NCBI RefSeq assembly: GCF_030066995.1
Contig: NZ_JASJAP010000002.1
Location: forward strand, 310,001 to 374,000
Direction: 5' to 3'
From: Erythrobacter sp.
Lineage (GTDB): Bacteria > Pseudomonadota > Alphaproteobacteria > Sphingomonadales > Sphingomonadaceae
Length of the DNA stretch: 64,000 nt
Below the pieces are notes generated by a model that searched no databases, had not been told where the DNA came from, and worked only from the letters and a program-made list of their open reading frames with translations. Numbering within the stretch: the first letter of the stretch is position 1; the number at the start of each line of letters is the position of its first letter. Positions 1-64,000 of this stretch are shown here, piece after piece. The translations under genes were made by a program, and so were the position numbers.

Positions 1-236
1 TTTATTGCGATCCCGACCTTCTCGGGCTTGGCCTGGGCTCAAGGCTTCTTGCGGCAGGTGAGAGCGCGCTTGCGGCGCGTCTGAGCGAAGGCACAATCAC
101 CGCCACCGTGCGCGAAGACAACGCCGCCTCGCAACGCCTTTTCAGCGCCTCAGGATACGAAAGGATCGGCGCGACCCGGTTTCAAAAATCCATGGCCTCA
201 GCCCAACCCTTGCCCGCCGCGCGCCATCGCGACTAA
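1..236 (+). CDS. GNAT N-acetyltransferase, C-terminal part (cut by window start)
   Basis: The frame entering at base 3 reads without a stop to TAA at 234-236 and gives about 77 residues. It contains the acetyl-CoA binding signature GLGLGSRLL and, about 30 residues later, REDNAASQRLF followed by GYERIG, the usual C-terminal half of a GNAT fold. It ends 13 bases before the pseudaminic acid synthase gene. In pseudaminic acid pathways a GNAT (PseH) acetylates the 4-amino sugar, and in some bacteria it is fused to the hydrolase PseG. This fragment therefore probably belongs to PseH or a PseG-PseH fusion, but the N-terminus is outside the window, so the exact identity is inference. Confidence 0.7.
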   Translation, partial: YCDPDLLGLGLGSRLLAAGESALAARLSEGTITATVREDNAASQRLFSASGYERIGATRFQKSMASAQPLPAARHRD

Positions 237-249
237 GGCTCACCAGACA

Positions 250-1308
250 ATGCAGAACAGCGCTTTTGCCATAAATGGACGCGAAGTGGGCCTTGGCGCT
301 CGCCCCTATCTGATCGCGGAGATGAGCGGGAACCACAATCATTCGCTCGAGCGCGCGCTGGAGATCGTAACCGCGGCCGCCCAGAGCGGCGCGGACGCGA
401 TCAAGCTGCAAACCTACACCGCCGACACGATCACGCTCGATTGCGACGCGCCCGGCTTCGTGATCGAGGATGAAACCTCCCTATGGGCGGGGCGGCGGCT
501 CTACGAGCTTTACCATGAAGCGCACACGCCGTGGGACTGGCACGCGCCGATCATGGAGCACGCCAGAGCGCTGGGCCTCGACTGTTTTTCCTCGCCGTTC
601 GACGCCAGCGCGGTCGACTTTCTCGAGGGCCTGGACGTACCGGCCTACAAGATCGCAAGCTTCGAGGTGATCGACCTGCCGCTGATCCGCCGCGTCGCCG
701 AGACCGGCAAGCCGATGATCCTCTCCACCGGCATGGCGAGCGTCGTCGAGATCGGAGAGGCCCTAAGCGTCTGCCGCGAAGCGGGCAATGAGCGGGTCTG
801 CATCCTCAAATGCACCAGCACCTATCCCGCGACGCCCGAAAGCACGAACATCGCAACGATCCCGAACATGCGCGCGACCTTTGGCTGCGAGGTGGGCCTT
901 AGCGACCACACGATGGGCACCGGCGTTGCCGTGGGCGCGGTGGCGCTTGGCGCGGTGTTGATCGAGAAGCACTTCACGCTGGCCCGCGCGGATGGCGGCG
1001 TGGACAGCGCCTTCAGCCTCGAACCTGCCGAATTTCGCGCCTTGCGCGAGGAAACGGAGCGCGCGTGGCAATCGCTTGGCCGTGTGACCTATGGCGGCAC
1101 CAAGGCCGAGGAAGGCTCCAAGCAGTTTCGCCGCTCGCTTTACGTGGCCGAGGACATGAAACAGGGCGAGGCGTTCACACCCCAAAACCTGCGCTCGGTC
1201 CGCCCCGGCTTTGGCCTTGCGCCCAAGCATTACGACGTGCTGCTGGGCAAGCGCGTGAACCGCGCGCTCTCCAAGGGCACGCCGGTAAGCTGGGACGTAA
1301 TCGCCTGA
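250..1308 (+). CDS. pseI: Pseudaminic acid synthase
   Basis: 352-residue NeuB-family enzyme that condenses phosphoenolpyruvate with 2,4-diacetamido-2,4,6-trideoxy-L-altrose to make pseudaminic acid, in the cytoplasm. The TIM barrel (about residues 15-265) carries IAEMSGNHN, KLQTYTAD, and the two metal-binding histidines of the family in GLSDHT (H220) and EKHF (H241). A C-terminal SAF/antifreeze-like domain covers about residues 291-350. EMSGNHN and the LYELYHEAHTPWDWH stretch match PseI rather than sialic acid synthase NeuB. It follows an acetyltransferase fragment, so the rest of the pse pathway is expected just upstream. The product could decorate a flagellin, capsule or LPS; the neighbouring genes favour a surface polysaccharide. 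Confidence 0.9.
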   Translation: MQNSAFAINGREVGLGARPYLIAEMSGNHNHSLERALEIVTAAAQSGADAIKLQTYTADTITLDCDAPGFVIEDETSLWAGRRLYELYHEAHTPWDWHAPIMEHARALGLDCFSSPFDASAVDFLEGLDVPAYKIASFEVIDLPLIRRVAETGKPMILSTGMASVVEIGEALSVCREAGNERVCILKCTSTYPATPESTNIATIPNMRATFGCEVGLSDHTMGTGVAVGAVALGAVLIEKHFTLARADGGVDSAFSLEPAEFRALREETERAWQSLGRVTYGGTKAEEGSKQFRRSLYVAEDMKQGEAFTPQNLRSVRPGFGLAPKHYDVLLGKRVNRALSKGTPVSWDVIA

Positions 1309-1315
1309 GCGCGCG

Positions 1316-2320
1316 ATGGCCTATTCGGTTCTCATCATCGGCTGCGGAGCCATTGCGGGCGGTTATGACGCGCAGCGTTCGCCCGAGGGCTGGCCGCTGA
1401 CCCACGCGGGCGCGATCGCGCGCGACGAACGGTTTGCGCTGGCGGCTTGTGTCGATCCCGATGAGAACGCCCGAAATGCGTTTGCCGAGCGGTGGAAGGT
1501 GCCGCTTGCCGCGCCCGATCTGGAGAGCCTGAACGCGCAAGCGGGCGACTACGATCTTATCGTCATCGCCTCGCCCACCCCGTTTCACGCCGAGCATCTT
1601 GAATGGACGCATGGCCTTGGCCCCAAGGCCGTCTTCTGCGAAAAGCCGCTCGCGCACAGTTTCGGATGGGCTCAAAGCCTCTTTTACGGATACGATCAGA
1701 GCGCGATCCCGCTCGCCATCAATTACACGCGCCGCTGGCAGCCCGATCTCAACGCTCTCGTCGAAGAGGTTCGGCAGGGCGATCGCTGGGGCCGTTTGCT
1801 GAGCGCGGTGGGCACGTATTCAAAGGGGGTCGTTCACAACGGCACGCATCTGGTCGATCTGCTGATGATGTTTGCAGGCCCCGTCGATCTGGCAACACTC
1901 GGACCCGCGCTTGTCGATCATTGGGACGATGACCCCACCGTCAACGCGATCCTGACCGCGAAAAAAACGGGCGCGCCGCTTCATCTGGTGGGGGGGGACA
2001 GTCGGGCCGTTACGCAATTCGAACTGGTGCTGAACTTTGAGCGCGGCGAGATAGCCGTTCGCGATGGGGGGATGCGGATCGAGACCCGGCGGGTCGAGGA
2101 CAGTCCTACCTTCTCCGGATACCGGCAACTCGGCGCGCCAACCAGCGCGCCCGGGCGCTATGCAGAGGCCATGTCGGCTGCTTACGATGACCTGGCCAAA
2201 GTGATGGCGGGAGAAGTCGATCCGCAATGGTCGGGCGCAAACGGTCTGGAGGCGCAAGCCATTTGCGAAGCCATGCGCTCCAAAGCCCTCGAAAATCTGA
2301 AGAAAGACCCTCTCGGATGA
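1316..2320 (+). CDS. Gfo/Idh/MocA family sugar oxidoreductase
   Basis: 334-residue NAD(P)-dependent dehydrogenase. The N-terminal Rossmann domain has GCGAIAGGY (residues 9-17), and the family motif CEKPLA lies at 108-113 with the conserved Lys. The C-terminal alpha/beta domain has NYTRRW and NGTHLVDL, where the His is in the usual catalytic position. It starts 7 bases after pseI and overlaps the next aminotransferase by 4 bases. Oxidoreductase, then aminotransferase, then acetyltransferase is the order seen when a 3-keto sugar is made, aminated and acetylated (WbpB/WbpE/WbpD logic). I infer that role; the nucleotide-sugar substrate cannot be read from sequence. Confidence 0.85.
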   Translation: MAYSVLIIGCGAIAGGYDAQRSPEGWPLTHAGAIARDERFALAACVDPDENARNAFAERWKVPLAAPDLESLNAQAGDYDLIVIASPTPFHAEHLEWTHGLGPKAVFCEKPLAHSFGWAQSLFYGYDQSAIPLAINYTRRWQPDLNALVEEVRQGDRWGRLLSAVGTYSKGVVHNGTHLVDLLMMFAGPVDLATLGPALVDHWDDDPTVNAILTAKKTGAPLHLVGGDSRAVTQFELVLNFERGEIAVRDGGMRIETRRVEDSPTFSGYRQLGAPTSAPGRYAEAMSAAYDDLAKVMAGEVDPQWSGANGLEAQAICEAMRSKALENLKKDPLG

Positions 2321-3594
2321 CCAAAACACTCGCCCTTCACGGCGGCCCTGCGGTGATCGACCGCCCGCTTGCGCCCTTCCGCGCGATGGGGCCGGAGGAA
2401 GAAGCGGCGGCGGCGCGCGTGGTGCGTTCGGGCGTGCTCTCGGCCTATATCGGCGCGCCGGGCGAGCTTTTCATGGGCGGCAAGGAAGTGCGCGCGTTCG
2501 AGGAAAAGGCGGCGGACTATTTCGGTGTCAAGCACGCGCTGGGCGTCAACAGCTGGACGAGCGGGCTGATCGCGGAAGTGGGCGCTCTCGACATCGAACC
2601 GGGCGACGAAATCATCACCACGCCCTGGACGATGAGCGCGACCGCGATGGCGATCCTGCACTGGAACGCGATCCCCGTTTTCGCCGATATCGACCGCGCG
2701 AGCTTCAACATCGATCCCGCCAGCGTTGCGGCGCTCGTCACCGAGCGCACCAAAGCGATCCTGGCGGTCGATATCTTCGGGCAGACGGCCAACGTCCCCG
2801 CCCTGCGCCAAATCGCCGACGAACACGGGCTGAAGCTTCTGGGGGACACGGCGCAGGCCCCCGGCGCTCTGATGGATGGAGGCAAGGCCGGGACCGGCTA
2901 CGACATCGGCGGCTTCAGCCTCAATTACCACAAGCACATCCATTGCGGCGAAGGCGGTATTCTGGTCACCAATGACGAGGGTTACGCAAGGCGCATGGCG
3001 CTCATCCGCAACCACGCCGAAAGCGTGATCCAGCCCAGCAGCCGCGCGGACCTTGCCAACATGATCGGCTACAACTTTCGCATGGGCGAGATCGAGGCGG
3101 CGATCGCCAGCGTCCAGCTCGACAAGCTTGCCGAACGTGTGGCCGATCGCCAACGGGTCGCGGCGGAGTTGAACGCAGGGCTTGGCGCGCTGGAGGAGCT
3201 GACGACGCCCCATGTCGCACCCGGCGCAACCCACGTCTATTACGTCTATGGCTGCCGGCTCGATCTTGAGGCGCTGGGCGTAACGCGCGCCGCTTTGGTC
3301 GAAGCGCTCAAGGCCGAGGGCGTGCCCGGGCTCATGCCCGGCTATCAGACCATTCACCGCCTGCCGATCTTCACCCAGCGGTGCGCCTACGGGACGGGCG
3401 GCTTTCCCTGGAGCCTGCGCGAGGACCGCAGCTTCGCCTACGGCGCGGGAACCTGCCCCGTTGCCGAAGAACTCCACGATGCGAGCTTTCTCGGGCTCTC
3501 GATCTGCCTCAACCAGCTGCCGAGCGCGGACGTTGCGCAGATCGTCGCCGCGTTTGAGAAGGTCTGGGCCAATCTGGACGCTCTGCGCGCATGA
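2317..3594 (+). CDS. DegT/DnrJ/EryC1/StrS family sugar aminotransferase
   Basis: 425 residues, the full length of a PLP-dependent nucleotide-sugar aminotransferase. GDTAQAPGA (residues 176-184) holds the Asp that contacts the pyridine nitrogen, and NYHKHIHCGEGG places the Schiff-base lysine at K206. The start is the ATG at 2317, which overlaps the stop of the preceding oxidoreductase (ATGA). An in-frame upstream ATG at 2227 lies inside that gene and is rejected because family homology begins at the later start. It likely aminates the keto sugar made by the preceding gene. The gene overlaps a GNAT gene by 4 bases, consistent with an amination-acetylation pair. Confidence 0.88.
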   Translation: MTKTLALHGGPAVIDRPLAPFRAMGPEEEAAAARVVRSGVLSAYIGAPGELFMGGKEVRAFEEKAADYFGVKHALGVNSWTSGLIAEVGALDIEPGDEIITTPWTMSATAMAILHWNAIPVFADIDRASFNIDPASVAALVTERTKAILAVDIFGQTANVPALRQIADEHGLKLLGDTAQAPGALMDGGKAGTGYDIGGFSLNYHKHIHCGEGGILVTNDEGYARRMALIRNHAESVIQPSSRADLANMIGYNFRMGEIEAAIASVQLDKLAERVADRQRVAAELNAGLGALEELTTPHVAPGATHVYYVYGCRLDLEALGVTRAALVEALKAEGVPGLMPGYQTIHRLPIFTQRCAYGTGGFPWSLREDRSFAYGAGTCPVAEELHDASFLGLSICLNQLPSADVAQIVAAFEKVWANLDALRA

Positions 3595-4127
3595 ACCTTG
3601 CCGCGTTTACTCAGCTTGCGGGTGGCAAGGTCACGCTGCGCCGGTTTGAGCGTGAAGACATCACCGAGGCCTATATCGCCTGGCTCAACGATCCCGAAGT
3701 GACGCGCTATTCGAACCAGCGCTTTCGCACCCACACCCGCGCGAGTTGCGAGGCCTATCTCGCGAGCTTTGCGGGATCGCACAACCTGTTCCTGAGCGTG
3801 CGTGACGCAGCCTCGGGCGTCGCCATCGGTACAATGACAGCCTACGCCAATCCCCATCACGGCACCTGCGACGTTGGCATCATGATCGGAGCGCGAGAGG
3901 TCTGGGGCGGTGGCTATGGAAGCGAGGCGTGGAACCTTCTGACCGACTGGCTCGTGTCCGATGGCGACGTGCGCAAGCTCACCGCCGGCTGTCTGGCCGT
4001 CAACGCCGCCATGATCCGGCTGATGGAGCGCTCGGGCATGACGTGCGAAGCGGTCCGGGTTGGCCAGGAGCTGCTCGACGGCGCCCCTTGCGATATCGTG
4101 CATTACGCGCGCTTTGCCGATGGCTGA
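3591..4127 (+). CDS. GNAT family N-acetyltransferase (RimJ/RimL type)
   Basis: 178 residues with a complete GNAT fold: an N-terminal LRRFEREDITEAYIAWLNDP stretch typical of RimJ/RimL-like sugar or amine acetylases, a central acetyl-CoA site around EVWGGGYGSEA (residues about 104-114), and NAAMIRLMERSGM near the C-terminus. It overlaps the aminotransferase by ATGA and the next gene by 8 bases. From that context it probably acetylates the amino group installed by the aminotransferase. Substrate assignment is inference; an unrelated protein or small-molecule acetylase cannot be excluded by sequence. Confidence 0.8.
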   Translation: MNLAAFTQLAGGKVTLRRFEREDITEAYIAWLNDPEVTRYSNQRFRTHTRASCEAYLASFAGSHNLFLSVRDAASGVAIGTMTAYANPHHGTCDVGIMIGAREVWGGGYGSEAWNLLTDWLVSDGDVRKLTAGCLAVNAAMIRLMERSGMTCEAVRVGQELLDGAPCDIVHYARFADG

Positions 4128-4998
4128 CCGCTCCCCCTTCGATGACCTGCCCCGCCCGCTCGCGGTGGCGGTCCACGACGCAGGCGCGGCGAACATGATC
4201 GCCGCCTGGGCAGCCGCAGCCGAAACACCGCCAGAGCGCGTGATCGCCAAGGGCCCCGCGCTATCCATCTGGCAACAGCGCTTTGGCGAGGACACCGATC
4301 CGGCCAGCGATCCCGCAGCGCTCGACGATATGGCCTGCCTCATCAGCGGGACGGGCTGGGCAAGCGACCTGGAGCACCGCGCCCGGATCGCCGCCGCAAG
4401 AGCGAATGTTCGCTCCATCGCCGTGCTCGATCACTGGGTGAACTACGCGGCGCGCTTTCGAAGGGACGGCCACGACCAACTGCCCGATGCAATCTGGGTC
4501 GGCGACGACGAGGCCCGCCGGATCGCCGAGGCGACCTTTCCCGCTCTCCCCGTTAAGACGCACCCCAACCTCTACCCAGCCGAGCAGGCGCGCGGGGCGG
4601 GTCCGAAGCCGAAGGATGGCGACATCCTGTTTCTTCTCGAACCCGCCCGCAGCGATTGGGGTCGCGGCGCGCCCGGAGAGTTTCAGGCGCTCGACTTCCT
4701 TTTGGCGCGGCGCGAGGCGGCGGGGATACCCCTTGACGCCCCTGTTCGCCTGCGCCCGCACCCTTCCGACCCACCGGGCAAGTACGCCGACTGGATTGCG
4801 GCGCATGAGGGGGCGCGGCTCGACACCTCACCGGATATGGCCAGCGCTCTGCGCGAGGCGCGATGGGTTGCCGGGCTCAACTCCATGGGGCTGGTGATCG
4901 CGCTGGCCGCCGGTCGCCGCGTCATCAGCGCGCTTCCTGCGCACGCGCCCGCCTGCGTCCTGCCGCAGACGGATATCCTCAGGCTCGCCGACGTGTAG
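4120..4998 (+). CDS. Predicted GT-B-like surface carbohydrate biosynthesis protein
   Basis: 292 residues, no signal peptide or membrane segment. The ATG at 4120 overlaps the previous stop (ATGGCTGA). I do not recognise a named family. RLRPHPSDPPGKY in the C-terminal half, followed by AGLNSMGLVIALAAGRRV, resembles the donor-binding half of GT-B transferases of the capsule and CDP-glycerophosphotransferase type, where an Arg-Pro-His loop and a Ser-rich turn bind the donor. The N-terminal half has HDAGAANMI and DHWVNY. It may transfer a residue to the pseudaminic or amino-sugar unit made by the upstream genes; that is inference. Confidence 0.6.
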   Translation: MADRSPFDDLPRPLAVAVHDAGAANMIAAWAAAAETPPERVIAKGPALSIWQQRFGEDTDPASDPAALDDMACLISGTGWASDLEHRARIAAARANVRSIAVLDHWVNYAARFRRDGHDQLPDAIWVGDDEARRIAEATFPALPVKTHPNLYPAEQARGAGPKPKDGDILFLLEPARSDWGRGAPGEFQALDFLLARREAAGIPLDAPVRLRPHPSDPPGKYADWIAAHEGARLDTSPDMASALREARWVAGLNSMGLVIALAAGRRVISALPAHAPACVLPQTDILRLADV

Positions 4999-5066
4999 CG
5001 CGCGCCCTCTGGCCAAGCCCTTGCGCGCCTGCCAAAGCGCGCCAATCCTCATGATCCACTGACGCG

Positions 5067-6503
5067 ATGCTTTTTTCCACCGGCACCTTCTGGCTTTTCT
5101 TCCCGCTTGCGCTGGCCTTGCTGGCCGCAAACCGGGCGAGCGCGCGCTCGGTCACGCTCCAGAACGCGATCCTGCTTGGCGCGAGCTACGTTTTTTACGG
5201 CTGGTGGGACTGGCGCTTTCTTGGCCTGATCATCGCCAGCACGCTTATCGACTACATCGCCGCCTTGCGCATGGAGCGGCATGAAAAAGGCGCGCGCGCG
5301 CGCCGCCGCTGGCTCCATCTGTCCGTCGCTGCTAACCTGACAATTCTGGGCTTTTTCAAGTATTTCAATTTCTTTGCCGGCGAACTTAAAGCCGGGCTGA
5401 ACGCCATGGATCTCGGCGCCGATTGGAGCACGCTCGACATTGTTCTGCCCGTCGGAATCTCGTTCTACACGCTGCAAACGCTGAGCTATTCGATCGACGT
5501 CTATTACGGCCGGGCGAGGGCGGAGACAAACCTGCTGCGATACGCGACCTATGTCGCCTTCTTTCCGCAATTGGTGGCCGGACCGATCGAGCGCGCGCGC
5601 AAGCTGATCCCGCAATTTGCGGTCCTCGCTCGGCCGAGCTGGACAACCACTTACCAGGGCGTGCGTCTGATCATTGCCGGGCTGTTCCTGAAAATCGTGA
5701 TTGCGGACAACCTGGCTCCTTATGTCGATGCAGTCTTCACCAATTACGAAGGGCTGGATGGCGGCGCTTTGGCGTTGGGCGCGCTCTATTTCTCGATCCA
5801 GATCTACGCCGATTTTGCGGGCTATTCCTCCATTGCCATAGGGCTCGCCGCGATGATGGGTGTGCGCCTCTCGACCAACTTCGCGACACCCTTTCTGGCC
5901 AGCTCGATCAGCGCGCTGTGGCGCGGCTGGAACATCACGCTGACGCTGTTCTTCCGCGATTACGTCTACGCCGAATTGCGCAAGGGCAGACGCAGCGAGA
6001 GCCGGATCGCGCTCGCCAACATCGCCACCTTCTTTGTAAGCGGGCTGTGGCACGGGGCCAACTGGACCTTCATCCTCTGGGGCACCGCGCACGGCGTTCT
6101 GCTGGTCGCCGAGCGTCGCTGGCGCGCGCTCGTCTCGCTCAGCAGCGCGGCGTGGCTCAAGGTGGCGGGGTGGGCCTACACCTTCGGGCTGTTCGTCGCC
6201 CTGTCGGTCCTGTTTCGCAGCCCCGATATCGCCAGCGCAGTCCGCTACCTTGGCCAGATGATAAGCGATATCGGGATACCGGCCAGCCAGCGCGGGGGGC
6301 TGATCTTCGTCGCCTTGAGCTTTGCTGTGGACGCGCTGTGGTACAGACAGACGCGCCTTGAGCAGGGCCTTCGCCTGTCATGGCTCGGCGCGCGCGGCAA
6401 GGAGCTGGCCGAGCTTTTCCTGTTTGCCATCGCGCTCATTCTGGTGCTGATCAACGCGACAACCCGGCAGGAGGCCAATGCCTTCATCTATTTCCAGTTC
6501 TGA
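5067..6503 (+). CDS. MBOAT family O-acyltransferase (AlgI/PatA type)
   Basis: 478-residue polytopic membrane protein with about ten hydrophobic segments. The MBOAT catalytic signature GLWHGANWTF places the active histidine at H329, and FFPQLVAGPIERA is the other conserved AlgI-like stretch. AlgI-type proteins move acetyl groups across the inner membrane for periplasmic polysaccharide O-acetylation together with an SGNH-like partner. The next gene overlaps by 26 bases and looks like that partner. The start ATG has no strong ribosome binding site. Acyl-group identity and target polymer are not shown by sequence. Confidence 0.9.
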   Translation: MLFSTGTFWLFFPLALALLAANRASARSVTLQNAILLGASYVFYGWWDWRFLGLIIASTLIDYIAALRMERHEKGARARRRWLHLSVAANLTILGFFKYFNFFAGELKAGLNAMDLGADWSTLDIVLPVGISFYTLQTLSYSIDVYYGRARAETNLLRYATYVAFFPQLVAGPIERARKLIPQFAVLARPSWTTTYQGVRLIIAGLFLKIVIADNLAPYVDAVFTNYEGLDGGALALGALYFSIQIYADFAGYSSIAIGLAAMMGVRLSTNFATPFLASSISALWRGWNITLTLFFRDYVYAELRKGRRSESRIALANIATFFVSGLWHGANWTFILWGTAHGVLLVAERRWRALVSLSSAAWLKVAGWAYTFGLFVALSVLFRSPDIASAVRYLGQMISDIGIPASQRGGLIFVALSFAVDALWYRQTRLEQGLRLSWLGARGKELAELFLFAIALILVLINATTRQEANAFIYFQF

Positions 6504-7455
6504 AGCGTCGCACAACGCCAGATCGCGCGCGCGTCTGATCGCGCTGATCGCGGCGTTCGTGGGTTTGGTCGTGCTGGGTCTGGCCGTTTGGCTGGCCATG
6601 CCGCTCAGCCCGGTCAGCGACGGGCGCTATCTGGCCGCCGCCCAGGACAAGGTTGCCATGCTCAAGGCGTCCAAGGGGGAGAAGGATCGCGTGGTCCTGA
6701 TCGGCGGGTCGGGCGCGGCGTTTTCGATCTCGGCTGAGACCCTCACGCACCAACTTGGCCGCCCGGTCTATAATGGCGGGCTGCAAGCGGGCGTGGGCCT
6801 GCGCAACCTCGTCGACCTCTACGCGCCCCATCTCGACCCTGAGAACGACCTCATCGTGCTGCTGCCCGAGCCCGAAATGCTGGCGAGCGATGCGCGCTAC
6901 TCGCAGACGTGGTGCGATGTGATCTTCCTGAGAAAGGCCTTGTCCGCGCTCCTCGCAAGGCCGCGCTGCGTGCCCAACATATTGTGGCGCACCTGGCAGG
7001 AGGGCCAGCATCACATGACCGGCGAAGCGACGATTGATCCGGTCTATCGTCGCTTGGGCTTTAACGCGCGCGGCGATCTCACCTCGCATCTCGGCGTGGA
7101 GCGCCCGGCGCCCGATTTCAGCGCTTACGATCACCCCGATATTGACCCTGAGGATTTGCGCGTGATCACAGACCACGTCCGCGGCGCGCTGTCCGGTCAG
7201 GGGCTTGAGCTGTTATACGTGCCCGCCGCCATGCCCGCAGCGGGGTGCGAGAGATCGCCCGAACGCATCGCGGCGATGGCGCGCGAATTGGCAAGGCTCA
7301 CAAACGCCGATGCGCCGGTGCCCGATACCGCGCCATTCTGCCTTCCCCCACCGCTCTTCTTCGATGGGGCGGGGCATCTCAACGCGCGCGGGCGGGCGAT
7401 CCAGACCGACAATGTCGCGCGCGCGATCGCCCGTTATCTGGAGACCGAGCGCTGA
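6478..7455 (+). CDS. Membrane-anchored SGNH-like protein, probable MBOAT partner
   Basis: 325 residues. One membrane segment (about residues 19-42) is followed by a periplasmic domain. IGGSGAAFS puts a serine at S78 where SGNH hydrolases carry block I, and FFDGAGHLNARG near residue 294-305 supplies the late Asp and His (H300) of the AlgJ/DUF1574-like pattern. It overlaps the MBOAT gene by 26 bases, so the two are almost certainly translated together. By analogy with AlgI-AlgJ and PatA-PatB it would accept the acyl group and place it on the polysaccharide. Block I is GGS rather than GDS, so catalysis is not assured. Confidence 0.7.
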   Translation: MPSSISSSEASHNARSRARLIALIAAFVGLVVLGLAVWLAMPLSPVSDGRYLAAAQDKVAMLKASKGEKDRVVLIGGSGAAFSISAETLTHQLGRPVYNGGLQAGVGLRNLVDLYAPHLDPENDLIVLLPEPEMLASDARYSQTWCDVIFLRKALSALLARPRCVPNILWRTWQEGQHHMTGEATIDPVYRRLGFNARGDLTSHLGVERPAPDFSAYDHPDIDPEDLRVITDHVRGALSGQGLELLYVPAAMPAAGCERSPERIAAMARELARLTNADAPVPDTAPFCLPPPLFFDGAGHLNARGRAIQTDNVARAIARYLETER

Positions 7456-7548
7456 AACCGTACCGTTGCCTCCCGACGGCTTGCGCTTTTGCAGGCGAGG
7501 TGACAGGGCGCTGGGCCATGGCTCACGCAAGGTGTCGTCGGTCACGGT

Positions 7549-7555
7549 AAGGAGA
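7549..7555 (+). promoter_or_regulatory. Ribosome binding site deciding a TTG start
   Basis: AAGGAGA lies 7 bases before the TTG at 7563. No in-frame ATG occurs in the first part of the downstream dehydrogenase, so this strong Shine-Dalgarno match is the main support for the TTG start. Confidence 0.7.
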
Positions 7556-7562
7556 GGCGCGT

Positions 7563-8573
7563 TTGACGTCGATTGCATCGCGAACGGCATGGCTTGAGGG
7601 TCCGGGAGACCTGGTCTGGCGCGATGAGCCACTGGCGGCTCCAGGGCCGGGCGACGTGCTGTGCGAAACTCTCATCACCGCCATCTCTCCGGGCACCGAG
7701 CTCGCCGCCTGGCGCGGAGCGCCGCCCCTGCGCCCCGGCAATCCTTTCCCCCGCGTTCAGGGCTACTGCAATGTCGCCAAGGTGCTCGAAGTGGGCAGCG
7801 GTGTGGAAGGCCTTGCGCCCGGCGACCGGGTTCTAACCCTCCAATCGCATCGCAGCCATTTCGTGTGTCCGGCCTCCGATGTCTATGTGAAGCTCACTTA
7901 CGCGATGGGGGCCAAGGACATCGCGACGGCCTATCTCTTCCACCTTGGCTACAACGCCGTGCTGCGCAGTGATGTGCGCGCGGGCAGCCGGGTGTGCGTG
8001 ATCGGGCTGGGCGCGCTGGGTCTGACTTCGGTGGCGATGGCGAAGCAAGCGGGGGCAGAGGTTTATGCGGTTTCGGACCATGACCATCCGCGCTACCTCG
8101 CTGAAGAGGAATATGGCGCGCGCGGCGCCTTTGCCCGCGCGGAACTGGAAACTTTGCGCGGCGAGATGGAAGCCGGCGCGCACGCGGTTCTGCTGACCAC
8201 CAACAGCTGGGCCAATTACCGCCTCGCTCTCGACATCGCAGCCCCCAACGCGGTGATCGCCTGTTTGGGTTTTCCGGGCCGGGAAGCGCCTCCGGGAGAC
8301 TTCAACCCGCTCTCCGCCGAACCGTTCTACACCAAGCAATTGCGGATCGAGGCGGTCGGGATGTCGCCGCTCGAGAATGACAACCGCGGCTTCACCCCGT
8401 TCAACCTGCGCGACAATCTCAATTACATCGCAAGGGGGATGGAGCGCGGATTGCCGAACGCGCAGCCCATCATCTCGGGCGTCTACCCCGCCGCTCACCT
8501 TGAACGCGCCTATCGCGATCTCGACGCGCGCAAGGACAACGCGGTCACCTTTCTGCTGGACTGGACGCCATGA
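7563..8573 (+). CDS. MDR-superfamily (zinc-type alcohol dehydrogenase-like) oxidoreductase
   Basis: 336 residues in the medium-chain dehydrogenase fold: GroES-like N-terminal part with VQGYCNVAKVLEVGSG and GDRV, then a Rossmann domain with VIGLGALGLTSVAMA (residues 147-160). The usual catalytic zinc cysteine is replaced by ISPGTELA, and the four-cysteine structural zinc lobe is absent. It starts at TTG 7563 behind a strong AAGGAGA site and overlaps a Gfo/Idh/MocA gene by ATGA. Elsewhere these two domains occur fused as one bi-domain oxidoreductase in polysaccharide loci, so the pair probably acts as one sugar-modifying unit. The substrate is unknown. Confidence 0.8.
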   Translation: MTSIASRTAWLEGPGDLVWRDEPLAAPGPGDVLCETLITAISPGTELAAWRGAPPLRPGNPFPRVQGYCNVAKVLEVGSGVEGLAPGDRVLTLQSHRSHFVCPASDVYVKLTYAMGAKDIATAYLFHLGYNAVLRSDVRAGSRVCVIGLGALGLTSVAMAKQAGAEVYAVSDHDHPRYLAEEEYGARGAFARAELETLRGEMEAGAHAVLLTTNSWANYRLALDIAAPNAVIACLGFPGREAPPGDFNPLSAEPFYTKQLRIEAVGMSPLENDNRGFTPFNLRDNLNYIARGMERGLPNAQPIISGVYPAAHLERAYRDLDARKDNAVTFLLDWTP

Positions 8574-9682
8574 CAGCGACGTTTGCCGCAGGCGTGATCG
8601 GCTGCGGGCGGATGGGCGCCTTCCCCTCGCCCAGCGTGCGCGAATACGGGCCCGCCTGCTTCCTGCCGAGCGCGCACGCCGAAGCCATGCAAATGGCCGA
8701 TGGGGTTGACCTGGTGGCGCTCTGCGACCCCGACGCCGAGCGACTGGCGCGCGCGGGCGAACACTATGGGGCCCAGCGCCGGTATAAAGACGCTCGCGCC
8801 CTTCTCGAAGCTGGCGCGCCCGACGTTCTGGGCGTTGCGACCCGAACCCTTGGGCGCGCGGATATCATCCTCGACGCCATCGCCTCCGGCACACGCGCAT
8901 TGCATGTCGAGAAACCGCTGTGCAATTCGATGGCGGAGCTTGAGCGGCTTGGGCCGGTGCTGGAGCGAGAGGATGTGTTCGTCACCTTGGGCGCGGTGCG
9001 CCGGCACTTTGCGGTCTACCAACACGCCCTCGCACAAGCGCAGTCTGGCCAGTATGGTCGCCTGCTCTTCGCCCACGCGGAATTCGGCGCGCGCACGCTC
9101 TATTGGTCGCACCCGCACTCGGTCGATCTGCTGCTCTTTGCCGGAGGCGGCGCGCGCGTCGAGGCGGTGCAGGCGCGGCTCGGTTCCGTCGAACGCGAAG
9201 GCTCGACGATCACCAACGACCCGCTCGTGCTCGAGGCCAGCGTCTGGTTCGACACCGGTTTCTCAGGCCATATCACGCGCATGCCGGGAACGGACTGGCG
9301 GCTGGCGTGCGAGACCTCCCAGCTCGCCGTGGTGGCCAATGGCTCGTCGATCTGGCGATCCGGTCGCCCCAAAATCGCCGACGATCGCTCATCGACGAAT
9401 CCAGCGGGCGCCAATCCCTATCACGAGCCGGAACGCCTTGATTTTGCTCCCCCCGCAAAGCCCGAGGGCGCGCTGGCGCCGATCCGGCAGCTGATTGCCT
9501 GCCTTCGCGGCGACGCGCAGGCCATCGCCGCCAACGCCGCCGTCAAGCGCGACATCGTGACGGGGCAGCGCGTTCTGTTTGCGATGGTTCAGTCGCATCT
9601 CGAAGGCGGCCGCCCGGTCGCGCTGGACGATGTGGACCGCGCGCTCGCGATCGAAGGCCGAACCGGCGGAGCGCCCGCGTGA
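8570..9682 (+). CDS. Gfo/Idh/MocA family oxidoreductase
   Basis: 370 residues. GVIGCGRMGAF forms the N-terminal nucleotide loop and VEKPLC carries the conserved Lys of the family. WSHPHSVDLLLF supplies the His in the expected C-terminal domain position. It overlaps the MDR gene at its start and the next gene at its end (GTGA), so it sits inside a coupled string. It probably forms a functional pair with the preceding dehydrogenase in making an unusual sugar; this is inferred from the known fused form. Confidence 0.82.
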   Translation: MTATFAAGVIGCGRMGAFPSPSVREYGPACFLPSAHAEAMQMADGVDLVALCDPDAERLARAGEHYGAQRRYKDARALLEAGAPDVLGVATRTLGRADIILDAIASGTRALHVEKPLCNSMAELERLGPVLEREDVFVTLGAVRRHFAVYQHALAQAQSGQYGRLLFAHAEFGARTLYWSHPHSVDLLLFAGGGARVEAVQARLGSVEREGSTITNDPLVLEASVWFDTGFSGHITRMPGTDWRLACETSQLAVVANGSSIWRSGRPKIADDRSSTNPAGANPYHEPERLDFAPPAKPEGALAPIRQLIACLRGDAQAIAANAAVKRDIVTGQRVLFAMVQSHLEGGRPVALDDVDRALAIEGRTGGAPA

Positions 9683-11070
9683 GCGGCCCGCCCAAGATCC
9701 TGTTTTTCGCGCGCGGATTTCAGGCGGGCTTCTACCCAGAGCTTCGCCCGGAGCCGGGGGACGATCGCTTCGAGCCGGTCTATGTCACGCTGACCCGCGA
9801 GGAGGCGGCGCAGGTGCGCGCCAAGGGTTGTGAGGTCGCCGCCTGTTTCGAAGCGGATTTCGACGCGATTCCCCCCGCCGAAGTGCCGGACAACTATCTG
9901 CTGACTTCGCTGATGTCCGAGCGTTTCCTTGGCCGCTACTCCCATGAAGAGCGGCTGGTGATCCTTGGCAAGGAAATCGCCTTCTGGCGTGCGCTCCTCG
10001 ATAAGCATCAGCCCGTCGCGGTGTGCAACGAATTGATCGCGATCGAGATTTCCGAGGTTCTCCTGATCGAAGCCCGGGCGCGCTCGATCGCCTATCTCGC
10101 GCCGATGTATTGCTTGATCGAGGGGTTATTCTACTGGCTTCCCGATCCGCTGACTTTGTCGGGCCAATCGCTCGATCTGCCCGAGCCCTCCGAGGCCTCG
10201 CTCGCGCTCGCCGACGCCTATCTCGCCGAGGTGCGCAAGAGCGATTACAAGCCCTATTACGTGCGCAACCTTGCCAGCCGGCGCGCGCTCAAGCCGCTCG
10301 CCACGGGGCTTGCCAAATCGGCACTGTGGCGCTGGCGCGATCAGCGGTCACGCGACGCGACAAAGCCCGGCGCCTTTCGCTACGAGACCTATTCTGAGGA
10401 ATATGGCAAGCGCGGCCAGGTGTTTGCGGCGAGTTTTCGGCAGAGCTACGACGCGCTGGGCGACATTCCCGAAACCCATGAAATCGTGCTCTACCCCCTG
10501 CATCAGGAGCCCGAAGCCACGCTCAACTATATGAGCGAATTCTTCTCCAGTCAGGTCGCGACGATCGAGAACATCCTCAAATGCCTCACCGCGCATCAGC
10601 GCCTGGTGGTGAAGGAGCACCCGGTCGACAAGGGCGCGCTCTTGCGGCCCAAGTTTCGCGCGTTGAGAGAGCGGTATTCGAACCTCGCCTTCCTGCCCGC
10701 CGAAGTGCCTGCGCGCGAGATTCTGGAGCGGTGCGAGCGGGTGGTGACGCTCACCAGCAGCGTGGGCTGGGAGGCCGCGGTGCTGGGCAAGAGCGTGTGC
10801 GTCATGGGTGAAATCTATTGGGACAGCGTGCCGGGCGTCCGACGCGTATCGAACTGGCCAGAGCTGCGAGACGCCATGCGCACGCCGGTCGATCGGATGG
10901 AGCGCGTGACGCCCGAGGGCGCGCGCCATTTCGTCGCCGCGCTGGCCCAGTTCAGCCATAAGGGACGCCCGCTGCCCAACCCAAAGCTCTACGATCCCGA
11001 TAACATCGCCGATGTGCGCGAAGCGATCCTGAAGGGCGCTGGAATTGCCCGGCCTGCTGGCGAGCGCTAA
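9679..11070 (+). CDS. Capsule-type GT-B glycosyltransferase-like protein
   Basis: 463 residues, soluble, GTG start overlapping the previous stop. The C-terminal half carries the signature of capsule polysaccharide transferases of the KpsC/KpsS and related type: YPLHQEPEATLNY, VVKEHP and, later, TLTSSVGWEAAVLGK with GEIYW. The N-terminal half has RYSHEERL and a run of Ile/Glu-rich sequence typical of the acceptor lobe. It probably adds a sugar in the assembly of the repeat unit or its anchor. The donor is unknown. The next gene starts 11 bases downstream. Confidence 0.7.
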   Translation: MSGPPKILFFARGFQAGFYPELRPEPGDDRFEPVYVTLTREEAAQVRAKGCEVAACFEADFDAIPPAEVPDNYLLTSLMSERFLGRYSHEERLVILGKEIAFWRALLDKHQPVAVCNELIAIEISEVLLIEARARSIAYLAPMYCLIEGLFYWLPDPLTLSGQSLDLPEPSEASLALADAYLAEVRKSDYKPYYVRNLASRRALKPLATGLAKSALWRWRDQRSRDATKPGAFRYETYSEEYGKRGQVFAASFRQSYDALGDIPETHEIVLYPLHQEPEATLNYMSEFFSSQVATIENILKCLTAHQRLVVKEHPVDKGALLRPKFRALRERYSNLAFLPAEVPAREILERCERVVTLTSSVGWEAAVLGKSVCVMGEIYWDSVPGVRRVSNWPELRDAMRTPVDRMERVTPEGARHFVAALAQFSHKGRPLPNPKLYDPDNIADVREAILKGAGIARPAGER

Positions 11071-11081
11071 GTCTGGAACGG

Positions 11082-11648
11082 ATGAAGCGGTTTCTTCTCA
11101 AACTCTGGATGATCGAATCCAATATCCGCGCGAGCATCCGGGTATCGACCTGGCTGCACACGCGCGTGCCGCTGCTCGGGCGCTATCTGTCCATGCTGGT
11201 CGACCGCTCGCTTCTCTGGCGCTTTGGTGTCGATGTGACGAGTCACCGGGTGCGGGTCGCCAATCTGCAAATCTCGCACCCCTCCGGCGTCTTGCTTGGG
11301 GGCAACGGGATCGTTTCGGACGGGCGGGTCGCGGTCAATTCCGGAGTGAAGTTCGTCGGCCCGGCTCCCGATGATCCCGGTTACCTCGCGCGCCACGCCT
11401 CCGGCGATGTGTTCCGGCTGGGCGACAACGTCGTGATCGGCGCGAATTCGGTCTTGGTCGGGCCGCTCGATATCTGCGATAACGTGGTGATCGGCGCGAT
11501 GAGCCTCGTGAACCGTTCCATTACCGAGCCGGGCACCTATGTAGGCGTCCCGGCCAAACGGATCCGCGACGAGGCGCCCGAGGATGTCTGGGTCTCACGC
11601 GGCGGCGCGCAGGCTCCCGAACGCTTGCGCCTGAAAGAGTTGGAGTAG
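11082..11648 (+). CDS. Left-handed beta-helix acyltransferase (hexapeptide repeat family)
   Basis: 188 residues. Hexapeptide repeats run from about residue 50 to 170, with GDNVVIGANSVLVGPL and CDNVVIGAMSLVNRSI showing the I/V-G-x-x periodicity and GTYVGVPAKRI closing the helix as in WbbJ/LacA-type O-acetyltransferases. The N-terminal 50 residues are basic and may be amphipathic. This is one of three such acyltransferases in the locus, suggesting several O-acetylation sites on the polysaccharide. The acceptor sugar is unknown. Confidence 0.8.
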   Translation: MKRFLLKLWMIESNIRASIRVSTWLHTRVPLLGRYLSMLVDRSLLWRFGVDVTSHRVRVANLQISHPSGVLLGGNGIVSDGRVAVNSGVKFVGPAPDDPGYLARHASGDVFRLGDNVVIGANSVLVGPLDICDNVVIGAMSLVNRSITEPGTYVGVPAKRIRDEAPEDVWVSRGGAQAPERLRLKELE

Positions 11649-11656
11649 TCCTGACA

Positions 11657-12529
11657 ATGGCAAGCGCTGTTCTACGCGAGACTTACAGCTTCCTGCGCTG
11701 GCGGCTCGTTCCGTTACGCGCGCTGGGCAAGCTGAAGAACCAGCTGTTCGGTCACGACGCGCCCGGTTTTCGCGAGGAGACCGTCGGCATGAGCGCGGCG
11801 CGCCTCGCTGAAATCGAAACCATGGGCTGGACAAACGCGTCCTCGCCAAGCGCGCCCCTGCTCCGCGAAATCATCGAGGTGTACACGCCGCGCGCTGACG
11901 CGGTGGTCCCCAATGACCAGGGCCATCCGTTTGAGAACATCGTGCAGCCGGAGGATTTTGACGCGCGCAACCCGGTGTTCCGTTTGGCGTTCTCACCGGA
12001 GATACTTGACGCGGCCAACGCCTATTTCGGCGGGGCCTTCTCGATGGCCAGCATCCAGGTGATGCGCAGCTTCCCGACGTTTGGAGCCTTGCGCGAAAGC
12101 CAGCAATGGCACCGCGATTACGGCGATGAAAAATCGCTGCATTTCATCATGTACTTGAATGACGTGACGGAGGAGAAGCACGGGCCGTTTGCCTTCTTGA
12201 ACAAGCCGCTGTCGCAGCGCGTCAAGCGCTCACCGATCATCCGCCGCCTCAGCGACGAGCAAATCGCCGCCGAAGTTGGGACGGACGAATACGAGACGTT
12301 TTACGGGCGCGCGGGCGATGCCATCTGGGTCGATCCCGCCGCGTGCTATCACTACGGCAGCCGCTGCCGCGTGCCGCGCACCGCGGTGTTCATCACCTTC
12401 AACACCCACGTGCCCTACACCGAAATGATGGAGCCGCTGGGCCGCCACCGCGCCCGCGCCGCGCGCGAAGCCAGGAAGGTCCGGCCCGATCTTGCGCCCG
12501 ACTATATCGACCGGGTTCTGCAAGTCTGA
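11657..12529 (+). CDS. PhyH-like 2-oxoglutarate/Fe(II) dioxygenase
   Basis: 290 residues. The iron facial triad of phytanoyl-CoA dioxygenase-like enzymes is visible: WHRDYGD gives H152 and D154, and YHYGSRC gives the distal H232, with R241 nine residues later in the usual 2-oxoglutarate binding position. HFIMYLNDV is the conserved strand after the first His-Asp. Such enzymes hydroxylate or oxidise small molecules or sugars. It lies 8 bases after an acyltransferase and 24 before the flippase, so a role in modifying the polysaccharide building block is inferred. Confidence 0.8.
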   Translation: MASAVLRETYSFLRWRLVPLRALGKLKNQLFGHDAPGFREETVGMSAARLAEIETMGWTNASSPSAPLLREIIEVYTPRADAVVPNDQGHPFENIVQPEDFDARNPVFRLAFSPEILDAANAYFGGAFSMASIQVMRSFPTFGALRESQQWHRDYGDEKSLHFIMYLNDVTEEKHGPFAFLNKPLSQRVKRSPIIRRLSDEQIAAEVGTDEYETFYGRAGDAIWVDPAACYHYGSRCRVPRTAVFITFNTHVPYTEMMEPLGRHRARAAREARKVRPDLAPDYIDRVLQV

Positions 12530-12537
12530 CGAAATCG

Positions 12538-12565
12538 CCATGAATTCGCGGCCATGAATTCGCGG
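12538..12565 (+). repeat. Tandem duplication of 14 bases at a start codon
   Basis: CCATGAATTCGCGG occurs twice back to back. Each copy contains an ATG. The first ATG (12540) opens a frame that stops after five codons; the second (12554) opens the flippase gene in another frame. Confidence 0.9.
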
Positions 12566-13804
12566 GGGGCTTTTGTGGCCGTCGGGCTGGCGGTGAACCT
12601 GCTGGTTCTGGCGCGCGGGGTGATCCTGATGCTCGCGCTCGGATACGCGGACCTCGGGCTTGTTGCGCTGGTGCAGGCGGCGGTCACTTTCACCGGGCTG
12701 CTGCACTTCGGCTTGCTCAACGGAGGGTACCGGCTCTTGTGCCATGCGGGCGCGCGCACGCAGCAGCGGATCATCGATCTGGCCTACACCGCGTTTGCCG
12801 GTATCGCCGCGGGCGTCTCTTTGGCCGCGCTGGGCCTCGCTTTGACGCTGGAGGACGCGGTCTTGCGAGCGGTCGCCGGGCTGGCCGCGATTGGCGGAGT
12901 TGCCACGCTGCTACGCGCATGGATCATGAACGAGCTGGTGGCGCGCCAGCGCCTGAGGGCGGCCAACCGGATCAACGCGGTGTCGATCGCCGCCTCACTC
13001 GCCGTGCTCGCGCTCCTGCTCCCTGGCGCCTCACCGCTCGCCCCCGCGCTGATCGCGGTCGGCGCGATTGTCGTCCAGCCGGTGCTCTTCGCTGCGCTCG
13101 CGCTCGCTACCGGTGCGGCCATGCGCCCACGCTCCCTGCGCGCGCCGAGGCGACTGGCCCGAATCATCTTCAAAGCGGGCTTCGTGCTGTTCCTGACCGG
13201 TCTGGCCATCCAGTTCATGACGCTGGTCGAGCGGGCCTATGTGAGCGGCGAGCTGGGGCTTGAACCGCTCGGTCGGCTCTATCTGTCGTTTCTCTTCCTG
13301 ACGCTGTTCCAGATGGTCCCCAATCTGGTGCAGCAGGTCTTCCTGCCCGCTATGGTTCGCCACTGGAAGGCAAGGGACGCCAGCGCGGTCTCGCGCGAAC
13401 TGCGCGCGCTCCTTGGGCTCACAGCTGCCTATTGCCTTGCCGCAGCGCTCGCCTTGTGGATCGCGGCTGAACCTCTGCTTACGATCATCCTGCCGGACTA
13501 TGTCCCTGATCTGCGATGGGTCTACATCCTTACGCCCGGCCTCATCGCCTTTGCGCTCTCGGGCCCCTTCGCGCTGACCTTCAACGTCGTGATCGACTAC
13601 CGCTGGTATCTGATCGCCTATGGAGCCGGTGTGGCCGTGACACTCGCAGCGTTTGGCGCAGCGCTGGCTATGGTCTCGCCCCTCAACCTTGACCAGGTCA
13701 TTGCTCTGCGCAGCGGGGTCTATGCGCTGATGGCTGCGCTGCTGGTGCTTGGATGGTGGCGCTTGAGCGCGCGGTCGCCCGAGTTTCGCCTGCTCCCCAG
13801 CTAG
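12554..13804 (+). CDS. Wzx-like polysaccharide flippase (MATE/MOP superfamily)
   Basis: 416-residue integral membrane protein with about 12 hydrophobic segments and short polar loops, the normal size and shape of a Wzx/O-antigen flippase. No short catalytic motif defines the family, so the call rests on topology and on position between an acyltransferase and a Wzy-like polymerase. It would move undecaprenyl-linked repeat units to the periplasmic face. The start follows a 14-base tandem duplication that creates a second, out-of-frame ATG. The duplication leaves no clear ribosome binding site. Confidence 0.75.
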   Translation: MNSRGAFVAVGLAVNLLVLARGVILMLALGYADLGLVALVQAAVTFTGLLHFGLLNGGYRLLCHAGARTQQRIIDLAYTAFAGIAAGVSLAALGLALTLEDAVLRAVAGLAAIGGVATLLRAWIMNELVARQRLRAANRINAVSIAASLAVLALLLPGASPLAPALIAVGAIVVQPVLFAALALATGAAMRPRSLRAPRRLARIIFKAGFVLFLTGLAIQFMTLVERAYVSGELGLEPLGRLYLSFLFLTLFQMVPNLVQQVFLPAMVRHWKARDASAVSRELRALLGLTAAYCLAAALALWIAAEPLLTIILPDYVPDLRWVYILTPGLIAFALSGPFALTFNVVIDYRWYLIAYGAGVAVTLAAFGAALAMVSPLNLDQVIALRSGVYALMAALLVLGWWRLSARSPEFRLLPS

Positions 13805-13857
13805 CGCCTGCGCCTGCGGCTTGCTGGTCTTCGCGCACCGGTGTAGCGGCCTCAACC

Positions 13858-14454
13858 ATGCTCCATTTTCGCATCCGCGACGCGTTCTCGATCCTGCTTT
13901 ACCGGCTGTTATCCGGGTTCTTCGGATCGATGGGGAAGGGCGTCAGGATTGTGCGACCGCTCAGGATCTATGGCGCGCGCTACTGCCATTTCGACGACGA
14001 GGCCGTGCTGCAATACGGCGCCTATCTCGCCGTGCTCAAGGAGCATGAAGAACCACCCGTCTTCAAGGTCGGGGCGCGCACCATGATCGGCAACCACGCG
14101 CATATCGTCGCAACGCGGAGGGTCGAATTCGGGAGCAACGTGCTGACCGCGGATCGCCTGTTCGTCGCCGATAACCGCCACACCTTCGAAGACCGGCACA
14201 CGCCGGTGCGCGATCAGGGCCTCACTCAGCTGGCCGAGGTTCACATCGGCGATGGAAGCTGGATTGGCGAGAACGTCTGCATTTCGGGCGCGAGCGTCGG
14301 CGCGCATTGCGTGATCGCGGCCAACAGCGTGGTGACGCGAGACATACCCGATGGCTGCGTTGCAGCGGGAGCGCCCGCGCGCATCGTCAAGCGCTATTGC
14401 GAGAGCCGCGAAGGCTGGTATCGCACGGACGCGCAAGGAAACTTCAGCGAATGA
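13858..14454 (+). CDS. Hexapeptide-repeat O-acyltransferase (WcaF/CysE-like)
   Basis: 198 residues, ATG at 13858 chosen because the upstream in-frame sequence is inside the flippase gene. DNRHTFEDRHTP (about residues 101-112) carries the catalytic-type His of WcaF-like acetyltransferases. VHIGDGSWIGENVCI, GAHCVIAANSVVTRDI and AAGAPARIVK follow as the parallel beta-helix and its closing loop. It overlaps the polymerase gene by 4 bases (ATGA). It probably O-acetylates the repeat unit on the cytoplasmic side. Confidence 0.82.
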   Translation: MLHFRIRDAFSILLYRLLSGFFGSMGKGVRIVRPLRIYGARYCHFDDEAVLQYGAYLAVLKEHEEPPVFKVGARTMIGNHAHIVATRRVEFGSNVLTADRLFVADNRHTFEDRHTPVRDQGLTQLAEVHIGDGSWIGENVCISGASVGAHCVIAANSVVTRDIPDGCVAAGAPARIVKRYCESREGWYRTDAQGNFSE

Positions 14455-15752
14455 ACGCCGCCAATCCTCCGCTCGACCCCGCGCCCCGGCCTGACGCGCT
14501 GCCGGTAGTGAAGCGGCGCGCGGGCGAAATCACCAATCCGAAGACGCGCCTTCGCTTGCGGCAGATTGCGCTGCTGGCCGGAATGCTGATGTCCGGCGGG
14601 CTCCTGCTCATCCCGCGTGAGCCCGTGCTGGTGATCGTGGTGGCGACGTGCTTCCTGCTCAAGAACCCGCTGCGGCTTTTCAGCTCGGAATTCGCGCTTA
14701 TCTGGCTGACCCTGTTCGCCGTTGCCGGCGTCGTTCTGATCGGAGGCGACAGCTTCCAGCTCATTCCGATGGTGATCCGCTACGCGAACTTTTTCGCCGG
14801 CCTGACCCTGCTGCTGGTCTACATCGATGAGCGCCGCTCGACGCTTGCAAACGACCTTTACCCGATCCTCAAGCTGATGGCGTTCCAGGCGGCGCTGACG
14901 CCCGTCATGTTCATCCTGTTCTCGGGCTATTTCTTCACCTTCCGCGTGTTCGACACCGAATACACAACCCTCTACGGGATTTTCACGTTTCACGAGTTTC
15001 AGGACTTTGGATCGGTCTTCAAACGGCCCGACGGCTTTTTCTTCGAGCCCGGCGTCTTCCAGATCTACCTCAACATATTCCTGTTCATCTGCCTGTTCGT
15101 GCGGCGGCAGAACCCGTTCGATATCGCGCTTGCGACCGCGGCGGTCGTCGCGACGCAATCGACCACCGGCGTGGTTATCCTCATCCTGCAATTTGCCGTT
15201 GCCTATATCGTGTGGCTGCGCACCGCCGATCGCTCGAAGAAGCTGGGCGTGTTCGTCTTCGTTCCGATCATGCTGCTGCCGCTTGCAGCCTACATGGCCT
15301 ACAACGTGACCGAGAAGTTCTACGGGGCCTTGAGCGGTTCGGCGGAGGCGCGCGAATACGATCTGCGCACCGGGATCAGCGTCGCGCTGGAGCAGCCCTT
15401 TACCGGCATCGGCTTCGACTATGAGAAGTATTTCGATGTCGCCAGCCGGGTGGGCTATCGCGAGGCGGAATTGAGCCGCGAGAACATCACCGAGCGCGGC
15501 AACACCAACGGCATCGTCGTCCTGTTCTACAGCCTCGGGTTCCCGCTAGCGATCCTGTTCCTGTTGGGCCTGTTCCGCCAGCGCCTTTTCCGACCAGGCT
15601 TGCTCATGGCGATGGTCGCCGCCTTGTCGCTGATCTCGGAATCGCTTTCCTTCACGCCGATTTTCCTGATGCTCACGTTCAGCGGCCTCCTGATCCAGCC
15701 GAAGCGCGTGAAGAAGCTGGCGGGCGGCGCTCGCGCCCCATCGCGCGCGTGA
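14451..15752 (+). CDS. Wzy-like O-antigen/EPS polymerase family membrane protein
   Basis: 433 residues with 10-12 hydrophobic segments and one long polar loop in the C-terminal third (about residues 290-355, around TGISVALEQPFTGIGFDYE), as in Wzy and O-antigen ligase family proteins. The ATG at 14451 overlaps the preceding stop; earlier frames are inside that gene. Together with the flippase and the Wza/Wzc pair downstream it would complete a Wzx/Wzy-dependent pathway. Polymerase is preferred over ligase because of neighbours, since sequence alone separates the two poorly. Confidence 0.72.
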   Translation: MNAANPPLDPAPRPDALPVVKRRAGEITNPKTRLRLRQIALLAGMLMSGGLLLIPREPVLVIVVATCFLLKNPLRLFSSEFALIWLTLFAVAGVVLIGGDSFQLIPMVIRYANFFAGLTLLLVYIDERRSTLANDLYPILKLMAFQAALTPVMFILFSGYFFTFRVFDTEYTTLYGIFTFHEFQDFGSVFKRPDGFFFEPGVFQIYLNIFLFICLFVRRQNPFDIALATAAVVATQSTTGVVILILQFAVAYIVWLRTADRSKKLGVFVFVPIMLLPLAAYMAYNVTEKFYGALSGSAEAREYDLRTGISVALEQPFTGIGFDYEKYFDVASRVGYREAELSRENITERGNTNGIVVLFYSLGFPLAILFLLGLFRQRLFRPGLLMAMVAALSLISESLSFTPIFLMLTFSGLLIQPKRVKKLAGGARAPSRA

Positions 15753-15777
15753 GTGGACGCTCGGCGAGACGGCACCC

Positions 15778-16743
15778 TTGGCGCGTATCCTGTTCATCGG
15801 CATCGATTTCTACGATTACGCCGCGCGCATCAGCGCCGCGTTCGAGCGGTTGGGGCACACGGTTGATTTTTACGCCATCGAGGATCGCGGCTTCGCTTCG
15901 AAAAGCGCCAAGAAACTCGCCTTTAGCGCCTATGAAAAACGCCGCGCGGCCTATCATTCCCGCCTGATCGAGAAAAGCGGCGGGCGCTCCTATGACGTGG
16001 TCCTGTTCATCCAGGTTCATCAGATGCGTCACGCCGCGCTCGAACGCCTGCGCGCCCTGCACCCGGATGCGCGTTTCGTGCTCTACAACTGGGATTCGCT
16101 CACCACGCACGATTTTCGCCCCTGGATGCGCCACTTCGACCATGTCGCGACCTTCGATCCGGACGACGCGCGCGCGATCGGCATCGCTTACCTCCCGCTG
16201 TTTGCGATCCCGCGCTTTTTCGACATCGATCCGGCGCGGCCTATCGAGCAGGATCTCTATTTCGTCGGGGCCATCGGTTCGATGAACCGGTTCGATGCCC
16301 TCGCGCGCCTGCACGGCTTTTGCGAAGGGGCCGGGCTGACGACGAAGCTACATCTTGTGTGCAGCCCCGTGGTGCGCCTCCAGCTTTGGCGGGCGGGCAA
16401 ATCCCTGCCCGGCGTGACCGGGCGAAGCCTCGACTTCGAGGGCGTCGTCGCGATGCTCGAAGGCAGCCGGGCGACGTTCGACTTCGCCAATCACAGGCAG
16501 TCGGGCTACACCATGCGGCTGATCGAGAATATGTGCGCGGGCCGCAAGATCATCACCGAAAACCCGCGCATTCTGGACGAGCCGTTTTACCGGGAGGATC
16601 GTTTCTTGTTGGTCGATGGCCACGATTTCAGCGCCATCCCCGAATTTCTGGCGACGCCGATCACCTCGAAACTGGATGTGGAGGCCTTTCACGTCGATAA
16701 CTGGGCGCGCCGCCTGATCGCAGACAGACAGGACGCTCGATGA
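15778..16743 (+). CDS. CgeB-like glycosyltransferase
   Basis: 321 residues, probable TTG start at 15778 (no ATG before the first conserved strand ARILFIGIDFYDY). The protein follows the pattern of CgeB/DUF3880-type GT-B transferases: an N-terminal half with YDVVLFIQVHQM and LYNWDSL, and a C-terminal half with FANHRQSGYTMRLIENMCAGRK, where the Glu in RLIENM matches the donor-ribose contact. It overlaps the next acyltransferase by 4 bases. Donor and acceptor are unknown. Confidence 0.75.
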   Translation: MARILFIGIDFYDYAARISAAFERLGHTVDFYAIEDRGFASKSAKKLAFSAYEKRRAAYHSRLIEKSGGRSYDVVLFIQVHQMRHAALERLRALHPDARFVLYNWDSLTTHDFRPWMRHFDHVATFDPDDARAIGIAYLPLFAIPRFFDIDPARPIEQDLYFVGAIGSMNRFDALARLHGFCEGAGLTTKLHLVCSPVVRLQLWRAGKSLPGVTGRSLDFEGVVAMLEGSRATFDFANHRQSGYTMRLIENMCAGRKIITENPRILDEPFYREDRFLLVDGHDFSAIPEFLATPITSKLDVEAFHVDNWARRLIADRQDAR

Positions 16744-17210
16744 ACGAGGACAGCATGCCCCCTTTCCCATCAGAGCCCACCACCGGGCTTCGTCAAAGCG
16801 TCGCGAGGCTCGTGCAGCGCGCGCGCTGGTACCGCTACAAGCTGAGCGGCTACGACATTCATCCCACATGCGAGATCGAGCGCGGCCTCAATCTCGACCG
16901 TTACTTCCCGCAAGGCATCCACGTGGGAGCCCACACCATACTGACGAGCCGCGTCACAATCCTCAGCCACAAGCTGATCCCGCGCAAGAGCCTGGGCCGC
17001 TATGACGGCGAGAAGGTGCACACCTATATCGGCGAATGGTGCGTGATCGGAATTGGCGCGGTGGTGATGGGCGGCGTGCGCATCGGCGATGAATGCGTCA
17101 TCGGTTCGGGCGCAGTGGTGACGCGCGATGTACCCTCAGGCTCAATCGTGGCGGGCAATCCGGCGCGTGTGGTGCGCGAGGGGATAACTATGGAGGGTTT
17201 GCGCCTTTAG
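16740..17210 (+). CDS. Serine-acetyltransferase-like hexapeptide acyltransferase
   Basis: 156 residues. HVGAHTILTSRVTILSHKL gives a likely catalytic His, and CVIGIGAVVMGGVRIGDE followed by CVIGSGAVVTRDVPSGSI shows tandem hexapeptides ending in AGNPARVVREG, as in CysE/WbbJ-like enzymes. It starts inside the stop of the preceding transferase (ATGA). It is the third hexapeptide acyltransferase in 6 kb. The 150 bases downstream hold no gene and probably carry the promoter of the next epimerase. Confidence 0.8.
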   Translation: MNEDSMPPFPSEPTTGLRQSVARLVQRARWYRYKLSGYDIHPTCEIERGLNLDRYFPQGIHVGAHTILTSRVTILSHKLIPRKSLGRYDGEKVHTYIGEWCVIGIGAVVMGGVRIGDECVIGSGAVVTRDVPSGSIVAGNPARVVREGITMEGLRL

Positions 17211-17362
17211 TGGGCGAGGACCTTGCGAAAGCGCGGTGACAAGGAATTGCGGCGGCACGATGCCCGGTCTAGGGCGATGCTCTACTGTTTACGCAAAACT
17301 ACGAATCCGGCCGCCGCTCTTCGGCGAGCGAGGCGACCGGTGTTTTCAGAGGTAGAGGAATA

Positions 17363-18346
17363 ATGCAAAAGACGGCTCTGGTGTGCGGTGCTGGTGGGTT
17401 CATCGGCGGGCATCTGGTCAAGCGTCTGAAGGCCGAGGGGTTCTGGGTCCGAGGCGTCGATCTCAAGTTCAACGAACACGCCGAAACACAGGCGGATGAC
17501 TTCGTGATTGGCGATCTGCGCGACCAGCGCCTCGTGCGCGAGGTGATCGACCGCCGTTTCGACGAGGTGTACCAGCTCGCCGCCGATATGGGCGGGGCCG
17601 GCTATATCTTCACGGGCGAGAACGACGCCGACATCATGCACAATTCGGCGACGATCAACCTCAACGTGCTCGACGCCTGCCACAAGCGCAACATCAAGCG
17701 GGTGTTCTATTCGAGCTCGGCCTGCATGTATCCCGAGCACAACCAGCTTGACCCGGACAACCCCAATTGCGCCGAGGACAGCGCCTATCCGGCCAATCCC
17801 GACAGCGAATACGGATGGGAGAAGCTGTTCTCCGAGCGGCTCTACCTCGCCTACAATCGCAATCACGGCATGGAGTGCCGGGTCGCGCGCTATCACAATA
17901 TTTTCGGTCCCGAGGGCACCTGGACAGGGGGCAAGGAAAAAGCGCCCGCAGCGATGTGCCGCAAGGTCGCCGAAGCCGCCGATGGGGGATCGATCGAGGT
18001 GTGGGGCGACGGCAAGCAGACCCGCAGTTTCCTCTATATCGACGAATGCCTTGAAGGAACGATCCGCCTGCTTCGTTCGGATTTCGAAGGGCCGGTCAAT
18101 ATCGGCTCGGACGAGATGATCGCAATCAACGGCCTGGCCAAGATGGCGATCGACATTTCGGGCAAGAGCGTCGCGATCAAGAACATTCCCGGCCCGCTTG
18201 GCGTGCGGGGACGCAATTCGGACAATCGCCTGATCCGGCAGCGTCTGGGCTGGGCGCCGTCCGAGACACTGCGGGACGGGATGGAAAAGACCTACGCCTG
18301 GATTGCGGGCGAGGTGATGCGCGATCACAATCGCCGCGCGGCCTGA
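17363..18346 (+). CDS. GDP-mannose 3,5-epimerase-like NAD-dependent epimerase
   Basis: 327-residue extended SDR. GAGGFIGGH is the NAD loop. The residues that define plant GDP-mannose 3,5-epimerase are all present: SSACMYPE with C121 as acid/base, YGWEK with Y150 and K154, GKEKAPAA around K191-K193, and GVRGRNSDN near the C-terminus. LAADMGGAGYI is also diagnostic. The enzyme would make GDP-L-galactose (and GDP-L-gulose) for the polysaccharide. It has its own leader of about 150 bases with a GAGGA site before the ATG, so it may start a transcription unit. GME-type function is a strong family inference; plain 4-epimerase activity is the alternative. Confidence 0.8.
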   Translation: MQKTALVCGAGGFIGGHLVKRLKAEGFWVRGVDLKFNEHAETQADDFVIGDLRDQRLVREVIDRRFDEVYQLAADMGGAGYIFTGENDADIMHNSATINLNVLDACHKRNIKRVFYSSSACMYPEHNQLDPDNPNCAEDSAYPANPDSEYGWEKLFSERLYLAYNRNHGMECRVARYHNIFGPEGTWTGGKEKAPAAMCRKVAEAADGGSIEVWGDGKQTRSFLYIDECLEGTIRLLRSDFEGPVNIGSDEMIAINGLAKMAIDISGKSVAIKNIPGPLGVRGRNSDNRLIRQRLGWAPSETLRDGMEKTYAWIAGEVMRDHNRRAA

Positions 18347-18485
18347 TCGGACCGCAGGGAGACAGCGCGCCGCGTTGTCAGGCGGACCGCAGGGGTGTAG
18401 GCGGTTTGCGAGAGGCGCGCAGCCGGAAAAGCCCGATCCCGTCTAGCAAGGACAACCCCGCCGAAGGCAGGCAAAGAACGGACAG

Positions 18486-19217
18486 ATGAGCGCGAGAAAG
18501 CAACTCCTTCGAACGGTCAACAAGGTGATCGCGCCCACCGGAGCGCAGCTTTACCGCGCCGGCGCCGACATGGAGTACGCGCTCGGTTGGCTGGCGCGGC
18601 GCGACCATGGGATAGCCAGCGTTCTCGACCTGGGGGCGGCGCAGGGCAATTGGAGCCGGATGGCGCTGGACCTGTTTCCGCAAGCGCGTGTGGTTGGCGT
18701 CGATCCGCTTGAAGAGCGCGTGCCCCATCTGGCCAGGCTGAAAGCGGAAAATCCGCGCTTCGACTTCGTCTCGGCGGTAGCCGGAAGCGAGGATGGCGGC
18801 ACGGTGGAGCTGGCGGTGACCGAGGATCTGGATGGCTCCAGCGTCAACGGTACAGAGGGGGTCGTGCGCCGCGTCCCGGTTCATTCGCTAGACGCCATCG
18901 CCGAGATGAAGGGGCTAACCGGCCCTTATTTCCTGAAATTCGACACGCACGGCTTTGAAAAGCCGATTCTCGAAAGCGCCGAGCGCGTCCTTGAGGAGAC
19001 GCGCTTTATCGTTATGGAAGCCTACAATTTTCGCCACACCCCCCAAACGCTCCTTTTTCACGAAATGATCGCCTATCTGGAACAACGAGGCTTTCGCGTG
19101 AGTCATCTTGTCGATGTGCTCAACCGGCCGAGCGACGGAGCGCTGTGGCAGGTTGACCTCATGTTTGCGCGCGCCGAGGACCCCATCTTCGAAAGCAACG
19201 CCTTCCGCAATGGCTGA
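18486..19217 (+). CDS. FkbM family methyltransferase
   Basis: 243 residues. Class I SAM-binding motif VLDLGAAQGNWS (residues 46-57), the acidic VVGVDPLEE strand, and LKFDTHGFEKPIL, a hallmark of the FkbM family. HSLDAIAEM lies between them as usual. FkbM enzymes O-methylate sugars or lipids, and here the likely substrate is a sugar in the polysaccharide. It is followed with an 8-base overlap by a WecG/TagA glycosyltransferase. The 139 bases before it carry no recognised gene. Confidence 0.85.
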   Translation: MSARKQLLRTVNKVIAPTGAQLYRAGADMEYALGWLARRDHGIASVLDLGAAQGNWSRMALDLFPQARVVGVDPLEERVPHLARLKAENPRFDFVSAVAGSEDGGTVELAVTEDLDGSSVNGTEGVVRRVPVHSLDAIAEMKGLTGPYFLKFDTHGFEKPILESAERVLEETRFIVMEAYNFRHTPQTLLFHEMIAYLEQRGFRVSHLVDVLNRPSDGALWQVDLMFARAEDPIFESNAFRNG

Positions 19218-20004
19218 AGCCGATCCCCTTCCACTCAGCCCGGTTGTCCCGGACCACGCCGCGCCTGAGCAATGCGTCGAGGCGATGGGCTACTGCGTCT
19301 ACAACGAAGACCTGGCGCGCATCCCGCTGCAAAGGCCATGTTCGACAATCCAGACCATAAGCCCGATCAGCTATGGCAACGCGACGCGCGACCCGCTCTA
19401 CGCGCAAGCAATGCAGAAGGCCGATTACCTTTGCCTTGATGGCGTGTATTTCGGCCTGTCCTCGCTCCTGCTGAAGGGCGAGACGATGAAGCCCAATCAG
19501 GGTCCGGACATCTTCTACCACTTCATGGCGCGATTGCAGGCCAAGAAGGGGCGCGTCTTCTTCCTCGGAGCCTCTCGCGAGACGCTCGAGAAGATGGAAG
19601 AGCGAACGCAGCGCGATTACCCGGACGTCAGCGTGGGCAGCTTCTCCCCGCCGTTCAAGCCGGAGTTTTCCGACGAAGACAACGAAGAGATGATCGCCGC
19701 GGTGAACGCGTTTCGGCCCGATGTCGTGTTCCTGGGCATGACCGCTCCCAAGCAGGAAAAGTGGGGCTATCTCCACCGCGACCGGCTCGACGCTTCGCTC
19801 GTCGCAGCCGTCGGCGGCGTGTTCGACTGGTACGCGGGCAACCGCCCGGAAATCGCCGAGTTCTGGTGGAAGATCTACTTGGCCTGGCTGATCCGCACGA
19901 TCGACCGGCCCGAACTTCTGAAGCGTTACCCGCAAATCGGCCTGTTCTTCTGGCATCTCGCGCTCGCGAGGTTGGGCATCAAGAGGTATCCGACAAGTGT
20001 CTGA
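19210..20004 (+). CDS. WecG/TagA/CpsF family glycosyltransferase
   Basis: 264 residues. The GT26 signatures are clear: NATRDPLYAQAMQKADY and LDGVYF in the N-terminal half, LGMTAPKQEKW in the middle and VGGVFDWYAGN near residue 205. Such enzymes transfer ManNAcA, ManNAc or glucose to a lipid-linked sugar early in polysaccharide assembly. The ATG at 19210 is chosen because it overlaps the preceding stop (ATGGCTGA) and homology begins soon after; earlier in-frame ATGs are inside the methyltransferase gene. It overlaps the next gene by 8 bases. Confidence 0.88.
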   Translation: MAEADPLPLSPVVPDHAAPEQCVEAMGYCVYNEDLARIPLQRPCSTIQTISPISYGNATRDPLYAQAMQKADYLCLDGVYFGLSSLLLKGETMKPNQGPDIFYHFMARLQAKKGRVFFLGASRETLEKMEERTQRDYPDVSVGSFSPPFKPEFSDEDNEEMIAAVNAFRPDVVFLGMTAPKQEKWGYLHRDRLDASLVAAVGGVFDWYAGNRPEIAEFWWKIYLAWLIRTIDRPELLKRYPQIGLFFWHLALARLGIKRYPTSV

Positions 20005-21082
20005 GCCGTTGAAACTCGCGATTATCGGCGCTGGCCGGATGGGTATCACCCATTATTCGATCGCCAACGCGCACAGCCACGCGGCGATCGCCGCCGTCGC
20101 CGATCCCTCGCTCCTGATCACCACGATGCTTGGCAAATACGCGAAGATTGCAACGTACAAGGATTACAAGGGCCTGTTGAAGAACGAGGCGCTTGACGGT
20201 GTGCTTGTCTGCACGCCGCCTGCTTTCAATCCGGAGATACTCCAAGCGGTTCTGGAGCGGCGCATCGCTACATTTTGTGAGAAGCCATACGTGCTCGACG
20301 CTGCGGCGGGCGCGCGGTTCGCGAAAGAATTCGACGCGGCAGGCATCGTCAACCAGGTCGGCTATGTGAACCGCTGGAACGACATGTTCACCAAGGCCAA
20401 GGCGCTGGTGGATGACGGCTTGCTGGGCGCGCCCTTGCGTTTTCGCAGCGAAATGTTCTCACCCACGATAATCCGCGATGCCGGAGAAGCGGGCTGGCGC
20501 GCCGCCCATGCCAATGGCGGCGGCGCGGTATTCGAGATGGCGAGCCACGCGATAGACCTCATCGCCTATTTCTTCGGAGCGCCCAGCCGCGTGGGCGGCA
20601 CCAGCCTGTCCAAGGTCTATTCCAAGCAGGTCGAAGACATCGTCTCCACCAGCCTGTTTTACGACACGGGCGCTCACGCAGGGCTGAGCGGCACGATGTA
20701 CGTGAACTGGTCCGATGCGAGCTTTCGCAAACCGACCAACAAGTTCGAAGTGTTCGGGCAGGCGGGCAAGCTGCTCGTCGATCAGCACGGGATGAAGGTC
20801 CATCTCGCCCAGCCCAGCGAGCGCCATGGCCTCAAGGAAGGCTGGAACCAGTTCTACATTACCGATGTCGCGAGCAACGTACCCTTCTATGTGCGCGGGA
20901 TCGAATACACTGCGCAGCTCTATGACTTCATCGACGCGGTTCGCGCGCAAAAGGCGGGGCGCACCAAGCCGGTGCGTTGCACCTTTGCGGACGCCGCGGC
21001 CAATCTGAAGGTGATCGAGCAGCTTTTTGCCGATGACGCGGCGCAGCGCACGAAGGGCCGAGATCAGGGGGTGGCCGCATGA
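19997..21082 (+). CDS. Gfo/Idh/MocA family oxidoreductase
   Basis: 361 residues, GTG start inside the end of the previous gene. IGAGRMGITHYS is the nucleotide-binding loop; CEKPYVLDAAA carries the conserved Lys; EMASHAIDLIAYFF supplies the His in the C-terminal domain. It overlaps the following TIM-barrel-like gene by 4 bases, and that one overlaps an epimerase, so three enzymes are made as one coupled string. The cassette probably converts one nucleotide sugar. The reaction is not deducible. Confidence 0.83.
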   Translation: MSEPLKLAIIGAGRMGITHYSIANAHSHAAIAAVADPSLLITTMLGKYAKIATYKDYKGLLKNEALDGVLVCTPPAFNPEILQAVLERRIATFCEKPYVLDAAAGARFAKEFDAAGIVNQVGYVNRWNDMFTKAKALVDDGLLGAPLRFRSEMFSPTIIRDAGEAGWRAAHANGGGAVFEMASHAIDLIAYFFGAPSRVGGTSLSKVYSKQVEDIVSTSLFYDTGAHAGLSGTMYVNWSDASFRKPTNKFEVFGQAGKLLVDQHGMKVHLAQPSERHGLKEGWNQFYITDVASNVPFYVRGIEYTAQLYDFIDAVRAQKAGRTKPVRCTFADAAANLKVIEQLFADDAAQRTKGRDQGVAA

Positions 21083-22029
21083 GCGCTTACGCCCATCCCA
21101 TCGACCGGCCCATCGACCGGCCCATCGACCGGCCCATCGACCGGATCGTGTTTGGCGACAACCAGTTCTTCGGCATCAACCATATGAGCCAGGACAAGGC
21201 GCAGGAACGCGCCGAGCGCTTCGCGAGCCTTGATAACGTGATGGCGGTTTACGATCACGCGATCGAGGCCGGGATCGAGGCGATCATGCTCAACAGCAAC
21301 GATCGCGCGCGCTCGATCTGCGATGCGTTCCGCGCCGATCCCGCCCGATACGGTCATCTCAGATGGTATCCCTCCATCCCCTACCCCCACAAATACGCCG
21401 CCATGGTCAACGACAAGGGTATGGTCGGCGCCGTTCAGGAGATCCTCTTCAACAAGGGCGCCAAATCGGCGCTTGGCAAAATGGTGCGCGGCGCAAGCGC
21501 GGTGGCGACGCTCGACGCGGTCAAGCTCATGAAGATGCTGATCGATGAGGAAATGGCGATTTACGACGGGCTCGATGTGCGCTGCGTCTTCCTGCAGAAT
21601 ATCATCACCGATCTGATGCTCGGCTATGACGTGCCCGACCCGTTCGTCGCCTATTGCGAGTATATCCGCGAACGTTACGGCGCCTGGCCGGGCCTGATCA
21701 CGCAAAACCTGCCGTTCCTGCGCGCCAAACTGCGCGAATGGGGCGTCGAGGGCGTGGTTATCTGCGCGTCGATAAACAAGATCGGCTATCTCATGAGCCC
21801 GGGCGTGGCCGAGTATGAGGCCGACCTTGCCGCCAACGATGGCGCGGCATACCCGGTGATGGCGATGAGCACGCTCGCAAGCGGCGCGGTGCCGCCGGTC
21901 GAGGCCTACGATTACATCAACCGCCTCAACATCCAGTCGATCGTCTTTGGCGCCTCTTCGCCCGGCAATATCCGGCAGACGGTCTCCTTGATCAACGCCG
22001 CGCCAAAGGCTCAGGAGGCCGCCGAGTGA
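21079..22029 (+). CDS. Uncharacterised AKR-like TIM-barrel protein of a polysaccharide locus
   Basis: 316 residues. I do not recognise a named family. The ends resemble aldo-keto reductases: IVFGDNQFFGINHMS near the N-terminus and NIQSIVFGASSPGNIRQTV near the C-terminus match the first strand and the cofactor loop of AKR barrels, but the catalytic Tyr region is replaced by MLNSNDRARS, so the AKR tetrad is not visible. Residues 7-22 are four exact PIDR repeats encoded by four identical 12-base units. It is coupled on both sides by 4-base overlaps with a Gfo/Idh oxidoreductase and an SDR epimerase. Role in the same sugar conversion is inferred. Confidence 0.6.
   Translation: MSAYAHPIDRPIDRPIDRPIDRIVFGDNQFFGINHMSQDKAQERAERFASLDNVMAVYDHAIEAGIEAIMLNSNDRARSICDAFRADPARYGHLRWYPSIPYPHKYAAMVNDKGMVGAVQEILFNKGAKSALGKMVRGASAVATLDAVKLMKMLIDEEMAIYDGLDVRCVFLQNIITDLMLGYDVPDPFVAYCEYIRERYGAWPGLITQNLPFLRAKLREWGVEGVVICASINKIGYLMSPGVAEYEADLAANDGAAYPVMAMSTLASGAVPPVEAYDYINRLNIQSIVFGASSPGNIRQTVSLINAAPKAQEAAE
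21097..21144 (+). repeat. Four perfect 12-base tandem repeats inside a coding region
   Basis: CCCATCGACCGG occurs four times without mismatch and encodes Pro-Ile-Asp-Arg four times near the N-terminus of the TIM-barrel-like protein. Copy number change here keeps the frame. Confidence 0.95.
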
Positions 22030-23156
22030 ACGTCCTGATTACCGGGGGAGCGGGGTTTATCGGCTCGCGACTGGCGATGCGGCTTGCCAATGCAGGGCAC
22101 GCAGTGACGGTCCTCGACAGTTTTCTGGAACAGGTTCACGGGCCCGGTGTAGAGGAAGGCGAAGGCTATCGCGCGCTGGCGGAGGCCGCGAGGATACGCC
22201 GCGGCGACGTCACCGATCGCGCGGCGCTGGAAGGCGCGCTTGAGGGGATCGAGGCGGTCGTCCACCTCGCTGCGGAAACCGGCACCGGACAGTCCATGTA
22301 CGCGATCCAGCGCTACAACGCGGTCAATATCGGGGGGACGGCGCTGCTGCTCGATATCCTGGCCAACACCTCGCACACGGTGCGCCGGGTGGTGGTCGCC
22401 TCGTCGCGCTCGATCTATGGGGAAGGCCGCTACCGCGCGCCGGATGGCGCCTATGTCTATCCCCCGCACCGCGCCGCTGCCGACATGGAGCGAGGCGACT
22501 TCGCGGTAAAGCATCCGGGCGTTAACGGCGAGCTTGAGCTTGTCGCGACCGATGAGGAATCGAAGCTTCACCCGTCGAGCGTCTATGGCATCACCAAGCA
22601 GGTGCAGGAGCAGTTGGTGATGACGGTATGCCCCTCGATCGGCGCCGACGGCGTGGCCCTGCGCTATCAGAACGTGTACGGGCCGGGGCAATCGCTTTCG
22701 AACCCATACACCGGGATTCTCTCGATTTTTTCGAATCTTATCATGCAGGGCCGCGGCCTCAACATCTTCGAAGACGGGAAAGAGAGCCGCGATTTCGTTT
22801 ATGTGGACGACGTGGTGGAAGCCACCGCGCTCGCGCTTGTCCATACCGACGCGGCCGGACAGGTCTTCAATGTGGGCAGCGGCGTCCCGGTCTCCGTGAT
22901 CGACGTCGCGCGGACCCTCGCGCGCCTGTTCGACGCCGATATTCCGATCGAGGTAACCGGCCAATTCCGCCTTGGCGATATCCGCCACAATTACGCCGAT
23001 ATGGCGCGGATCAAACAAAGGCTTGGCTTTGAGCCCGAATGGAGCTTTGAACGCGGGATCGCCGAACTGGTAGTCTGGGCCAGGGCAACCGGGCCCCAAT
23101 ACAGCGCCTATGAGGAAAGCCTGTCCGAAATGCGTGAAAAGGGACTGCTGAAGTGA
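22026..23156 (+). CDS. NAD-dependent nucleotide-sugar epimerase/dehydratase (extended SDR)
   Basis: 376 residues. GGAGFIGSR gives the NAD loop, SSRSIYGEG the catalytic Ser strand, and YGITKQVQEQ the Tyr-x3-Lys pair. RYQNVYGPGQS and FVYVDDVVEA are the usual substrate-domain motifs. Insertions around residues 130-180 make it longer than a GalE-type enzyme, as in dTDP-L-rhamnose 4-epimerase-like proteins. It overlaps its neighbours by 4 bases on each side and closes the three-enzyme sugar cassette. The precise sugar is not assignable. Confidence 0.82.
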   Translation: MNVLITGGAGFIGSRLAMRLANAGHAVTVLDSFLEQVHGPGVEEGEGYRALAEAARIRRGDVTDRAALEGALEGIEAVVHLAAETGTGQSMYAIQRYNAVNIGGTALLLDILANTSHTVRRVVVASSRSIYGEGRYRAPDGAYVYPPHRAAADMERGDFAVKHPGVNGELELVATDEESKLHPSSVYGITKQVQEQLVMTVCPSIGADGVALRYQNVYGPGQSLSNPYTGILSIFSNLIMQGRGLNIFEDGKESRDFVYVDDVVEATALALVHTDAAGQVFNVGSGVPVSVIDVARTLARLFDADIPIEVTGQFRLGDIRHNYADMARIKQRLGFEPEWSFERGIAELVVWARATGPQYSAYEESLSEMREKGLLK

Positions 23157-24637
23157 AACCGGCCGGCAACCTTGTCGCGCAAGGAGTGTGGGCCCGCTCG
23201 CGCGCGCCGTTTGCTGCGGCGGGTGCGCTGCTTCTGGCGGTCTTCGTGCTGGGCGGAAGCTCCAAGGATTATGTGCCGGGCTTGCTTGTGATCCGCCCGC
23301 TGGCAGTGCTCACGCTCGCGGTTGGCCTTTACAGCTTTACGCGCGAGGACTGGCAGCGCTTCAAGCTTCCGCTCGCTTTCATGGCGGCGACGCTTGGCCT
23401 GATCGCGCTGCATCTTGTTCCACTGCCTCCTGCGCTCTGGATGGCGCTTCCCGGGCGCGAACTCGCGGTCGCGGCGGGGGAGGCAGCCGGGATCGAGCAG
23501 CCATGGCGCCCCATCACGCTGGTCCCCTATCGCGGCTGGAACGCCTTCTACGCCACGCTGGTGCCTGCGGCGGTGCTGGTCTGCGCGGTGCAGCTCGAAC
23601 GAGATCAGCATCGCGCGCTGGCGCTCCTCATACTGGGCGGCGCTCTGCTCAGCGCGGTTTGGGGAGCGGTGCAGTCCGTCAGCGGGTACGCGCCGTGGAC
23701 CTTTTTCTACGGCCTGCCTAGGGTGGAAGTGCCCAACGGCCTGTTCGCCAACCGCAACCATCTGGCCGCTTTCCTGGTCGCCAGTCTGCCCTTGTTTGCC
23801 CTGATCGCCTCGCGCGCCAAGGGACCGCGCGCAACGATCTGGATCACGGGTTGCGTGGCGCTCGCCGCGTTCGCGGTGATGATCGCCCTGACGACAGGAT
23901 CGCGCGCCGGGATGGCGCTCACCGTGTTGGGGCTCGCGGCCAGCTATCTGGTCTGGCGCTCGCGTCCAAGCCACACGATTGCGCGGCGGCGCACGACCAA
24001 GAACCAGGCGTGGATGCCTTACGCCTTTGGCGCTTTCGGATTGACGACCCTGGTGCTCTTTGCCCTGTTGATCACACAAACAACCGGGTTTGAGCGTCTA
24101 TTGAGCGCTGGTTCGGGCGAGGTTGAAGAATACCGCTTCATCGTATGGCGCACGATCATCCGGTTTGCGCCGGACTATCTGCCCATGGGTTCGGGCATCG
24201 GGTCGTTCATTGAGATCTTCAAGGTCCACGAACCCGACGAAATGCTGGGACAATCCTATTGGAACCACGCGCATAACGATTGGCTGGAATGGGCGATGGA
24301 GGGCGGTATTCCGGCGATTGCGCTGATGGTCATCGCCGTCTTCGCCTGGGCCGCGCGGGCGCTCGCGCTGGTGCAAAACAGCCATCTTGGACGCGTTGAG
24401 ACGCAGCTGGGGCTGGCGGGCGCTATCATCTTGTTTATCCTTGGCGCATGGAGCCTTGTCGATTATCCGATGCGCACGCCGGCGCTGGCCAGCCTCGCCG
24501 CCTTGTGCGCGGTGTGGATGGCCTCACCCGCAGCGGTTTCCCGGTTTGCGGAAAAAGCGCCAGGCCAGGCGCCGGACAGCGAGGTAAACCGGGGCTTTGC
24601 AAGACCCGACGGAGGGCCGGAGGGCGCGACACGGTGA
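23153..24637 (+). CDS. O-antigen ligase family membrane protein
   Basis: 494 residues, GTG start overlapping the preceding stop. About 12 hydrophobic segments, a long periplasmic loop (about residues 320-390) with GSGIGSFIEIF and YWNHAHNDWLEWAMEGG, the latter being the conserved H-N-D-W-L-x-x-x-x-E-G motif of the Wzy_C/O-antigen ligase family. Members act as ligases or as polymerases (ExoQ-like). Because it directly precedes the wza and wzc genes of an export system, a polymerase role is as likely as ligation to lipid A. It has a short polar C-terminal tail rich in Gly and Pro. Confidence 0.83.
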   Translation: MKPAGNLVAQGVWARSRAPFAAAGALLLAVFVLGGSSKDYVPGLLVIRPLAVLTLAVGLYSFTREDWQRFKLPLAFMAATLGLIALHLVPLPPALWMALPGRELAVAAGEAAGIEQPWRPITLVPYRGWNAFYATLVPAAVLVCAVQLERDQHRALALLILGGALLSAVWGAVQSVSGYAPWTFFYGLPRVEVPNGLFANRNHLAAFLVASLPLFALIASRAKGPRATIWITGCVALAAFAVMIALTTGSRAGMALTVLGLAASYLVWRSRPSHTIARRRTTKNQAWMPYAFGAFGLTTLVLFALLITQTTGFERLLSAGSGEVEEYRFIVWRTIIRFAPDYLPMGSGIGSFIEIFKVHEPDEMLGQSYWNHAHNDWLEWAMEGGIPAIALMVIAVFAWAARALALVQNSHLGRVETQLGLAGAIILFILGAWSLVDYPMRTPALASLAALCAVWMASPAAVSRFAEKAPGQAPDSEVNRGFARPDGGPEGATR

Positions 24638-24682
24638 AAAAGGACGAGCACAAGAGCGCGGCCGGATTCGGCCAGACACAAC

Positions 24683-24690
24683 AGGAAGGG
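24683..24690 (+). promoter_or_regulatory. Ribosome binding site of the export lipoprotein gene
   Basis: AGGAAGGG lies 5 bases before the ATG at 24696. It supports that start over an earlier in-frame ATG at 24597, as does the signal peptide that begins there. Confidence 0.65.
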
Positions 24691-24695
24691 CAAAA

Positions 24696-25439
24696 ATGAG
24701 AACAAAAGCACACACGCGCGCACCAAAAGCGCTCTTTCTCGCCGGGGCTGCGCTAAGCGCTCTTACGCTCAGCGCCTGCGCCAGCACATCCCAAATCGGA
24801 GGCGCGCCGGGTCTCGAAGTGCGCCAGGGCGACCTTCCCCCGCCGACAGCGGCGGATCTTTACGCAACCGCCGATTTCGTGGGCGTGCGACCGTTCGACA
24901 TACTCATCGTCGATGTCTTCGGTGTCGCGGAACTCAGCCAGCGCAAGGTGCGGGTCGACGCCAGCGGCGAAATCGCGTTTCCTCTGGTCGGCAACATGCA
25001 GGTCGCCGGAATGACCACCTCACAGATCTCGGCCATGCTTCAGGAGAAGCTCAAGGGCGAGTTCGTGCGCGAGCCGTATGTCACGACCAATCTTGAATCG
25101 AGTGAGAATTCGACCTTCACGGTGTACGGTCAGGTCCGGCAGCCGGGCGTCTTCCCGATCGTGGGCGAAGGCACCCTCTTGAAAGCGGTGGCGACCGCGC
25201 GCGGGCTGGCGGAATACGGCAACTCGAAAGAGGTGGTGGTTTTCCGAACCGTTGGCGGAGAGAAGCTTGCGACCCTCTACAATCTCGAGGCCATCAGCCG
25301 CGGAGCCTATAACGACCCGCGGATCTATCCCAACGACACCATCGTGGTGGGCGATTCCAAGGCGCGGCGACTGTTCGATGACGTTGTTGGCGTCGCAACG
25401 ATCCTCGTAACCCCGCTAACCCTCGTCCTCACGCAATAA
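24696..25439 (+). CDS. wza: Polysaccharide export lipoprotein (Wza/GumB family)
   Basis: 247 residues. A lipoprotein signal peptide ends in LSACAS, with C28 as the lipidation site. The polysaccharide export sequence domain begins at VGVRPFDILIVDVFGV and contains VDASGEIAFPLVGN, followed by one SLBB-type domain with YGQVRQPGVFPI. It should form the outer-membrane channel through which the polymer leaves the cell. The protein is shorter than E. coli Wza and ends in a hydrophobic stretch, like other alphaproteobacterial GumB-type proteins. The tyrosine kinase co-polymerase gene follows 19 bases later. Confidence 0.9.
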   Translation: MRTKAHTRAPKALFLAGAALSALTLSACASTSQIGGAPGLEVRQGDLPPPTAADLYATADFVGVRPFDILIVDVFGVAELSQRKVRVDASGEIAFPLVGNMQVAGMTTSQISAMLQEKLKGEFVREPYVTTNLESSENSTFTVYGQVRQPGVFPIVGEGTLLKAVATARGLAEYGNSKEVVVFRTVGGEKLATLYNLEAISRGAYNDPRIYPNDTIVVGDSKARRLFDDVVGVATILVTPLTLVLTQ

Positions 25440-25458
25440 GGCGAAGGCTCGATCTGAC

Positions 25459-27708
25459 ATGAACTTCACCCCACCTGTCCCCCCCGGCAAGCCCGAAGAC
25501 GACAGGATCTTCGCCAGCGACAACCCGGCGATGAGTGTCCCGGGACATCGTCCGTCGGGACTGTATGGAGGCCAGGAAACCCCGCTGGTGCGCGAGTATC
25601 TGGGGATCCTTGACCGGCGCAAATGGGTCATTCTCGCGATCCTGGCGCTGTCCGTGCTTGGCGGCCTTGCGGTGACGCTGTTGATGACGCCGCAATACAC
25701 CGCGTCCGCGCGGATCGAGATCAGCCGTCAGGAACAACAGATCACCAACGTTGAAGGACTGGAGAAGTCCGACCGCACCTTCGACCAGGAATTCTACGAT
25801 ACCCAGTACGAGCTGCTGCGCGCGCGCAGCGTGGCGGAACGCGTGGCCCGCCAGCGGCGGCTTGCCAACAATTTCGCGTTCTTCGAGGCCCATGGCATCG
25901 ATCCGGCCAGCACGCCGTGGCTTGGCGACCCCAACGCCCCCACGGATCGCGACACGCTGGAGACCCGGCGCAAGGTTGCTGTGGGCCTGCTGCTCGGCCA
26001 TATCGGCATATCGCCCATCCCCCGTTCGGCACTGGTGGACATCACCTACACCAGCGCCAACCCGACCCTATCGGCCAACATCGCGACCGAATGGGCAGAG
26101 CAGTTCATGGCGGACAGCACCGACCGCCGGTTCGACTCCACCGCCGACGCTCGCCAGCTGCTTGAGCGACGCCTCGCCGAGCTGCGCCAGCGCGTGGAAG
26201 AATCGCAGACCCAGTTGGTAAACTACGCCAATGAAAAGGGCATTGTCGTCCTTGAGAGCCGGCAAAGCGATGGGCGCACCACGGGCGCGCAGACGCTGGC
26301 GCAGTTGGATCTCCAGGCGATGAACGAGGCTCTGCTGCTGGCGACGAAGGAACGCGTAGAGCTTCAGGCGCGGGCGAACGCGGCGGCCGATATCAACGCT
26401 GATCTTGTGTCCAATTCCACCATCAACTCGCTGCGCCGCGAACGCTCGGCGCGTCAGGCGGAATACGCCCGGCTGATGGTGCAGTTCGAGCCGGGCTACC
26501 CCGCCGCCCGCGCGCTGGAAGTGCAAATCGAAGAGCTCACCAAGGCGATCGAGCGAGAGGAAAGCCGCGTGCAGGTGAGCACCGAGACCGACTATCGCGC
26601 TGCGCTCGCGCGAGAGCAGGATCTGCGCAACAAGGTCGCCGCGCTGACGGCGAATCTGAACCTCCAGGAACGCGACCGGATCCAGTACAACATCTACCAG
26701 AACGAGGTGGACACCAACCGAGAACTCTATGACGGGCTGTTGCAGCGCTATAAGGAGATCGGCGTGGCGGGCGTGGCCGCCAACAACATCTCGCTGGTTG
26801 ACCCCGCGCAGGTTCCTGGCGGGCCGTCTTCGCCCAATCTTCCGCTCAACCTGATCGTGGCCCTGTTCGGCGGGCTCGCGCTGGCTGGCGCGGTGGTTTT
26901 CGCGCTTGAGCAGTTCGAAGAGGGGATCCGCGACCCGGCCCAGGTCTCGCAGCTCACCGGCCTTCCGCTTCTCGGTGTCATCCCGATCACCGACAGCGAC
27001 GATGAGGTGCTGGAGGAAATGCGGGATCCCAAGTCGGACATTGCCGAGGCTTATCTCACCGTTCGCTCCAACCTCGCGCTGGCGACGAGCAGCGGTATCC
27101 CGCGCACGCTGATGGTCACCAGCACGCGGCCAGCCGAGGGCAAGTCGACCTCGGGCCTTGCCATCGCGTCGGTTCTTGCGCGCACAGGTCGACGGGTTCT
27201 TATGGTGGACGCCGACATGCGCAGCCCTTCGGCGCACACTTTCCTTGAAATGGAGAACACCGAAGGCTTCTCAAGCGCGCTGTCCGGCCATCGCAACCCG
27301 CTCGAGCTGGTGCACGAAACCGCCTATCCGAACCTCTCGTTGATGTCCGCCGGGCGCACCCCGCCTAGCGCCGCCGAACTGCTGAGCGGCGATGGGCCGC
27401 GCGATGTGCTGGGCGCTCTTTCGGCCCATTTCGACCATGTCGTCGTGGACGCTCCACCGCTTTTGGGGCTTGCGGACGCGCCGCTCATCGCCAACGCGGT
27501 GGACGGCGTCGTGTTTGTCATCGAAGCGCGCGGGGTCGCGGCGCGCGGAATTAACGCATCGCTCGACCGCTTGCGGGCAAGCCGGGCCCCGCTGGTCGGC
27601 GCAATCTTCACCAAGTTCGAGGGCCAGGGGCTTGAAGGCTATGGCTATGGCTATGGATACGGTTATGGCTATGGCTCCGAGGATCGCGCCGGCTCGGCTG
27701 CCGGCTGA
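25459..27708 (+). CDS. wzc: Polysaccharide co-polymerase with tyrosine autokinase domain (Wzc/ExoP)
   Basis: 749 residues. Two membrane segments (about 52-75 and 457-478) flank a large periplasmic Wzz-like domain with coiled coil. The cytoplasmic BY-kinase has Walker A STRPAEGKST (K562), Walker A' VLMVDADMRS and Walker B VVVDAPP. The C-terminal tail (727-749) alternates Gly and Tyr and carries six tyrosines, the expected autophosphorylation cluster. It controls polymer length and drives export with the upstream lipoprotein. Spacing and strand indicate one operon with wza. Confidence 0.93.
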   Translation: MNFTPPVPPGKPEDDRIFASDNPAMSVPGHRPSGLYGGQETPLVREYLGILDRRKWVILAILALSVLGGLAVTLLMTPQYTASARIEISRQEQQITNVEGLEKSDRTFDQEFYDTQYELLRARSVAERVARQRRLANNFAFFEAHGIDPASTPWLGDPNAPTDRDTLETRRKVAVGLLLGHIGISPIPRSALVDITYTSANPTLSANIATEWAEQFMADSTDRRFDSTADARQLLERRLAELRQRVEESQTQLVNYANEKGIVVLESRQSDGRTTGAQTLAQLDLQAMNEALLLATKERVELQARANAAADINADLVSNSTINSLRRERSARQAEYARLMVQFEPGYPAARALEVQIEELTKAIEREESRVQVSTETDYRAALAREQDLRNKVAALTANLNLQERDRIQYNIYQNEVDTNRELYDGLLQRYKEIGVAGVAANNISLVDPAQVPGGPSSPNLPLNLIVALFGGLALAGAVVFALEQFEEGIRDPAQVSQLTGLPLLGVIPITDSDDEVLEEMRDPKSDIAEAYLTVRSNLALATSSGIPRTLMVTSTRPAEGKSTSGLAIASVLARTGRRVLMVDADMRSPSAHTFLEMENTEGFSSALSGHRNPLELVHETAYPNLSLMSAGRTPPSAAELLSGDGPRDVLGALSAHFDHVVVDAPPLLGLADAPLIANAVDGVVFVIEARGVAARGINASLDRLRASRAPLVGAIFTKFEGQGLEGYGYGYGYGYGYGSEDRAGSAAG

Positions 27709-27735
27709 TCCGGGCGAGGCGGGAAGTTTGATGTA

Positions 27736-29016
27736 ATGGCGCGCAAACGCCTCAAGCGATCGCACAGCGACAAGGCAGCGGGCTGGTCGTTCCGGCCCTC
27801 GCGGCGATCGCTGGTGTTCGCGCTGGTCGCCGTCCTCGGCGCGGTCGTGGCGCTTGCGAACACGGCGGTCAACGTGCTGCACGCGCGCGCGCCCGATCTC
27901 GCGCTGGCCATCGACCGGAACGATCCGGTCGCCCTCATTCGCAGCGCCCAGCTCAAACGCGCGGCAGGAGATCCAGCGGCGCGCAGCAACCAAGCAGTGC
28001 TGAGCGTGGTGCAGCGCTCGGTCCGACGGCTGCCGATCAACGGCCCCGCCTTCCGCCTCTACGGCCTGAGCAGCGCGACCAATTCGGATCTCGAAGCCAT
28101 GCGCCGGCAAATGCGCTTGTCGGACCGGATGGAGCGCCGCGATGTGGCGACGCAGCTCTGGCTGATCGAAAACGCGGTCGAACAGAACGACGTCAGCCGC
28201 ACGCTGCGCCACTACGACACGGCGCTGCGTATCGAGGAATCGAGCCGCGCGCTGCTCTATCCGGTGCTCACCGACGCGATGGACAGCGCGCTCATTCGCG
28301 AGCGGTTCCAACCATATCTCAAGGCCAACCCGCCCTGGCTGGAGAGCTTTCTGCGCTTCGCGGTCTCGAAGACCGAGACCCCGGTGTCGCTCGCCGAACT
28401 CGCTCGCCTCAACGAAGGCTGGCCGGAGGGCAACGCCTTTTCATCGCTCGACACCGAATTGCTCGCCCGCCTGTTCGCCAACGAAGACTACACCCAAGCC
28501 GCCGATCATTTTCGTCGCATCAAAGCTGTCGATCGCTCGATCCTGACCAGCCTGCGCCTGACCGACGCTTCGACCAATTGGCAACGCGCCCCGATTGCTT
28601 GGCAGCCCTTCAAGATCGACGGGATCGAAACCTATATTCTTGCAAGCGCTGAGGGCGCAGGGGCGGTTGAGATCGAGGCTGACGTGGAAGCCGGGTACAA
28701 GGGGCCGGTAGCGCGCAAATTCCTCGCGCTTGAGCCGGGCCGCTATCGCCTCTCCTCCGCGATGCGCTCTGAGAATTTCAGTCGGAGCGACACAGCGCGC
28801 TGGGTTCTCAGCTGCGCTGGAGCGGGCACCAACCTGCCGCTGGTGAGAGAGGATGTGGAATTGCGGCAGACCATGATGCTGGAGGCCGATTTTGCCGTCC
28901 CGGACGATTGTCCGATCCAGTCGCTGCTTGTCTCGACCAATACTCTGGTCGGGACGGGCTATGTAAAGGTCATCCTCGCCTCAGCGACGCTCGAAGCGCA
29001 GCCTTCGACCCGGTAG
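27736..29016 (+). CDS. Membrane-anchored protein with helical-repeat region, polysaccharide locus
   Basis: 426 residues. A basic N-terminus is followed by one membrane segment (about 27-45). The next 200 residues are helical and resemble degenerate tetratricopeptide repeats; the last 140 residues (from about residue 290) are beta-rich, with EAGYKGPVARKFLALEPGRY looking like a carbohydrate-binding-type sandwich. No catalytic motif is seen. It starts 27 bases after wzc and is the last + strand gene before a convergent lipoprotein, so it probably serves polymer assembly or retention. Function is not known to me. Confidence 0.65.
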   Translation: MARKRLKRSHSDKAAGWSFRPSRRSLVFALVAVLGAVVALANTAVNVLHARAPDLALAIDRNDPVALIRSAQLKRAAGDPAARSNQAVLSVVQRSVRRLPINGPAFRLYGLSSATNSDLEAMRRQMRLSDRMERRDVATQLWLIENAVEQNDVSRTLRHYDTALRIEESSRALLYPVLTDAMDSALIRERFQPYLKANPPWLESFLRFAVSKTETPVSLAELARLNEGWPEGNAFSSLDTELLARLFANEDYTQAADHFRRIKAVDRSILTSLRLTDASTNWQRAPIAWQPFKIDGIETYILASAEGAGAVEIEADVEAGYKGPVARKFLALEPGRYRLSSAMRSENFSRSDTARWVLSCAGAGTNLPLVREDVELRQTMMLEADFAVPDDCPIQSLLVSTNTLVGTGYVKVILASATLEAQPSTR

Positions 29017-29023
29017 TCGCGGC

Positions 29024-29542
29024 TTAGATCGGCTCGCCGGTCAGCGGATCGACGCTGTCGCCAAAACGCCGCAAACACGCGATCGCCAATTGAGCCTGCT
29101 GCGTGATCTCTGCGCTTTTGGCCTCACGGCGAGACGCGATCACGGCCTCGACCGACCCAACCAGGCTGTCATCGGCGGCGGCCGCCTCGCTGGCTTCGGC
29201 GGTGAAATAGCGCTGCGCCTTGACGATAAGGGCGATCTCCTCGCTCAACGGATTGTCGGTCACACTGGCCAGCCGCCGCGCGGTGATGTTCAGCGCGGCC
29301 GCGCAATTGATTGCCGCGTCAAAGCCACCATCCGCGTCCGCTTCAACCCGCCCGCCGATCGACAGGGGAAGAGCCGCGCCCGGCGGGTCGACCGAGTCGC
29401 TCGCTTGCCCAGCAACCGCTGCGTTCATCCCGTCAGCCTCCGTATTGCGCGAGCAACCGGAGAGCAACAAGAGCGCCGCCGCGCCGATCGCAGCAACGAT
29501 CAGCGCGCCCGGTTTCGCAGCAGAAGGAAGCACAGCGCCCAT
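29024..29542 (-). CDS. Small lipoprotein of unknown function
   Basis: 172 residues from the ATG at 29542. This start gives a lipoprotein signal peptide ending in LLLSGCS; an in-frame ATG at 29599 would add 19 residues and cannot be excluded. The mature part is acidic and Ala-rich and contains four cysteines besides the lipid-anchor Cys (NCAA and IACLRR among them). No family is recognised. It is convergent with the polysaccharide operon (7 bases between stops) and divergent from the UDP-glucuronate epimerase gene. Confidence 0.6.
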   Translation of the reverse strand: MGAVLPSAAKPGALIVAAIGAAALLLLSGCSRNTEADGMNAAVAGQASDSVDPPGAALPLSIGGRVEADADGGFDAAINCAAALNITARRLASVTDNPLSEEIALIVKAQRYFTAEASEAAAADDSLVGSVEAVIASRREAKSAEITQQAQLAIACLRRFGDSVDPLTGEPI

Positions 29543-29694
29543 GGCCCGGCTGTGCGGTAGGCGGCGCGCTTTGTCCAGACCCGGATGCGCGCGTTCCATC
29601 CCCCTTAACCTGTTAGCCAACGGTTGCTTTCATAAGCGTCATTCTTGAGTGTCCGCCTGATTCGTCAGACCCCTTTCACCCGAAGGTTTCCCGC

Positions 29695-30708
29695 ATGCGC
29701 AAAGTCCTCATCACCGGAAGCGCCGGTTTCATCGGTTACCACCTTGCGCAACTGCTGCTTGCCGAAGGGTTTGCGGTGGCGGGCTATGACGGCATGACCG
29801 ACTATTACGACGTGCGCCTAAAACAGCGCCGGCATCAGATGCTTGCGCAGAACGAGGCTTTCATCGCGCGCGAAGGAATGCTCGAAGACGAGGACGCGCT
29901 GCGCGACTTCGTCATGGGCGAGAAACCCGATGTGATCGTTCACCTGGCGGCCCAGGCCGGCGTGCGCTACAGCCTTGAAAATCCACGCGCCTATCTCGAC
30001 GCCAATCTGGTGGGCGCGTTCAACGTGATGGAGTGCGCGCGCGAGCTTGAAGTGGATCACCTGCTGATGGCGTCGACCAGCTCGGTGTACGGCGCGAATG
30101 AGGACATGCCCTTCGACGAGCGCGAGAAGTGCGACACACCGCTGACTTTCTACGCGGCGACGAAGAAGGCGAACGAGGCGATGGCGCACTCCTACGCGCA
30201 TTTGTGGAACCTGCCGACAACGATGTTCCGCTTCTTCACCGTCTACGGACCATGGGGACGACCGGACATGGCGTTGTTCAAGTTTACGCGCGGCGTCCTC
30301 GAAGGCACCCCGATCGACGTTTACAATCACGGCGATATGTATCGCGATTTCACCTATGTGAGCGATCTCGTCCGCGGGTTGCGCCTGCTGATCGACAAAC
30401 CTCCCGTGCGGCCCGAAACGCGCGAGGAAATACCCGAATACGACAGCCTGTCCCCCGTTGCCCCCTGGCGCGTTGTCAATATCGGCAATTCCGACAAGGT
30501 GCGTCTGATGGATTTCATCACAGCCATCGAGGAGGAATGCGGGCGCGAGGCGGTGAAAAACTTCCTGCCCATGCAAAAGGGCGATGTCCCGGCGACATGG
30601 GCGGACGCGACGCTTATTCGCGAGCTGACCGGGTACGCGCCGCAAACCGACGTGCGCGAGGGGGTGCGGCGCTTTGTCGCGTGGTACCGGGATTACTACC
30701 AGATCTAG
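29695..30708 (+). CDS. UDP-glucuronate 4-epimerase
   Basis: 337-residue extended SDR. GSAGFIGYHLAQLLL is the NAD loop, STSSVYG the catalytic strand and YAATKKANE the Tyr153-x3-Lys157 pair. MTDYYDVRLKQRR after the second strand, MFRFFTVYGPWGRPDMA and DMYRDFTYVSD are diagnostic for UDP-glucuronate 4-epimerases (LpsL/Cap1J type). It makes UDP-galacturonate for surface polysaccharide. It is separated from the main operon by a minus-strand lipoprotein gene, so it has its own promoter in 29600-29694. Confidence 0.9.
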   Translation: MRKVLITGSAGFIGYHLAQLLLAEGFAVAGYDGMTDYYDVRLKQRRHQMLAQNEAFIAREGMLEDEDALRDFVMGEKPDVIVHLAAQAGVRYSLENPRAYLDANLVGAFNVMECARELEVDHLLMASTSSVYGANEDMPFDEREKCDTPLTFYAATKKANEAMAHSYAHLWNLPTTMFRFFTVYGPWGRPDMALFKFTRGVLEGTPIDVYNHGDMYRDFTYVSDLVRGLRLLIDKPPVRPETREEIPEYDSLSPVAPWRVVNIGNSDKVRLMDFITAIEEECGREAVKNFLPMQKGDVPATWADATLIRELTGYAPQTDVREGVRRFVAWYRDYYQI

Positions 30709-30720
30709 GCGGCCCGATCA

Positions 30721-30746
30721 GGCCGGACAAACCTACAAGTCCGGCC
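30721..30746. terminator. Hairpin between convergent genes
   Basis: GGCCGGAC and GTCCGGCC form an 8-base perfect stem with a 10-base loop between the stop of the epimerase gene and the end of the minus-strand gene. The T-run of a classical terminator is missing, so it may only stall or protect transcripts. Confidence 0.4.
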
Positions 30747-31413
30747 CGCCCTCTTCGTCCGCTTCAAGGGTCGGACCAACCACGGGCGGCTCTTCGGGCG
30801 CCTCATCGGGCGCCTCGGCTTGATCCTTTGCGGGCGGCGCGTCGGAAGCGGGCTCTCCATCCACCGTTTCCTCTTCCCCCGGAAGCGGGGCGGAGCGTTC
30901 GTCTTCCAGCCGTTCAAGATATTCGCGCTCGATCTGCTCCACGCGTTCCTGTTCCGCCGCCGCCTCGACATCGATCGTCGAAAGGCGTTCCTGGCGGGCC
31001 TGCTCGATCAAGCGGGCGAACTGCACCCGCGAGCCCTCTTCCTTGTCGGCGTAGGCGGCATCGATCATCTGCTGCGTGCATCCAAGAGCGCCGCCAAGAC
31101 CCGCCGGGCTGCACGACAACGTCCCGAAAGCGCCGGAATAGCGAAACTTCTCGACCTGACGCGAGCGGGAGACATTGGCCGGGTTGTCGCTGGTCCTCAG
31201 GTTGCTGGGAATGCGATACCGCTCCGCCTCCACGAGGATCTCGCACACGACGATCTCGCCTTCCTCGGCGTCAGGGCATTCGTCCTCGCTGTAGGCGATG
31301 ACCATGTTGACCTTGTCTCCGGCCTTGTCCTGCGCGCTGACGGGCGCGGCGGCCAGGAGCAGGCCACTGGCCAGAGCGGCGGCGAAGGCGGCTGTCGTTG
31401 TGGAATAAGCCAT
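30733..31413 (-). CDS. Secreted protein of unknown function with acidic Pro-rich tail
   Basis: 226 residues. A clear signal peptide ends at about APVSAQ (residue 28). The mature part has five cysteines, including DECPDAEEGEIVVCE and LSCSPAGLGGALGC, suggesting disulfides. A helical stretch (about 120-165, charged, coiled-coil-like) is followed by an acidic tail rich in Pro, Glu and Ala. Proteins of this shape, including the VCEILVEAERYRIP region, are familiar to me from sphingomonad periplasmic proteins without function. It is followed by coq7 on the same strand after 133 bases of reversed spacer. Confidence 0.65.
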   Translation of the reverse strand: MAYSTTTAAFAAALASGLLLAAAPVSAQDKAGDKVNMVIAYSEDECPDAEEGEIVVCEILVEAERYRIPSNLRTSDNPANVSRSRQVEKFRYSGAFGTLSCSPAGLGGALGCTQQMIDAAYADKEEGSRVQFARLIEQARQERLSTIDVEAAAEQERVEQIEREYLERLEDERSAPLPGEEETVDGEPASDAPPAKDQAEAPDEAPEEPPVVGPTLEADEEGGPDL

Positions 31414-31546
31414 GCGTGCGTGTATCCGATCCTCTCCGCGCGCTTCACGGGGTCTCGCGCGGCCTCTTTCTGCGTGTGAGCCCTTACATGAACCTCACTG
31501 AACCGCCTGTGAAGAGCCGATGTGCCGAAGCGTCGATCTCGACCGC

Positions 31547-32080
31547 TCAGATGCGTTCGCTGACCTTGATCGCGACCTTGCACCCCAGCCGAATGGCCCC
31601 GGATAGCAGCGGATAGGCGGGCGCCTTTTCCGCATCGTTGGCGAGCGCGGCTTCGCGGTGTTCGCGCTCCTCCTCGCGAAAGCGCTCGATCATGTCGGCG
31701 AGTTCCGGGTCGGCGCCGCTTTCCTTCAGCCGGTCGAGTTGATCGGTGTAATGCCGGTCGATCTCCTCTTCGACGGCGGCGGTGCACGCCATGGCCGCCT
31801 CGGGCCCCAAAAGAGCCGTGCCCGCGCCCAGGGCGTATCCCGCAGCGGACCAGAACGAATGAAGCGCGGTAGGGCGCACGCGGCGGCGCGCCATGAGAGC
31901 GTCAAACTCCTTGCGGTGGACTTCTTCATCCTCGGCCATGTGGCGGATTTCGGCCGAATGCGGGCCGCGATCGCCCATCACCGCCAACTGGCCTTCGTAA
32001 ATCCGCGTTGCGCCGAATTCGCCAGCCTGGTCCACCCGGATCATGCGGTGGATTTCGTCGCGATCGATAGGGCTTGTCAT
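31547..32080 (-). CDS. coq7: Demethoxyubiquinone hydroxylase (Coq7)
   Basis: 177 residues from the ATG at 32080, which overlaps the dsbB stop (ATGA). The di-iron carboxylate motifs appear in order: RVDQAGEFGA, AEDEEVHRKEF, AAVEEEIDRHY and FREEEREHREAA, the four-helix bundle pattern of Coq7. It hydroxylates demethoxyubiquinol in ubiquinone biosynthesis at the inner membrane. Upstream in-frame codons lie within dsbB and are rejected. Its coupling to dsbB makes sense because DsbB passes electrons to ubiquinone. Confidence 0.92.
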   Translation of the reverse strand: MTSPIDRDEIHRMIRVDQAGEFGATRIYEGQLAVMGDRGPHSAEIRHMAEDEEVHRKEFDALMARRRVRPTALHSFWSAAGYALGAGTALLGPEAAMACTAAVEEEIDRHYTDQLDRLKESGADPELADMIERFREEEREHREAALANDAEKAPAYPLLSGAIRLGCKVAIKVSERI

Positions 32081-32544
32081 CGTCTTGCTCGTTCTTGTCG
32101 TCCCACTGTGAGAGCCAAGATGGCAATCGCCCCGAGACATGAAAAGAGGAAATTGAAGCCCGCCAGCGAAACGCCAAAGAGGCTCCAGGGCGCGACATCG
32201 CACCGGATAAGCGGCGCCGCACCCGGGTCAAGGACATTGGCGTTGGGATCGATCACCGCGCAACCGGTGATGCCCTCCCACCACCCGTATTCCACCCCTG
32301 CGTGAAAGCCTCCGATAAGACCCGATACCAGGATCGCCAAACCCGACAGACCGGTCCAGAAACGCGGCAGCGGCGCGGCAAAGGCCAGAGCGGCAAGGCC
32401 GAGCGCTGCGAAATGCGGCCAGCGCTGCCACCAGCACATCTCGCACGGATACAGCCCGAAAACGAGTTCGGAGACATAGGCGCCGGCCAGAAGGCCGCCC
32501 GACAGAGCAAGCGCCAGAAGGCGCGCAAGAGCGTGTCGCGTCAT
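32077..32544 (-). CDS. dsbB: Disulfide bond formation protein B
   Basis: 155-residue inner-membrane protein with four hydrophobic segments. YPCEMCWWQRWPH carries the first redox pair (CxxC) that exchanges with quinone, and a second pair, GCAV and IRCDV, sits in the later periplasmic loop. This is the DsbB layout, reoxidising DsbA. It overlaps coq7 by 4 bases and follows the S41 peptidase gene by 18 bases on the same strand. Confidence 0.88.
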   Translation of the reverse strand: MTRHALARLLALALSGGLLAGAYVSELVFGLYPCEMCWWQRWPHFAALGLAALAFAAPLPRFWTGLSGLAILVSGLIGGFHAGVEYGWWEGITGCAVIDPNANVLDPGAAPLIRCDVAPWSLFGVSLAGFNFLFSCLGAIAILALTVGRQERARR

Positions 32545-32562
32545 GCGCGCGCTCTAGAGCTT

Positions 32563-33945
32563 TCAGTCGAGCAGCGCCACCGAGCTCTTGGTGGTGCGGC
32601 GCAAAGTTTCCAGCGCGTAGTGCAACTGGAAGTCCTCAACGCCCTGCTCCTCAAGCTGCTCTGCGGTCAGCTGGAAGCGCGGATCGTCGATCTTGTCCGC
32701 TTCAAGCTCTTCGTCCTTAAGCCCAAGCTCGTTGATAAGGTGACCGCGCAGATCGCTCTCGCGCGTCTGATACTTCTCGCGCAGCGCAAGATCAGGATCG
32801 GAAAGCTGCGGCACCTTGATGTCGGGGGTGATCCCGCCTTCCTGCACCGACTTGCCCGAAGGCGTGAAGTAGCGCGCCGTGGTCAGCTTGAGCGCCGAGT
32901 CGCGGCCCAGCGGCAAGAGCGATTGCACCGAACCCTTGCCAAAGCTGCGGTCGCCCATCACGAGCGCGCGGCGGTGATCCTGCAGCGCGCCGGCGACGAT
33001 CTCGGAGGCCGAAGCCGAGCCCGCATCGATGAGGACAATCACCGGCACGCCCTTGGCCATGTCGCCCATGAACAGCTGAGCGGTCGCCCGCGAATAGCTG
33101 CGGTCAAGATAGTAGTCGAGATCGTCGGCCTCGACCTTGAAGCTCTCGCCCCAGCCGCGCCCGCGCTGCGAAACGATTTCGCCGCTGTCGAGGAACAGAT
33201 CCGAAAGCGCCACCGCTTCATCCAGGCTGCCGCCGGGATTGGAACGCAGATCCAGCACCAGTCCGCTCATCCGACCGGTCGCCTCTTCCTGCATCGCGGT
33301 CCAGGCCTTGTGGACGTCGGCGCCCACATCGGCGGAGAACTCGTTGACCATGATATGGCCGATATTGCCGGGCATCAGTTCGTGCGTCACCGGCTCAAGC
33401 TCGATCAGCCCACGCGTGACGTCGACCTCAAACGGTTCATCGCGGCCCGGGCGAAAGATCGTCAGCTGGATCGACGTGCCCGCTTTCCCGCGCATGCGCG
33501 CCACCGCGTCGTCCAGTTCGCCGCCATAGATGAGCTCGCCATCAAGGTGGGTGATGAAGTCGCCCGCTTTCAGGCCCGCTTCGTCCGCGGGAGAGCCGCG
33601 GAACGGTGAAATGACCTTCACCGCGCCGTCTTCCTGGACAACCGACAGGCCGAGCCCGGAATAATTGCCGTCGATCATCGTTTCGAGCCGCTGCAAGTCG
33701 GTCCCATCGAGAAAGCCCGAATGCGGGTCAAGCGAGGCGAGCATTCCGTCGATCGCCCCACGAACGAGCTGATCATCGCTTACATCCTCGACATAGCTCG
33801 CCTTGATCCGCTGATAAGTCGCGAAGAGCTTCGAGAATTCCGGGCCTGCACGACCATCGGCCTGGGCAAAGACGGATCCGGTGGTGGCCAAGGCCGCGCC
33901 AGCGGCGACGAGCGCGGTGTTGCGCAGAAGAGCTGCAATTTTCAT
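32563..33945 (-). CDS. S41 family carboxyl-terminal processing peptidase
   Basis: 460 residues. A signal peptide (about 1-28, ending FAQA) is followed by a PDZ domain (about 90-160, GLGLSVVQEDGAVKV) and the tail-specific protease domain. GSASASE near residue 309 holds the catalytic Ser and SFGKGSVQ near residue 332 the Lys of the Ser-Lys dyad. Such CtpA-type enzymes cleave C-termini of periplasmic proteins and affect peptidoglycan hydrolase levels. It follows an EnvC-like gene on the same strand, the usual alphaproteobacterial arrangement. Confidence 0.92.
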   Translation of the reverse strand: MKIAALLRNTALVAAGAALATTGSVFAQADGRAGPEFSKLFATYQRIKASYVEDVSDDQLVRGAIDGMLASLDPHSGFLDGTDLQRLETMIDGNYSGLGLSVVQEDGAVKVISPFRGSPADEAGLKAGDFITHLDGELIYGGELDDAVARMRGKAGTSIQLTIFRPGRDEPFEVDVTRGLIELEPVTHELMPGNIGHIMVNEFSADVGADVHKAWTAMQEEATGRMSGLVLDLRSNPGGSLDEAVALSDLFLDSGEIVSQRGRGWGESFKVEADDLDYYLDRSYSRATAQLFMGDMAKGVPVIVLIDAGSASASEIVAGALQDHRRALVMGDRSFGKGSVQSLLPLGRDSALKLTTARYFTPSGKSVQEGGITPDIKVPQLSDPDLALREKYQTRESDLRGHLINELGLKDEELEADKIDDPRFQLTAEQLEEQGVEDFQLHYALETLRRTTKSSVALLD

Positions 33946-34102
33946 GAGGTGGACGGGCTCCTTTCAAACACATTCGTATAGACATGTGGGCCTGAACGCC
34001 AGATGAGAACGCGTATCGGTTGGTCTCGCGTCCCGCTGCGGGTCAAAGACGAAGTGTCTATATAAGAGGCTACGCGCGGCCCCGCGCTTCGGTTTCAGCG
34101 GT

Positions 34103-35362
34103 TCATCGCACGTGGTCGAGCGGGTTGACCGGTTCACCGTCGCGGCGCAGCTCGATGGCGATCACGCCGCCCGCGCTGTCGGCCACTCCCATGGGCGAAC
34201 CGGCGATCAGCGCGTCGCCGACCGCAACATCGGCCCGCGCCAGCCCCGTGACCAGGCTTGTCCAGCCACCCTTGTGTTCGAGGATCACGATCCGCCCGAA
34301 CCCTTCATAAGGGCCCGAAAACGCAACCCGGCCATCGGCGGGCGCGACGATCTGCGCGCCGGGTTGGGGCAACAGCGCGAGCCCTTTGGATCGCAGGCCG
34401 CTCGCGCGCTGTTCGCCGAATCCGGTCACCGTGCGCCCCTGCACAGGCAGTTGAAAGCCGGCAAGCGAAGCGCCGGGTGTCGGGCTCGGCGACGGCTCAG
34501 GGGCGGTAGGCTGCGCGTCCAGCGCGCCGCTCGCCTCAGCGTTGGCGCCCGGCCTCAAGATCGGCCCTGGAAGCCGGGCCAGCCGCGCGCGCAACCGTGC
34601 GGCTTCATCCAGCCGCTCGACAAGGCCATCGAGATCACGCGCCTCTTCAGCCAGAGCCAGCGCCCGCTCCTGTTCTCGCGCTGCGTTCCCGCGCGCAACG
34701 GAGGAATCGAGGCGCGCCTGCCTTTCCGCGGCGGCGAGCTCGACGCGTCGTTCCTCGAGCATTTTCTCGCTCGCCCGCAATTCGGTCAGCGCCCGGCGCG
34801 CACGACGCTCCAGCCGGCGGCCCTCTTCCAGCTCGCTTCGGAGCGCGGCAGTTCGCTCCTGGATCTGAGGGACCGCGCTATCGAGAACCGCCCGGACATA
34901 AACGACATCCTTGAGCGAGCCGGGTTGAAAGGCGGATAAGGCAAGCGGGCGACGCGCGTTTGTCTGCAACGCAGCGGTCAGTGCCACCAGCGGTTCCTGC
35001 CGGCTGGCAAGACGCCGCGCGAGTGTCGCTCGCTCCAACTGCGCAAGCGAATAGCGCGCCCGCGCGGCCGCGATATCGGCCTCGGTGGTTTGAATCCGCG
35101 CGGCCAGCGCGGCGACTTCGCGCGCTGTGCGGTCTGTCGCTTCCTCCGCTTCCTCGGCCTCCTTCGCAAACCGCGCCGCGCGTTCTTGAGCCGCCTCGCT
35201 CTCCTTCGTGGCGCGGGCAAGCTGCTCGCGCGCTTCATCGGGGGCGAGTATAGCGACCGGGCGCTGGGCCCCGCTCTGCGAAACAGAAGCGGCCAGCGCG
35301 CCGAACGTCGCCGCCGCAAACATCAGGACCAGGAGAGATTGGCGAACCATCGCCTCCCTCAT
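34103..35362 (-). CDS. EnvC-like murein hydrolase activator
   Basis: 419 residues. Signal peptide in the first 28 residues, then a long coiled coil (about 35-250) and a C-terminal LytM/M23 domain (about 300-419). In that domain the zinc ligands are missing: the HxxxD position reads SKGLALL and the HLHFE position reads AIELRR, so it should be a non-catalytic activator of amidases, as EnvC is. The start overlaps the rlmH stop (ATGA at 35362); an ATG four codons later is possible. It lies between rlmH and ctpA. Confidence 0.87.
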   Translation of the reverse strand: MREAMVRQSLLVLMFAAATFGALAASVSQSGAQRPVAILAPDEAREQLARATKESEAAQERAARFAKEAEEAEEATDRTAREVAALAARIQTTEADIAAARARYSLAQLERATLARRLASRQEPLVALTAALQTNARRPLALSAFQPGSLKDVVYVRAVLDSAVPQIQERTAALRSELEEGRRLERRARRALTELRASEKMLEERRVELAAAERQARLDSSVARGNAAREQERALALAEEARDLDGLVERLDEAARLRARLARLPGPILRPGANAEASGALDAQPTAPEPSPSPTPGASLAGFQLPVQGRTVTGFGEQRASGLRSKGLALLPQPGAQIVAPADGRVAFSGPYEGFGRIVILEHKGGWTSLVTGLARADVAVGDALIAGSPMGVADSAGGVIAIELRRDGEPVNPLDHVR

Positions 35363-35814
35363 GCCCGATGATAGGGATGCCCGGCAAGGATAGAGGTCGC
35401 GCGATAGAGCTGCTCCATCAGCATCGCGCGCGCCAGCAGGTGCGGCCAGGTCGCGGGACCGAAGGCAAGCAGCAGGTCAGCGCCAGCGCGCTGTTCGCTG
35501 GAATGCCCGTCCGCCGCGCCGAGCACGAAGCGCGCTTCGCGCGTCCCTGTATCGCGCCACTTTTGGAGGACTGCGGCAAACTCCTCAGATCCCATCGCCT
35601 TGCCGCGCTCATCGAGAAGCACGGTCTTGCACGGGGTTTGCGGATCCGGCGTGCGGCCACCGGTTTCGGGCAGTTCGGTAAGCTTCAGCGGCCAGGTAAT
35701 ACGCTTCTGGTAGCGCGCGACGAGCTCGGCTTCGGGCGAGCGAGCGATCTTTCCGCGAGCGATGACATGGAGGAGGATGGTGAGGGAGTCCTTGGGGTGG
35801 GAGTTTTGTTTCAT
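35359..35814 (-). CDS. rlmH: 23S rRNA (pseudouridine-1915-N3) methyltransferase
   Basis: 151 residues, normal for RlmH. ARGKIARSPEAELVARYQKRI is shared by alphaproteobacterial RlmH, FVLGAADGHS is the SAM-binding loop, and the knot ends with MLMEQLYRATSI and HPYHRA. It methylates pseudouridine 1915 in helix 69 of 23S rRNA. The first ten residues are not conserved, so the true start may be a little further in. It is separated from rsfS by a 258-base hairpin-rich spacer and overlaps envC by 4 bases. Confidence 0.92.
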   Translation of the reverse strand: MKQNSHPKDSLTILLHVIARGKIARSPEAELVARYQKRITWPLKLTELPETGGRTPDPQTPCKTVLLDERGKAMGSEEFAAVLQKWRDTGTREARFVLGAADGHSSEQRAGADLLLAFGPATWPHLLARAMLMEQLYRATSILAGHPYHRA

Positions 35815-35854
35815 GACGCCGCATCCGCGGCTTCGTCCTCGCTAGACGTCCTCC

Positions 35855-36064
35855 GGGGAATCTTCCCCTGCGGACCCGCTGCGGTCGGCCCTTGGCCTTG
35901 CGAAATCTTAGATTTCGATCCAGCGCTACCCAGCAAACCGCAAGGGCGACCGCGCGCCCGCAGGTGCCCCCCTTCGGCTGGCTGGTAAGCCAGCCGCTCA
36001 GGATAAACACGCCCAAGATTGGGCGGAGGGAATAGCACCGAGGACCAAGCCGCGGAGGCGGCTT
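35855..36064. repeat. Hairpin-rich spacer between rsfS and rlmH
   Basis: No gene is seen in 35815-36072. Five perfect inverted repeats sit side by side: GGGGAA/TTCCCC (35855-35868), CGAAATC/GATTTCG (35901-35917), CGGCTGGC/GCCAGCCG (35975-35996), GCCCAA/TTGGGC (36011-36024) and AAGCCGC/GCGGCTT (36047-36064). The spacer also shares a 20-base core, one mismatch, with the region after the DNA ligase. It may be a cluster of extragenic palindromes or a structured part of the rsfS-rlmH mRNA. Confidence 0.6.
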
Positions 36065-36072
36065 CGCAAGAC

Positions 36073-36426
36073 TCAGGAAGCCTGCGCTTCCCCGCCCTCG
36101 AACGACCACATGCGTTCAAGATTGTAAAAGCTGCGCACTTCGGGGCGGAACAGGTGGATGACCACATCGCCCGCATCGATCAGGACCCAGTCCGCCGCTG
36201 GAAGGCCTTCGATCCGTGCCGGGCCATAACCCGACTGTTTGACCTTCTCGGCCAGCTTTTGCGCCATGGACGCAACCTGCCGGGTCGAGCGACCGCTCGC
36301 GATCACCATGTAATCGGCGACCGAGCTTTTGCCTTCGAGCGGGATCGAGACGACCTCCATCGCCTGGTCATCGTCCAATTGAGCGAGGACCAGTTCGTGC
36401 AGATCGTTCGCCGCGTCAGCGGGCAT
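36073..36426 (-). CDS. rsfS: Ribosome silencing factor RsfS
   Basis: 117 residues from the ATG at 36426. LDDDQAMEVVSIPLEGKSS, DYMVIASGRSTRQV and WVLIDAGDVVIHLFRPEVRSFYNLE are the Iojap/RsfS family core; the protein binds uL14 and keeps 50S and 30S subunits apart under starvation. In-frame sequence continues upstream to 36567, with a possible TTG about 21 codons earlier, so the N-terminus is uncertain. It sits between nadD and rlmH on the minus strand, a very common bacterial order. Confidence 0.92.
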   Translation of the reverse strand: MPADAANDLHELVLAQLDDDQAMEVVSIPLEGKSSVADYMVIASGRSTRQVASMAQKLAEKVKQSGYGPARIEGLPAADWVLIDAGDVVIHLFRPEVRSFYNLERMWSFEGGEAQAS

Positions 36427-36570
36427 GGTGGGTATCACCTTCCGGGCCTCGTTGAGAGGCGCCGCTGTGTGTGCCTGTGTATGTGGCAAGCAGAGTTCTC
36501 CAGATTTCAGGGCAATGACGTGGGATGCGTCCGCCGCTGGACAAGGGGGATGGCGAAAGGCCGGCAAGCC

Positions 36571-37251
36571 TCATGCCTCCTCCCATCCCTCGATGCGGCG
36601 AAATGTGAGCCGATCCCGTGGAGCGGCGCTGTGGTCCAGCGATCGCGAAGCATCCAGAAGATCAGACGCCCAGTCGGCGTTGGCACGGCGAAGGGCCGTG
36701 GCCGAGCGATGATCCGGATCGAAACGCAAAAACACCAGGGCCGGTGCGCTCCATCGCCCCCGTTTCCGAAAGCTGGCGGCAGACACCGAGTAGCGCCTGA
36801 GCCAGGCCATGGCGGGGCTCGTCATGGCGTCCGCGTTATAACCCGGGCGCGCAATGACTGCAATCGGCATGGCCCGCGCGATCCGTCGCCAACCCTTCCA
36901 AAGATGGAACTGCGCCAGGTTGTCAGCCCCCATAAGCCACACAAATTCGCGGTTTGGATAGCGCTTTGTCAGCTTGGCCAAAGTATCCACAGTGTAGCGC
37001 GTATCCAGCTCAAGCTCGATCGCGGTCGGCACGATCCGCGCGCGCCGCGCGTGGTGTTGAGCGGAGCGCAGGCGGGCGTGGAGACTGGCCATATCGTCGC
37101 TGGGCTTGAGCGGGTTTCCGGGCGAGACCAGCCACCACACCTCATCAAGGCCCAGAGCGTTCATGGTGAAGATCGAAACGCGGCGGTGGCCGCCATGCGC
37201 GGGATTGAAGCTGCCGCCCAACAGGCCGATGCGTCTTGGTACACGGGTCAT
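36571..37251 (-). CDS. nadD: Nicotinate-nucleotide adenylyltransferase
   Basis: 226 residues. GLLGGSFNPAHGGHRRV is the nucleotidyltransferase HxGH motif, VWWLVSPGNPLK the substrate loop, and LMGADNLAQFHLWKGW the next conserved strand. YSVSAASFR occupies the position of the usual SST(x)IR motif but in altered form. It adenylates nicotinate mononucleotide in NAD synthesis. First gene of the nadD-rsfS-rlmH-envC-ctpA run, with a 393-base upstream region shared with a divergent M23 peptidase. Confidence 0.92.
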   Translation of the reverse strand: MTRVPRRIGLLGGSFNPAHGGHRRVSIFTMNALGLDEVWWLVSPGNPLKPSDDMASLHARLRSAQHHARRARIVPTAIELELDTRYTVDTLAKLTKRYPNREFVWLMGADNLAQFHLWKGWRRIARAMPIAVIARPGYNADAMTSPAMAWLRRYSVSAASFRKRGRWSAPALVFLRFDPDHRSATALRRANADWASDLLDASRSLDHSAAPRDRLTFRRIEGWEEA

Positions 37252-37644
37252 GAGTTCAGAATCGACGCCTTAGTCCCGCGTCAACGCGGTGTCACCGCGC
37301 GCCGTGCCGCCGCGGCAGGCAACCGGGGCGAGGAGACAGGTTCTGGTCGTCGCATCATACGCAAGGGCCCTAGCAGCCCGCCCGGTCGCTGTCAGGATGC
37401 TCGGAGCCGAACACGATTCGAAACCTGGCAGGCCAAATCTGACTAATTGCCAAACGCGAAGTCGCCCAGAAATACTCTGCAATGTGTAGCGTATCGCGTT
37501 TCTTTCTCCGAGCTGAACCGTTCATCGCGAAATCGGATCAGTTCAACGGTTCGTATGGGTTTGGCAATCGACCCTTAACCACTCCCTTGTTAGCCGACTG
37601 GCAACGAAAAAAACATAAAAGCACGCAATAAGCACGGGGCCGCT
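37252..37644. other. Intergenic region between divergent nadD and M23 peptidase genes
   Basis: 393 bases with no gene I can support. It should hold both divergent promoters. The last 90 bases are AT-richer than their surroundings and contain TTAACC (37575-37580), a match to a CtrA half-site, followed by TGTTAGCC and an A-rich leader. No convincing -35/-10 pair was found. Confidence 0.5.
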
Positions 37645-38832
37645 TTGTCAGACTCTCCTTCATCGCAAGTTTCGAACGTGCGGCTTATGGTCGAGCGCGT
37701 TCGCGGATGGTTTCCCGATCGCGAGTTCTTCATGCGCTCCGACGGGCAGGTTCGCTTCATCAAACTGTCTTCGCGTCTGCAGATGTCGGCCGCCGGCGCT
37801 GTCGCTGGCGTCGCGCTCGTTTGGGTCTCATCGCTCGGCGTAATGGGGTGGAACCAATACCGGGCCGAAGCCAGCCTTGCCTCGTTCGAGCAGGAAAAGG
37901 CGCGGATTGAGACCTCGAAAGAGCGGATTCAGGCGTATGGAAACGACCTTGAACGCGTGGTCGAAGATCTCAACGCGCGTCAGGAATTCCTCGACGCCAT
38001 GCAGGAAATGCTGCCCGATGAGGTGCGCGGCGCGGGCGTCAATGTAACCGACAGCACCCAAGAGACCGGCGAAACCGTCGAGAAGATCGGCGAATTCTTT
38101 CCCAAGGCGCGTGGCCTTGCGGAAATCGAAGCGCGCCAGATTGCGTTTGTCGAGAACATGACGCGCTTTGCGGATTGGCGGGCGCAGAAGGCCGAAAAGG
38201 CGATGCGCAAGCTCAACCTGGATCCGCGGGGCGTGCTGCGCAGCGCTGCGCGCGCGCCGATGGGCGGCCCGCTCGATCTTCTCGCGACCTCGGCCGACGG
38301 CGACATCGATCCGCGCTTCGAGCGGCTGGGGCTTAGCCTGGCGCGCATGGACGCGCTCGAGCGCGCACTCGATGGCGTTCCGCAAGTCGTGCCGACCCCC
38401 GATGGCCGCGTGACCTCGCCCTATGGCTATCGCCGCGATCCCTTTACGGGGCGCAGCGCAATGCATGGCGGCATCGATTACGGTGGCCCGATCGGCTCGC
38501 CCATTTTCGCCGCCGCTGCGGGCACGGTGAAATTCGTGGGCTGGAAGTCAGGCTACGGAAAAACGGTCGATGTCGCGCATCCGAACGGCATAGTGACCCG
38601 TTACGCCCACCTTTCCCGCTTTGACGTGGCGGTGGGTGACCGGGTAGACGTAGGGGAGACCATCGCCGGGCTGGGCAATACGGGTCGCTCAACCGGCCCG
38701 CACCTGCACTTCGAGGTCCGTATCAACAACCGCGCGGTCAATCCGCGCCCCTTCCTGGAGGCCGCCCCTGATGTTCTCAAAGAAGCCCGCGGAACCGGAA
38801 CATTCCGCTCCACCCCCTCCTCCGCAAGCTAA
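37645..38832 (+). CDS. M23 family peptidase, membrane anchored
   Basis: 395 residues from a TTG at 37645; an ATG 14 codons later is the alternative. One membrane segment (about 50-68), a coiled coil (about 75-120), then a LytM domain with intact zinc ligands: MHGGIDYGGP (His and Asp), RYAHLSRF and GPHLHFEV. It should cut peptidoglycan cross-links in the periplasm. It overlaps the bactofilin gene by 62 bases; M23 peptidase with bactofilin is a known pair in cell-shape control, for example in Helicobacter and Caulobacter relatives. Confidence 0.9.
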   Translation: MSDSPSSQVSNVRLMVERVRGWFPDREFFMRSDGQVRFIKLSSRLQMSAAGAVAGVALVWVSSLGVMGWNQYRAEASLASFEQEKARIETSKERIQAYGNDLERVVEDLNARQEFLDAMQEMLPDEVRGAGVNVTDSTQETGETVEKIGEFFPKARGLAEIEARQIAFVENMTRFADWRAQKAEKAMRKLNLDPRGVLRSAARAPMGGPLDLLATSADGDIDPRFERLGLSLARMDALERALDGVPQVVPTPDGRVTSPYGYRRDPFTGRSAMHGGIDYGGPIGSPIFAAAAGTVKFVGWKSGYGKTVDVAHPNGIVTRYAHLSRFDVAVGDRVDVGETIAGLGNTGRSTGPHLHFEVRINNRAVNPRPFLEAAPDVLKEARGTGTFRSTPSSAS

Positions 38833-39265
38833 ACCGCAAGGAAAATCACCCATGGTCGGCAATTCCAACTCCACTTTCTCCGTCATCGGCTCGGACATCT
38901 CGATCAAGGGCGACATCACCGCTTCGGCTGATCTCCACATTGACGGGACGGTCGAAGGCGATATCAAATGCGCCAGCCTGGTCCAGGGCGAGACCAGCAA
39001 TATCAGCGGCGCCATCACCGCGGAAACCGCGCGTCTTTCGGGCAAGGTCAACGGTTCGATCACCGCGCGCGAACTCACGGTTCTCAAGAGCGCGCAGGTC
39101 GATGGTGACGTTCATTACGACGCGCTGACCATCGAGCAGGGCGCGCAGGTCGAAGGGCGCTTTGCACCGAACACCCAGCGTCCGGCGGTCAAGAAGCCGA
39201 AGGAAACCGGATCGTCAACGGCGCCCAAGTCGCCCGACCAGACGACGTTGCAGATCGCCAACTGA
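38771..39265 (+). CDS. Bactofilin
   Basis: 164 residues. A Pro-rich head (about 1-28) is followed by the DUF583 beta-helix: FSVIGSDISIKGDITASADL, IDGTVEGDI, ISGAITAETARLSGKVNGSI and VDGDVHYDALTIEQGAQVEG. The tail is Lys/Pro-rich. Bactofilins polymerise into cytoskeletal filaments at the membrane and position peptidoglycan enzymes. The start lies 62 bases inside the M23 peptidase gene in another frame, so the two are co-translated. A bidirectional terminator follows. Confidence 0.92.
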   Translation: MFSKKPAEPEHSAPPPPPQAKPQGKSPMVGNSNSTFSVIGSDISIKGDITASADLHIDGTVEGDIKCASLVQGETSNISGAITAETARLSGKVNGSITARELTVLKSAQVDGDVHYDALTIEQGAQVEGRFAPNTQRPAVKKPKETGSSTAPKSPDQTTLQIAN

Positions 39266-39299
39266 CCGGTATAAGGTCGGCCTTATCCGCCGGGCCCTG

Positions 39300-39335
39300 A
39301 AAAGCGCCGCGCTCCTGCGGGGGCGGGGCGCTTTT
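39300..39335. terminator. Bidirectional rho-independent terminator
   Basis: AAAAGCGCC and GGCGCTTTT form a 9-base perfect stem between the convergent bactofilin and acyl-CoA ligase genes. Each strand ends the stem in a T-run, so it can stop transcription from both sides. The loop is long (18 bases) and can fold further. Confidence 0.75.
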
Positions 39336-39343
39336 GCGTTCGA

Positions 39344-41056
39344 TCAGCCGCCGATCACCGCCGAGCGCAGAGCCTTGCGGTCAAGTTTTCCGATCATCGT
39401 TTTGGGCAGCTCGTCGCGGATGACCACTTCGTCGACCCGCTCATGCTTGCCAATGCGCGCGTTCAGCCACTCTCTGAGCGCATCCGCCGTTTCGGCGCCC
39501 TCGGTCTGGAGCGTGACGTAAGCGCGCGGCACCTCACCGCGATAGTCTTCGGGCACTCCGATGACGAGCGCTTCCTTGACCGCATCGTGCTTCAGGATCG
39601 CGTCTTCGACGACGCTCGGGAAGACCTTGAAGCCGCCCACCGAGATCATGTCCTTGATCCGATCGACGATCTCGAGGAAGCCATCGTCGTGCATGACCGC
39701 GACATCGCCGGTGCGCAGATATGTCTTCCCGCCGCGTTCGACGAACACCTCTTGCGCCGTTTCAGGGCGGTTCCAATAGCCACGCATGACCTGCGGCCCG
39801 TGGACCGCCAGTTCGCCGGGCTCGCCCTCGGGCGCGAGTCTGGTCGGGTCCTCCTTGTCGAGCAGCGCAACCTCAGTGCCGGGGACCAATTGGCCGATCG
39901 TGCCCTTCCTGCGGGTTCCCGCGTAAGGGTTGGCCGACACCACACCTGCGCTCTCGGTCAGGCCGTAGCCTTCGCACACCCGAACGCCGGTCACCTCTTC
40001 AAAGCGGGTGTGGACCGGGGCGGGCATGGGCGCGCCGCCCGAAATGCAGACCTTCAGGCTTGAAAGATCGGTCTTGGCGAGATCGGGGTGGTCGAGCATT
40101 GCCTGAAACATGGTCGGCACACCGGGAAATCCGGTGGCCTTGTATCGCTCGATGGTCTTGAGGACCTGACATGCGTCAAAGCGCGGGACCAGGGCGATCG
40201 CCCCGCCGCTCACCACCGCGTGATTGAGAAGGGCGGTGTTGGCGAAGACATGGAAAAAGGGCAGCGCGCCCATGAAGACCTCGCCGCGCGGATCGCCGAA
40301 GGGATTGATCGCGGCCACCTGCTGCGCGTTGATCGACAATTGGCTGTGGCCCAGCATCGCGCCTTTCGGCCGCCCGGTGGTGCCGCCGGTGTATTGCAGC
40401 AGAGCCAGATCGTCGGGCGTTATATCATCGGGCGTTATATCATCGGGCAGGGCGCGCCCGGGGCTGGCGATACACCGCCCCCAGTCGAGAACGTTTTCGT
40501 CCCACGCCACGTCCGCGATGTCCTTGCGCCGAAAGAGCTTGAGCGCCGTGCCCTTCGCCCAGGGCAGCATATCGGCAAGCCGCCCCACGATCAGCTTTTC
40601 GAGTTCGGAATTCTCCAGCACTTCGGACGCGGTCCGGTACAGGTCGGGCACATCCAGCGTGACCAGCATCCGCGCGCCGCTGTCGTCGACCTGCCAGGCC
40701 AGCTCTTCAACCGAATAGAGCGGCGAGAAATTGACCACAATGGCCCCCGCCATCATCGCCCCGTAATAGGCCGAGGCGTAGATCGGCACGTTGGGCAGGA
40801 ACAGACCGATCCGATCGCCCTTTTGTACACCCATTTGGATCAGTGCGGACGCGAAATGTTCCGCTTCGGCCTGAATTGCACCGTAAGAATAGGTCCGCCC
40901 GAGAAAATGCAGGAAGGGCGCGTCCGGATCGAGAGCGACCGTGCGCGCCAGCATTTCCGGCAGCGTCATCGGTTCGAAACGGGCGCTCCAGGGTGTCGGG
41001 TGGTGATAGGCCATTTGACCTTGCGACGCGCTATTTACATTCATGTCAGTAGCCAT
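39344..41056 (-). CDS. Long-chain fatty acid--CoA ligase
   Basis: 570 residues from the ATG at 41056, with a GGAG-like site upstream; a TTG eight codons earlier is less likely. YTGGTTGRPKGA is the AMP-binding P-loop, GYGLTES the adenylate motif, TGDVAVMHDDGFLEIVDR the hinge region and KTMIGKLDRKALR holds the catalytic Lys. It activates fatty acids for beta-oxidation or lipid synthesis at the membrane. A 15-base tandem duplication (40413-40442) repeats DDITP just before the P-loop. It is convergent with the bactofilin gene. Confidence 0.9.
   Translation of the reverse strand: MATDMNVNSASQGQMAYHHPTPWSARFEPMTLPEMLARTVALDPDAPFLHFLGRTYSYGAIQAEAEHFASALIQMGVQKGDRIGLFLPNVPIYASAYYGAMMAGAIVVNFSPLYSVEELAWQVDDSGARMLVTLDVPDLYRTASEVLENSELEKLIVGRLADMLPWAKGTALKLFRRKDIADVAWDENVLDWGRCIASPGRALPDDITPDDITPDDLALLQYTGGTTGRPKGAMLGHSQLSINAQQVAAINPFGDPRGEVFMGALPFFHVFANTALLNHAVVSGGAIALVPRFDACQVLKTIERYKATGFPGVPTMFQAMLDHPDLAKTDLSSLKVCISGGAPMPAPVHTRFEEVTGVRVCEGYGLTESAGVVSANPYAGTRRKGTIGQLVPGTEVALLDKEDPTRLAPEGEPGELAVHGPQVMRGYWNRPETAQEVFVERGGKTYLRTGDVAVMHDDGFLEIVDRIKDMISVGGFKVFPSVVEDAILKHDAVKEALVIGVPEDYRGEVPRAYVTLQTEGAETADALREWLNARIGKHERVDEVVIRDELPKTMIGKLDRKALRSAVIGG
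40413..40442 (-). repeat. 15-base tandem duplication in the acyl-CoA ligase gene
   Basis: TCGGGCGTTATATCA occurs twice exactly and duplicates five residues (DDITP) just before the nucleotide-binding loop. The frame is kept. Confidence 0.92.
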
Positions 41057-41154
41057 GGATGATCCCCTCTCCAGGCACAAGCGAAACCCGATCCTATGGG
41101 CGTCGGTTCTTGAGATTCCTCAAACGGCTTTTCGAACGCCAGGCTCCCTCGCAA

Positions 41155-41185
41155 AATAAAAAGGGCGACCGAAGCCGCCCCTTTT
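41155..41185 (-). terminator. Rho-independent terminator of trcR
   Basis: Read on the minus strand, AAAAGGGGCGGC pairs with GTCGCCCTTTTT around a TTCG tetraloop (12-base stem with two G-T pairs) and is followed by TATTTT. It lies 27 bases past the trcR stop. Confidence 0.9.
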
Positions 41186-41211
41186 ACGTTGGATGACCGG
41201 GTTTGCGAAGG

Positions 41212-42006
41212 TCACTCGTCCGATGGCTTTTCCTCTGCAGGCGTGGCAAACGCCTCTTCAGCCGCCGCGGGCGCGGCGTTTTCTTCGGCCTCTTCCGCTT
41301 CGCGCTTGGCGGCAAGCCACGCTTCGGCTTCGGCTTCCTGCGCGGCTTCGGCAGCGGCCTTTGCGTTCGCCTCGCGTTCGGCGCGCAGTTCTTCGATCAG
41401 CTTGTCCTTTTCGCTGCGCGTGTCTTCGCCTTCGCTCGCTTCAGCCGCTTCTTCGACAATGCCGGCGCGCTTCGCCGCCTTGGCGACCACCGCGTCGAGC
41501 TCACGCTGCGAACACAGGCCGAGCGTAACCGGATCCTTGGGCTGAATGTTCTGGATGTTCCAGTGCGTGCGCTCGCGAATCGCACCGATCGTGTTGCGCG
41601 TGGTGCCGATGAGTTTGGAGATCTGCGCATCGGACACCTCGGGGTGGTTGCGCAGGATCCAGGCAATGCCGTCGGGCTTGTCCTGACGCTTGGACACCGG
41701 TGTGTAGCGCGGGCCCTTGGTGCGCGTCACTTCGACCGGAGCCTTGTGCATCTTCAGCGCGTAATCCGAATTCTCTTCGCCCGTCTTGATCTCTTCAAGG
41801 GTTAGCTCGCCCGCGTGAACGGGGTCGCGCCCGGTGTATTTGCTGCCCGCCAGATCATCCGCCATCGCCTGCACCTCAAGGATGTGGAGGCCGCAGAATT
41901 CCGCGATCTGTTCAAAGCTAAGGCCGGTGTGATCGACCAGCCATGTGGCGGTCGCGTGCGGCATCAGCGGCTTGGGCTGATCCCCCTTTGCTTTTGGGGT
42001 GGCCAT
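41212..42006 (-). CDS. trcR: TrcR/DUF1013 cell-cycle transcriptional regulator
   Basis: 264 residues from the ATG at 42006, which follows a GGAGA site. The conserved N-terminal region (about 1-190) has LMPHATATWLVDHTGLSF, FCGLHILEVQAMADD and a helix-turn-helix-like HPEVSDAQISKLIGTTR, all hallmarks of the alphaproteobacterial DUF1013 family, whose member TrcR acts in cell-cycle transcription with RNA polymerase. The last 75 residues are a low-complexity Ala/Glu helix. A strong terminator follows and a hairpin precedes the gene. Confidence 0.88.
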   Translation of the reverse strand: MATPKAKGDQPKPLMPHATATWLVDHTGLSFEQIAEFCGLHILEVQAMADDLAGSKYTGRDPVHAGELTLEEIKTGEENSDYALKMHKAPVEVTRTKGPRYTPVSKRQDKPDGIAWILRNHPEVSDAQISKLIGTTRNTIGAIRERTHWNIQNIQPKDPVTLGLCSQRELDAVVAKAAKRAGIVEEAAEASEGEDTRSEKDKLIEELRAEREANAKAAAEAAQEAEAEAWLAAKREAEEAEENAAPAAAEEAFATPAEEKPSDE

Positions 42007-42019
42007 AACGAAATCTCCG

Positions 42020-42058
42020 TTAGAAATAATAAGGGCCGCCCCTTCCCGGAGCGGCCGC
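42020..42058 (-). terminator. Hairpin between glycosyltransferase and trcR
   Basis: On the minus strand GGCCGC and GCGGCC enclose an 11-base loop and are followed by CTTATTATTT. It lies after the glycosyltransferase stop and 28 bases before the trcR start, so it could end the upstream transcript or act in the trcR leader. The stem is short, hence moderate confidence. Confidence 0.5.
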
Positions 42059-42121
42059 TGCTGTGGCTCAGATAAGCCAAACCGGTCCAAGTCGCAAGCA
42101 GCAGCCTTGCGAGCGGTCAAA

Positions 42122-43219
42122 TTAGAGCGCGGGCGTCGCCTGCAGCGAAACGCATTGCTCATCCTCTAGCGCGACCAGTCCGTTCAGGAATTGCCGCGTC
42201 GCCGCCTCCCAGGTGAAGCCGGCCGCGTAATCGACGCAGTCCGCGCCATCAAGCCCGAGCGCGCGCGCGATCGCACGGTCGAGCTCGTCTGCCATCGCTC
42301 CGACCCCGTCGCTCAGAATGTCGACAGGGCCCGGCACACGGTACGCTGCGACCGGCGTGCCGCACGCCAGCGCCTCGATCATGACTAGGCCGAACGTGTC
42401 GGTCTTGCTCGGAAAGACGAACACATCGGCGCCCGCATAGCATCCGGCGAGATCGCGCCCGGTGCGTTTGCCCAGGAACACCGCATCGGGATACTTCGCC
42501 TGAAGCGCGGCGCGCGCCGGACCGTCGCCAACCACCACCTTGGTGCCCACACGCGCGCTTTCGAGGAAAGCCTCAATGTTCTTCTCGATCGCCACACGCC
42601 CGACATAGAGCATGATCGGCCCCTCAAGCGCGGCGTATTCGGGCGGAGGCGGCGCATCGGGGGAAAAGCAGGAAAGGTCCACCCCGCGACTCCAGTGGGT
42701 GAGCTGGGTCAGGCCTTGCGCGCGAAGCTGGGAGCGGATCGTCTCGGTCGCGACCATGATCCGTTCAGCCGGCCGGTGGAAGCGGCGAATATAGGGCCAG
42801 AACCAGTCGGCCGAGAGGCCCGTGCGGCGCGCGAAATAGTCGGGAAACTGAGTGTGATAGGCGGTCGTGAACGGCACTTTGCGGTTCATGCAATAGCGCC
42901 GCGCCGCGAAACCGAGCGGACCTTCGGTGGCGATATGGACCGCTTCGGGTTTGATTCGCGCCAATTGGCGACCCACCGCGCCCGGCCATGTGACCGCCAG
43001 CCGGATTTCAGGGTATGTCGGCGCTGGGAAGGAAGGGTAGTCCTCCGGGGAGATCACCGTGACGTCATGCCCCCAACGGCGCAGGATCTCGCAGGTGGTC
43101 GAAAGCGTGCGAACCACGCCGTTGGTTTGCGGGTGCCACGCATCGGTCACGATAGCGATCGAATTCGGCGCTGCGCGGCGCGTTTCGGCGGAGGGGCGAG
43201 AGAGGAGCGGCGAGGTCAT
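42122..43219 (-). CDS. GT4 family glycosyltransferase
   Basis: 365 residues with both GT-B halves. IVTDAWHPQTNGVVRTL is the N-terminal acceptor loop seen in MgtA-like alpha-mannosyltransferases; LYVGRVAIEKNIEAFL starts the donor half; DTFGLVMIEALACGTPVAAY is the E-x7-E donor site. These enzymes typically transfer mannose or glucose to lipid. It lies 33 bases downstream of an LpxH-like phosphoesterase gene on the same strand, a pairing familiar in sphingomonads, suggesting a glycolipid or lipid A-related product. The acceptor is inferred. Confidence 0.85.
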   Translation of the reverse strand: MTSPLLSRPSAETRRAAPNSIAIVTDAWHPQTNGVVRTLSTTCEILRRWGHDVTVISPEDYPSFPAPTYPEIRLAVTWPGAVGRQLARIKPEAVHIATEGPLGFAARRYCMNRKVPFTTAYHTQFPDYFARRTGLSADWFWPYIRRFHRPAERIMVATETIRSQLRAQGLTQLTHWSRGVDLSCFSPDAPPPPEYAALEGPIMLYVGRVAIEKNIEAFLESARVGTKVVVGDGPARAALQAKYPDAVFLGKRTGRDLAGCYAGADVFVFPSKTDTFGLVMIEALACGTPVAAYRVPGPVDILSDGVGAMADELDRAIARALGLDGADCVDYAAGFTWEAATRQFLNGLVALEDEQCVSLQATPAL

Positions 43220-43252
43220 CGTTGTGCAGCCACGGGTCCGTTGAAGCGGTGA

Positions 43253-44218
43253 TCAGGCGGCCTTGCGGTCGGGATCGGGGTCCTTGGCGTCCGCGTCTGC
43301 CTCGGCCCGGACGGCTGAGCCACGCTCCGCCTCTTGCTGACCGCGCTGCTTGATGACATCCGGCCAGTTCAGGATTTCCATCCGTCCGTCCTCGTGCTCG
43401 ACCAGCGCGTTGCAACCCTCGACCCAGTCGCCATCGTTCCAGTATTCTACCGGCTTGCCGTTAAAATCGAACTGACGAAACTCAGCGGTGTGAATGTGGC
43501 CGCACACAACGCCGTCCACGCCGCGTTGGCCCGCCGCCTTGGCGACGACTTCCTCATACTTGCCGATGAATTCGACCGCGTTCTTGACCTTGTGCTTGGC
43601 GGCCTTGGAAAGCGACCAATAGGGCTTGCCCATCGCCTTGCGCACACCGTTGACCAGCACGTTGAGCTGCATCGCGGCGCGATAGGTCCAGTCGCCGACA
43701 AAAGCGAGCCAGCGCTGCGAGAGCATCACCGCGTCGAACTCATCGCCGTGCAGGACCATCAGGCGGCGGCCATCGGCGGTGTCGTGAAAGGCGACGCGGC
43801 GGATTTCGATCCCGCCAAAGTTGAGCCCGGTGAACTGACGGAACATCTCGTCGTGATTGCCCGGGATATAGACGATCCGCGTGCCGCGCTTGGCGCGTTT
43901 GAGGATGCGCCAGACGATGTCGTTATGCGCCGCGGGCCAGTAGAACTTCTTCTTGAGCCGCCATCCATCAAGGATATCGCCGACGAGGTACATCGTCTCG
44001 CTGTCGGTGTTGTCCAGAAAGTCGATCAGCATATCGGCGTTGCAGCCCTTGGTGCCCAGATGGACGTCGCTGATCCAGATCGTGCGATAGCGGGTCCGCT
44101 TGTGGCCCTCCGGCTCAGGCGTCCGGGGCTGCGCGATGGGCAGGTTGGCGATTTTCGCGACCAACGGATCGCCGTCGGTCGGAACCTCGGGCAGGTCGGA
44201 CAAGATGGACTCGGACAT
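43253..44218 (-). CDS. LpxH-like UDP-2,3-diacylglucosamine diphosphatase family phosphoesterase
   Basis: 321-residue calcineurin-type metallophosphoesterase. ISDVHLG, VGDILDGW, IPGNHDE, LHGDEFD and GHIHTAEF supply the di-metal ligands in order, and the whole resembles the COG2908/LpxH family. LpxH hydrolyses UDP-2,3-diacylglucosamine in lipid A synthesis. The N-terminal 40 residues and the charged C-terminal tail are longer than in E. coli LpxH, so a related pyrophosphatase role with the adjacent GT4 enzyme is possible. Upstream spacer 44219-44404 shows no gene. Confidence 0.82.
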   Translation of the reverse strand: MSESILSDLPEVPTDGDPLVAKIANLPIAQPRTPEPEGHKRTRYRTIWISDVHLGTKGCNADMLIDFLDNTDSETMYLVGDILDGWRLKKKFYWPAAHNDIVWRILKRAKRGTRIVYIPGNHDEMFRQFTGLNFGGIEIRRVAFHDTADGRRLMVLHGDEFDAVMLSQRWLAFVGDWTYRAAMQLNVLVNGVRKAMGKPYWSLSKAAKHKVKNAVEFIGKYEEVVAKAAGQRGVDGVVCGHIHTAEFRQFDFNGKPVEYWNDGDWVEGCNALVEHEDGRMEILNWPDVIKQRGQQEAERGSAVRAEADADAKDPDPDRKAA

Positions 44219-44404
44219 CGATACGGCCTCGATTGCGCTGCGTCTACTAAGGCGCCCCTGACAGGGTTTTGTGACAGGGGATTCACAACCCGATGACGGT
44301 TTTGCGTAAATCCACAGCTGCGCGCGTCAAAACGCCGCTTGGGGGCCTGCCTGCATCTTTAAGGCAACAAAGCAGGGTCGCAAACCCCGCGCTTGAAGCG
44401 AGCG

Positions 44405-45421
44405 CTAATCGCCCTTCGCGACCTCCAGAACAATCTTGCCGATGTGCTCGCCCGCTTCCATGCGAGCGTGGGCCGCGGCGGCCTCGCCAAGCGGGAAGGT
44501 CTGATCCATCACGGGCGCAAGCTCACCGCTGGTGAACAGCGGCCAGACGTTGGCTTCGATCTCATCCGCCAGCGCGGATTTGAAGGCGATGGAACGCGGG
44601 CGCAGGGTCGATCCGGTCAGCGTCAGACGCCGCCTCATGATCATCGGCATGAACAGCTCGGCCTTTGCACCGCCCAGCACGGCGATGGTCACGTGCCGGC
44701 CGTCTTCGGCCAGACATTTGAGGTTGCGCGGCACGTAGTCGCCCGACACCATGTCGAGAACGACGTCCACCCCTTCACCGCCGGTGAACGCCTTCACCGC
44801 CTCGACAAAATCCTCTTCGCGGTAATTGATCGCCAGGTCCGCGCCGAGCTTGCGCGCCGCCTCGCACTTTGCCTCGTCGCCGCAAGTGGTGATCGCCTGC
44901 ACGCCGAACGCCTTCGCCAGCATGATCGCCATTGTGCCGATCCCGCTGGTTCCGCCGTGCACAAGCAGGCGCTCCCCATCGCGGGCGAGACCGCGCTCGA
45001 ACACGTTGTGCCAGACGGTGAACAGCGTCTCGGGCAGCGCGGCGGCGGACTTGAGCGGCAGGGTTTGGGGAACGGGCAGACAATGCCCCCAGGGCGTGGT
45101 GCAATACTCGGCGTAGCCGCCACCGGGCGTCAACGCGGCGACGCGCGCGCCGATCGCTTCTTCGGGCACGCCGGCGCCGACCGCCACGACCTCGCCCGCC
45201 ACTTCGAGTCCGATGATCGGCGAGGCGCCGGGCGGCGGCGGATAGGCGCCCGAGCGCTGAATGCAATCCGGGCGATTGACGCCCGCATAAGCCACTTTGA
45301 TGAGAACCTCGCCCTCACCCGGTTCGGGCACCGCAACCCGCTCTGTTTCGAGCACCTCGGGACCACCGGGGTTTGCAAAGCCGATCGCGTCCATCACCTG
45401 TGGCAATTTAGCACCGTTCAT
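44405..45421 (-). CDS. Quinone oxidoreductase-like NAD(P)H dehydrogenase (PIG3/QorA type)
   Basis: 338 residues from the ATG at 45421 (a GTG precedes it directly; an ATG at 45394 is also possible). A zinc-free MDR protein: GGPEVLE near the N-terminus, GVNRPDCIQRSGAYPPPPG typical for PIG3-type quinone reductases, and LLVHGGTSGIGTMAIMLAK as the cofactor loop. It reduces quinones or similar carbonyls with NADPH. No operon partner is obvious; it diverges from the DUF1192 gene. Confidence 0.85.
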   Translation of the reverse strand: MNGAKLPQVMDAIGFANPGGPEVLETERVAVPEPGEGEVLIKVAYAGVNRPDCIQRSGAYPPPPGASPIIGLEVAGEVVAVGAGVPEEAIGARVAALTPGGGYAEYCTTPWGHCLPVPQTLPLKSAAALPETLFTVWHNVFERGLARDGERLLVHGGTSGIGTMAIMLAKAFGVQAITTCGDEAKCEAARKLGADLAINYREEDFVEAVKAFTGGEGVDVVLDMVSGDYVPRNLKCLAEDGRHVTIAVLGGAKAELFMPMIMRRRLTLTGSTLRPRSIAFKSALADEIEANVWPLFTSGELAPVMDQTFPLGEAAAAHARMEAGEHIGKIVLEVAKGD

Positions 45422-45535
45422 CACCGCTACGCCCCCAAATCAGCCCCCGCAGTCCGCCAACTACCCTGCGATGGCGGAGCGAATAGCTTCGTCATGCATT
45501 GACAGCAAGCCGCTGCGCTTGGATGCTCCGGGTCA

Positions 45536-45751
45536 ATGGAAGACGACGAGCGCCCGAGTCTCTCCGGAGACGCCGCGAAAGACGCCGCGCAACGGCTCGC
45601 TGCCGAAGACCTTGACCCCTATTCGCACGATGAACTGGACACGCGCGTGGCGCTGCTTGAGGCGGAAATTGCTCGCGTGCGCGCGCATCAGGACAAGGCC
45701 AGCGCCCACCGCGCCGCGGCCGATGCGCTGTTTGGCGGACCCAAATCGTGA
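45536..45751 (+). CDS. DUF1192 family small protein
   Basis: 71 residues. SHDELDTRVALLEAEIARVRAH forms a short coiled coil, as in the alphaproteobacterial DUF1192 family, ending with ADALFGG. The function is unknown. A TTGACA hexamer at 45499-45504 lies 31 bases upstream of the ATG, but no good -10 follows it. It precedes clpA by 119 bases. Confidence 0.8.
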   Translation: MEDDERPSLSGDAAKDAAQRLAAEDLDPYSHDELDTRVALLEAEIARVRAHQDKASAHRAAADALFGGPKS

Positions 45752-45870
45752 CACACCAGACTTTCGCGACGAAGGATTCGCAATTCGCGCCCTGCGACCC
45801 ATATGATGGGCACCCCTCTTACTACGTTCCCGTTCGCGGAATTTTCACCGACCCTCGATAAGGCTCCCTC

Positions 45871-48270
45871 ATGCCCAGTTTTGCACAGAACCTCGAACGC
45901 ACCTTGCACAACGCGCTCAGCAACGCGTCGGAGCGCCGTCACGAATACGCGACGCTCGAGCATCTGCTGCTCGCGCTCATCGACGATGAAGACGCCGCGC
46001 AGGTGATGGGCGCGTGCGGGGTCGACCTGGCCGAGCTTGGCGACGTCGTGAAGCAATATCTCGACCACGAATATCAGTCGCTCAAGACCGAGGAGAACGC
46101 CGATCCCCAGCCCACGGCGGGCTTTCAGCGCGTGATTCAGCGCGCGATCCTGCATGTGCAATCCTCGGGCAAGGACACGGTGACCGGCGCCAACGTGCTG
46201 GTGGCGCTGTTCTCCGAGCGGGACAGCTACGCGGTCTATTTCCTCCAGCAGCAGGATATGAGCCGGCTCGACGCGGTGAGCTATATCAGCCACGGCATCG
46301 GCAAGGGTGGTCGCCAGATCGAATCCAAGACCCCGCAGGGGCAGGAGGAGACGGGCGAGGAAGCCACGGAAAAAACCAAGGGCGAGGCCAACAAGAAGGA
46401 GACCGCGCTCGACCAGTTCACGGTCAACCTCAACGCCAAGGCCGAAGCCGGAAAGGTCGATCCGCTGATCGGTCGCGGGCCGGAAGTGGACCGCACGGTC
46501 CAGATCCTGTGCCGCCGCTCGAAAAACAACCCGCTATATGTTGGCGATCCCGGCGTCGGCAAGACCGCGATCGCCGAAGGTCTGGCGCGCAAGATCGTCG
46601 AAGGCGATGTGCCCGAAGTGCTCGAAGAAGCGGTGATCTATTCGCTCGACATGGGCGCGCTGCTGGCGGGCACGCGCTATCGCGGCGACTTCGAAGAGCG
46701 CCTGAAGCAGGTCGTCGCCGAGCTTGAGGGGATGCCCCACGCGGTGCTCTTCATCGACGAGATTCACACCGTCATCGGCGCGGGCGCGACCAGCGGCGGG
46801 GCGATGGACGCCTCGAACCTGTTGAAGCCGGCGCTGAGCGGCGGCACGATCCGCTGCATCGGTTCGACCACCTACAAGGAATTCCGCAACCACTTCGAAA
46901 AGGACCGCGCGCTGCTGCGCCGGTTCCAGAAGATCGACGTGAACGAGCCGACCATCGAGGATACGGTGAAGATCCTCAAGGGTCTGCGCAGCGCCTTCGA
47001 GGAGCACCACAACGTCAAATACACGCCCGATGCGCTCAAGACCGCGGTCGAGCTGTCGGCGCGCTACATCAACGACCGCAAGCTGCCCGACAAGGCGATC
47101 GACGTAATCGACGAGGTGGGCGCGATGCAGATGCTGGTGCCGCCCAGCCGACGCAAGAAAAAGATCACCGCCAAGGAAATCGAAGCGGTCATCGCCACAA
47201 TGGCGCGCATCCCGCCGAAATCGGTTTCGAAGGACGACAAGAAGGCGCTCGAGAACCTCGAACGCGATCTCAAACACGTGGTTTACGGCCAGGATGAGGC
47301 GATTACGCGCCTGTCGACCGCGATGAAGCTGAGCCGTGCCGGCTTGCGCGATCCGGACAAGCCGATTGGCTCGTTCCTGTTCTCCGGCCCGACCGGTGTC
47401 GGCAAGACCGAAGTCGCACGCCAGCTCGCCTCGATCATGGGGATCGAATTGAAGCGCTTCGACATGTCGGAATATATGGAGCGCCACTCGGTCAGCCGCC
47501 TGATCGGCGCGCCTCCGGGCTATGTTGGTTACGACCAGGGCGGTCTGTTAACCGATGCGGTTGATCAGAATCCGCATTGCGTGCTGCTGCTCGACGAAAT
47601 CGAAAAGGCGCACCCGGACCTGTTCAACATCCTCTTGCAGGTGATGGATAACGGCCGTTTGACCGACCACCACGGCAAGACGGTCGATTTCCGCAACGTC
47701 GTGCTCATCATGACGACCAATGCGGGCGCCGCCGACATGGCGCGGCAGGGCATCGGCTTTGGCGATGTGTCGAAGGAAGACGCCGGGTCCGAAGCGGTGA
47801 AGAAGATGTTCACCCCGGAATTCCGCAACCGTCTGGATGCGATCGTGCCGTTTGCCTATCTCGGCAAGAGCACCGTTGCGCGCGTGGTCGACAAGTTCAT
47901 CCTCGAACTCGAACTCCAGCTCGCCGAACAGAACGTCCACATCCAGTTCGACAGCGACGCGCGTTCGTGGCTCGCGGACAAAGGCTATGACAAGCTGTAT
48001 GGCGCGCGCCCGATGGGCCGCCTGATCCAGGATCGGATCAAGCAACCGCTCGCCGAAGAGCTGTTGTTCGGCAAGCTCGCCGATGGCGGCGAAGTCCATG
48101 TCACGATCAAGGACGGCAAACCGAGTTTCGAACTCACGCCTGCCCCTCCCAAGTCCAAGTCCCGGCGCAAACCGCCGGCCAAGAAGAAGCCAACGGCGAA
48201 AAAGACGCCTCCGGCAAGTGGTGGGAGCGACACCAAGCCCGAGGAATCGGGCAGCGACACCAAGAGCTAG
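45871..48270 (+). CDS. clpA: ATP-dependent Clp protease ATP-binding subunit ClpA
   Basis: 799 residues. Two Clp N repeats (about 1-145), first AAA domain with GDPGVGKTA (K231), second with GPTGVGKTE (K512) and the LLDEIEKAHPD Walker B. A linker of about 60 charged residues joins the N domain to D1. No ClpB-type middle coiled coil is present, so it is ClpA. It unfolds substrates for ClpP. clpS is not beside it, and the last 45 residues form a Lys/Pro/Ser tail (KSKSRRKPPAKKKP) beyond the usual ClpA end. A strong terminator follows. Confidence 0.95.
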   Translation: MPSFAQNLERTLHNALSNASERRHEYATLEHLLLALIDDEDAAQVMGACGVDLAELGDVVKQYLDHEYQSLKTEENADPQPTAGFQRVIQRAILHVQSSGKDTVTGANVLVALFSERDSYAVYFLQQQDMSRLDAVSYISHGIGKGGRQIESKTPQGQEETGEEATEKTKGEANKKETALDQFTVNLNAKAEAGKVDPLIGRGPEVDRTVQILCRRSKNNPLYVGDPGVGKTAIAEGLARKIVEGDVPEVLEEAVIYSLDMGALLAGTRYRGDFEERLKQVVAELEGMPHAVLFIDEIHTVIGAGATSGGAMDASNLLKPALSGGTIRCIGSTTYKEFRNHFEKDRALLRRFQKIDVNEPTIEDTVKILKGLRSAFEEHHNVKYTPDALKTAVELSARYINDRKLPDKAIDVIDEVGAMQMLVPPSRRKKKITAKEIEAVIATMARIPPKSVSKDDKKALENLERDLKHVVYGQDEAITRLSTAMKLSRAGLRDPDKPIGSFLFSGPTGVGKTEVARQLASIMGIELKRFDMSEYMERHSVSRLIGAPPGYVGYDQGGLLTDAVDQNPHCVLLLDEIEKAHPDLFNILLQVMDNGRLTDHHGKTVDFRNVVLIMTTNAGAADMARQGIGFGDVSKEDAGSEAVKKMFTPEFRNRLDAIVPFAYLGKSTVARVVDKFILELELQLAEQNVHIQFDSDARSWLADKGYDKLYGARPMGRLIQDRIKQPLAEELLFGKLADGGEVHVTIKDGKPSFELTPAPPKSKSRRKPPAKKKPTAKKTPPASGGSDTKPEESGSDTKS

Positions 48271-48310
48271 GCCCCGCAAGGCTCTGGCCTTTGCCGCGCG
48301 AATATGTTTG

Positions 48311-48345
48311 ATCGGCCCCTGATCTTATCTCAGGGGCCGATTTTT
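48311..48345 (+). terminator. Rho-independent terminator after clpA
   Basis: ATCGGCCCCTGA and TCAGGGGCCGAT form a perfect 12-base stem with a 7-base loop, followed by five T. The T-run ends one base before the ATG of the next gene (48347). Confidence 0.9.
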
Positions 48346-48346
48346 C

Positions 48347-50470
48347 ATGATTGCACGCACGCTACTCCTCGCCGCCACCGCGCTCGCTCTGTCTGCACCC
48401 CTGGCTGCGGACAATCACAGCGAAGACAATCACAGCGAACACAAGGCCGCAAGCGGGCCGGAGACCAGATTCACCGGCGCGGACCTCTTTGGGCTTAGCG
48501 TCGCCGCCGACCCGCAGATCAGCCCCGACGGCTCGAAGATCGCCTATGTCCGGCGCACTAACGACATCATGACCGACAAGGCGGTGAGCTCCATCTGGCT
48601 GATCGACGTGGCGTCGGGCGCGCAGACCCCGCTTGTGACCGGAGAAGGCGCGCATGTCTCACCGCGCTGGTCGCCCGATGGGAAAAGGCTCGCTTACGTC
48701 TCGACGCAGAGCGGCGGCGGACCCGAACTGCATGTGCGCTGGATGGACACGGGGCAGAGCGCCAACATCACGGCTCTGCCTGAAGGCCCGAGCGGCATTA
48801 CCTGGTCGCCCGATGGAAGCAGCATCGCGTACACGGCGCGCGTTGCCGGCAAGGGGCTCTCGCTCGGAAAGCCGCCCGCCAAGCCGGAAGGCGCCCAATG
48901 GGGCAAGCCGTTGCAGATTATCGAGCGCGTCACCTATCGCCGCGACGGCGGCAGCTACGTCAAGCCGGGCACGCGGCAGCTCTTCCTCGTCAACGCGTCG
49001 GGAGGCGCGCCGCGCCAGCTCACCTATGGCGAATATTCCAATGGCGGCGCGGTCGAATGGGCACCGGATGGCCGCGCGCTCTACTATTCCGGCAACCGCA
49101 ACGAGGACTGGGAAACCGAACCGCTGGAATCGGAAATCTATCGCCTCGATATCGCCAGCGGCGAAATCACGGCTCTTACCGACCGAAAGGGCCCCGACGC
49201 TGCCCCGCAGGTCTCGCCCGACGGGACACGGATCGCCTATCTGGGCCGCGACGATGTCGGCAACGCGTTCGACCAGACGAACCTCTACGTCATGAACGCC
49301 GATGGCACGGGCTCGCGCCAGCTGATTGCGGGGTTCGATCGCGGCTATGACGGTATCGAATGGGCCAAGGCCGGGCTGTTCGTCAGCTATGAAAGCGATG
49401 GCGAGCACCGGGTCGCAAAGGTCGGCCTCAACGCCAGCCGCCCAAGCCCGTTGGACGCGCGGCTTGGCAGCCCCTATTACGCGCTCCCCTATACCGGCGG
49501 CGAATGGTCGGTGAGCGAGCGCGGCGATCTGGCCTTCACCACGGCGAGTTCGGTGGCGCCGCCCGATGTCGGTTATGAGGGGCGCAGCGGCAAGAAAGTG
49601 CTGACCTCGCTCAACGCGCTGCATCTTGCGGACAAGGAGCTGGGCGAGACCATCGCGCTCGACGTGACGGCTCCCGATGGCGTCAAGATTCCGGCATGGA
49701 TCACGCTGCCGCCCGGCTACACACCCGGCGATAAGGTGCCGACGATCCTCGAGATGCACGGCGGCCCTTACGCATCCTATGGGCCCGAATTCTCGGCGGA
49801 TTACCAGCTTTACGGCGCAGCGGGCTACGCCGTCCTGTTCACCAATCCGGGCGGCTCGACCGGCTATGGCGAGACTTTCGCCGACCGGATCGAGGACAAT
49901 TATCCGATCAGCAACCAGGCAGAGTTGATGGCCGCGGTCGATGCGGCAATTGCGGCGGGCTACGCGGACCCGGACAATTTGTTCGTCACCGGAGGTTCGG
50001 GCGGCGGTATCCTGACCGCGTGGGTCGTCGGGCAGACCGACCGGTTCAAGGCGGCGGCCTCGCACAAGCCGGTGATCAACTGGACGACGATGGCGCTGAT
50101 GGCGGATCTCTATCCGTTCTTTGGCCGCTATTGGCTCGGCGCCCAGCCGTGGGAGGAGCCCGAGCATTACTGGAAGCGCTCGCCGCTGGCCGCGGCTGCC
50201 AATATCAAAACGCCCACGCTGGTGCTTGTGGGCGCCGAAGATTACCGCACGCCGCGTTCGGAAGCCGAGCAGTTCTACGGTGCGCTCAAGCTGCTGGGCG
50301 TCGACACCGCGCTCGTCATCACACCCGATTCGAGCCACAACAACCTCACGCAATCGCCCAGCCAGCAGGCCGCGCGCACCGACAGCGTGATCAAGTGGTT
50401 CGAGAAGTACCGCACCAAGCCCGCTTCAATCGAACCTTCGGCGCCGCCGACCATGGACACAAGCGATTAA
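48347..50470 (+). CDS. S9 family (prolyl oligopeptidase-like) exported peptidase
   Basis: 707 residues. Signal peptide MIARTLLLAATALALSAPLA supports this ATG. A WD40-like beta-propeller (about 45-420, with repeated ISPDGSKIAYV-type strands) precedes an alpha/beta hydrolase domain. GGSGGG places the nucleophile at S551; LVGAEDYRTP gives the Asp and DSSHNN the His. It should cleave peptides in the periplasm, as acylaminoacyl-peptidase or dipeptidyl-peptidase-like enzymes do. The clpA terminator ends one base before the start codon, leaving no room for a normal ribosome binding site. Confidence 0.9.
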   Translation: MIARTLLLAATALALSAPLAADNHSEDNHSEHKAASGPETRFTGADLFGLSVAADPQISPDGSKIAYVRRTNDIMTDKAVSSIWLIDVASGAQTPLVTGEGAHVSPRWSPDGKRLAYVSTQSGGGPELHVRWMDTGQSANITALPEGPSGITWSPDGSSIAYTARVAGKGLSLGKPPAKPEGAQWGKPLQIIERVTYRRDGGSYVKPGTRQLFLVNASGGAPRQLTYGEYSNGGAVEWAPDGRALYYSGNRNEDWETEPLESEIYRLDIASGEITALTDRKGPDAAPQVSPDGTRIAYLGRDDVGNAFDQTNLYVMNADGTGSRQLIAGFDRGYDGIEWAKAGLFVSYESDGEHRVAKVGLNASRPSPLDARLGSPYYALPYTGGEWSVSERGDLAFTTASSVAPPDVGYEGRSGKKVLTSLNALHLADKELGETIALDVTAPDGVKIPAWITLPPGYTPGDKVPTILEMHGGPYASYGPEFSADYQLYGAAGYAVLFTNPGGSTGYGETFADRIEDNYPISNQAELMAAVDAAIAAGYADPDNLFVTGGSGGGILTAWVVGQTDRFKAAASHKPVINWTTMALMADLYPFFGRYWLGAQPWEEPEHYWKRSPLAAAANIKTPTLVLVGAEDYRTPRSEAEQFYGALKLLGVDTALVITPDSSHNNLTQSPSQQAARTDSVIKWFEKYRTKPASIEPSAPPTMDTSD

Positions 50471-50535
50471 CAGCGGCGAGTAGGCCTTCCCCCGATCCGG
50501 GAACGCGGGCGCGCGCATCTGGGTTTATTCCTCGT

Positions 50536-51540
50536 ATGAGCGCGCCCTTTTCCTGGATCCGGTCCGAACCCTGGGGCGTGCAGGTCGTCCCTGCGGATTG
50601 CTGGATCGATCCGGGCCGAGCGGTCGACAGGGCGCTGGTGACGCATGGCCACGCCGACCACGCGCGGGGCGGGCATGGCGAGACCATCGCCACCCCGGAA
50701 ACGCTTGCGATCATGGAGCTGCGCTACAACACGCGCAAGGGCGCCGTGCCGGTGCAATATGGCGAGACGATCCGGCTGCCGGGGGGCGTGGAGGCCACCT
50801 ATATTCCTGCGGGCCACGTGCTGGGATCGGCCCAGATCCTGCTCGAACACGCGGGCGAACGGGTGGTCATCACCGGCGATTACAAGCGCCGCGCCGACCC
50901 CACCTGCGCGCCCTTCGAAGTGACGCCGTGCGACGTCTTCATCACCGAGGCGACGTTCGGCCTGCCGGTTTTCGCCCATCCGCCGATCGAAGAGGAGATG
51001 GCGAAGCTCCTTGCAGCGCTAGCCCGGCATCCCGAGCAATGCGTGCTGGTGGGCGCCTACGCGCTCGGCAAGGCGCAGCGCGTGATCGCCGAGCTTCGCG
51101 CCGCCGGTCACGACGATCCGATCTATCTCCACGGCGCAATGGAGAAGATGTGCCGGCTTTACGAAGAGAACGGCGTGAACCTGGGTGAATTGCGGCTTGT
51201 CTCCGACCACACCAAGGAAGACATGCGCGGGCGTATAATCATCGCTCCGCCCAGCGCGCTAAACGATCGCTGGTCGCGCCGTTTGCCCGAGCCGATCACG
51301 GCGATGGCGTCGGGCTGGATGCGTGTGCGTCAGCGCGCGCGCCAACGCGGGGTGGAGCTGCCGCTGGTGATTTCCGACCACGCCGACTGGGATGAGCTGA
51401 CACAGACCATCGCGCAGGTGAACCCTGCGGAAACCTGGATCACCCATGGCCGCGAAGAGGCGCTGCTGCGCTGGTGCGAACTCCACCAGCGCCGGGCGCG
51501 CGCGCTCGCACTGGTCGGTCGCGAGGACGAGGATGACTAG
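50536..51540 (+). CDS. Ligase-associated DNA exonuclease (metallo-beta-lactamase/beta-CASP fold)
   Basis: 334 residues from the ATG at 50536; earlier in-frame codons lie within the S9 peptidase gene. LVTHGHADHARGG is the HxHxDH metal motif, YIPAGHVLGSAQILLEH and ITGDYKRR follow as in RNase J/SNM1-like nucleases. ISDHADWDEL and ITHGREEALLRW near the C-terminus carry the remaining ligands. This family occurs beside a particular ATP-dependent DNA ligase and a Lhr-like helicase in a damage repair module. Here the ligase lies about 440 bases on, with a small reversed gene between. Confidence 0.85.
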   Translation: MSAPFSWIRSEPWGVQVVPADCWIDPGRAVDRALVTHGHADHARGGHGETIATPETLAIMELRYNTRKGAVPVQYGETIRLPGGVEATYIPAGHVLGSAQILLEHAGERVVITGDYKRRADPTCAPFEVTPCDVFITEATFGLPVFAHPPIEEEMAKLLAALARHPEQCVLVGAYALGKAQRVIAELRAAGHDDPIYLHGAMEKMCRLYEENGVNLGELRLVSDHTKEDMRGRIIIAPPSALNDRWSRRLPEPITAMASGWMRVRQRARQRGVELPLVISDHADWDELTQTIAQVNPAETWITHGREEALLRWCELHQRRARALALVGREDEDD

Positions 51541-51565
51541 TCACCCTCGCCCAGCGAACGCCGAT

Positions 51566-51871
51566 TTACGCGAGCGCTTCGAGGTCCGCCTTGACCGCAG
51601 CGATGATCTCGTCGGTCACCGCGCCCGCCGACCAGGGCTGAAGCTCGATCAGGCTCATACCCTTGAACTGACCGTAGGCCGGGTGTTCGTCGATGCCGGG
51701 AATGTGCTTGAGCAGGACCGCGGCGGTCACCTCGTTTGCCATCAGCTCTTCGATCGAATTGTCGATCGACAGCTTTGCAACCGCCTCGTCGGTCGTCTCC
51801 ATGGGGCTATCGGCCATGGCCGGGGTGGCGGCGCCGAGGATGAGAAGGGCAGCAAAGGCGGTCGTTTTCAT
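51566..51871 (-). CDS. Small secreted protein with helix-hairpin-like region
   Basis: 101 residues. AAGGA-type site and signal peptide (MKTTAFAALLILGAATPAMA) fix the ATG at 51871. The mature protein contains SIEELMANEVTAAVLLKHIPGI and ends in AAVKADLEALA. No family with known function is recognised, although small periplasmic proteins with this EELMAN-to-PGI stretch are common in sphingomonads. It is inserted in reverse between the exonuclease and ligase genes that normally form one module. Confidence 0.7.
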   Translation of the reverse strand: MKTTAFAALLILGAATPAMADSPMETTDEAVAKLSIDNSIEELMANEVTAAVLLKHIPGIDEHPAYGQFKGMSLIELQPWSAGAVTDEIIAAVKADLEALA

Positions 51872-51981
51872 GCGTGGGATTCCTTTTTGAGATGTGAGAG
51901 CGCTAGGCCGGAATCGGCCCTTGATGTTGGTACATGTCTGCGGCCTGAAGGTTCCGCGCAAGCCCTTTTGTCCGTGCGGGC

Positions 51982-53595
51982 ATGAACCGGTTCGCCGCCC
52001 TGCTCGACGCGCTGGTCTACACCGGCAGCCGCAACCGAAAGCTCGCTCTGCTGAGCGCCTATCTGCGCGAGACGCCCGATCCGGATCGCGGCTGGGCCAT
52101 GGCCGCGCTGACGGGGGAGCTCGACTTTCCGGCGGTGAAGAGCTCGACCATTCGCAACCTGTTGATGGAGCGGGTCGATCCGGTCCTGTGGACGCTCAGC
52201 CGCGACTTCGTTGGCGACACGGCGGAAACCGCGAGCCTCTTGTGGCCCGAACCACAAGAGAGTGCGCCGCAGGACTCGCCCGGCCTCGATGAGACCGTCG
52301 GTTTGCTCACCTCCCTCACGCGCGCCACCGCGCCCAGCGAACTGCCAAAGCTGCTCGATGGCCTCGATTCCTCGGGCCGCTACGCCCTGATCAAGCTCGC
52401 CACCGGAGGAATGCGGATCGGAGTGTCCGCGCGGCTCGCCAAGACCGCGTTCGCGCAGGCGTTCCAGGTCGATGTCGAGGATGTCGAGGAATACTGGCAC
52501 GCGCTTGAGCCGCCCTACACCGAGCTGTTCGCCTGGGCGGCCGATGGTTCGGACCCGCCCGATGTGGCGCACCGCCCGCTGTTCCGCCCGTTCATGCTCG
52601 CCCATCCGCTCGAAGAGACGGTGGTGGACCTTGAGGACTTCGCTGCCGAATGGAAGTGGGACGGCATCCGAGTCCAGCTGGTGCGCGTGACCGACGCGGA
52701 GGGGAACCCGCAAACCCGGCTCTATTCGCGCTCGGGCGATGATATTTCGGCGACCTTCCCGGAATTGCTCGACGTTCTGCCCTTTGACGCCGTGCTCGAT
52801 GGCGAGTTGCTGGTGCGCGGGATCACGCAAGGCGGCGAAGCGGGCGGCGCGGCCAGTTTCAACGCGCTGCAACAGCGGCTCGGGCGCAAGACGGTCTCGA
52901 AGAAAATGCTCACCGAAGCGCCGGCCTTTGTCAGGCTGTACGACACCCTGCTGCTCGAAGGCGAAGACCTGCGCGAACACAGCTGGGAAACGCGCCGCGC
53001 CCGTCTCGAAGCGCTCATGGAGCGCCTGCCGGACAGCCATTTCGACCTCTCCTCGCTGGTCGAGGCGCGCGATTTCGAACACCTCGCGCAGATCCGCGCC
53101 GGGGCACGCGACGACGCGATTGAGGGGCTGATGCTCAAACGGCGCGACAGCCCCTATATTGCGGGGCGCAAGGTGGGCCTGTGGTACAAGTGGAAACGCG
53201 ATCCACTGCTGGTGGATTGCGTGCTGATGTACGCGCAGCGCGGCAGCGGCAAACGCTCCAGCTTCTATTCGGACTACACGTTCGGCTGCTGGGATGGCGA
53301 CCCCGATGCAGGCGCCGAGCTGCTGCCTGTGGGCAAGGCCTATTCGGGCTTCACCGACGCCGAGCTCAAGAAGCTCGACAAGCTGGTGCGGCAGACGACG
53401 CTCAATCGGTTTGGCCCCGTGCGCGAGGTCGAGCGCACGCTCGTCTTCGAGGTCGCTTTCGACTCCGTGCACACTTCGAAGCGTCACAAGAGCGGCCTTG
53501 CGATGCGCTTTCCGCGCATCCATCGCATCCGCTGGGACAAGCCGGTGCACGAGGCGGACCGGATCGAGAGTCTTCGTCAGCTAGTCAGAGACTAG
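51982..53595 (+). CDS. ATP-dependent DNA ligase (ligase-associated repair module type)
   Basis: 537 residues. An N-terminal all-helical DNA-binding domain (about 1-200) precedes the nucleotidyltransferase domain with EWKWDGIR, adenylated lysine at K225. LDGELLV, FDLSS, EGLMLKRRDSPYI and WYKWKRDPL are motifs III-V, and an OB-fold domain follows with VFEVAFDSVH. It belongs to the bacterial ligase group encoded with an MBL-fold exonuclease. The stop codon lies in a short perfect hairpin (53580-53596). No Lhr-type helicase follows within the window. Confidence 0.9.
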   Translation: MNRFAALLDALVYTGSRNRKLALLSAYLRETPDPDRGWAMAALTGELDFPAVKSSTIRNLLMERVDPVLWTLSRDFVGDTAETASLLWPEPQESAPQDSPGLDETVGLLTSLTRATAPSELPKLLDGLDSSGRYALIKLATGGMRIGVSARLAKTAFAQAFQVDVEDVEEYWHALEPPYTELFAWAADGSDPPDVAHRPLFRPFMLAHPLEETVVDLEDFAAEWKWDGIRVQLVRVTDAEGNPQTRLYSRSGDDISATFPELLDVLPFDAVLDGELLVRGITQGGEAGGAASFNALQQRLGRKTVSKKMLTEAPAFVRLYDTLLLEGEDLREHSWETRRARLEALMERLPDSHFDLSSLVEARDFEHLAQIRAGARDDAIEGLMLKRRDSPYIAGRKVGLWYKWKRDPLLVDCVLMYAQRGSGKRSSFYSDYTFGCWDGDPDAGAELLPVGKAYSGFTDAELKKLDKLVRQTTLNRFGPVREVERTLVFEVAFDSVHTSKRHKSGLAMRFPRIHRIRWDKPVHEADRIESLRQLVRD

Positions 53596-53618
53596 CCGTT
53601 TCCTCGCTTCGCTGCGGA

Positions 53619-53638
53619 CGCGCGGTCGCGCTTGCGGT
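53619..53638 (+). repeat. 20-base core shared with the rsfS-rlmH spacer
   Basis: CGCGCGGTCGCGCTTGCGGT here matches the reverse complement of 35937-35956 with one mismatch. Both copies are intergenic, so a dispersed extragenic repeat family is likely. Confidence 0.55.
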
Positions 53639-53685
53639 CCTTCGGCCCGAGAGCGGGCGCTGGTGGGGATTGACCTTAGGGAATT

Positions 53686-53772
53686 CGTCATTGCGAGCCG
53701 GAGGCGAAGCAATCCAGAGCGTATCGCATTGACGCTCTGGATTGCCGCACCGCTTCGCGGCTCGCAATGACG
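53686..53772. repeat. Long imperfect inverted repeat (extragenic palindrome element)
   Basis: Outer arms CGTCATTGCGAGCCG (53686-53700) and their exact complement (53758-53772), inner arms CAATCCAGAGCG (53710-53721) and complement (53733-53744), with unequal inner bulges and an 11-base loop. The CGTCATTGCGAG...AAGCAATCC pattern is the kind of MITE/REP-like palindrome seen repeatedly in other proteobacterial genomes. It lies between the ligase and DUF1993 genes, which have no other feature in 53596-53839. Confidence 0.8.
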
Positions 53773-53839
53773 AGCGAACCGAAAGGGAATGGGCATGTGC
53801 CGCAGAAACGCCTAGTCCGGGCCGCAAAGGAGACACGTC

Positions 53840-54352
53840 ATGAACGCCAAAGATCTGCTCGTACCCACCCAGCGCCATATGCTCGGCACGCTCAAGGGCC
53901 TGCTAACCAAAGCCGCCGCCGACCCGCGCGGCGACGCGCTGCTGCAAGCGCGGCTGGCGGACGACATGCACCCGCTGTCCACGCAAATCCGCTTCCTGTG
54001 CAACATGGTCGGCGAGGCTATCGAGCGGGTCGCTGGCGTTACCTTTGTCTCAAGAGAAGAGGACCCCGCCACGCTCGAAGAAGCGATTGTGCGCATCGGT
54101 TCGACGCTCGAACAGCTCGATGAATGGGAAAAGCGAGACTTCGCCGCCGACGAGGCTGCGCTGGAGCTCGCCATCCCGAACGGGATGGTCTTCGACATGA
54201 CCACCATATCCTATGTGCGCGACTGGTCGGTGCCGCAATTCTACTTCCACACGACAGCGGCCTACGCGATCCTGCGCAAGGAGGGTCTTGAAGTCGGCAA
54301 GGCCGATTTCGTGCCACACATGTTCGGCTATATCCGCCAGCCGACGGGCTGA
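53840..54352 (+). CDS. DUF1993 family protein
   Basis: 170 residues, helical, no signal peptide. ADDMHPLSTQIRFLCNMV and FYFHTTAAYAILRKEGLEVGKADF are the conserved DUF1993 stretches, the second with a His in the place expected for DinB-like four-helix bundles. The function is unknown. An AAAGGAGA site precedes the ATG at 53840. The gene converges on the carbonic anhydrase gene; the 215 bases between hold short repeats only. Confidence 0.82.
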   Translation: MNAKDLLVPTQRHMLGTLKGLLTKAAADPRGDALLQARLADDMHPLSTQIRFLCNMVGEAIERVAGVTFVSREEDPATLEEAIVRIGSTLEQLDEWEKRDFAADEAALELAIPNGMVFDMTTISYVRDWSVPQFYFHTTAAYAILRKEGLEVGKADFVPHMFGYIRQPTG

Positions 54353-54517
54353 GGGCTGACCAGCGGATCGACGCTTTCCTACACGCCTTCGCCGCGTCAG
54401 ACTGCGCTCGGCTCTTTGAAAACTGTATCCGCAACCCTGTTTCAGGTTGGATAAATGTCACCTTCGCTTTCTGCCAGCAAAGCCTTGAAATAAATGAGTA
54501 GTGGAGAGGAATTCGTG

Positions 54518-54555
54518 GGTGACACACTGTCACCTTTGTCACCTTTGTCACCTTT
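54518..54555. repeat. Short palindrome followed by three 9-base tandem repeats
   Basis: GGTGACA and TGTCACC form a 7-base perfect stem with loop CAC (54518-54534). GTCACCTTT then occurs three times exactly (54529-54555). The block sits in the 215-base spacer between convergent genes, where no gene is seen. Confidence 0.75.
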
Positions 54556-54567
54556 GCAGGCGCATGG

Positions 54568-55136
54568 TCATACAGCTTCGCCCACTGCTTCAGCATGGTG
54601 CTTAGCGTTTTCGGCGTAGTGCGCAACGCCCGCGCGCATTCCTGCAATCGCAGCGTCGGGCAATTCGCGCATCAGCTTGGCCGGACGCCCCGCCCACAAT
54701 TCGCGCTCCCCCATCACTTTGCGCTCGGTCAGCATGGCGCCCGCGCCCAGCATTGCATCGGAGCCGATCACCGACTTGTTCATCGCAATCGCTCCCAGCC
54801 CGACAAAGCCGCGATCGTGAATCGTGCAGCCGTGGACCATCGCCATATGGCCGATCAGGACATCGTCGCCGATGATCAGCGGGCAGCCTTCTTCGTCGCC
54901 GGGGCGCGGCGGGTCGCAGTGAAGCACGCTTCCGTCCTGCACATTGGTCCGCTCGCCGATCCGGATCGTGAAGACATCCGCGCGCACCACGCAATTGTAC
55001 CAGATCGAGGACTGCGCCCCGATCTCGACATCGCCGATGATGGTACATCCCGGCGCGATGAAGGCGGTTTCGTGGATCCTTGGTGTCTTGCCGTGGATCG
55101 GAATGATGTTGACGCCCGGAAAGCGACGTTGCTCGG

Positions 55137-55158
<22 letters not shown>
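54568..55158 (-). CDS. Gamma-class carbonic anhydrase family protein
   Basis: 196 residues. Left-handed beta-helix with the three zinc-ligand histidines of the gamma class: VLHC, then IGHMAMVHGC five residues apart. WYNCVVRADV and RIGERTNVQDG are the family hallmarks. It may hydrate CO2 or serve another hexapeptide role (PaaY/YrdA-like). The gene starts inside the end of a GNAT gene (22-base overlap), which itself overlaps hemB, so the three are a coupled minus-strand unit. Confidence 0.88.
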
Positions 55159-56751
<1,593 letters not shown>

Positions 56752-58431
56752 CTATTCGCGCGCGTCGCCGCTGATCTTCTCGATCTCGCGCTCGGGCTCG
56801 CCGATCTCGCTCTCCATCGGAACCAGGTCTTCCAGCGCGACACCCACCTCGATTTCCTTCAATTTGATCAGCTGCCGCTTGAAATCGATGAGTTCGGTGC
56901 CGCTCAAAGTCGATCGCGTCACGTATTTCACGCTGGCCGGGTTGATGGCCTTGCCCCCGCGATACATTTCGTAGTGCAGATGCGGTCCGGTGGAGAGGCC
57001 GGTCGATCCGACATAGCCAATGACCTGCCCGCGCTTCACCTGCGCGCCGCGGCGAACGGCGAGACGGCTCATATGGCAATACCGCGTGGCGAGGTTGCCC
57101 GAATGTTGCAGCTTGACGGTGATCCCGCACCCGCCCGCACGGCCGGCGGAAACCACGCGCCCGTCGGTAACAGCGACAATCGGCGTGCCCCTGCGGGCGC
57201 GGAAGTCCAGCCCGGCGTGCATGCGGCGATAACCGAGGATCGGGTGGCGACGCATCCCAAAGCCCGATGTCACGGCGCCCGGCACGGGCCGCGCGAGGCC
57301 GGTGCGCTCCTCGCCGGTGCCGGATGCTTCGTAGAAACGTCCATCGCTTCCCCAGCGCATGAGTTGCACCTTGGGCTGCCCCCCGCGATCAATGCCGGCG
57401 TAGAGCAGCTGCCCGGCCTGGCGTTCGCCCGTCGCTGCGCGGCGGTAGGCGATGATAATGTCGAATTCATCGCTGCTTGCGACTTCGCGATTCATGTCGA
57501 GCTGCGCGTCGAGCGCGCGAAGGTAATCCTGCACCGCGCTCGCCGGGACGCCCGCGGCGCGCATCGAACGGTAAAGGCTAGAGCCCACTTTCCCGCGCAA
57601 ACGCAGCGGTGTCTCGTCAACGCGGATGGGATTGCGCTCAAGCGCTAGCGGACCGATCGGATTGCCCAGCTCGTCGCGTCCCGTTCGGTCAACCTTGAGT
57701 TCAAGATCAAATCGCGCTCGAAACGATAGCGCGTCCAGGGGGCGCGGCGCGCCCTGCTCCGAGCGCCGACCAAGCACGATGTCCAGGGTGGTCCCGGGCT
57801 CGACCTCGCTGAGCGTGATCGCCGGGCTGATCAGCGCGCTGACCCGATCGATATCGCTCGCCGACACACCGGCGCGGCGCAGGGCGCTGGCAAAGCTGTC
57901 ACCGGGAGCCAGCTTCGAGACCAGTTCGATGCGTGGGCGTTCGGGAGCGCTCGCCAGCGGGATAACCGCGTCGGTCGGGGCCATGCGGCGGCCTGTGTCC
58001 GCTCCAAGAGCCAGGGGCGTGATGGCATGGCGGCGCAACTCGGTCCGGATCGCGTCGTCCAGCGGCATGGCGGAGCGCGCCTCAAGCGGCGTGAGATCGG
58101 GCCAGAACATCAAGGCCACAGCCCCCAGGCCGAGCATTGTCACCAGACCACGAAACCAGCGTGCGCTGCCGATGTTGTCGGCCAGATCCGGCGTGAGATC
58201 GAAACGATTGAGAGTGCTTCCCGCGCGCAGCTTCCATTCGTCGAAGCGATCCTTCCAACCGCGCACGCGCGCCAGGGCCTGGCGCGTTGCCCTGGGAGGT
58301 CTGCCGGACGCCGCGTGATCGCTCGCGTTCTGAAGATAGTCGGCCACGTCTCGACCGGTGCGAGCCGCAGCAACACTCGATGCACTTTCCGAATGCAGAT
58401 CTTCGCGATTGATGTTGCGCCCTCGGTCCAC
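56752..58431 (-). CDS. M23 family peptidase, membrane anchored (MepM-like)
   Basis: 559 residues, GTG start. A cytoplasmic head of about 90 residues, one membrane segment (about 94-110), a periplasmic LysM/OapA-like middle (about 170-290) and a LytM domain (about 395-500) with RMHAGLDF, RYCHMSRL and GPHLHYEM, all zinc ligands intact. It should cut peptidoglycan cross-links. It is the third LytM-domain protein of the window and the second with complete catalytic residues. It diverges from the helicase gene across 168 bases. Confidence 0.88.
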   Translation of the reverse strand: MDRGRNINREDLHSESASSVAAARTGRDVADYLQNASDHAASGRPPRATRQALARVRGWKDRFDEWKLRAGSTLNRFDLTPDLADNIGSARWFRGLVTMLGLGAVALMFWPDLTPLEARSAMPLDDAIRTELRRHAITPLALGADTGRRMAPTDAVIPLASAPERPRIELVSKLAPGDSFASALRRAGVSASDIDRVSALISPAITLSEVEPGTTLDIVLGRRSEQGAPRPLDALSFRARFDLELKVDRTGRDELGNPIGPLALERNPIRVDETPLRLRGKVGSSLYRSMRAAGVPASAVQDYLRALDAQLDMNREVASSDEFDIIIAYRRAATGERQAGQLLYAGIDRGGQPKVQLMRWGSDGRFYEASGTGEERTGLARPVPGAVTSGFGMRRHPILGYRRMHAGLDFRARRGTPIVAVTDGRVVSAGRAGGCGITVKLQHSGNLATRYCHMSRLAVRRGAQVKRGQVIGYVGSTGLSTGPHLHYEMYRGGKAINPASVKYVTRSTLSGTELIDFKRQLIKLKEIEVGVALEDLVPMESEIGEPEREIEKISGDARE

Positions 58432-58599
58432 GGTGTCCCGTTCGTTGTCTTGGCCTGTCGATCCGCGCGCATAGCGCGGTCTGGTCCGTTACATCATGCC
58501 TTGGCGCATTACGGTAAACACGCGTTTAAGGATCGACCAGCCGCGTCACCGATGCGACGAGGGGTTATCCAGAACAGGAAAACGCTTAGATAGGCCCTG

Positions 58600-61326
58600 T
58601 TGCCCCCGCTGCATAAGCCTGACACAGTTATTCGCGTGATCCCCTCTTCGTCCGACATTTCTCGCCCAGTTGCGGGCACGGGGCGCGTGCGCGCGGTGCT
58701 TGGTCCAACCAACACCGGCAAGACGCATCTCGCGATAGAGCGGATGTGCGCCCACTCCTCGGGGATGATGGGATTTCCGCTTCGGCTGCTCGCGCGCGAG
58801 GTCTATGATCGATTGCGCGCGATCAAAGGCGACAATCAGGTTGCGCTGATAACCGGAGAGCAACGGATCGAACCGCCAGACGCGCGCTACTTTTGCTGCA
58901 CGGCCGAAGCGATGGACCGCCTTGGCGGCGGTCATGCCTTTGTTGCGCTGGATGAGGCGCAAATCGGCGCGGATCCCGAACGCGGGCATATCTTCACCGA
59001 CCGGCTGCTGCACGCGCGCGGACGCGAGGAGACCATGATCCTTGGCTCCGCGACGCTTGAGCCACTTGTCAGGGCGCTGATCCCTCGCGCGGAGCTTATC
59101 GAGCGGCCGCGCTTTTCGACCCTCACGCATTCGGGCAGCACCAAACTCTCGCGCCTGCCGCCGCGCAGCGCGGTGGTCGCCTTCTCGGTGGAGCAGGTCT
59201 ACGCGATGGCGGAGGCGCTTCGGCGCTTTCGTGGCGGCGCAGCGGTTGTGATGGGCGCTCTTTCACCGGAAACACGTAACAAACAGGTCGAATTGTTCCA
59301 AAACGGTGAGGTTGACTACATCGTAGCGACCGACGCGATCGGGATGGGTCTCAACCTCGACCTCAACCATGTCGCCTTCGCCGCGCTCTCGAAATTCGAC
59401 GGCAATCGCAAGCGTCGGCTCTCGCCCGCCGAAATGGCACAGATCGCCGGGCGTGCGGGCCGGCACCAGCGCGATGGCAGTTTCGGCACGCTGACCGGAG
59501 GCGGTACGCGATCGGGCGCCCCTCTTGAATTCACCGACGAAGAGATCTTCGCGATCGAAGAGCACAAATTCGCGCCGCTCACCAAGCTCCATTGGCGCGA
59601 GGCCGAACCACGCTTTGATACGCTCAAGGTGCTGATCGGCGATCTCGAACACCGTCCGCGCCACGATGTGCTCAAAGCGGCGCCGCCGGCGATTGATCTT
59701 GCTGTGCTCAAGCGTCTGGTGAGCGAACCGTTCGCGGACACGATACGGGGGGCGGGCGCGGTCCGACGGTTCTGGGAAGCGTGCTCGCTTCCCGATTTTC
59801 GTCAGGTGGGTGTTGATCCGCACGCTCGGTTTGTGGTCCGGCTTTGGGAGGATTTGCAGGGCGGTTATCTCGGCGCCGATTTCGTCGCCGCTCGCATCGC
59901 CGAGCTTGACCGGACGAGCGGTGATATCGACACGCTGCAAGGCCGCATCGCGGCGATTCGATCCTGGGCCTATATCTGCCAACGTCCCGATTGGGTGCTG
60001 GCGCGCGACGAAATGGCGGCCCGCGCGCGGGGCGTTGAAGCCAAGCTCTCCGACGCCCTGCACGCGCGGTTGACCGAGAGATTTGTAAACCGAAGGACAA
60101 CCTTGCTGATGAAATCGCTGGGACAAAACGCCGGTGCGCTGCCCGTGACTCTGGAAGCCGACGGGCGGATGAGCGTCGAGGGCGAGACTATCGGGCGCCT
60201 CGATGGCTTTCGCTTCGCGGTGGACCCCGACGCGACGCTGGCGGATCGCAAGATGCTCCTTGCCGCGGGCGAGAAAGCTCTGCCTGACATCCTGTCGCAG
60301 CGGGCGGATTGGTTGCTGGAAGAAGGCCTCGGCGAGCTGGAAATCACCAATGGCGCAATCCGCTGGGAAGGGCGCTCGCTGGCTGAGATCGCGATGCCCG
60401 AGGACCTTGGCGCCCCGCGGCTGGCGCTCGCGCGCGAGATTTCCCTCCTTCCCGAGGGGCCGCGCAGGCGCCTTCAGGCCGGGCTGAGCGCTTGGCTCGA
60501 AGGCCAGCTTGAGCCGCTTTCGCCGCTGCGAACGCTGGCCGAGGCCGCGAGGAATCCAGACGCGGGCAGCCAGGCCAGAGCGTTGCTGATTACATTGATC
60601 GATGCGCGCGGTGTCGTCAGCCGCGAAAAGGCCGGGCTTGAACATTTGCCCAAGGAAATGCGTCCGTTCCTCAGGAAGCTGGGCGTGACGTTTGGCGCGC
60701 TCGATATCTTTGCGGCGGCTTTGCTGAAGCCCGCTCCAAGGCGGATGCTGCACGCGCTCGGGCTCGACACCCGGCCACTGGAACCCGCCATGCTTCCGGT
60801 GCTTTCCGGGTCGACGCGCTTGCCTGCGGGGTATCGCCCGGCGGGTTCGCAAGCCATTCGTGTTGACCTTGCCGAAAAGATCCTTCGCGCCGCGTTCGAG
60901 AGCCGCGCCAAGGCCGTGCAAGCGCAAGACGCTCTGCCCAAAGAGCGCAAAGCCCGCACGCCGCGCTTTCGCATCGACTTGGCGTTGGCGATTTCGATTG
61001 GTCTTGAGGCGGAGAACGCGGGCCGCCTGTTGGGAAGCGCCGGGTTTCGCTTGCAGCGTGGCCGATCGCTTGCCGACGGCGCAGCGGGCCCGCCAGCACC
61101 GGATTTCTGGACATGGCGCCCACGACGCGCGGAGGAAAGGCGGGGACGCGGCCACACGCGCGCAACGTCCAAGGCGGGAGGCCGAAAGGGCCGTAAGAAG
61201 ACCGAGCCAAAGACAGGCAATGCCAGGAAAGGGCCGCAAACTCGCCAGCGCTCAAAACGCGATGAGACGGGCCCCGCTCGCGCAGGCGGAGCGTTCCATG
61301 CGTTGGCGGACCTGCTTGGCAAATGA
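58600..61326 (+). CDS. SUV3-like DEAD/DEXH RNA helicase (MgpS type)
   Basis: 908 residues, probable TTG start at 58600 with AGGA upstream (GTG at 58636 possible). GPTNTGKT (35-42) is Walker A in the SUV3 form, LDEAQIG (D118) motif II, GMGLNLDLNHVAF and QIAGRAGRH motifs V and VI. The middle and C-terminal parts match the SUV3 C-domain. The last 60 residues are Arg/Lys-rich. These helicases act on RNA; an alphaproteobacterial relative affects secretion or RNA metabolism. It overlaps an S4 RNA-binding gene by 4 bases. It lacks the size and motifs of Lhr helicases. Confidence 0.88.
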   Translation: MPPLHKPDTVIRVIPSSSDISRPVAGTGRVRAVLGPTNTGKTHLAIERMCAHSSGMMGFPLRLLAREVYDRLRAIKGDNQVALITGEQRIEPPDARYFCCTAEAMDRLGGGHAFVALDEAQIGADPERGHIFTDRLLHARGREETMILGSATLEPLVRALIPRAELIERPRFSTLTHSGSTKLSRLPPRSAVVAFSVEQVYAMAEALRRFRGGAAVVMGALSPETRNKQVELFQNGEVDYIVATDAIGMGLNLDLNHVAFAALSKFDGNRKRRLSPAEMAQIAGRAGRHQRDGSFGTLTGGGTRSGAPLEFTDEEIFAIEEHKFAPLTKLHWREAEPRFDTLKVLIGDLEHRPRHDVLKAAPPAIDLAVLKRLVSEPFADTIRGAGAVRRFWEACSLPDFRQVGVDPHARFVVRLWEDLQGGYLGADFVAARIAELDRTSGDIDTLQGRIAAIRSWAYICQRPDWVLARDEMAARARGVEAKLSDALHARLTERFVNRRTTLLMKSLGQNAGALPVTLEADGRMSVEGETIGRLDGFRFAVDPDATLADRKMLLAAGEKALPDILSQRADWLLEEGLGELEITNGAIRWEGRSLAEIAMPEDLGAPRLALAREISLLPEGPRRRLQAGLSAWLEGQLEPLSPLRTLAEAARNPDAGSQARALLITLIDARGVVSREKAGLEHLPKEMRPFLRKLGVTFGALDIFAAALLKPAPRRMLHALGLDTRPLEPAMLPVLSGSTRLPAGYRPAGSQAIRVDLAEKILRAAFESRAKAVQAQDALPKERKARTPRFRIDLALAISIGLEAENAGRLLGSAGFRLQRGRSLADGAAGPPAPDFWTWRPRRAEERRGRGHTRATSKAGGRKGRKKTEPKTGNARKGPQTRQRSKRDETGPARAGGAFHALADLLGK

Positions 61327-61601
61327 GCAAGAAAGGGGGCGAGGGACTCCGGATCGACCGACTTTTGGTCTATTTGCGCTTTGCCCGCACACGCTTGCTG
61401 GCCCGCGCGATGATTGAAGGTCGATCTTTGCGGTGCAACAGAAAACGTGTGCGGCGCGTCAGCGAGACGGTGAGTATAGGGGACGTCCTGACATTCGCTG
61501 TCGGGAACGACATACGCGTGGTCGAAGTTATCTCGTTGCCGGAACGGCGTTTGTCACCGTCCTTGGCGAAAACCTTCTATCGAGAGCGCGATCGCGCCTG
61601 A
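61323..61601 (+). CDS. S4 domain RNA-binding protein (Hsp15-like)
   Basis: 92 residues. LRIDRLLVYLRFARTRLLA and MIEGRSLRCNRKRV form an S4 fold, followed by VSIGDVLTF. Hsp15-type S4 proteins bind rRNA or stalled 50S subunits. The start overlaps the helicase stop (ATGA), so the two are probably used in the same RNA process. Strong Arg content fits RNA binding. Confidence 0.88.
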   Translation: MSKKGGEGLRIDRLLVYLRFARTRLLARAMIEGRSLRCNRKRVRRVSETVSIGDVLTFAVGNDIRVVEVISLPERRLSPSLAKTFYRERDRA

Positions 61602-61618
61602 ACACATAGACTGTAACC

Positions 61619-61646
61619 TTGACTGGACACGGCAAATGACCATAGC
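61619..61646 (+). promoter_or_regulatory. Candidate fdxA promoter
   Basis: TTGACT and CATAGC with a 16-base spacer lie 55 bases before the fdxA start. The -35 matches five of six consensus bases, the -10 only three. No experimental or comparative support is available here. Confidence 0.4.
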
Positions 61647-61700
61647 AGCGCGCTTGCGTTGCGCTGGTTCATCGGCGTCCAATGGAATGAAAGCCCCTCA

Positions 61701-62039
61701 ATGACTTACGTCGTCACGGATGACTGCATCAAATGCAAATACACCGATTGTGTGGAAGTGTGCCCGGTGGACTGCTTCTACGAAGGCGAGAACATGCTGG
61801 TCATCAATCCCAGCGAGTGCATCGACTGCGGCGTGTGCGAGCCGGAATGCCCGGCGGAAGCGATCCTCCCGGATACCGAGGACGGGCTGGAAAAGTGGCT
61901 GGAGCTGAACACCAAGTACTCGGCATCCTGGCCCAACATCACCAGCCAGAAAGAGCCGCCGGAAGACGCCGACGATCACAAGGGTGAAAAGGGCAAGTTC
62001 GAAAAATACTTCAGCCCGGAGCCCGGCGAAGGCGACTAG
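61701..62039 (+). CDS. fdxA: Seven-iron ferredoxin FdxA
   Basis: 112 residues. Nine cysteines in the order of 3Fe-4S plus 4Fe-4S ferredoxins: C9, C12, C17, C21, C25, then C40, C43, C46, C50. The head [20 protein letters not shown] is nearly invariant in alphaproteobacterial FdxA. The ATG at 61701 is chosen because family homology begins there; an ATG at 61659 adds 14 unmatched residues. It carries electrons in the cytoplasm. The gene lies between the helicase/S4 pair and carD, a conserved neighbourhood. Confidence 0.95.
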
Positions 62040-62109
62040 GCGCTCTGTCGAGGGCCGCTCCGGCGGCTGACACCCCCGGATCGATGGCGTGGGGCAAGGC
62101 GCGCCGCAT

Positions 62110-62155
62110 TGCAACACAAGCGACTCGCAATATTGTTGCATTTGTGTTATATAAT
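62110..62155 (+). promoter_or_regulatory. Promoter with overlapping inverted repeats upstream of carD
   Basis: A perfect TATAAT (62150-62155) has no good -35. Two inverted repeats overlap it: TGCAACA/TGTTGCA (62110-62116 and 62134-62140) and AACACAA/TTGTGTT (62113-62119 and 62142-62148). They could be operator sites. The next genes are a possible small ORF and carD. Confidence 0.5.
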
Positions 62156-62179
62156 CGACCAACCGCGCTGAGGTGATCG

Positions 62180-62344
62180 GTGACGGGTACGAATATTAGA
62201 AAGGTCACTCACCAAAAGCGACACTGGTATCGGGGCACCAGCCAGCGAATTCGCGTCGGCTTCGGACCGGCACGTCCTCGCGGTGAGGGCCGTGTATACG
62301 CGGCACCGACCAGCCCGGTTTTTACCACCTCTCCCGTCGCTTGA
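62180..62344 (+). CDS. Possible small ORF, Arg-rich 54-residue peptide
   Basis: GTG start with GAGG six bases upstream and a TATAAT 25 bases before the start. The peptide is basic, with nine arginines, beginning TGTNIRKVTHQKRHWYRG, and ends 45 bases before the carD start. Against it: G/C at third codon positions is about 58 percent by my count, lower than in neighbouring genes, and no family is recognised. It may be a true small protein, a leader peptide for carD, or chance. The remaining parts of the 350-base gap (62040-62389) show only the promoter. Confidence 0.35.
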   Translation: MTGTNIRKVTHQKRHWYRGTSQRIRVGFGPARPRGEGRVYAAPTSPVFTTSPVA

Positions 62345-62389
62345 CCGCTTATGGCGGCGCCCGATGAGTGCGAAAAGAAAGGAATGCGA

Positions 62390-62923
62390 ATGGCTTCGAG
62401 CGCTGATGCTTTCACCGTAGGCGATTATGTTGTGTACCCCAAGCACGGGGTTGGCCGGGTGATTGAACTCCAGAGCGAAGAAATTGCCGGCATGCAGTTG
62501 GAACTGTACGTGCTGCGCTTTGAAAAGGAGCGCATGACGCTGCGTGTTCCGGTCAACAAGGTTGAGTCGATCGGTATGCGTAAGCTGTCTTCGGATAAAA
62601 CGCTTAAAGAAGCGATCGAAACGCTCAAGGGCAAACCGAAGGTCAAGCGCACCATGTGGTCGCGCCGCGCACAGGAATACGAAGCCAAGATCAATTCAGG
62701 CGATCTGGTTTCGATCGCCGAGGTGACGCGCGATCTCTTCCGCCCGGACGATCAGCCCGAGCAAAGCTATTCGGAGCGACAGATCTTCGAAGCGGCTTCG
62801 AGCCGCCTTGCGCGCGAGCTTGCGGCGATGGAAGAGACGGACGAGCCGACCGCGCTGGAAAAGATCCTCGAAGTTCTGCGTGAGCACGCTCCGCAATATT
62901 ACGAGAACGCCGAAGAGAGCTGA
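62390..62923 (+). CDS. CarD family transcriptional regulator (CdnL type)
   Basis: 177 residues from the ATG at 62390, six bases after AAAGGA; two upstream in-frame ATGs are less well placed. FTVGDYVVYPKHGVGRV and YVLRFEKERMTLRVPV form the RNA polymerase interaction domain, and the helical C-terminal domain carries the DNA-contact residues around KRTMWSRRAQEYEAKI. CarD/CdnL proteins bind the beta subunit and stabilise open complexes, mainly at rRNA and housekeeping promoters. A strong terminator follows. Confidence 0.92.
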   Translation: MASSADAFTVGDYVVYPKHGVGRVIELQSEEIAGMQLELYVLRFEKERMTLRVPVNKVESIGMRKLSSDKTLKEAIETLKGKPKVKRTMWSRRAQEYEAKINSGDLVSIAEVTRDLFRPDDQPEQSYSERQIFEAASSRLARELAAMEETDEPTALEKILEVLREHAPQYYENAEES

Positions 62924-62947
62924 ACCTCTCGACGCCTCTCGTCATCC

Positions 62948-62978
62948 AAAAGGGCCGCCCTTTGGGTGGCCCTTTTTT
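62948..62978 (+). terminator. Rho-independent terminator after carD
   Basis: AAAAGGGCCGCCC and GGGTGGCCCTTTT pair over 13 bases with one G-T pair and a TTT loop, followed by more T. It lies 24 bases after the carD stop. Confidence 0.9.
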
Positions 62979-63032
62979 GTGGCAGGAACGGACGCGGCTG
63001 TGACCATGATGGCTTGTCATGGCCGCCTTGCT

Positions 63033-63050
63033 GTATTACATGTGCAATAC
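63033..63050. promoter_or_regulatory. Near-palindrome upstream of the DUF2807 gene, possible operator
   Basis: GTATTACATGTGCAATAC pairs at seven of nine positions around its centre and lies 53 bases before the start at 63103, between the carD terminator and the gene. A regulator binding site is inference. Confidence 0.35.
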
Positions 63051-63102
63051 GCTTAGTCGGGCATCTGGCCCTTTGACCAATTCGACCGGGAGTAGAAACG
63101 CC

Positions 63103-63891
63103 ATGAAGATCGCCACCACCCTTCACGCCCGAAGCCTTGTGGGAGCCGCCGCGCTCATTGCGTCGAGCGCAGGCCTGTCGGGCTGCGTCAATCTCGACAC
63201 CGGCTTTGGTGGGGAGCCCCTTGCGGACCTCGACACTTCGGGCAGCGCCCCGACCGAAATCGCTCTTGCCGGACCGGATAATCTGATACTTACCGTGGGC
63301 GATGCACTTGATATTCAGGTCGAAGGCGACAGCGATGCTGTCGACGATCTGCGCTTCAAGCGCTCGGACGAAAGCCTTGCCGTTGGTCGCGAAGGCAGCG
63401 CAGACGGCACCGCAACCGTGCGCATTACCATGCCGCCACCGCGCGAGATTTCGCTCGCTGGTAGCGGCTCGATCGACTCTGAAGCCCTCGCCGATAAAGC
63501 CGAGATCAACATAGCGGGTTCGGGGGCCGTGATCGTCGCCGAAGTTGACGCCGCCGACCTGGAAGTCTCGTCCGCCGGATCGGGTTCGTTAACCGCCAGC
63601 GGCACGGTGGCGGATCTTGAGATCAGCATCGTCGGCTCAGGCGATGTCGACTTCTCGAAGCTTAAGGCCGAAAATGTGGAGATCTCGATAGCCGGCTCAG
63701 GAGATGTGACCTTGCTGTCGGACGGCCGTGTCGAAACCTCTATCGCGGGCTCTGGCAATGTAAACGTCACCGGCCAAGCGACATGTGAGACAAGCTCGTT
63801 TGGCTCGGGCGCTGTAACTTGCCGCCCTGCGCAAACAGCGGATGCGGGGTCGCAAGCCGATCCGGAGCGCGACACGGAGTCAGCAGAATAA
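63103..63891 (+). CDS. DUF2807 (head-GIN-like) lipoprotein
   Basis: 262 residues from the ATG at 63103. The signal peptide ends in GLSGCVN, a lipobox. From about residue 110 the protein repeats a beta-helix unit with AGSG or VGSG at each turn (ISLAGSGSIDSEAL, INIAGSGAVIV, ISIVGSGDVDF, ISIAGSGDVTL, TSIAGSGNVNV), the DUF2807 pattern. Two late cysteines (CETSSFGSGAVTC) may form a disulfide. The function is unknown; an envelope adhesion or sensing role is often guessed. A second exported protein begins 66 bases downstream. Confidence 0.85.
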   Translation: MKIATTLHARSLVGAAALIASSAGLSGCVNLDTGFGGEPLADLDTSGSAPTEIALAGPDNLILTVGDALDIQVEGDSDAVDDLRFKRSDESLAVGREGSADGTATVRITMPPPREISLAGSGSIDSEALADKAEINIAGSGAVIVAEVDAADLEVSSAGSGSLTASGTVADLEISIVGSGDVDFSKLKAENVEISIAGSGDVTLLSDGRVETSIAGSGNVNVTGQATCETSSFGSGAVTCRPAQTADAGSQADPERDTESAE

Positions 63892-63957
63892 GACAGGCTG
63901 AGAGACACGCCGCATCTTTGGGTTGAAAAGCGCCGGTTGTTGGCGAAGTATGGGCGT

Positions 63958-64000
63958 ATGCGGCTCATCCTTCCCTTGATGCTTTGCCTGGGCCTATCCT
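63958..64000 (+). CDS. Start of an exported protein, cut by the window end
   Basis: ATG at 63958 opens MRLILPLMLCLGLS, the beginning of a signal peptide. Only 14 codons are visible. Given the close spacing behind the DUF2807 gene it may be another envelope protein of the same operon; nothing further can be said. Confidence 0.45.
   Translation, partial: MRLILPLMLCLGLS

Follow-up and report, generated by a model that had tools for sequence, protein, structure and literature searches.

Three overlapping genes within a 64-kb stretch of DNA (the window, meaning the whole stretch that was analysed) raise the question of whether they encode one fixed sugar conversion, and of what their middle product, a barrel protein flanked by a Gfo/Idh/MocA oxidoreductase (hereafter Gfo/Idh) and an SDR epimerase-type protein, contributes to it.

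Locus architecture

The Gfo/Idh, barrel and SDR reading frames have coding-type composition (third-position GC of 0.77-0.84) as well as homologues elsewhere, and are therefore regarded as genes. The first-pass annotation described 4-base overlaps on both sides of the barrel gene, with Gfo/Idh and with SDR, and the coordinates of the reading frames confirm them (Table 1). Overlaps continue on both sides, with 8 bases shared by FkbM and WecG, 8 by WecG and Gfo/Idh and 4 by SDR and Wzy, so that the limits of a three-gene cassette are arbitrary and six genes are chained in the order FkbM, WecG, Gfo/Idh, barrel, SDR and Wzy. Four priming phosphoglycosyltransferases were found in this genome, all of them encoded outside the window.

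Table 1. Genes and repeat of the overlapping chain, in window coordinates
Feature	Coordinates	Strand	Start	Stop	Family match (E) or remark
FkbM methyltransferase	18486..19217	+			PF05050
WecG/TagA/CpsF-family glycosyltransferase	19210..20004	+			PF03808 (1.1e-38)
Gfo/Idh/MocA oxidoreductase	19997..21082	+	GTG	TGA	PF01408 (5.1e-17), PF22725 (1.3e-20)
Barrel protein, unnamed family	21079..22029	+	ATG	TGA	Pfam/NCBIfam none
12-bp unit	21097..21144	+			four perfect in-frame copies, encodes PIDR; start of barrel gene
SDR epimerase-type protein	22026..23156	+	GTG	TGA	PF01370 (6.3e-48)
O-antigen ligase/Wzy-type polymerase	23153..24637	+			PF04932 (1.2e-15)

Conservation of the Gfo/Idh-barrel pair

Central to the locus is a unit of two genes. 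Of 195 Bradyrhizobium genomes, 8 carry the barrel family, and these 8 are also the ones with the Gfo/Idh family; among 395 Bacteroidota genomes the two families likewise coincide, in 6. The two genes are adjacent in all of these except G919, where one gene lies between them. Over 76 loci, the pairwise distances among the Gfo/Idh proteins track those among the barrels (matrix correlation r 0.92, the highest of 1000 permutations being 0.085); L049 and L053 were excluded from this comparison and from set A2. Gfo/Idh and barrel are thus a fixed unit, obligate in the genomes examined, with a range that takes in Proteobacteria, Bacteroidota, Planctomycetes, Actinobacteria and others. Kept from alphaproteobacteria to Bacteroidota and actinobacteria, the pair must have one well-defined job.

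One locus collection represents the best 80 of 516 and is tilted toward close relatives. L025, which does not carry the exact GDNQFF string, was omitted from later analyses; its Gfo/Idh gene adjoins its barrel gene. Five loci (L053, L065, L068, L072 and L073) were rejected by the filter for Gfo/Idh, and a homologue was seen in all of them but L065, where the barrel gene lies at the start of the contig. The Gfo/Idh gene of L053 is seemingly broken, with a short ORF in between.

The Gfo/Idh protein

Gfo/Idh is predicted to be an NAD-dependent sugar dehydrogenase that acts at C3 or a neighbouring position. The residues E95-K96-P97 and H184, which include the catalytic Lys and His, are kept in 78 of 78 homologues and count toward an active dehydrogenase (set A5 comprised 69 of 77 Gfo/Idh references and the window). 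The AF2 model (pLDDT 96.2) has its best structural match by VIA in levoglucosan dehydrogenase (6a3g, Z 38.6), with WlbA (3q2k, Z 36.2) and GnnA (Z 33.2) close by; the entry titles of its close folds name levoglucosan dehydrogenase, WlbA with UDP-GlcNAcA, GenD2, KanD2, the UDP-GlcNAc 3-dehydrogenase GnnA and a glucuronide-3-dehydrogenase. The structural relatives behind the C3 assignment share 17-24% identity with Gfo/Idh. None of the NCBIfam equivalogs was reached, the top one, inositol 2-dehydrogenase, scoring 101.8 bits where 355 are required.

The barrel protein

The middle protein had been called unrecognised, and it is so by profile search: neither Pfam nor NCBIfam yields a match at E<=1 or was found to hold a curated family for it, and three annotated plasmid records label it "hypothetical protein". 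The aldo-keto reductase (AKR) model PF00248 stays below its cut-off throughout the family (one of 81 members at E 0.23). Sequence searches of the PDB with the barrel alone and with its profile gave nothing significant, the top AKR standing at E 0.8. Weak matches over the 81 members are scattered over 27 Pfam families (best E 0.0082) and 19 NCBIfam families. The best of the latter, 'thiol peroxidase Prx-SUH' (4 of 81 members, 3.9e-07), has a low E-value; it is absent from the 40 members rescanned singly and so falls among the other 41. The same rescan gave topoisomerase VI once (7.3e-05; 21.4 bits, with the cut-off at 1143), a HisA-type isomerase, TIGR00007, in two members (0.003 and 0.0015, residues 192-280) and one exonuclease match (0.005), all taken as chance, although HisA is a phosphate-binding TIM-barrel isomerase. 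Among viral contigs, 13 pattern matches included zero barrel relatives, and the phage records held no barrel member. A literature search, with most subscription journals outside its scope, found no paper on the family.

The AF2 model of the barrel (pLDDT 85.6, pTM 0.84; model residue n is ORF residue n+16, and model numbering is used below) has an AKR-type (beta/alpha)8 fold, in line with the AKR-like barrel proposed at first pass. Confidence in the model drops (block pLDDT 65-69) over residues 11-30, a stretch with several invariant positions, and over 91-130. Its best VIA match is the AKR 4exa (Z 17.8, rmsd 3.0 over 225 residues), and the 50 VIA-align 2 matches listed are AKRs, including L-galactose dehydrogenases, YghZ and Kv-beta. 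Foldseek gives a best E of 2.3e-6 and TM-scores of about 0.5-0.65, and the 50 matches listed are mostly AKRs, together with OMP decarboxylase and SmbA. AKR-like ends had been claimed for the protein, and the claim holds for the C-terminus, which aligns by profile with AKRs (single hhalign comparisons: probability 45.5 and E 2.2e-4 in one; 59.8 and 8.8e-5 in another, made with the C-terminal half) and carries the AKR-like, GASS-type motif SIVFGASS.

Aligning the barrel and AKR profiles over their whole length was dropped for placing the catalytic tetrad, since the C-terminal stretch alone of that alignment is trustworthy; the positions were therefore set from the strand ends of the model. Placed in this way, the full AKR tetrad is missing from strands 2, 3 and 4 of the barrel family: none of the 81 homologues has Tyr at residues 53-66, Lys at 80-88 or His at 152-163, and eight have Lys at residue 79. 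Asp59, three residues beyond the end of strand 2, is found in 64 of 81 homologues, and Lys89, five residues beyond the end of strand 3, in all 81, so that two of the four tetrad residue types lie nearby. The earlier remark that no tetrad is visible is right in that Tyr and His are gone from the strand ends. Over 88 barrel sequences, 23 residues are invariant, among them His19, Tyr86, Lys89, Tyr90, Asp162, Asn194 and Asn217, and 18 of the 23 sit at C-terminal strand ends, which counts toward an active barrel.

Glycan setting

The pair sits in surface- or envelope-polysaccharide gene clusters. Any of five glycosyltransferase types counted occurs within 3.5 kb of it at 59 of 82 loci, and none of them at the other 23, some of which are on short contigs. 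The commonest of the five near the pair elsewhere is the WecG type (present within that distance at 27 of the 82, a description rather than an enrichment test), and in L049 the barrel is fused to WecG. Neighbours were sought up to 250 bases upstream and 300 downstream; genes lay in reach at 63 and 57 of the 82 loci, and the scan covered 62 and 49 of these. The types adjoining the pair are WecG, Alg13/14, DUF354 and DUF1972, and with several families beside it the neighbourhood gives no pointer to one donor sugar.

Proposed function and alternatives

Overall, we tentatively read Gfo/Idh and barrel as a two-protein enzyme system of envelope-polysaccharide synthesis with a rare sugar as product, at odds that we would put not far short of even. 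From family and fold, Gfo/Idh would oxidise a ring hydroxyl, likeliest that at C3, of a nucleotide-carried hexose or HexNAc. The barrel could then move or invert the centre beside the ketone with no net redox change, and the ketone would be reduced again by Gfo/Idh or, in the clade of the window, perhaps by the SDR. The rare sugar would enter an early stage of repeat-unit assembly, often through a WecG-family glycosyltransferase, as the neighbourhood and the one barrel-WecG fusion suggest. More specifically, the barrel may be a non-redox AKR-fold epimerase or isomerase of 3-keto sugars, forming with its own Gfo/Idh a two-component enzyme of early polysaccharide assembly, a possibility that we hold with reserve; the SIVFGASS motif speaks against it insofar as it may mean retained NAD(P)H binding and a reductase. 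An undescribed sugar conversion, as the first-pass annotation suspected, remains the best reading of an AKR-type barrel with an incomplete tetrad and without a Pfam or NCBIfam match. Literature searches brought nothing on a link to bradyrhizose, and no paper titled as the biosynthesis of allosamine, altrosamine or gulosamine.

It is also conceivable, if rather doubtful, that the barrel is an NAD(P)H reductase with re-sited catalytic residues, the pair being an oxidation-reduction epimerase in which the ketone is reduced from the other face. The AKR fold and AKR-like C-terminus are as this would have it, and tetrad residue types are available: Asp59 and the invariant Lys89 and Tyr86 follow strands 2 and 3 at a distance of a few residues, and the invariant set also includes His19 and Asp162. 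Moreover, invariant Asn194, Gly275 and Ser277 presumably correspond to cofactor-binding positions of AKRs. The uniform lack of Tyr, Lys and His at the strand ends in the 81 homologues argues against such a reductase, as does the Pfam AKR model, PF00248, which finds three other AKRs in this genome and misses the barrel.

The substrate, too, could differ from the nucleotide sugar of the preferred reading. The pair is constant while the adjoining glycosyltransferase families vary, as expected if the thing shared is the acceptor, and it might act on the first sugar on undecaprenyl diphosphate before the second is added. The characterised Gfo/Idh relatives are known to take nucleotide sugars, free sugars or glycosides as substrates, which makes a lipid-linked one unlikely. 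The barrel-WecG fusion in L049 would suit it, and WecG-family enzymes are thought, according to PMC11340318, to add the second sugar to an UndPP-linked monosaccharide.

Distinctly improbable is a non-enzymatic barrel that serves as a regulator or structural subunit of Gfo/Idh in the manner of Kv-beta or the c-di-GMP/ppGpp-binding SmbA. The strict one-to-one pairing fits a subunit as well as an enzyme, Kv-beta chains appear among the VIA matches and SmbA (7b0e) among those of Foldseek (rank 28, E 1.8e-4), but the crowding of invariant residues at the C-terminal strand ends tells against it. Further, the c-di-GMP contact of SmbA is made by the RxxD motif of its loop 7 (PMC9944927), whereas in the barrel strand 7 is followed by a short loop, and the best-kept RxxD column pair of the family starts from residue 31 (42 of 81 members).

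The SDR gene as an optional neighbour

The SDR belongs to the extended SDRs by its PF01370 match and reaches no NCBIfam cut-off among the 25 of 80 matches listed. At 62-77% identity it lies directly downstream of the barrel gene in nine of 82 loci besides the window (L007 from G026, L009-L014, L016 and L017) and upstream in L015; the other 72 are without an SDR at 60% identity or above, some on short contigs. Within the family to which the window belongs, nine of 308 genomes have the SDR at E<=1e-100: that of the window itself, four in which it stands beside adjacent barrel and Gfo/Idh genes (L157-L160) and four without the pair, as judged on flanks of about 1.5 kb. FkbM adjoins the SDR in three genomes without the pair nearby. 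The SDR is therefore an optional neighbour of the pair in one clade. Co-occurrence in other genomes, the check proposed with the first-pass annotation, is very widespread for Gfo/Idh and barrel and confined to a single clade for all three genes. A fixed three-enzyme pathway of Gfo/Idh, barrel and SDR, for which the loci just listed with all three genes speak, is highly improbable given the 72 loci without the SDR and the four genomes that hold it without the pair nearby; the trio rule is contradicted in general and may apply within the one clade.

Significance and comparison with known systems

Solving the pair would name a sugar of many envelope polysaccharides and extend the chemistry of the AKR fold. 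Its two genes, with probably soluble products, offer a ready handle for direct assay. With the AKRs of PF00248, the barrel shares the predicted eight-stranded barrel and the GASS-type C-terminal motif; it differs in falling below the family cut-off, in the loss of Tyr and His from all 81 homologues and in the displacement of Lys and Asp. SmbA is likewise a TIM barrel, found by Foldseek with the barrel model, but its conserved RxxD motif of loop 7 has no counterpart in the barrel family.

For the dehydrogenase, WlbA and GnnA, Gfo/Idh 3-dehydrogenases of UDP-sugars, offer a parallel in fold and in the oxidation of UDP-sugars for envelope glycans. WlbA oxidises its UDP-sugar at C3, as GnnA does by its entry title, and the 3-keto sugar then passes to an aminotransferase, whereas the Gfo/Idh of the window has the barrel as its fixed partner.

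The breakdown of levoglucosan offers a precedent. In that pathway (PMC7676230) a 3-dehydrogenase (LgdA) acts first; LgdB1 and LgdB2, which carry the annotation of sugar phosphate isomerases, process the resulting 3-keto sugar, and a Gfo/Idh reductase (LgdC) comes last. The likeness lies in the combination of a sugar 3-dehydrogenase with isomerase-like enzymes around a 3-keto sugar, and the dehydrogenase of that pathway is the best structural match of the window's Gfo/Idh. LgdB is likened to the barrel by annotation rather than by fold, and the levoglucosan pathway is catabolic, whereas the pair described here belongs to polysaccharide clusters.

Gene pairing in the cluster and beyond

The three ORFs that the first-pass annotation had proposed as a fixed cassette for an undescribed sugar conversion lie where it placed them, with the 4-base overlaps it described, and ORF calls with Pfam and NCBIfam scans of the window put them inside a long polysaccharide cluster. 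The successive overlaps from FkbM through WecG, Gfo/Idh, barrel and SDR to Wzy are 8, 8, 4, 4 and 4 bases, and since they span FkbM to Wzy, coupling alone does not mark out three genes. The products encoded 3' of Wzy, named by position and sequence, look like putative export and chain-length proteins. Upstream in the same cluster, a NeuB-family synthase (PF03102), a Gfo/Idh protein, a DegT aminotransferase and a GNAT acetyltransferase stand in a row that looks like a nonulosonic-acid module, and a third Gfo/Idh protein adjoins a zinc-type dehydrogenase and a Capsule_synth protein.

Features of the window and of compared loci (L-numbers; window positions unless a locus is named)
Feature	Position	Strand
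NeuB, Gfo/Idh, DegT, GNAT row	250-4124	
Zinc-type dehydrogenase	7563-8570	
Third Gfo/Idh protein	8570-9679	
Capsule_synth protein	9679-11067	
WaaS/CpsH-type glycosyltransferase	15778-16740	
SDR (second one, 5' of FkbM)	17363-18343	
FkbM methyltransferase	18486-19217	
WecG-type glycosyltransferase	19210-20004	
Gfo/Idh of the pair	19997-21082	+
Barrel	21079-22029	+
12-bp repeat in barrel	21097-21144	
SDR of the trio	22026-23156	+
Wzy-type polymerase	23153-24637	
Pair copies in G017	L005:8325-10318; L006:3988-6940	
Weak TIGR00007 matches	L048:9998-10867; L030:10004-10882	
Barrel-WecG fusion	L049:9168-10853	

Of the proposed trio, the Gfo/Idh and barrel genes indeed form a fixed pair. Across 83 loci (80 from the homologue search and three from genomes G017 and G026), a homologue of the window's Gfo/Idh lies just upstream of the barrel in all except L065, where the barrel stands at the contig start. 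ORF calling recovered Gfo/Idh in 77 loci, 76 without an intervening gene and L006 with one; in those 76 the median gap, on rough start calls, is 12.5 bases, and the L053 Gfo/Idh looks broken. The distance matrices of the two proteins correlate at 0.92 (76 loci). Whole-genome searches, added so that loci were not selected by similarity, scored only the best 5-10 candidates per genome and found the barrel in 3 of 61 relatives and 2 of 398 genomes of the window's phylum (the window's own included in both), and in 6 of 395 Bacteroidota and 8 of 195 Bradyrhizobium genomes, two sets whose centre genomes were chosen for carrying the gene. Run over those two sets with a threshold of E<=1e-60, the Gfo/Idh profile hit exactly these six and these eight genomes and none besides. 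With so few candidates scored and species that are not independent, the Fisher values computed for the association should not be taken literally. The homologue was upstream of the barrel in 13/13 loci checked (L092, L131-L142), with space for one gene between them in L142; three Bradyrhizobium loci are identical with L057, L066 and L088.

The pair is plasmid-borne, near polysaccharide genes, in Bacteroides thetaiotaomicron, Palleronia and Rhodovulum (L143, L144, L145), which fits its patchy distribution. G017, of the same genus as the window, carries two diverged copies on separate contigs, with barrels 41 and 44% identical to that of the window; in the stretches fetched, the SDR is absent near both.

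It is the SDR that is not fixed. It lies directly 3' of the barrel, at 62-77% identity, in 9 of 82 loci (L007, L009-L014, L016, L017) and 3.4 kb upstream instead in L015, and loci with it all belong to the barrel's nearest relatives. At E<=1e-100 it occurs in 9 of 308 genomes of the window's taxonomic family: the window's own, four with barrel and Gfo/Idh adjoining (L157-L160), and four with neither within the fetched flanks (L161-L164). Being patchy around the pair and present without the pair nearby, the SDR makes the trio a local arrangement. In L161, L163 and L164, where the pair is absent from the fetched flanks, the SDR adjoins an FkbM methyltransferase gene, as if the two were a separate module.

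Fold and family of the barrel

Neither Pfam nor NCBIfam gives the window barrel a match at E<=1. Scanned singly against Pfam, its 81 homologues gave a best E of 0.0082, with Aldo_ket_red appearing once (E 0.23); against NCBIfam they touched 19 scattered models, the lowest E being 3.9e-07 for a thiol peroxidase model (four members). When 40 of these homologues were scanned again, that match was not among the results and nothing came near a cut-off. In L048 and L030 the C-terminal half of the barrel (residues 192-280) weakly resembles the HisA-type isomerase model TIGR00007 (17-18 bits, far under its cut-off of 229). Preceding the conserved GDNQFFG, the N-terminus carries PIDRPIDRPIDRPIDR, the product of a 12-bp unit that stands four times in frame without a mismatch. 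This stretch may be a slippage-prone leader; its counterpart in L007 is RPIERPIDR, and other relatives compared have one copy or none.

An AlphaFold2 model built on an 81-sequence alignment (pLDDT 85.6, pTM 0.84; less sure at residues 11-30 and about 91-130) has eight strands, and its matches among solved structures are aldo-keto reductases: 4exa by VIA-align (Z 17.8, rmsd 3.0 over 225 residues, 12% identity) and 3wg6 by Foldseek (E 2.3e-6, TM-scores only about 0.5-0.65). The suggestion of an AKR-like protein lacking the tetrad thus holds for the predicted fold, and the reductase tetrad is not kept, all 81 sequences being without Tyr at 53-66, Lys at 80-88 and His at 152-163. Asp59 (64/81) lies three residues beyond strand 2 and the invariant Lys89 five beyond strand 3, and therefore a shifted site retaining some tetrad residue types is possible. 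That the barrel is a re-tooled reductase is unlikely.

Glycosyltransferase neighbours

The 62 genes directly upstream of Gfo/Idh include 16 of the WecG family, 8 DUF1972, 7 DUF354 and 6 with a GT28 C-terminal domain; the 49 downstream of the barrel include 14 matching SDR models, 4 WecG and 4 UDP-GlcNAc 2-epimerases. A tblastn search out to 3.5 kb from the pair met WecG in 27 of 82 loci and one or more of the WecG, Alg13, Alg14, DUF354 and DUF1972 types in 59. On a Bacteroidetes MAG contig (L049), barrel and WecG-family glycosyltransferase form a single 562-residue ORF. According to a 2024 paper on a Sphingomonas polysaccharide, the committed step in certain pathways is thought to be the transfer of a second sugar, by WecG-family enzymes, onto a monosaccharide linked to undecaprenyl (PMC11340318); the pair thus often adjoins the gene for a committed step. 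That the pair itself acts on a lipid-linked substrate is improbable.

Candidate chemistry of the pair

Twenty-three barrel positions are invariant in 88 sequences, a set that takes in L135, only 35% identical to its closest member. Eighteen of these lie at the C-terminal strand ends of the model (binomial p 2.4e-5, with relatedness ignored and the zone defined by us), the usual site of TIM-barrel active sites. This clustering speaks for an enzyme of altered chemistry rather than a dead relic; a non-catalytic partner is very unlikely. A second-messenger role of the SmbA type is weakened because the RxxD motif, described in loop 7 of SmbA (PMC9944927), is not conserved in the barrel family.

All of the 78 Gfo/Idh homologues compared have the EKP lysine and the catalytic histidine. 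For the model of the window's Gfo/Idh (pLDDT 96.2) the best match is levoglucosan dehydrogenase (Z 38.6), and lower ones include scyllo-inositol dehydrogenase (37.3), WlbA with UDP-GlcNAcA (36.2), GenD2 (35.3), glucuronide-3-dehydrogenase (34.5), KanD2 (33.6) and GnnA (33.2). WlbA, GenD2 and KanD2 oxidise C3 of a pyranose, and structure-entry titles indicate the same for GnnA and glucuronide-3-dehydrogenase; the matches also take in glucose-fructose and aldose-aldose oxidoreductases, whose reaction is at C1. Levoglucosan dehydrogenase too oxidises pyranose C3 (PMC7676230). Oxidation at C3 is only a forecast from the model, because identities to the first-named matches are 17-24%.

We tentatively propose, at somewhat below even likelihood for the whole, that Gfo/Idh would oxidise a sugar hydroxyl, likely at C3, that the barrel would alter a centre neighbouring the ketone, that the ketone would be reduced back, and that the product would be used in early repeat-unit assembly. 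Both proteins are of known kinds, and the literature searched held no description of their fixed combination or of the barrel family. The proposed order, dehydrogenase then barrel, has a known parallel in levoglucosan breakdown, where LgdB1 and LgdB2, which carry the annotation of sugar phosphate isomerases, act after a 3-dehydrogenase and a reducing Gfo/Idh enzyme comes next (PMC7676230).
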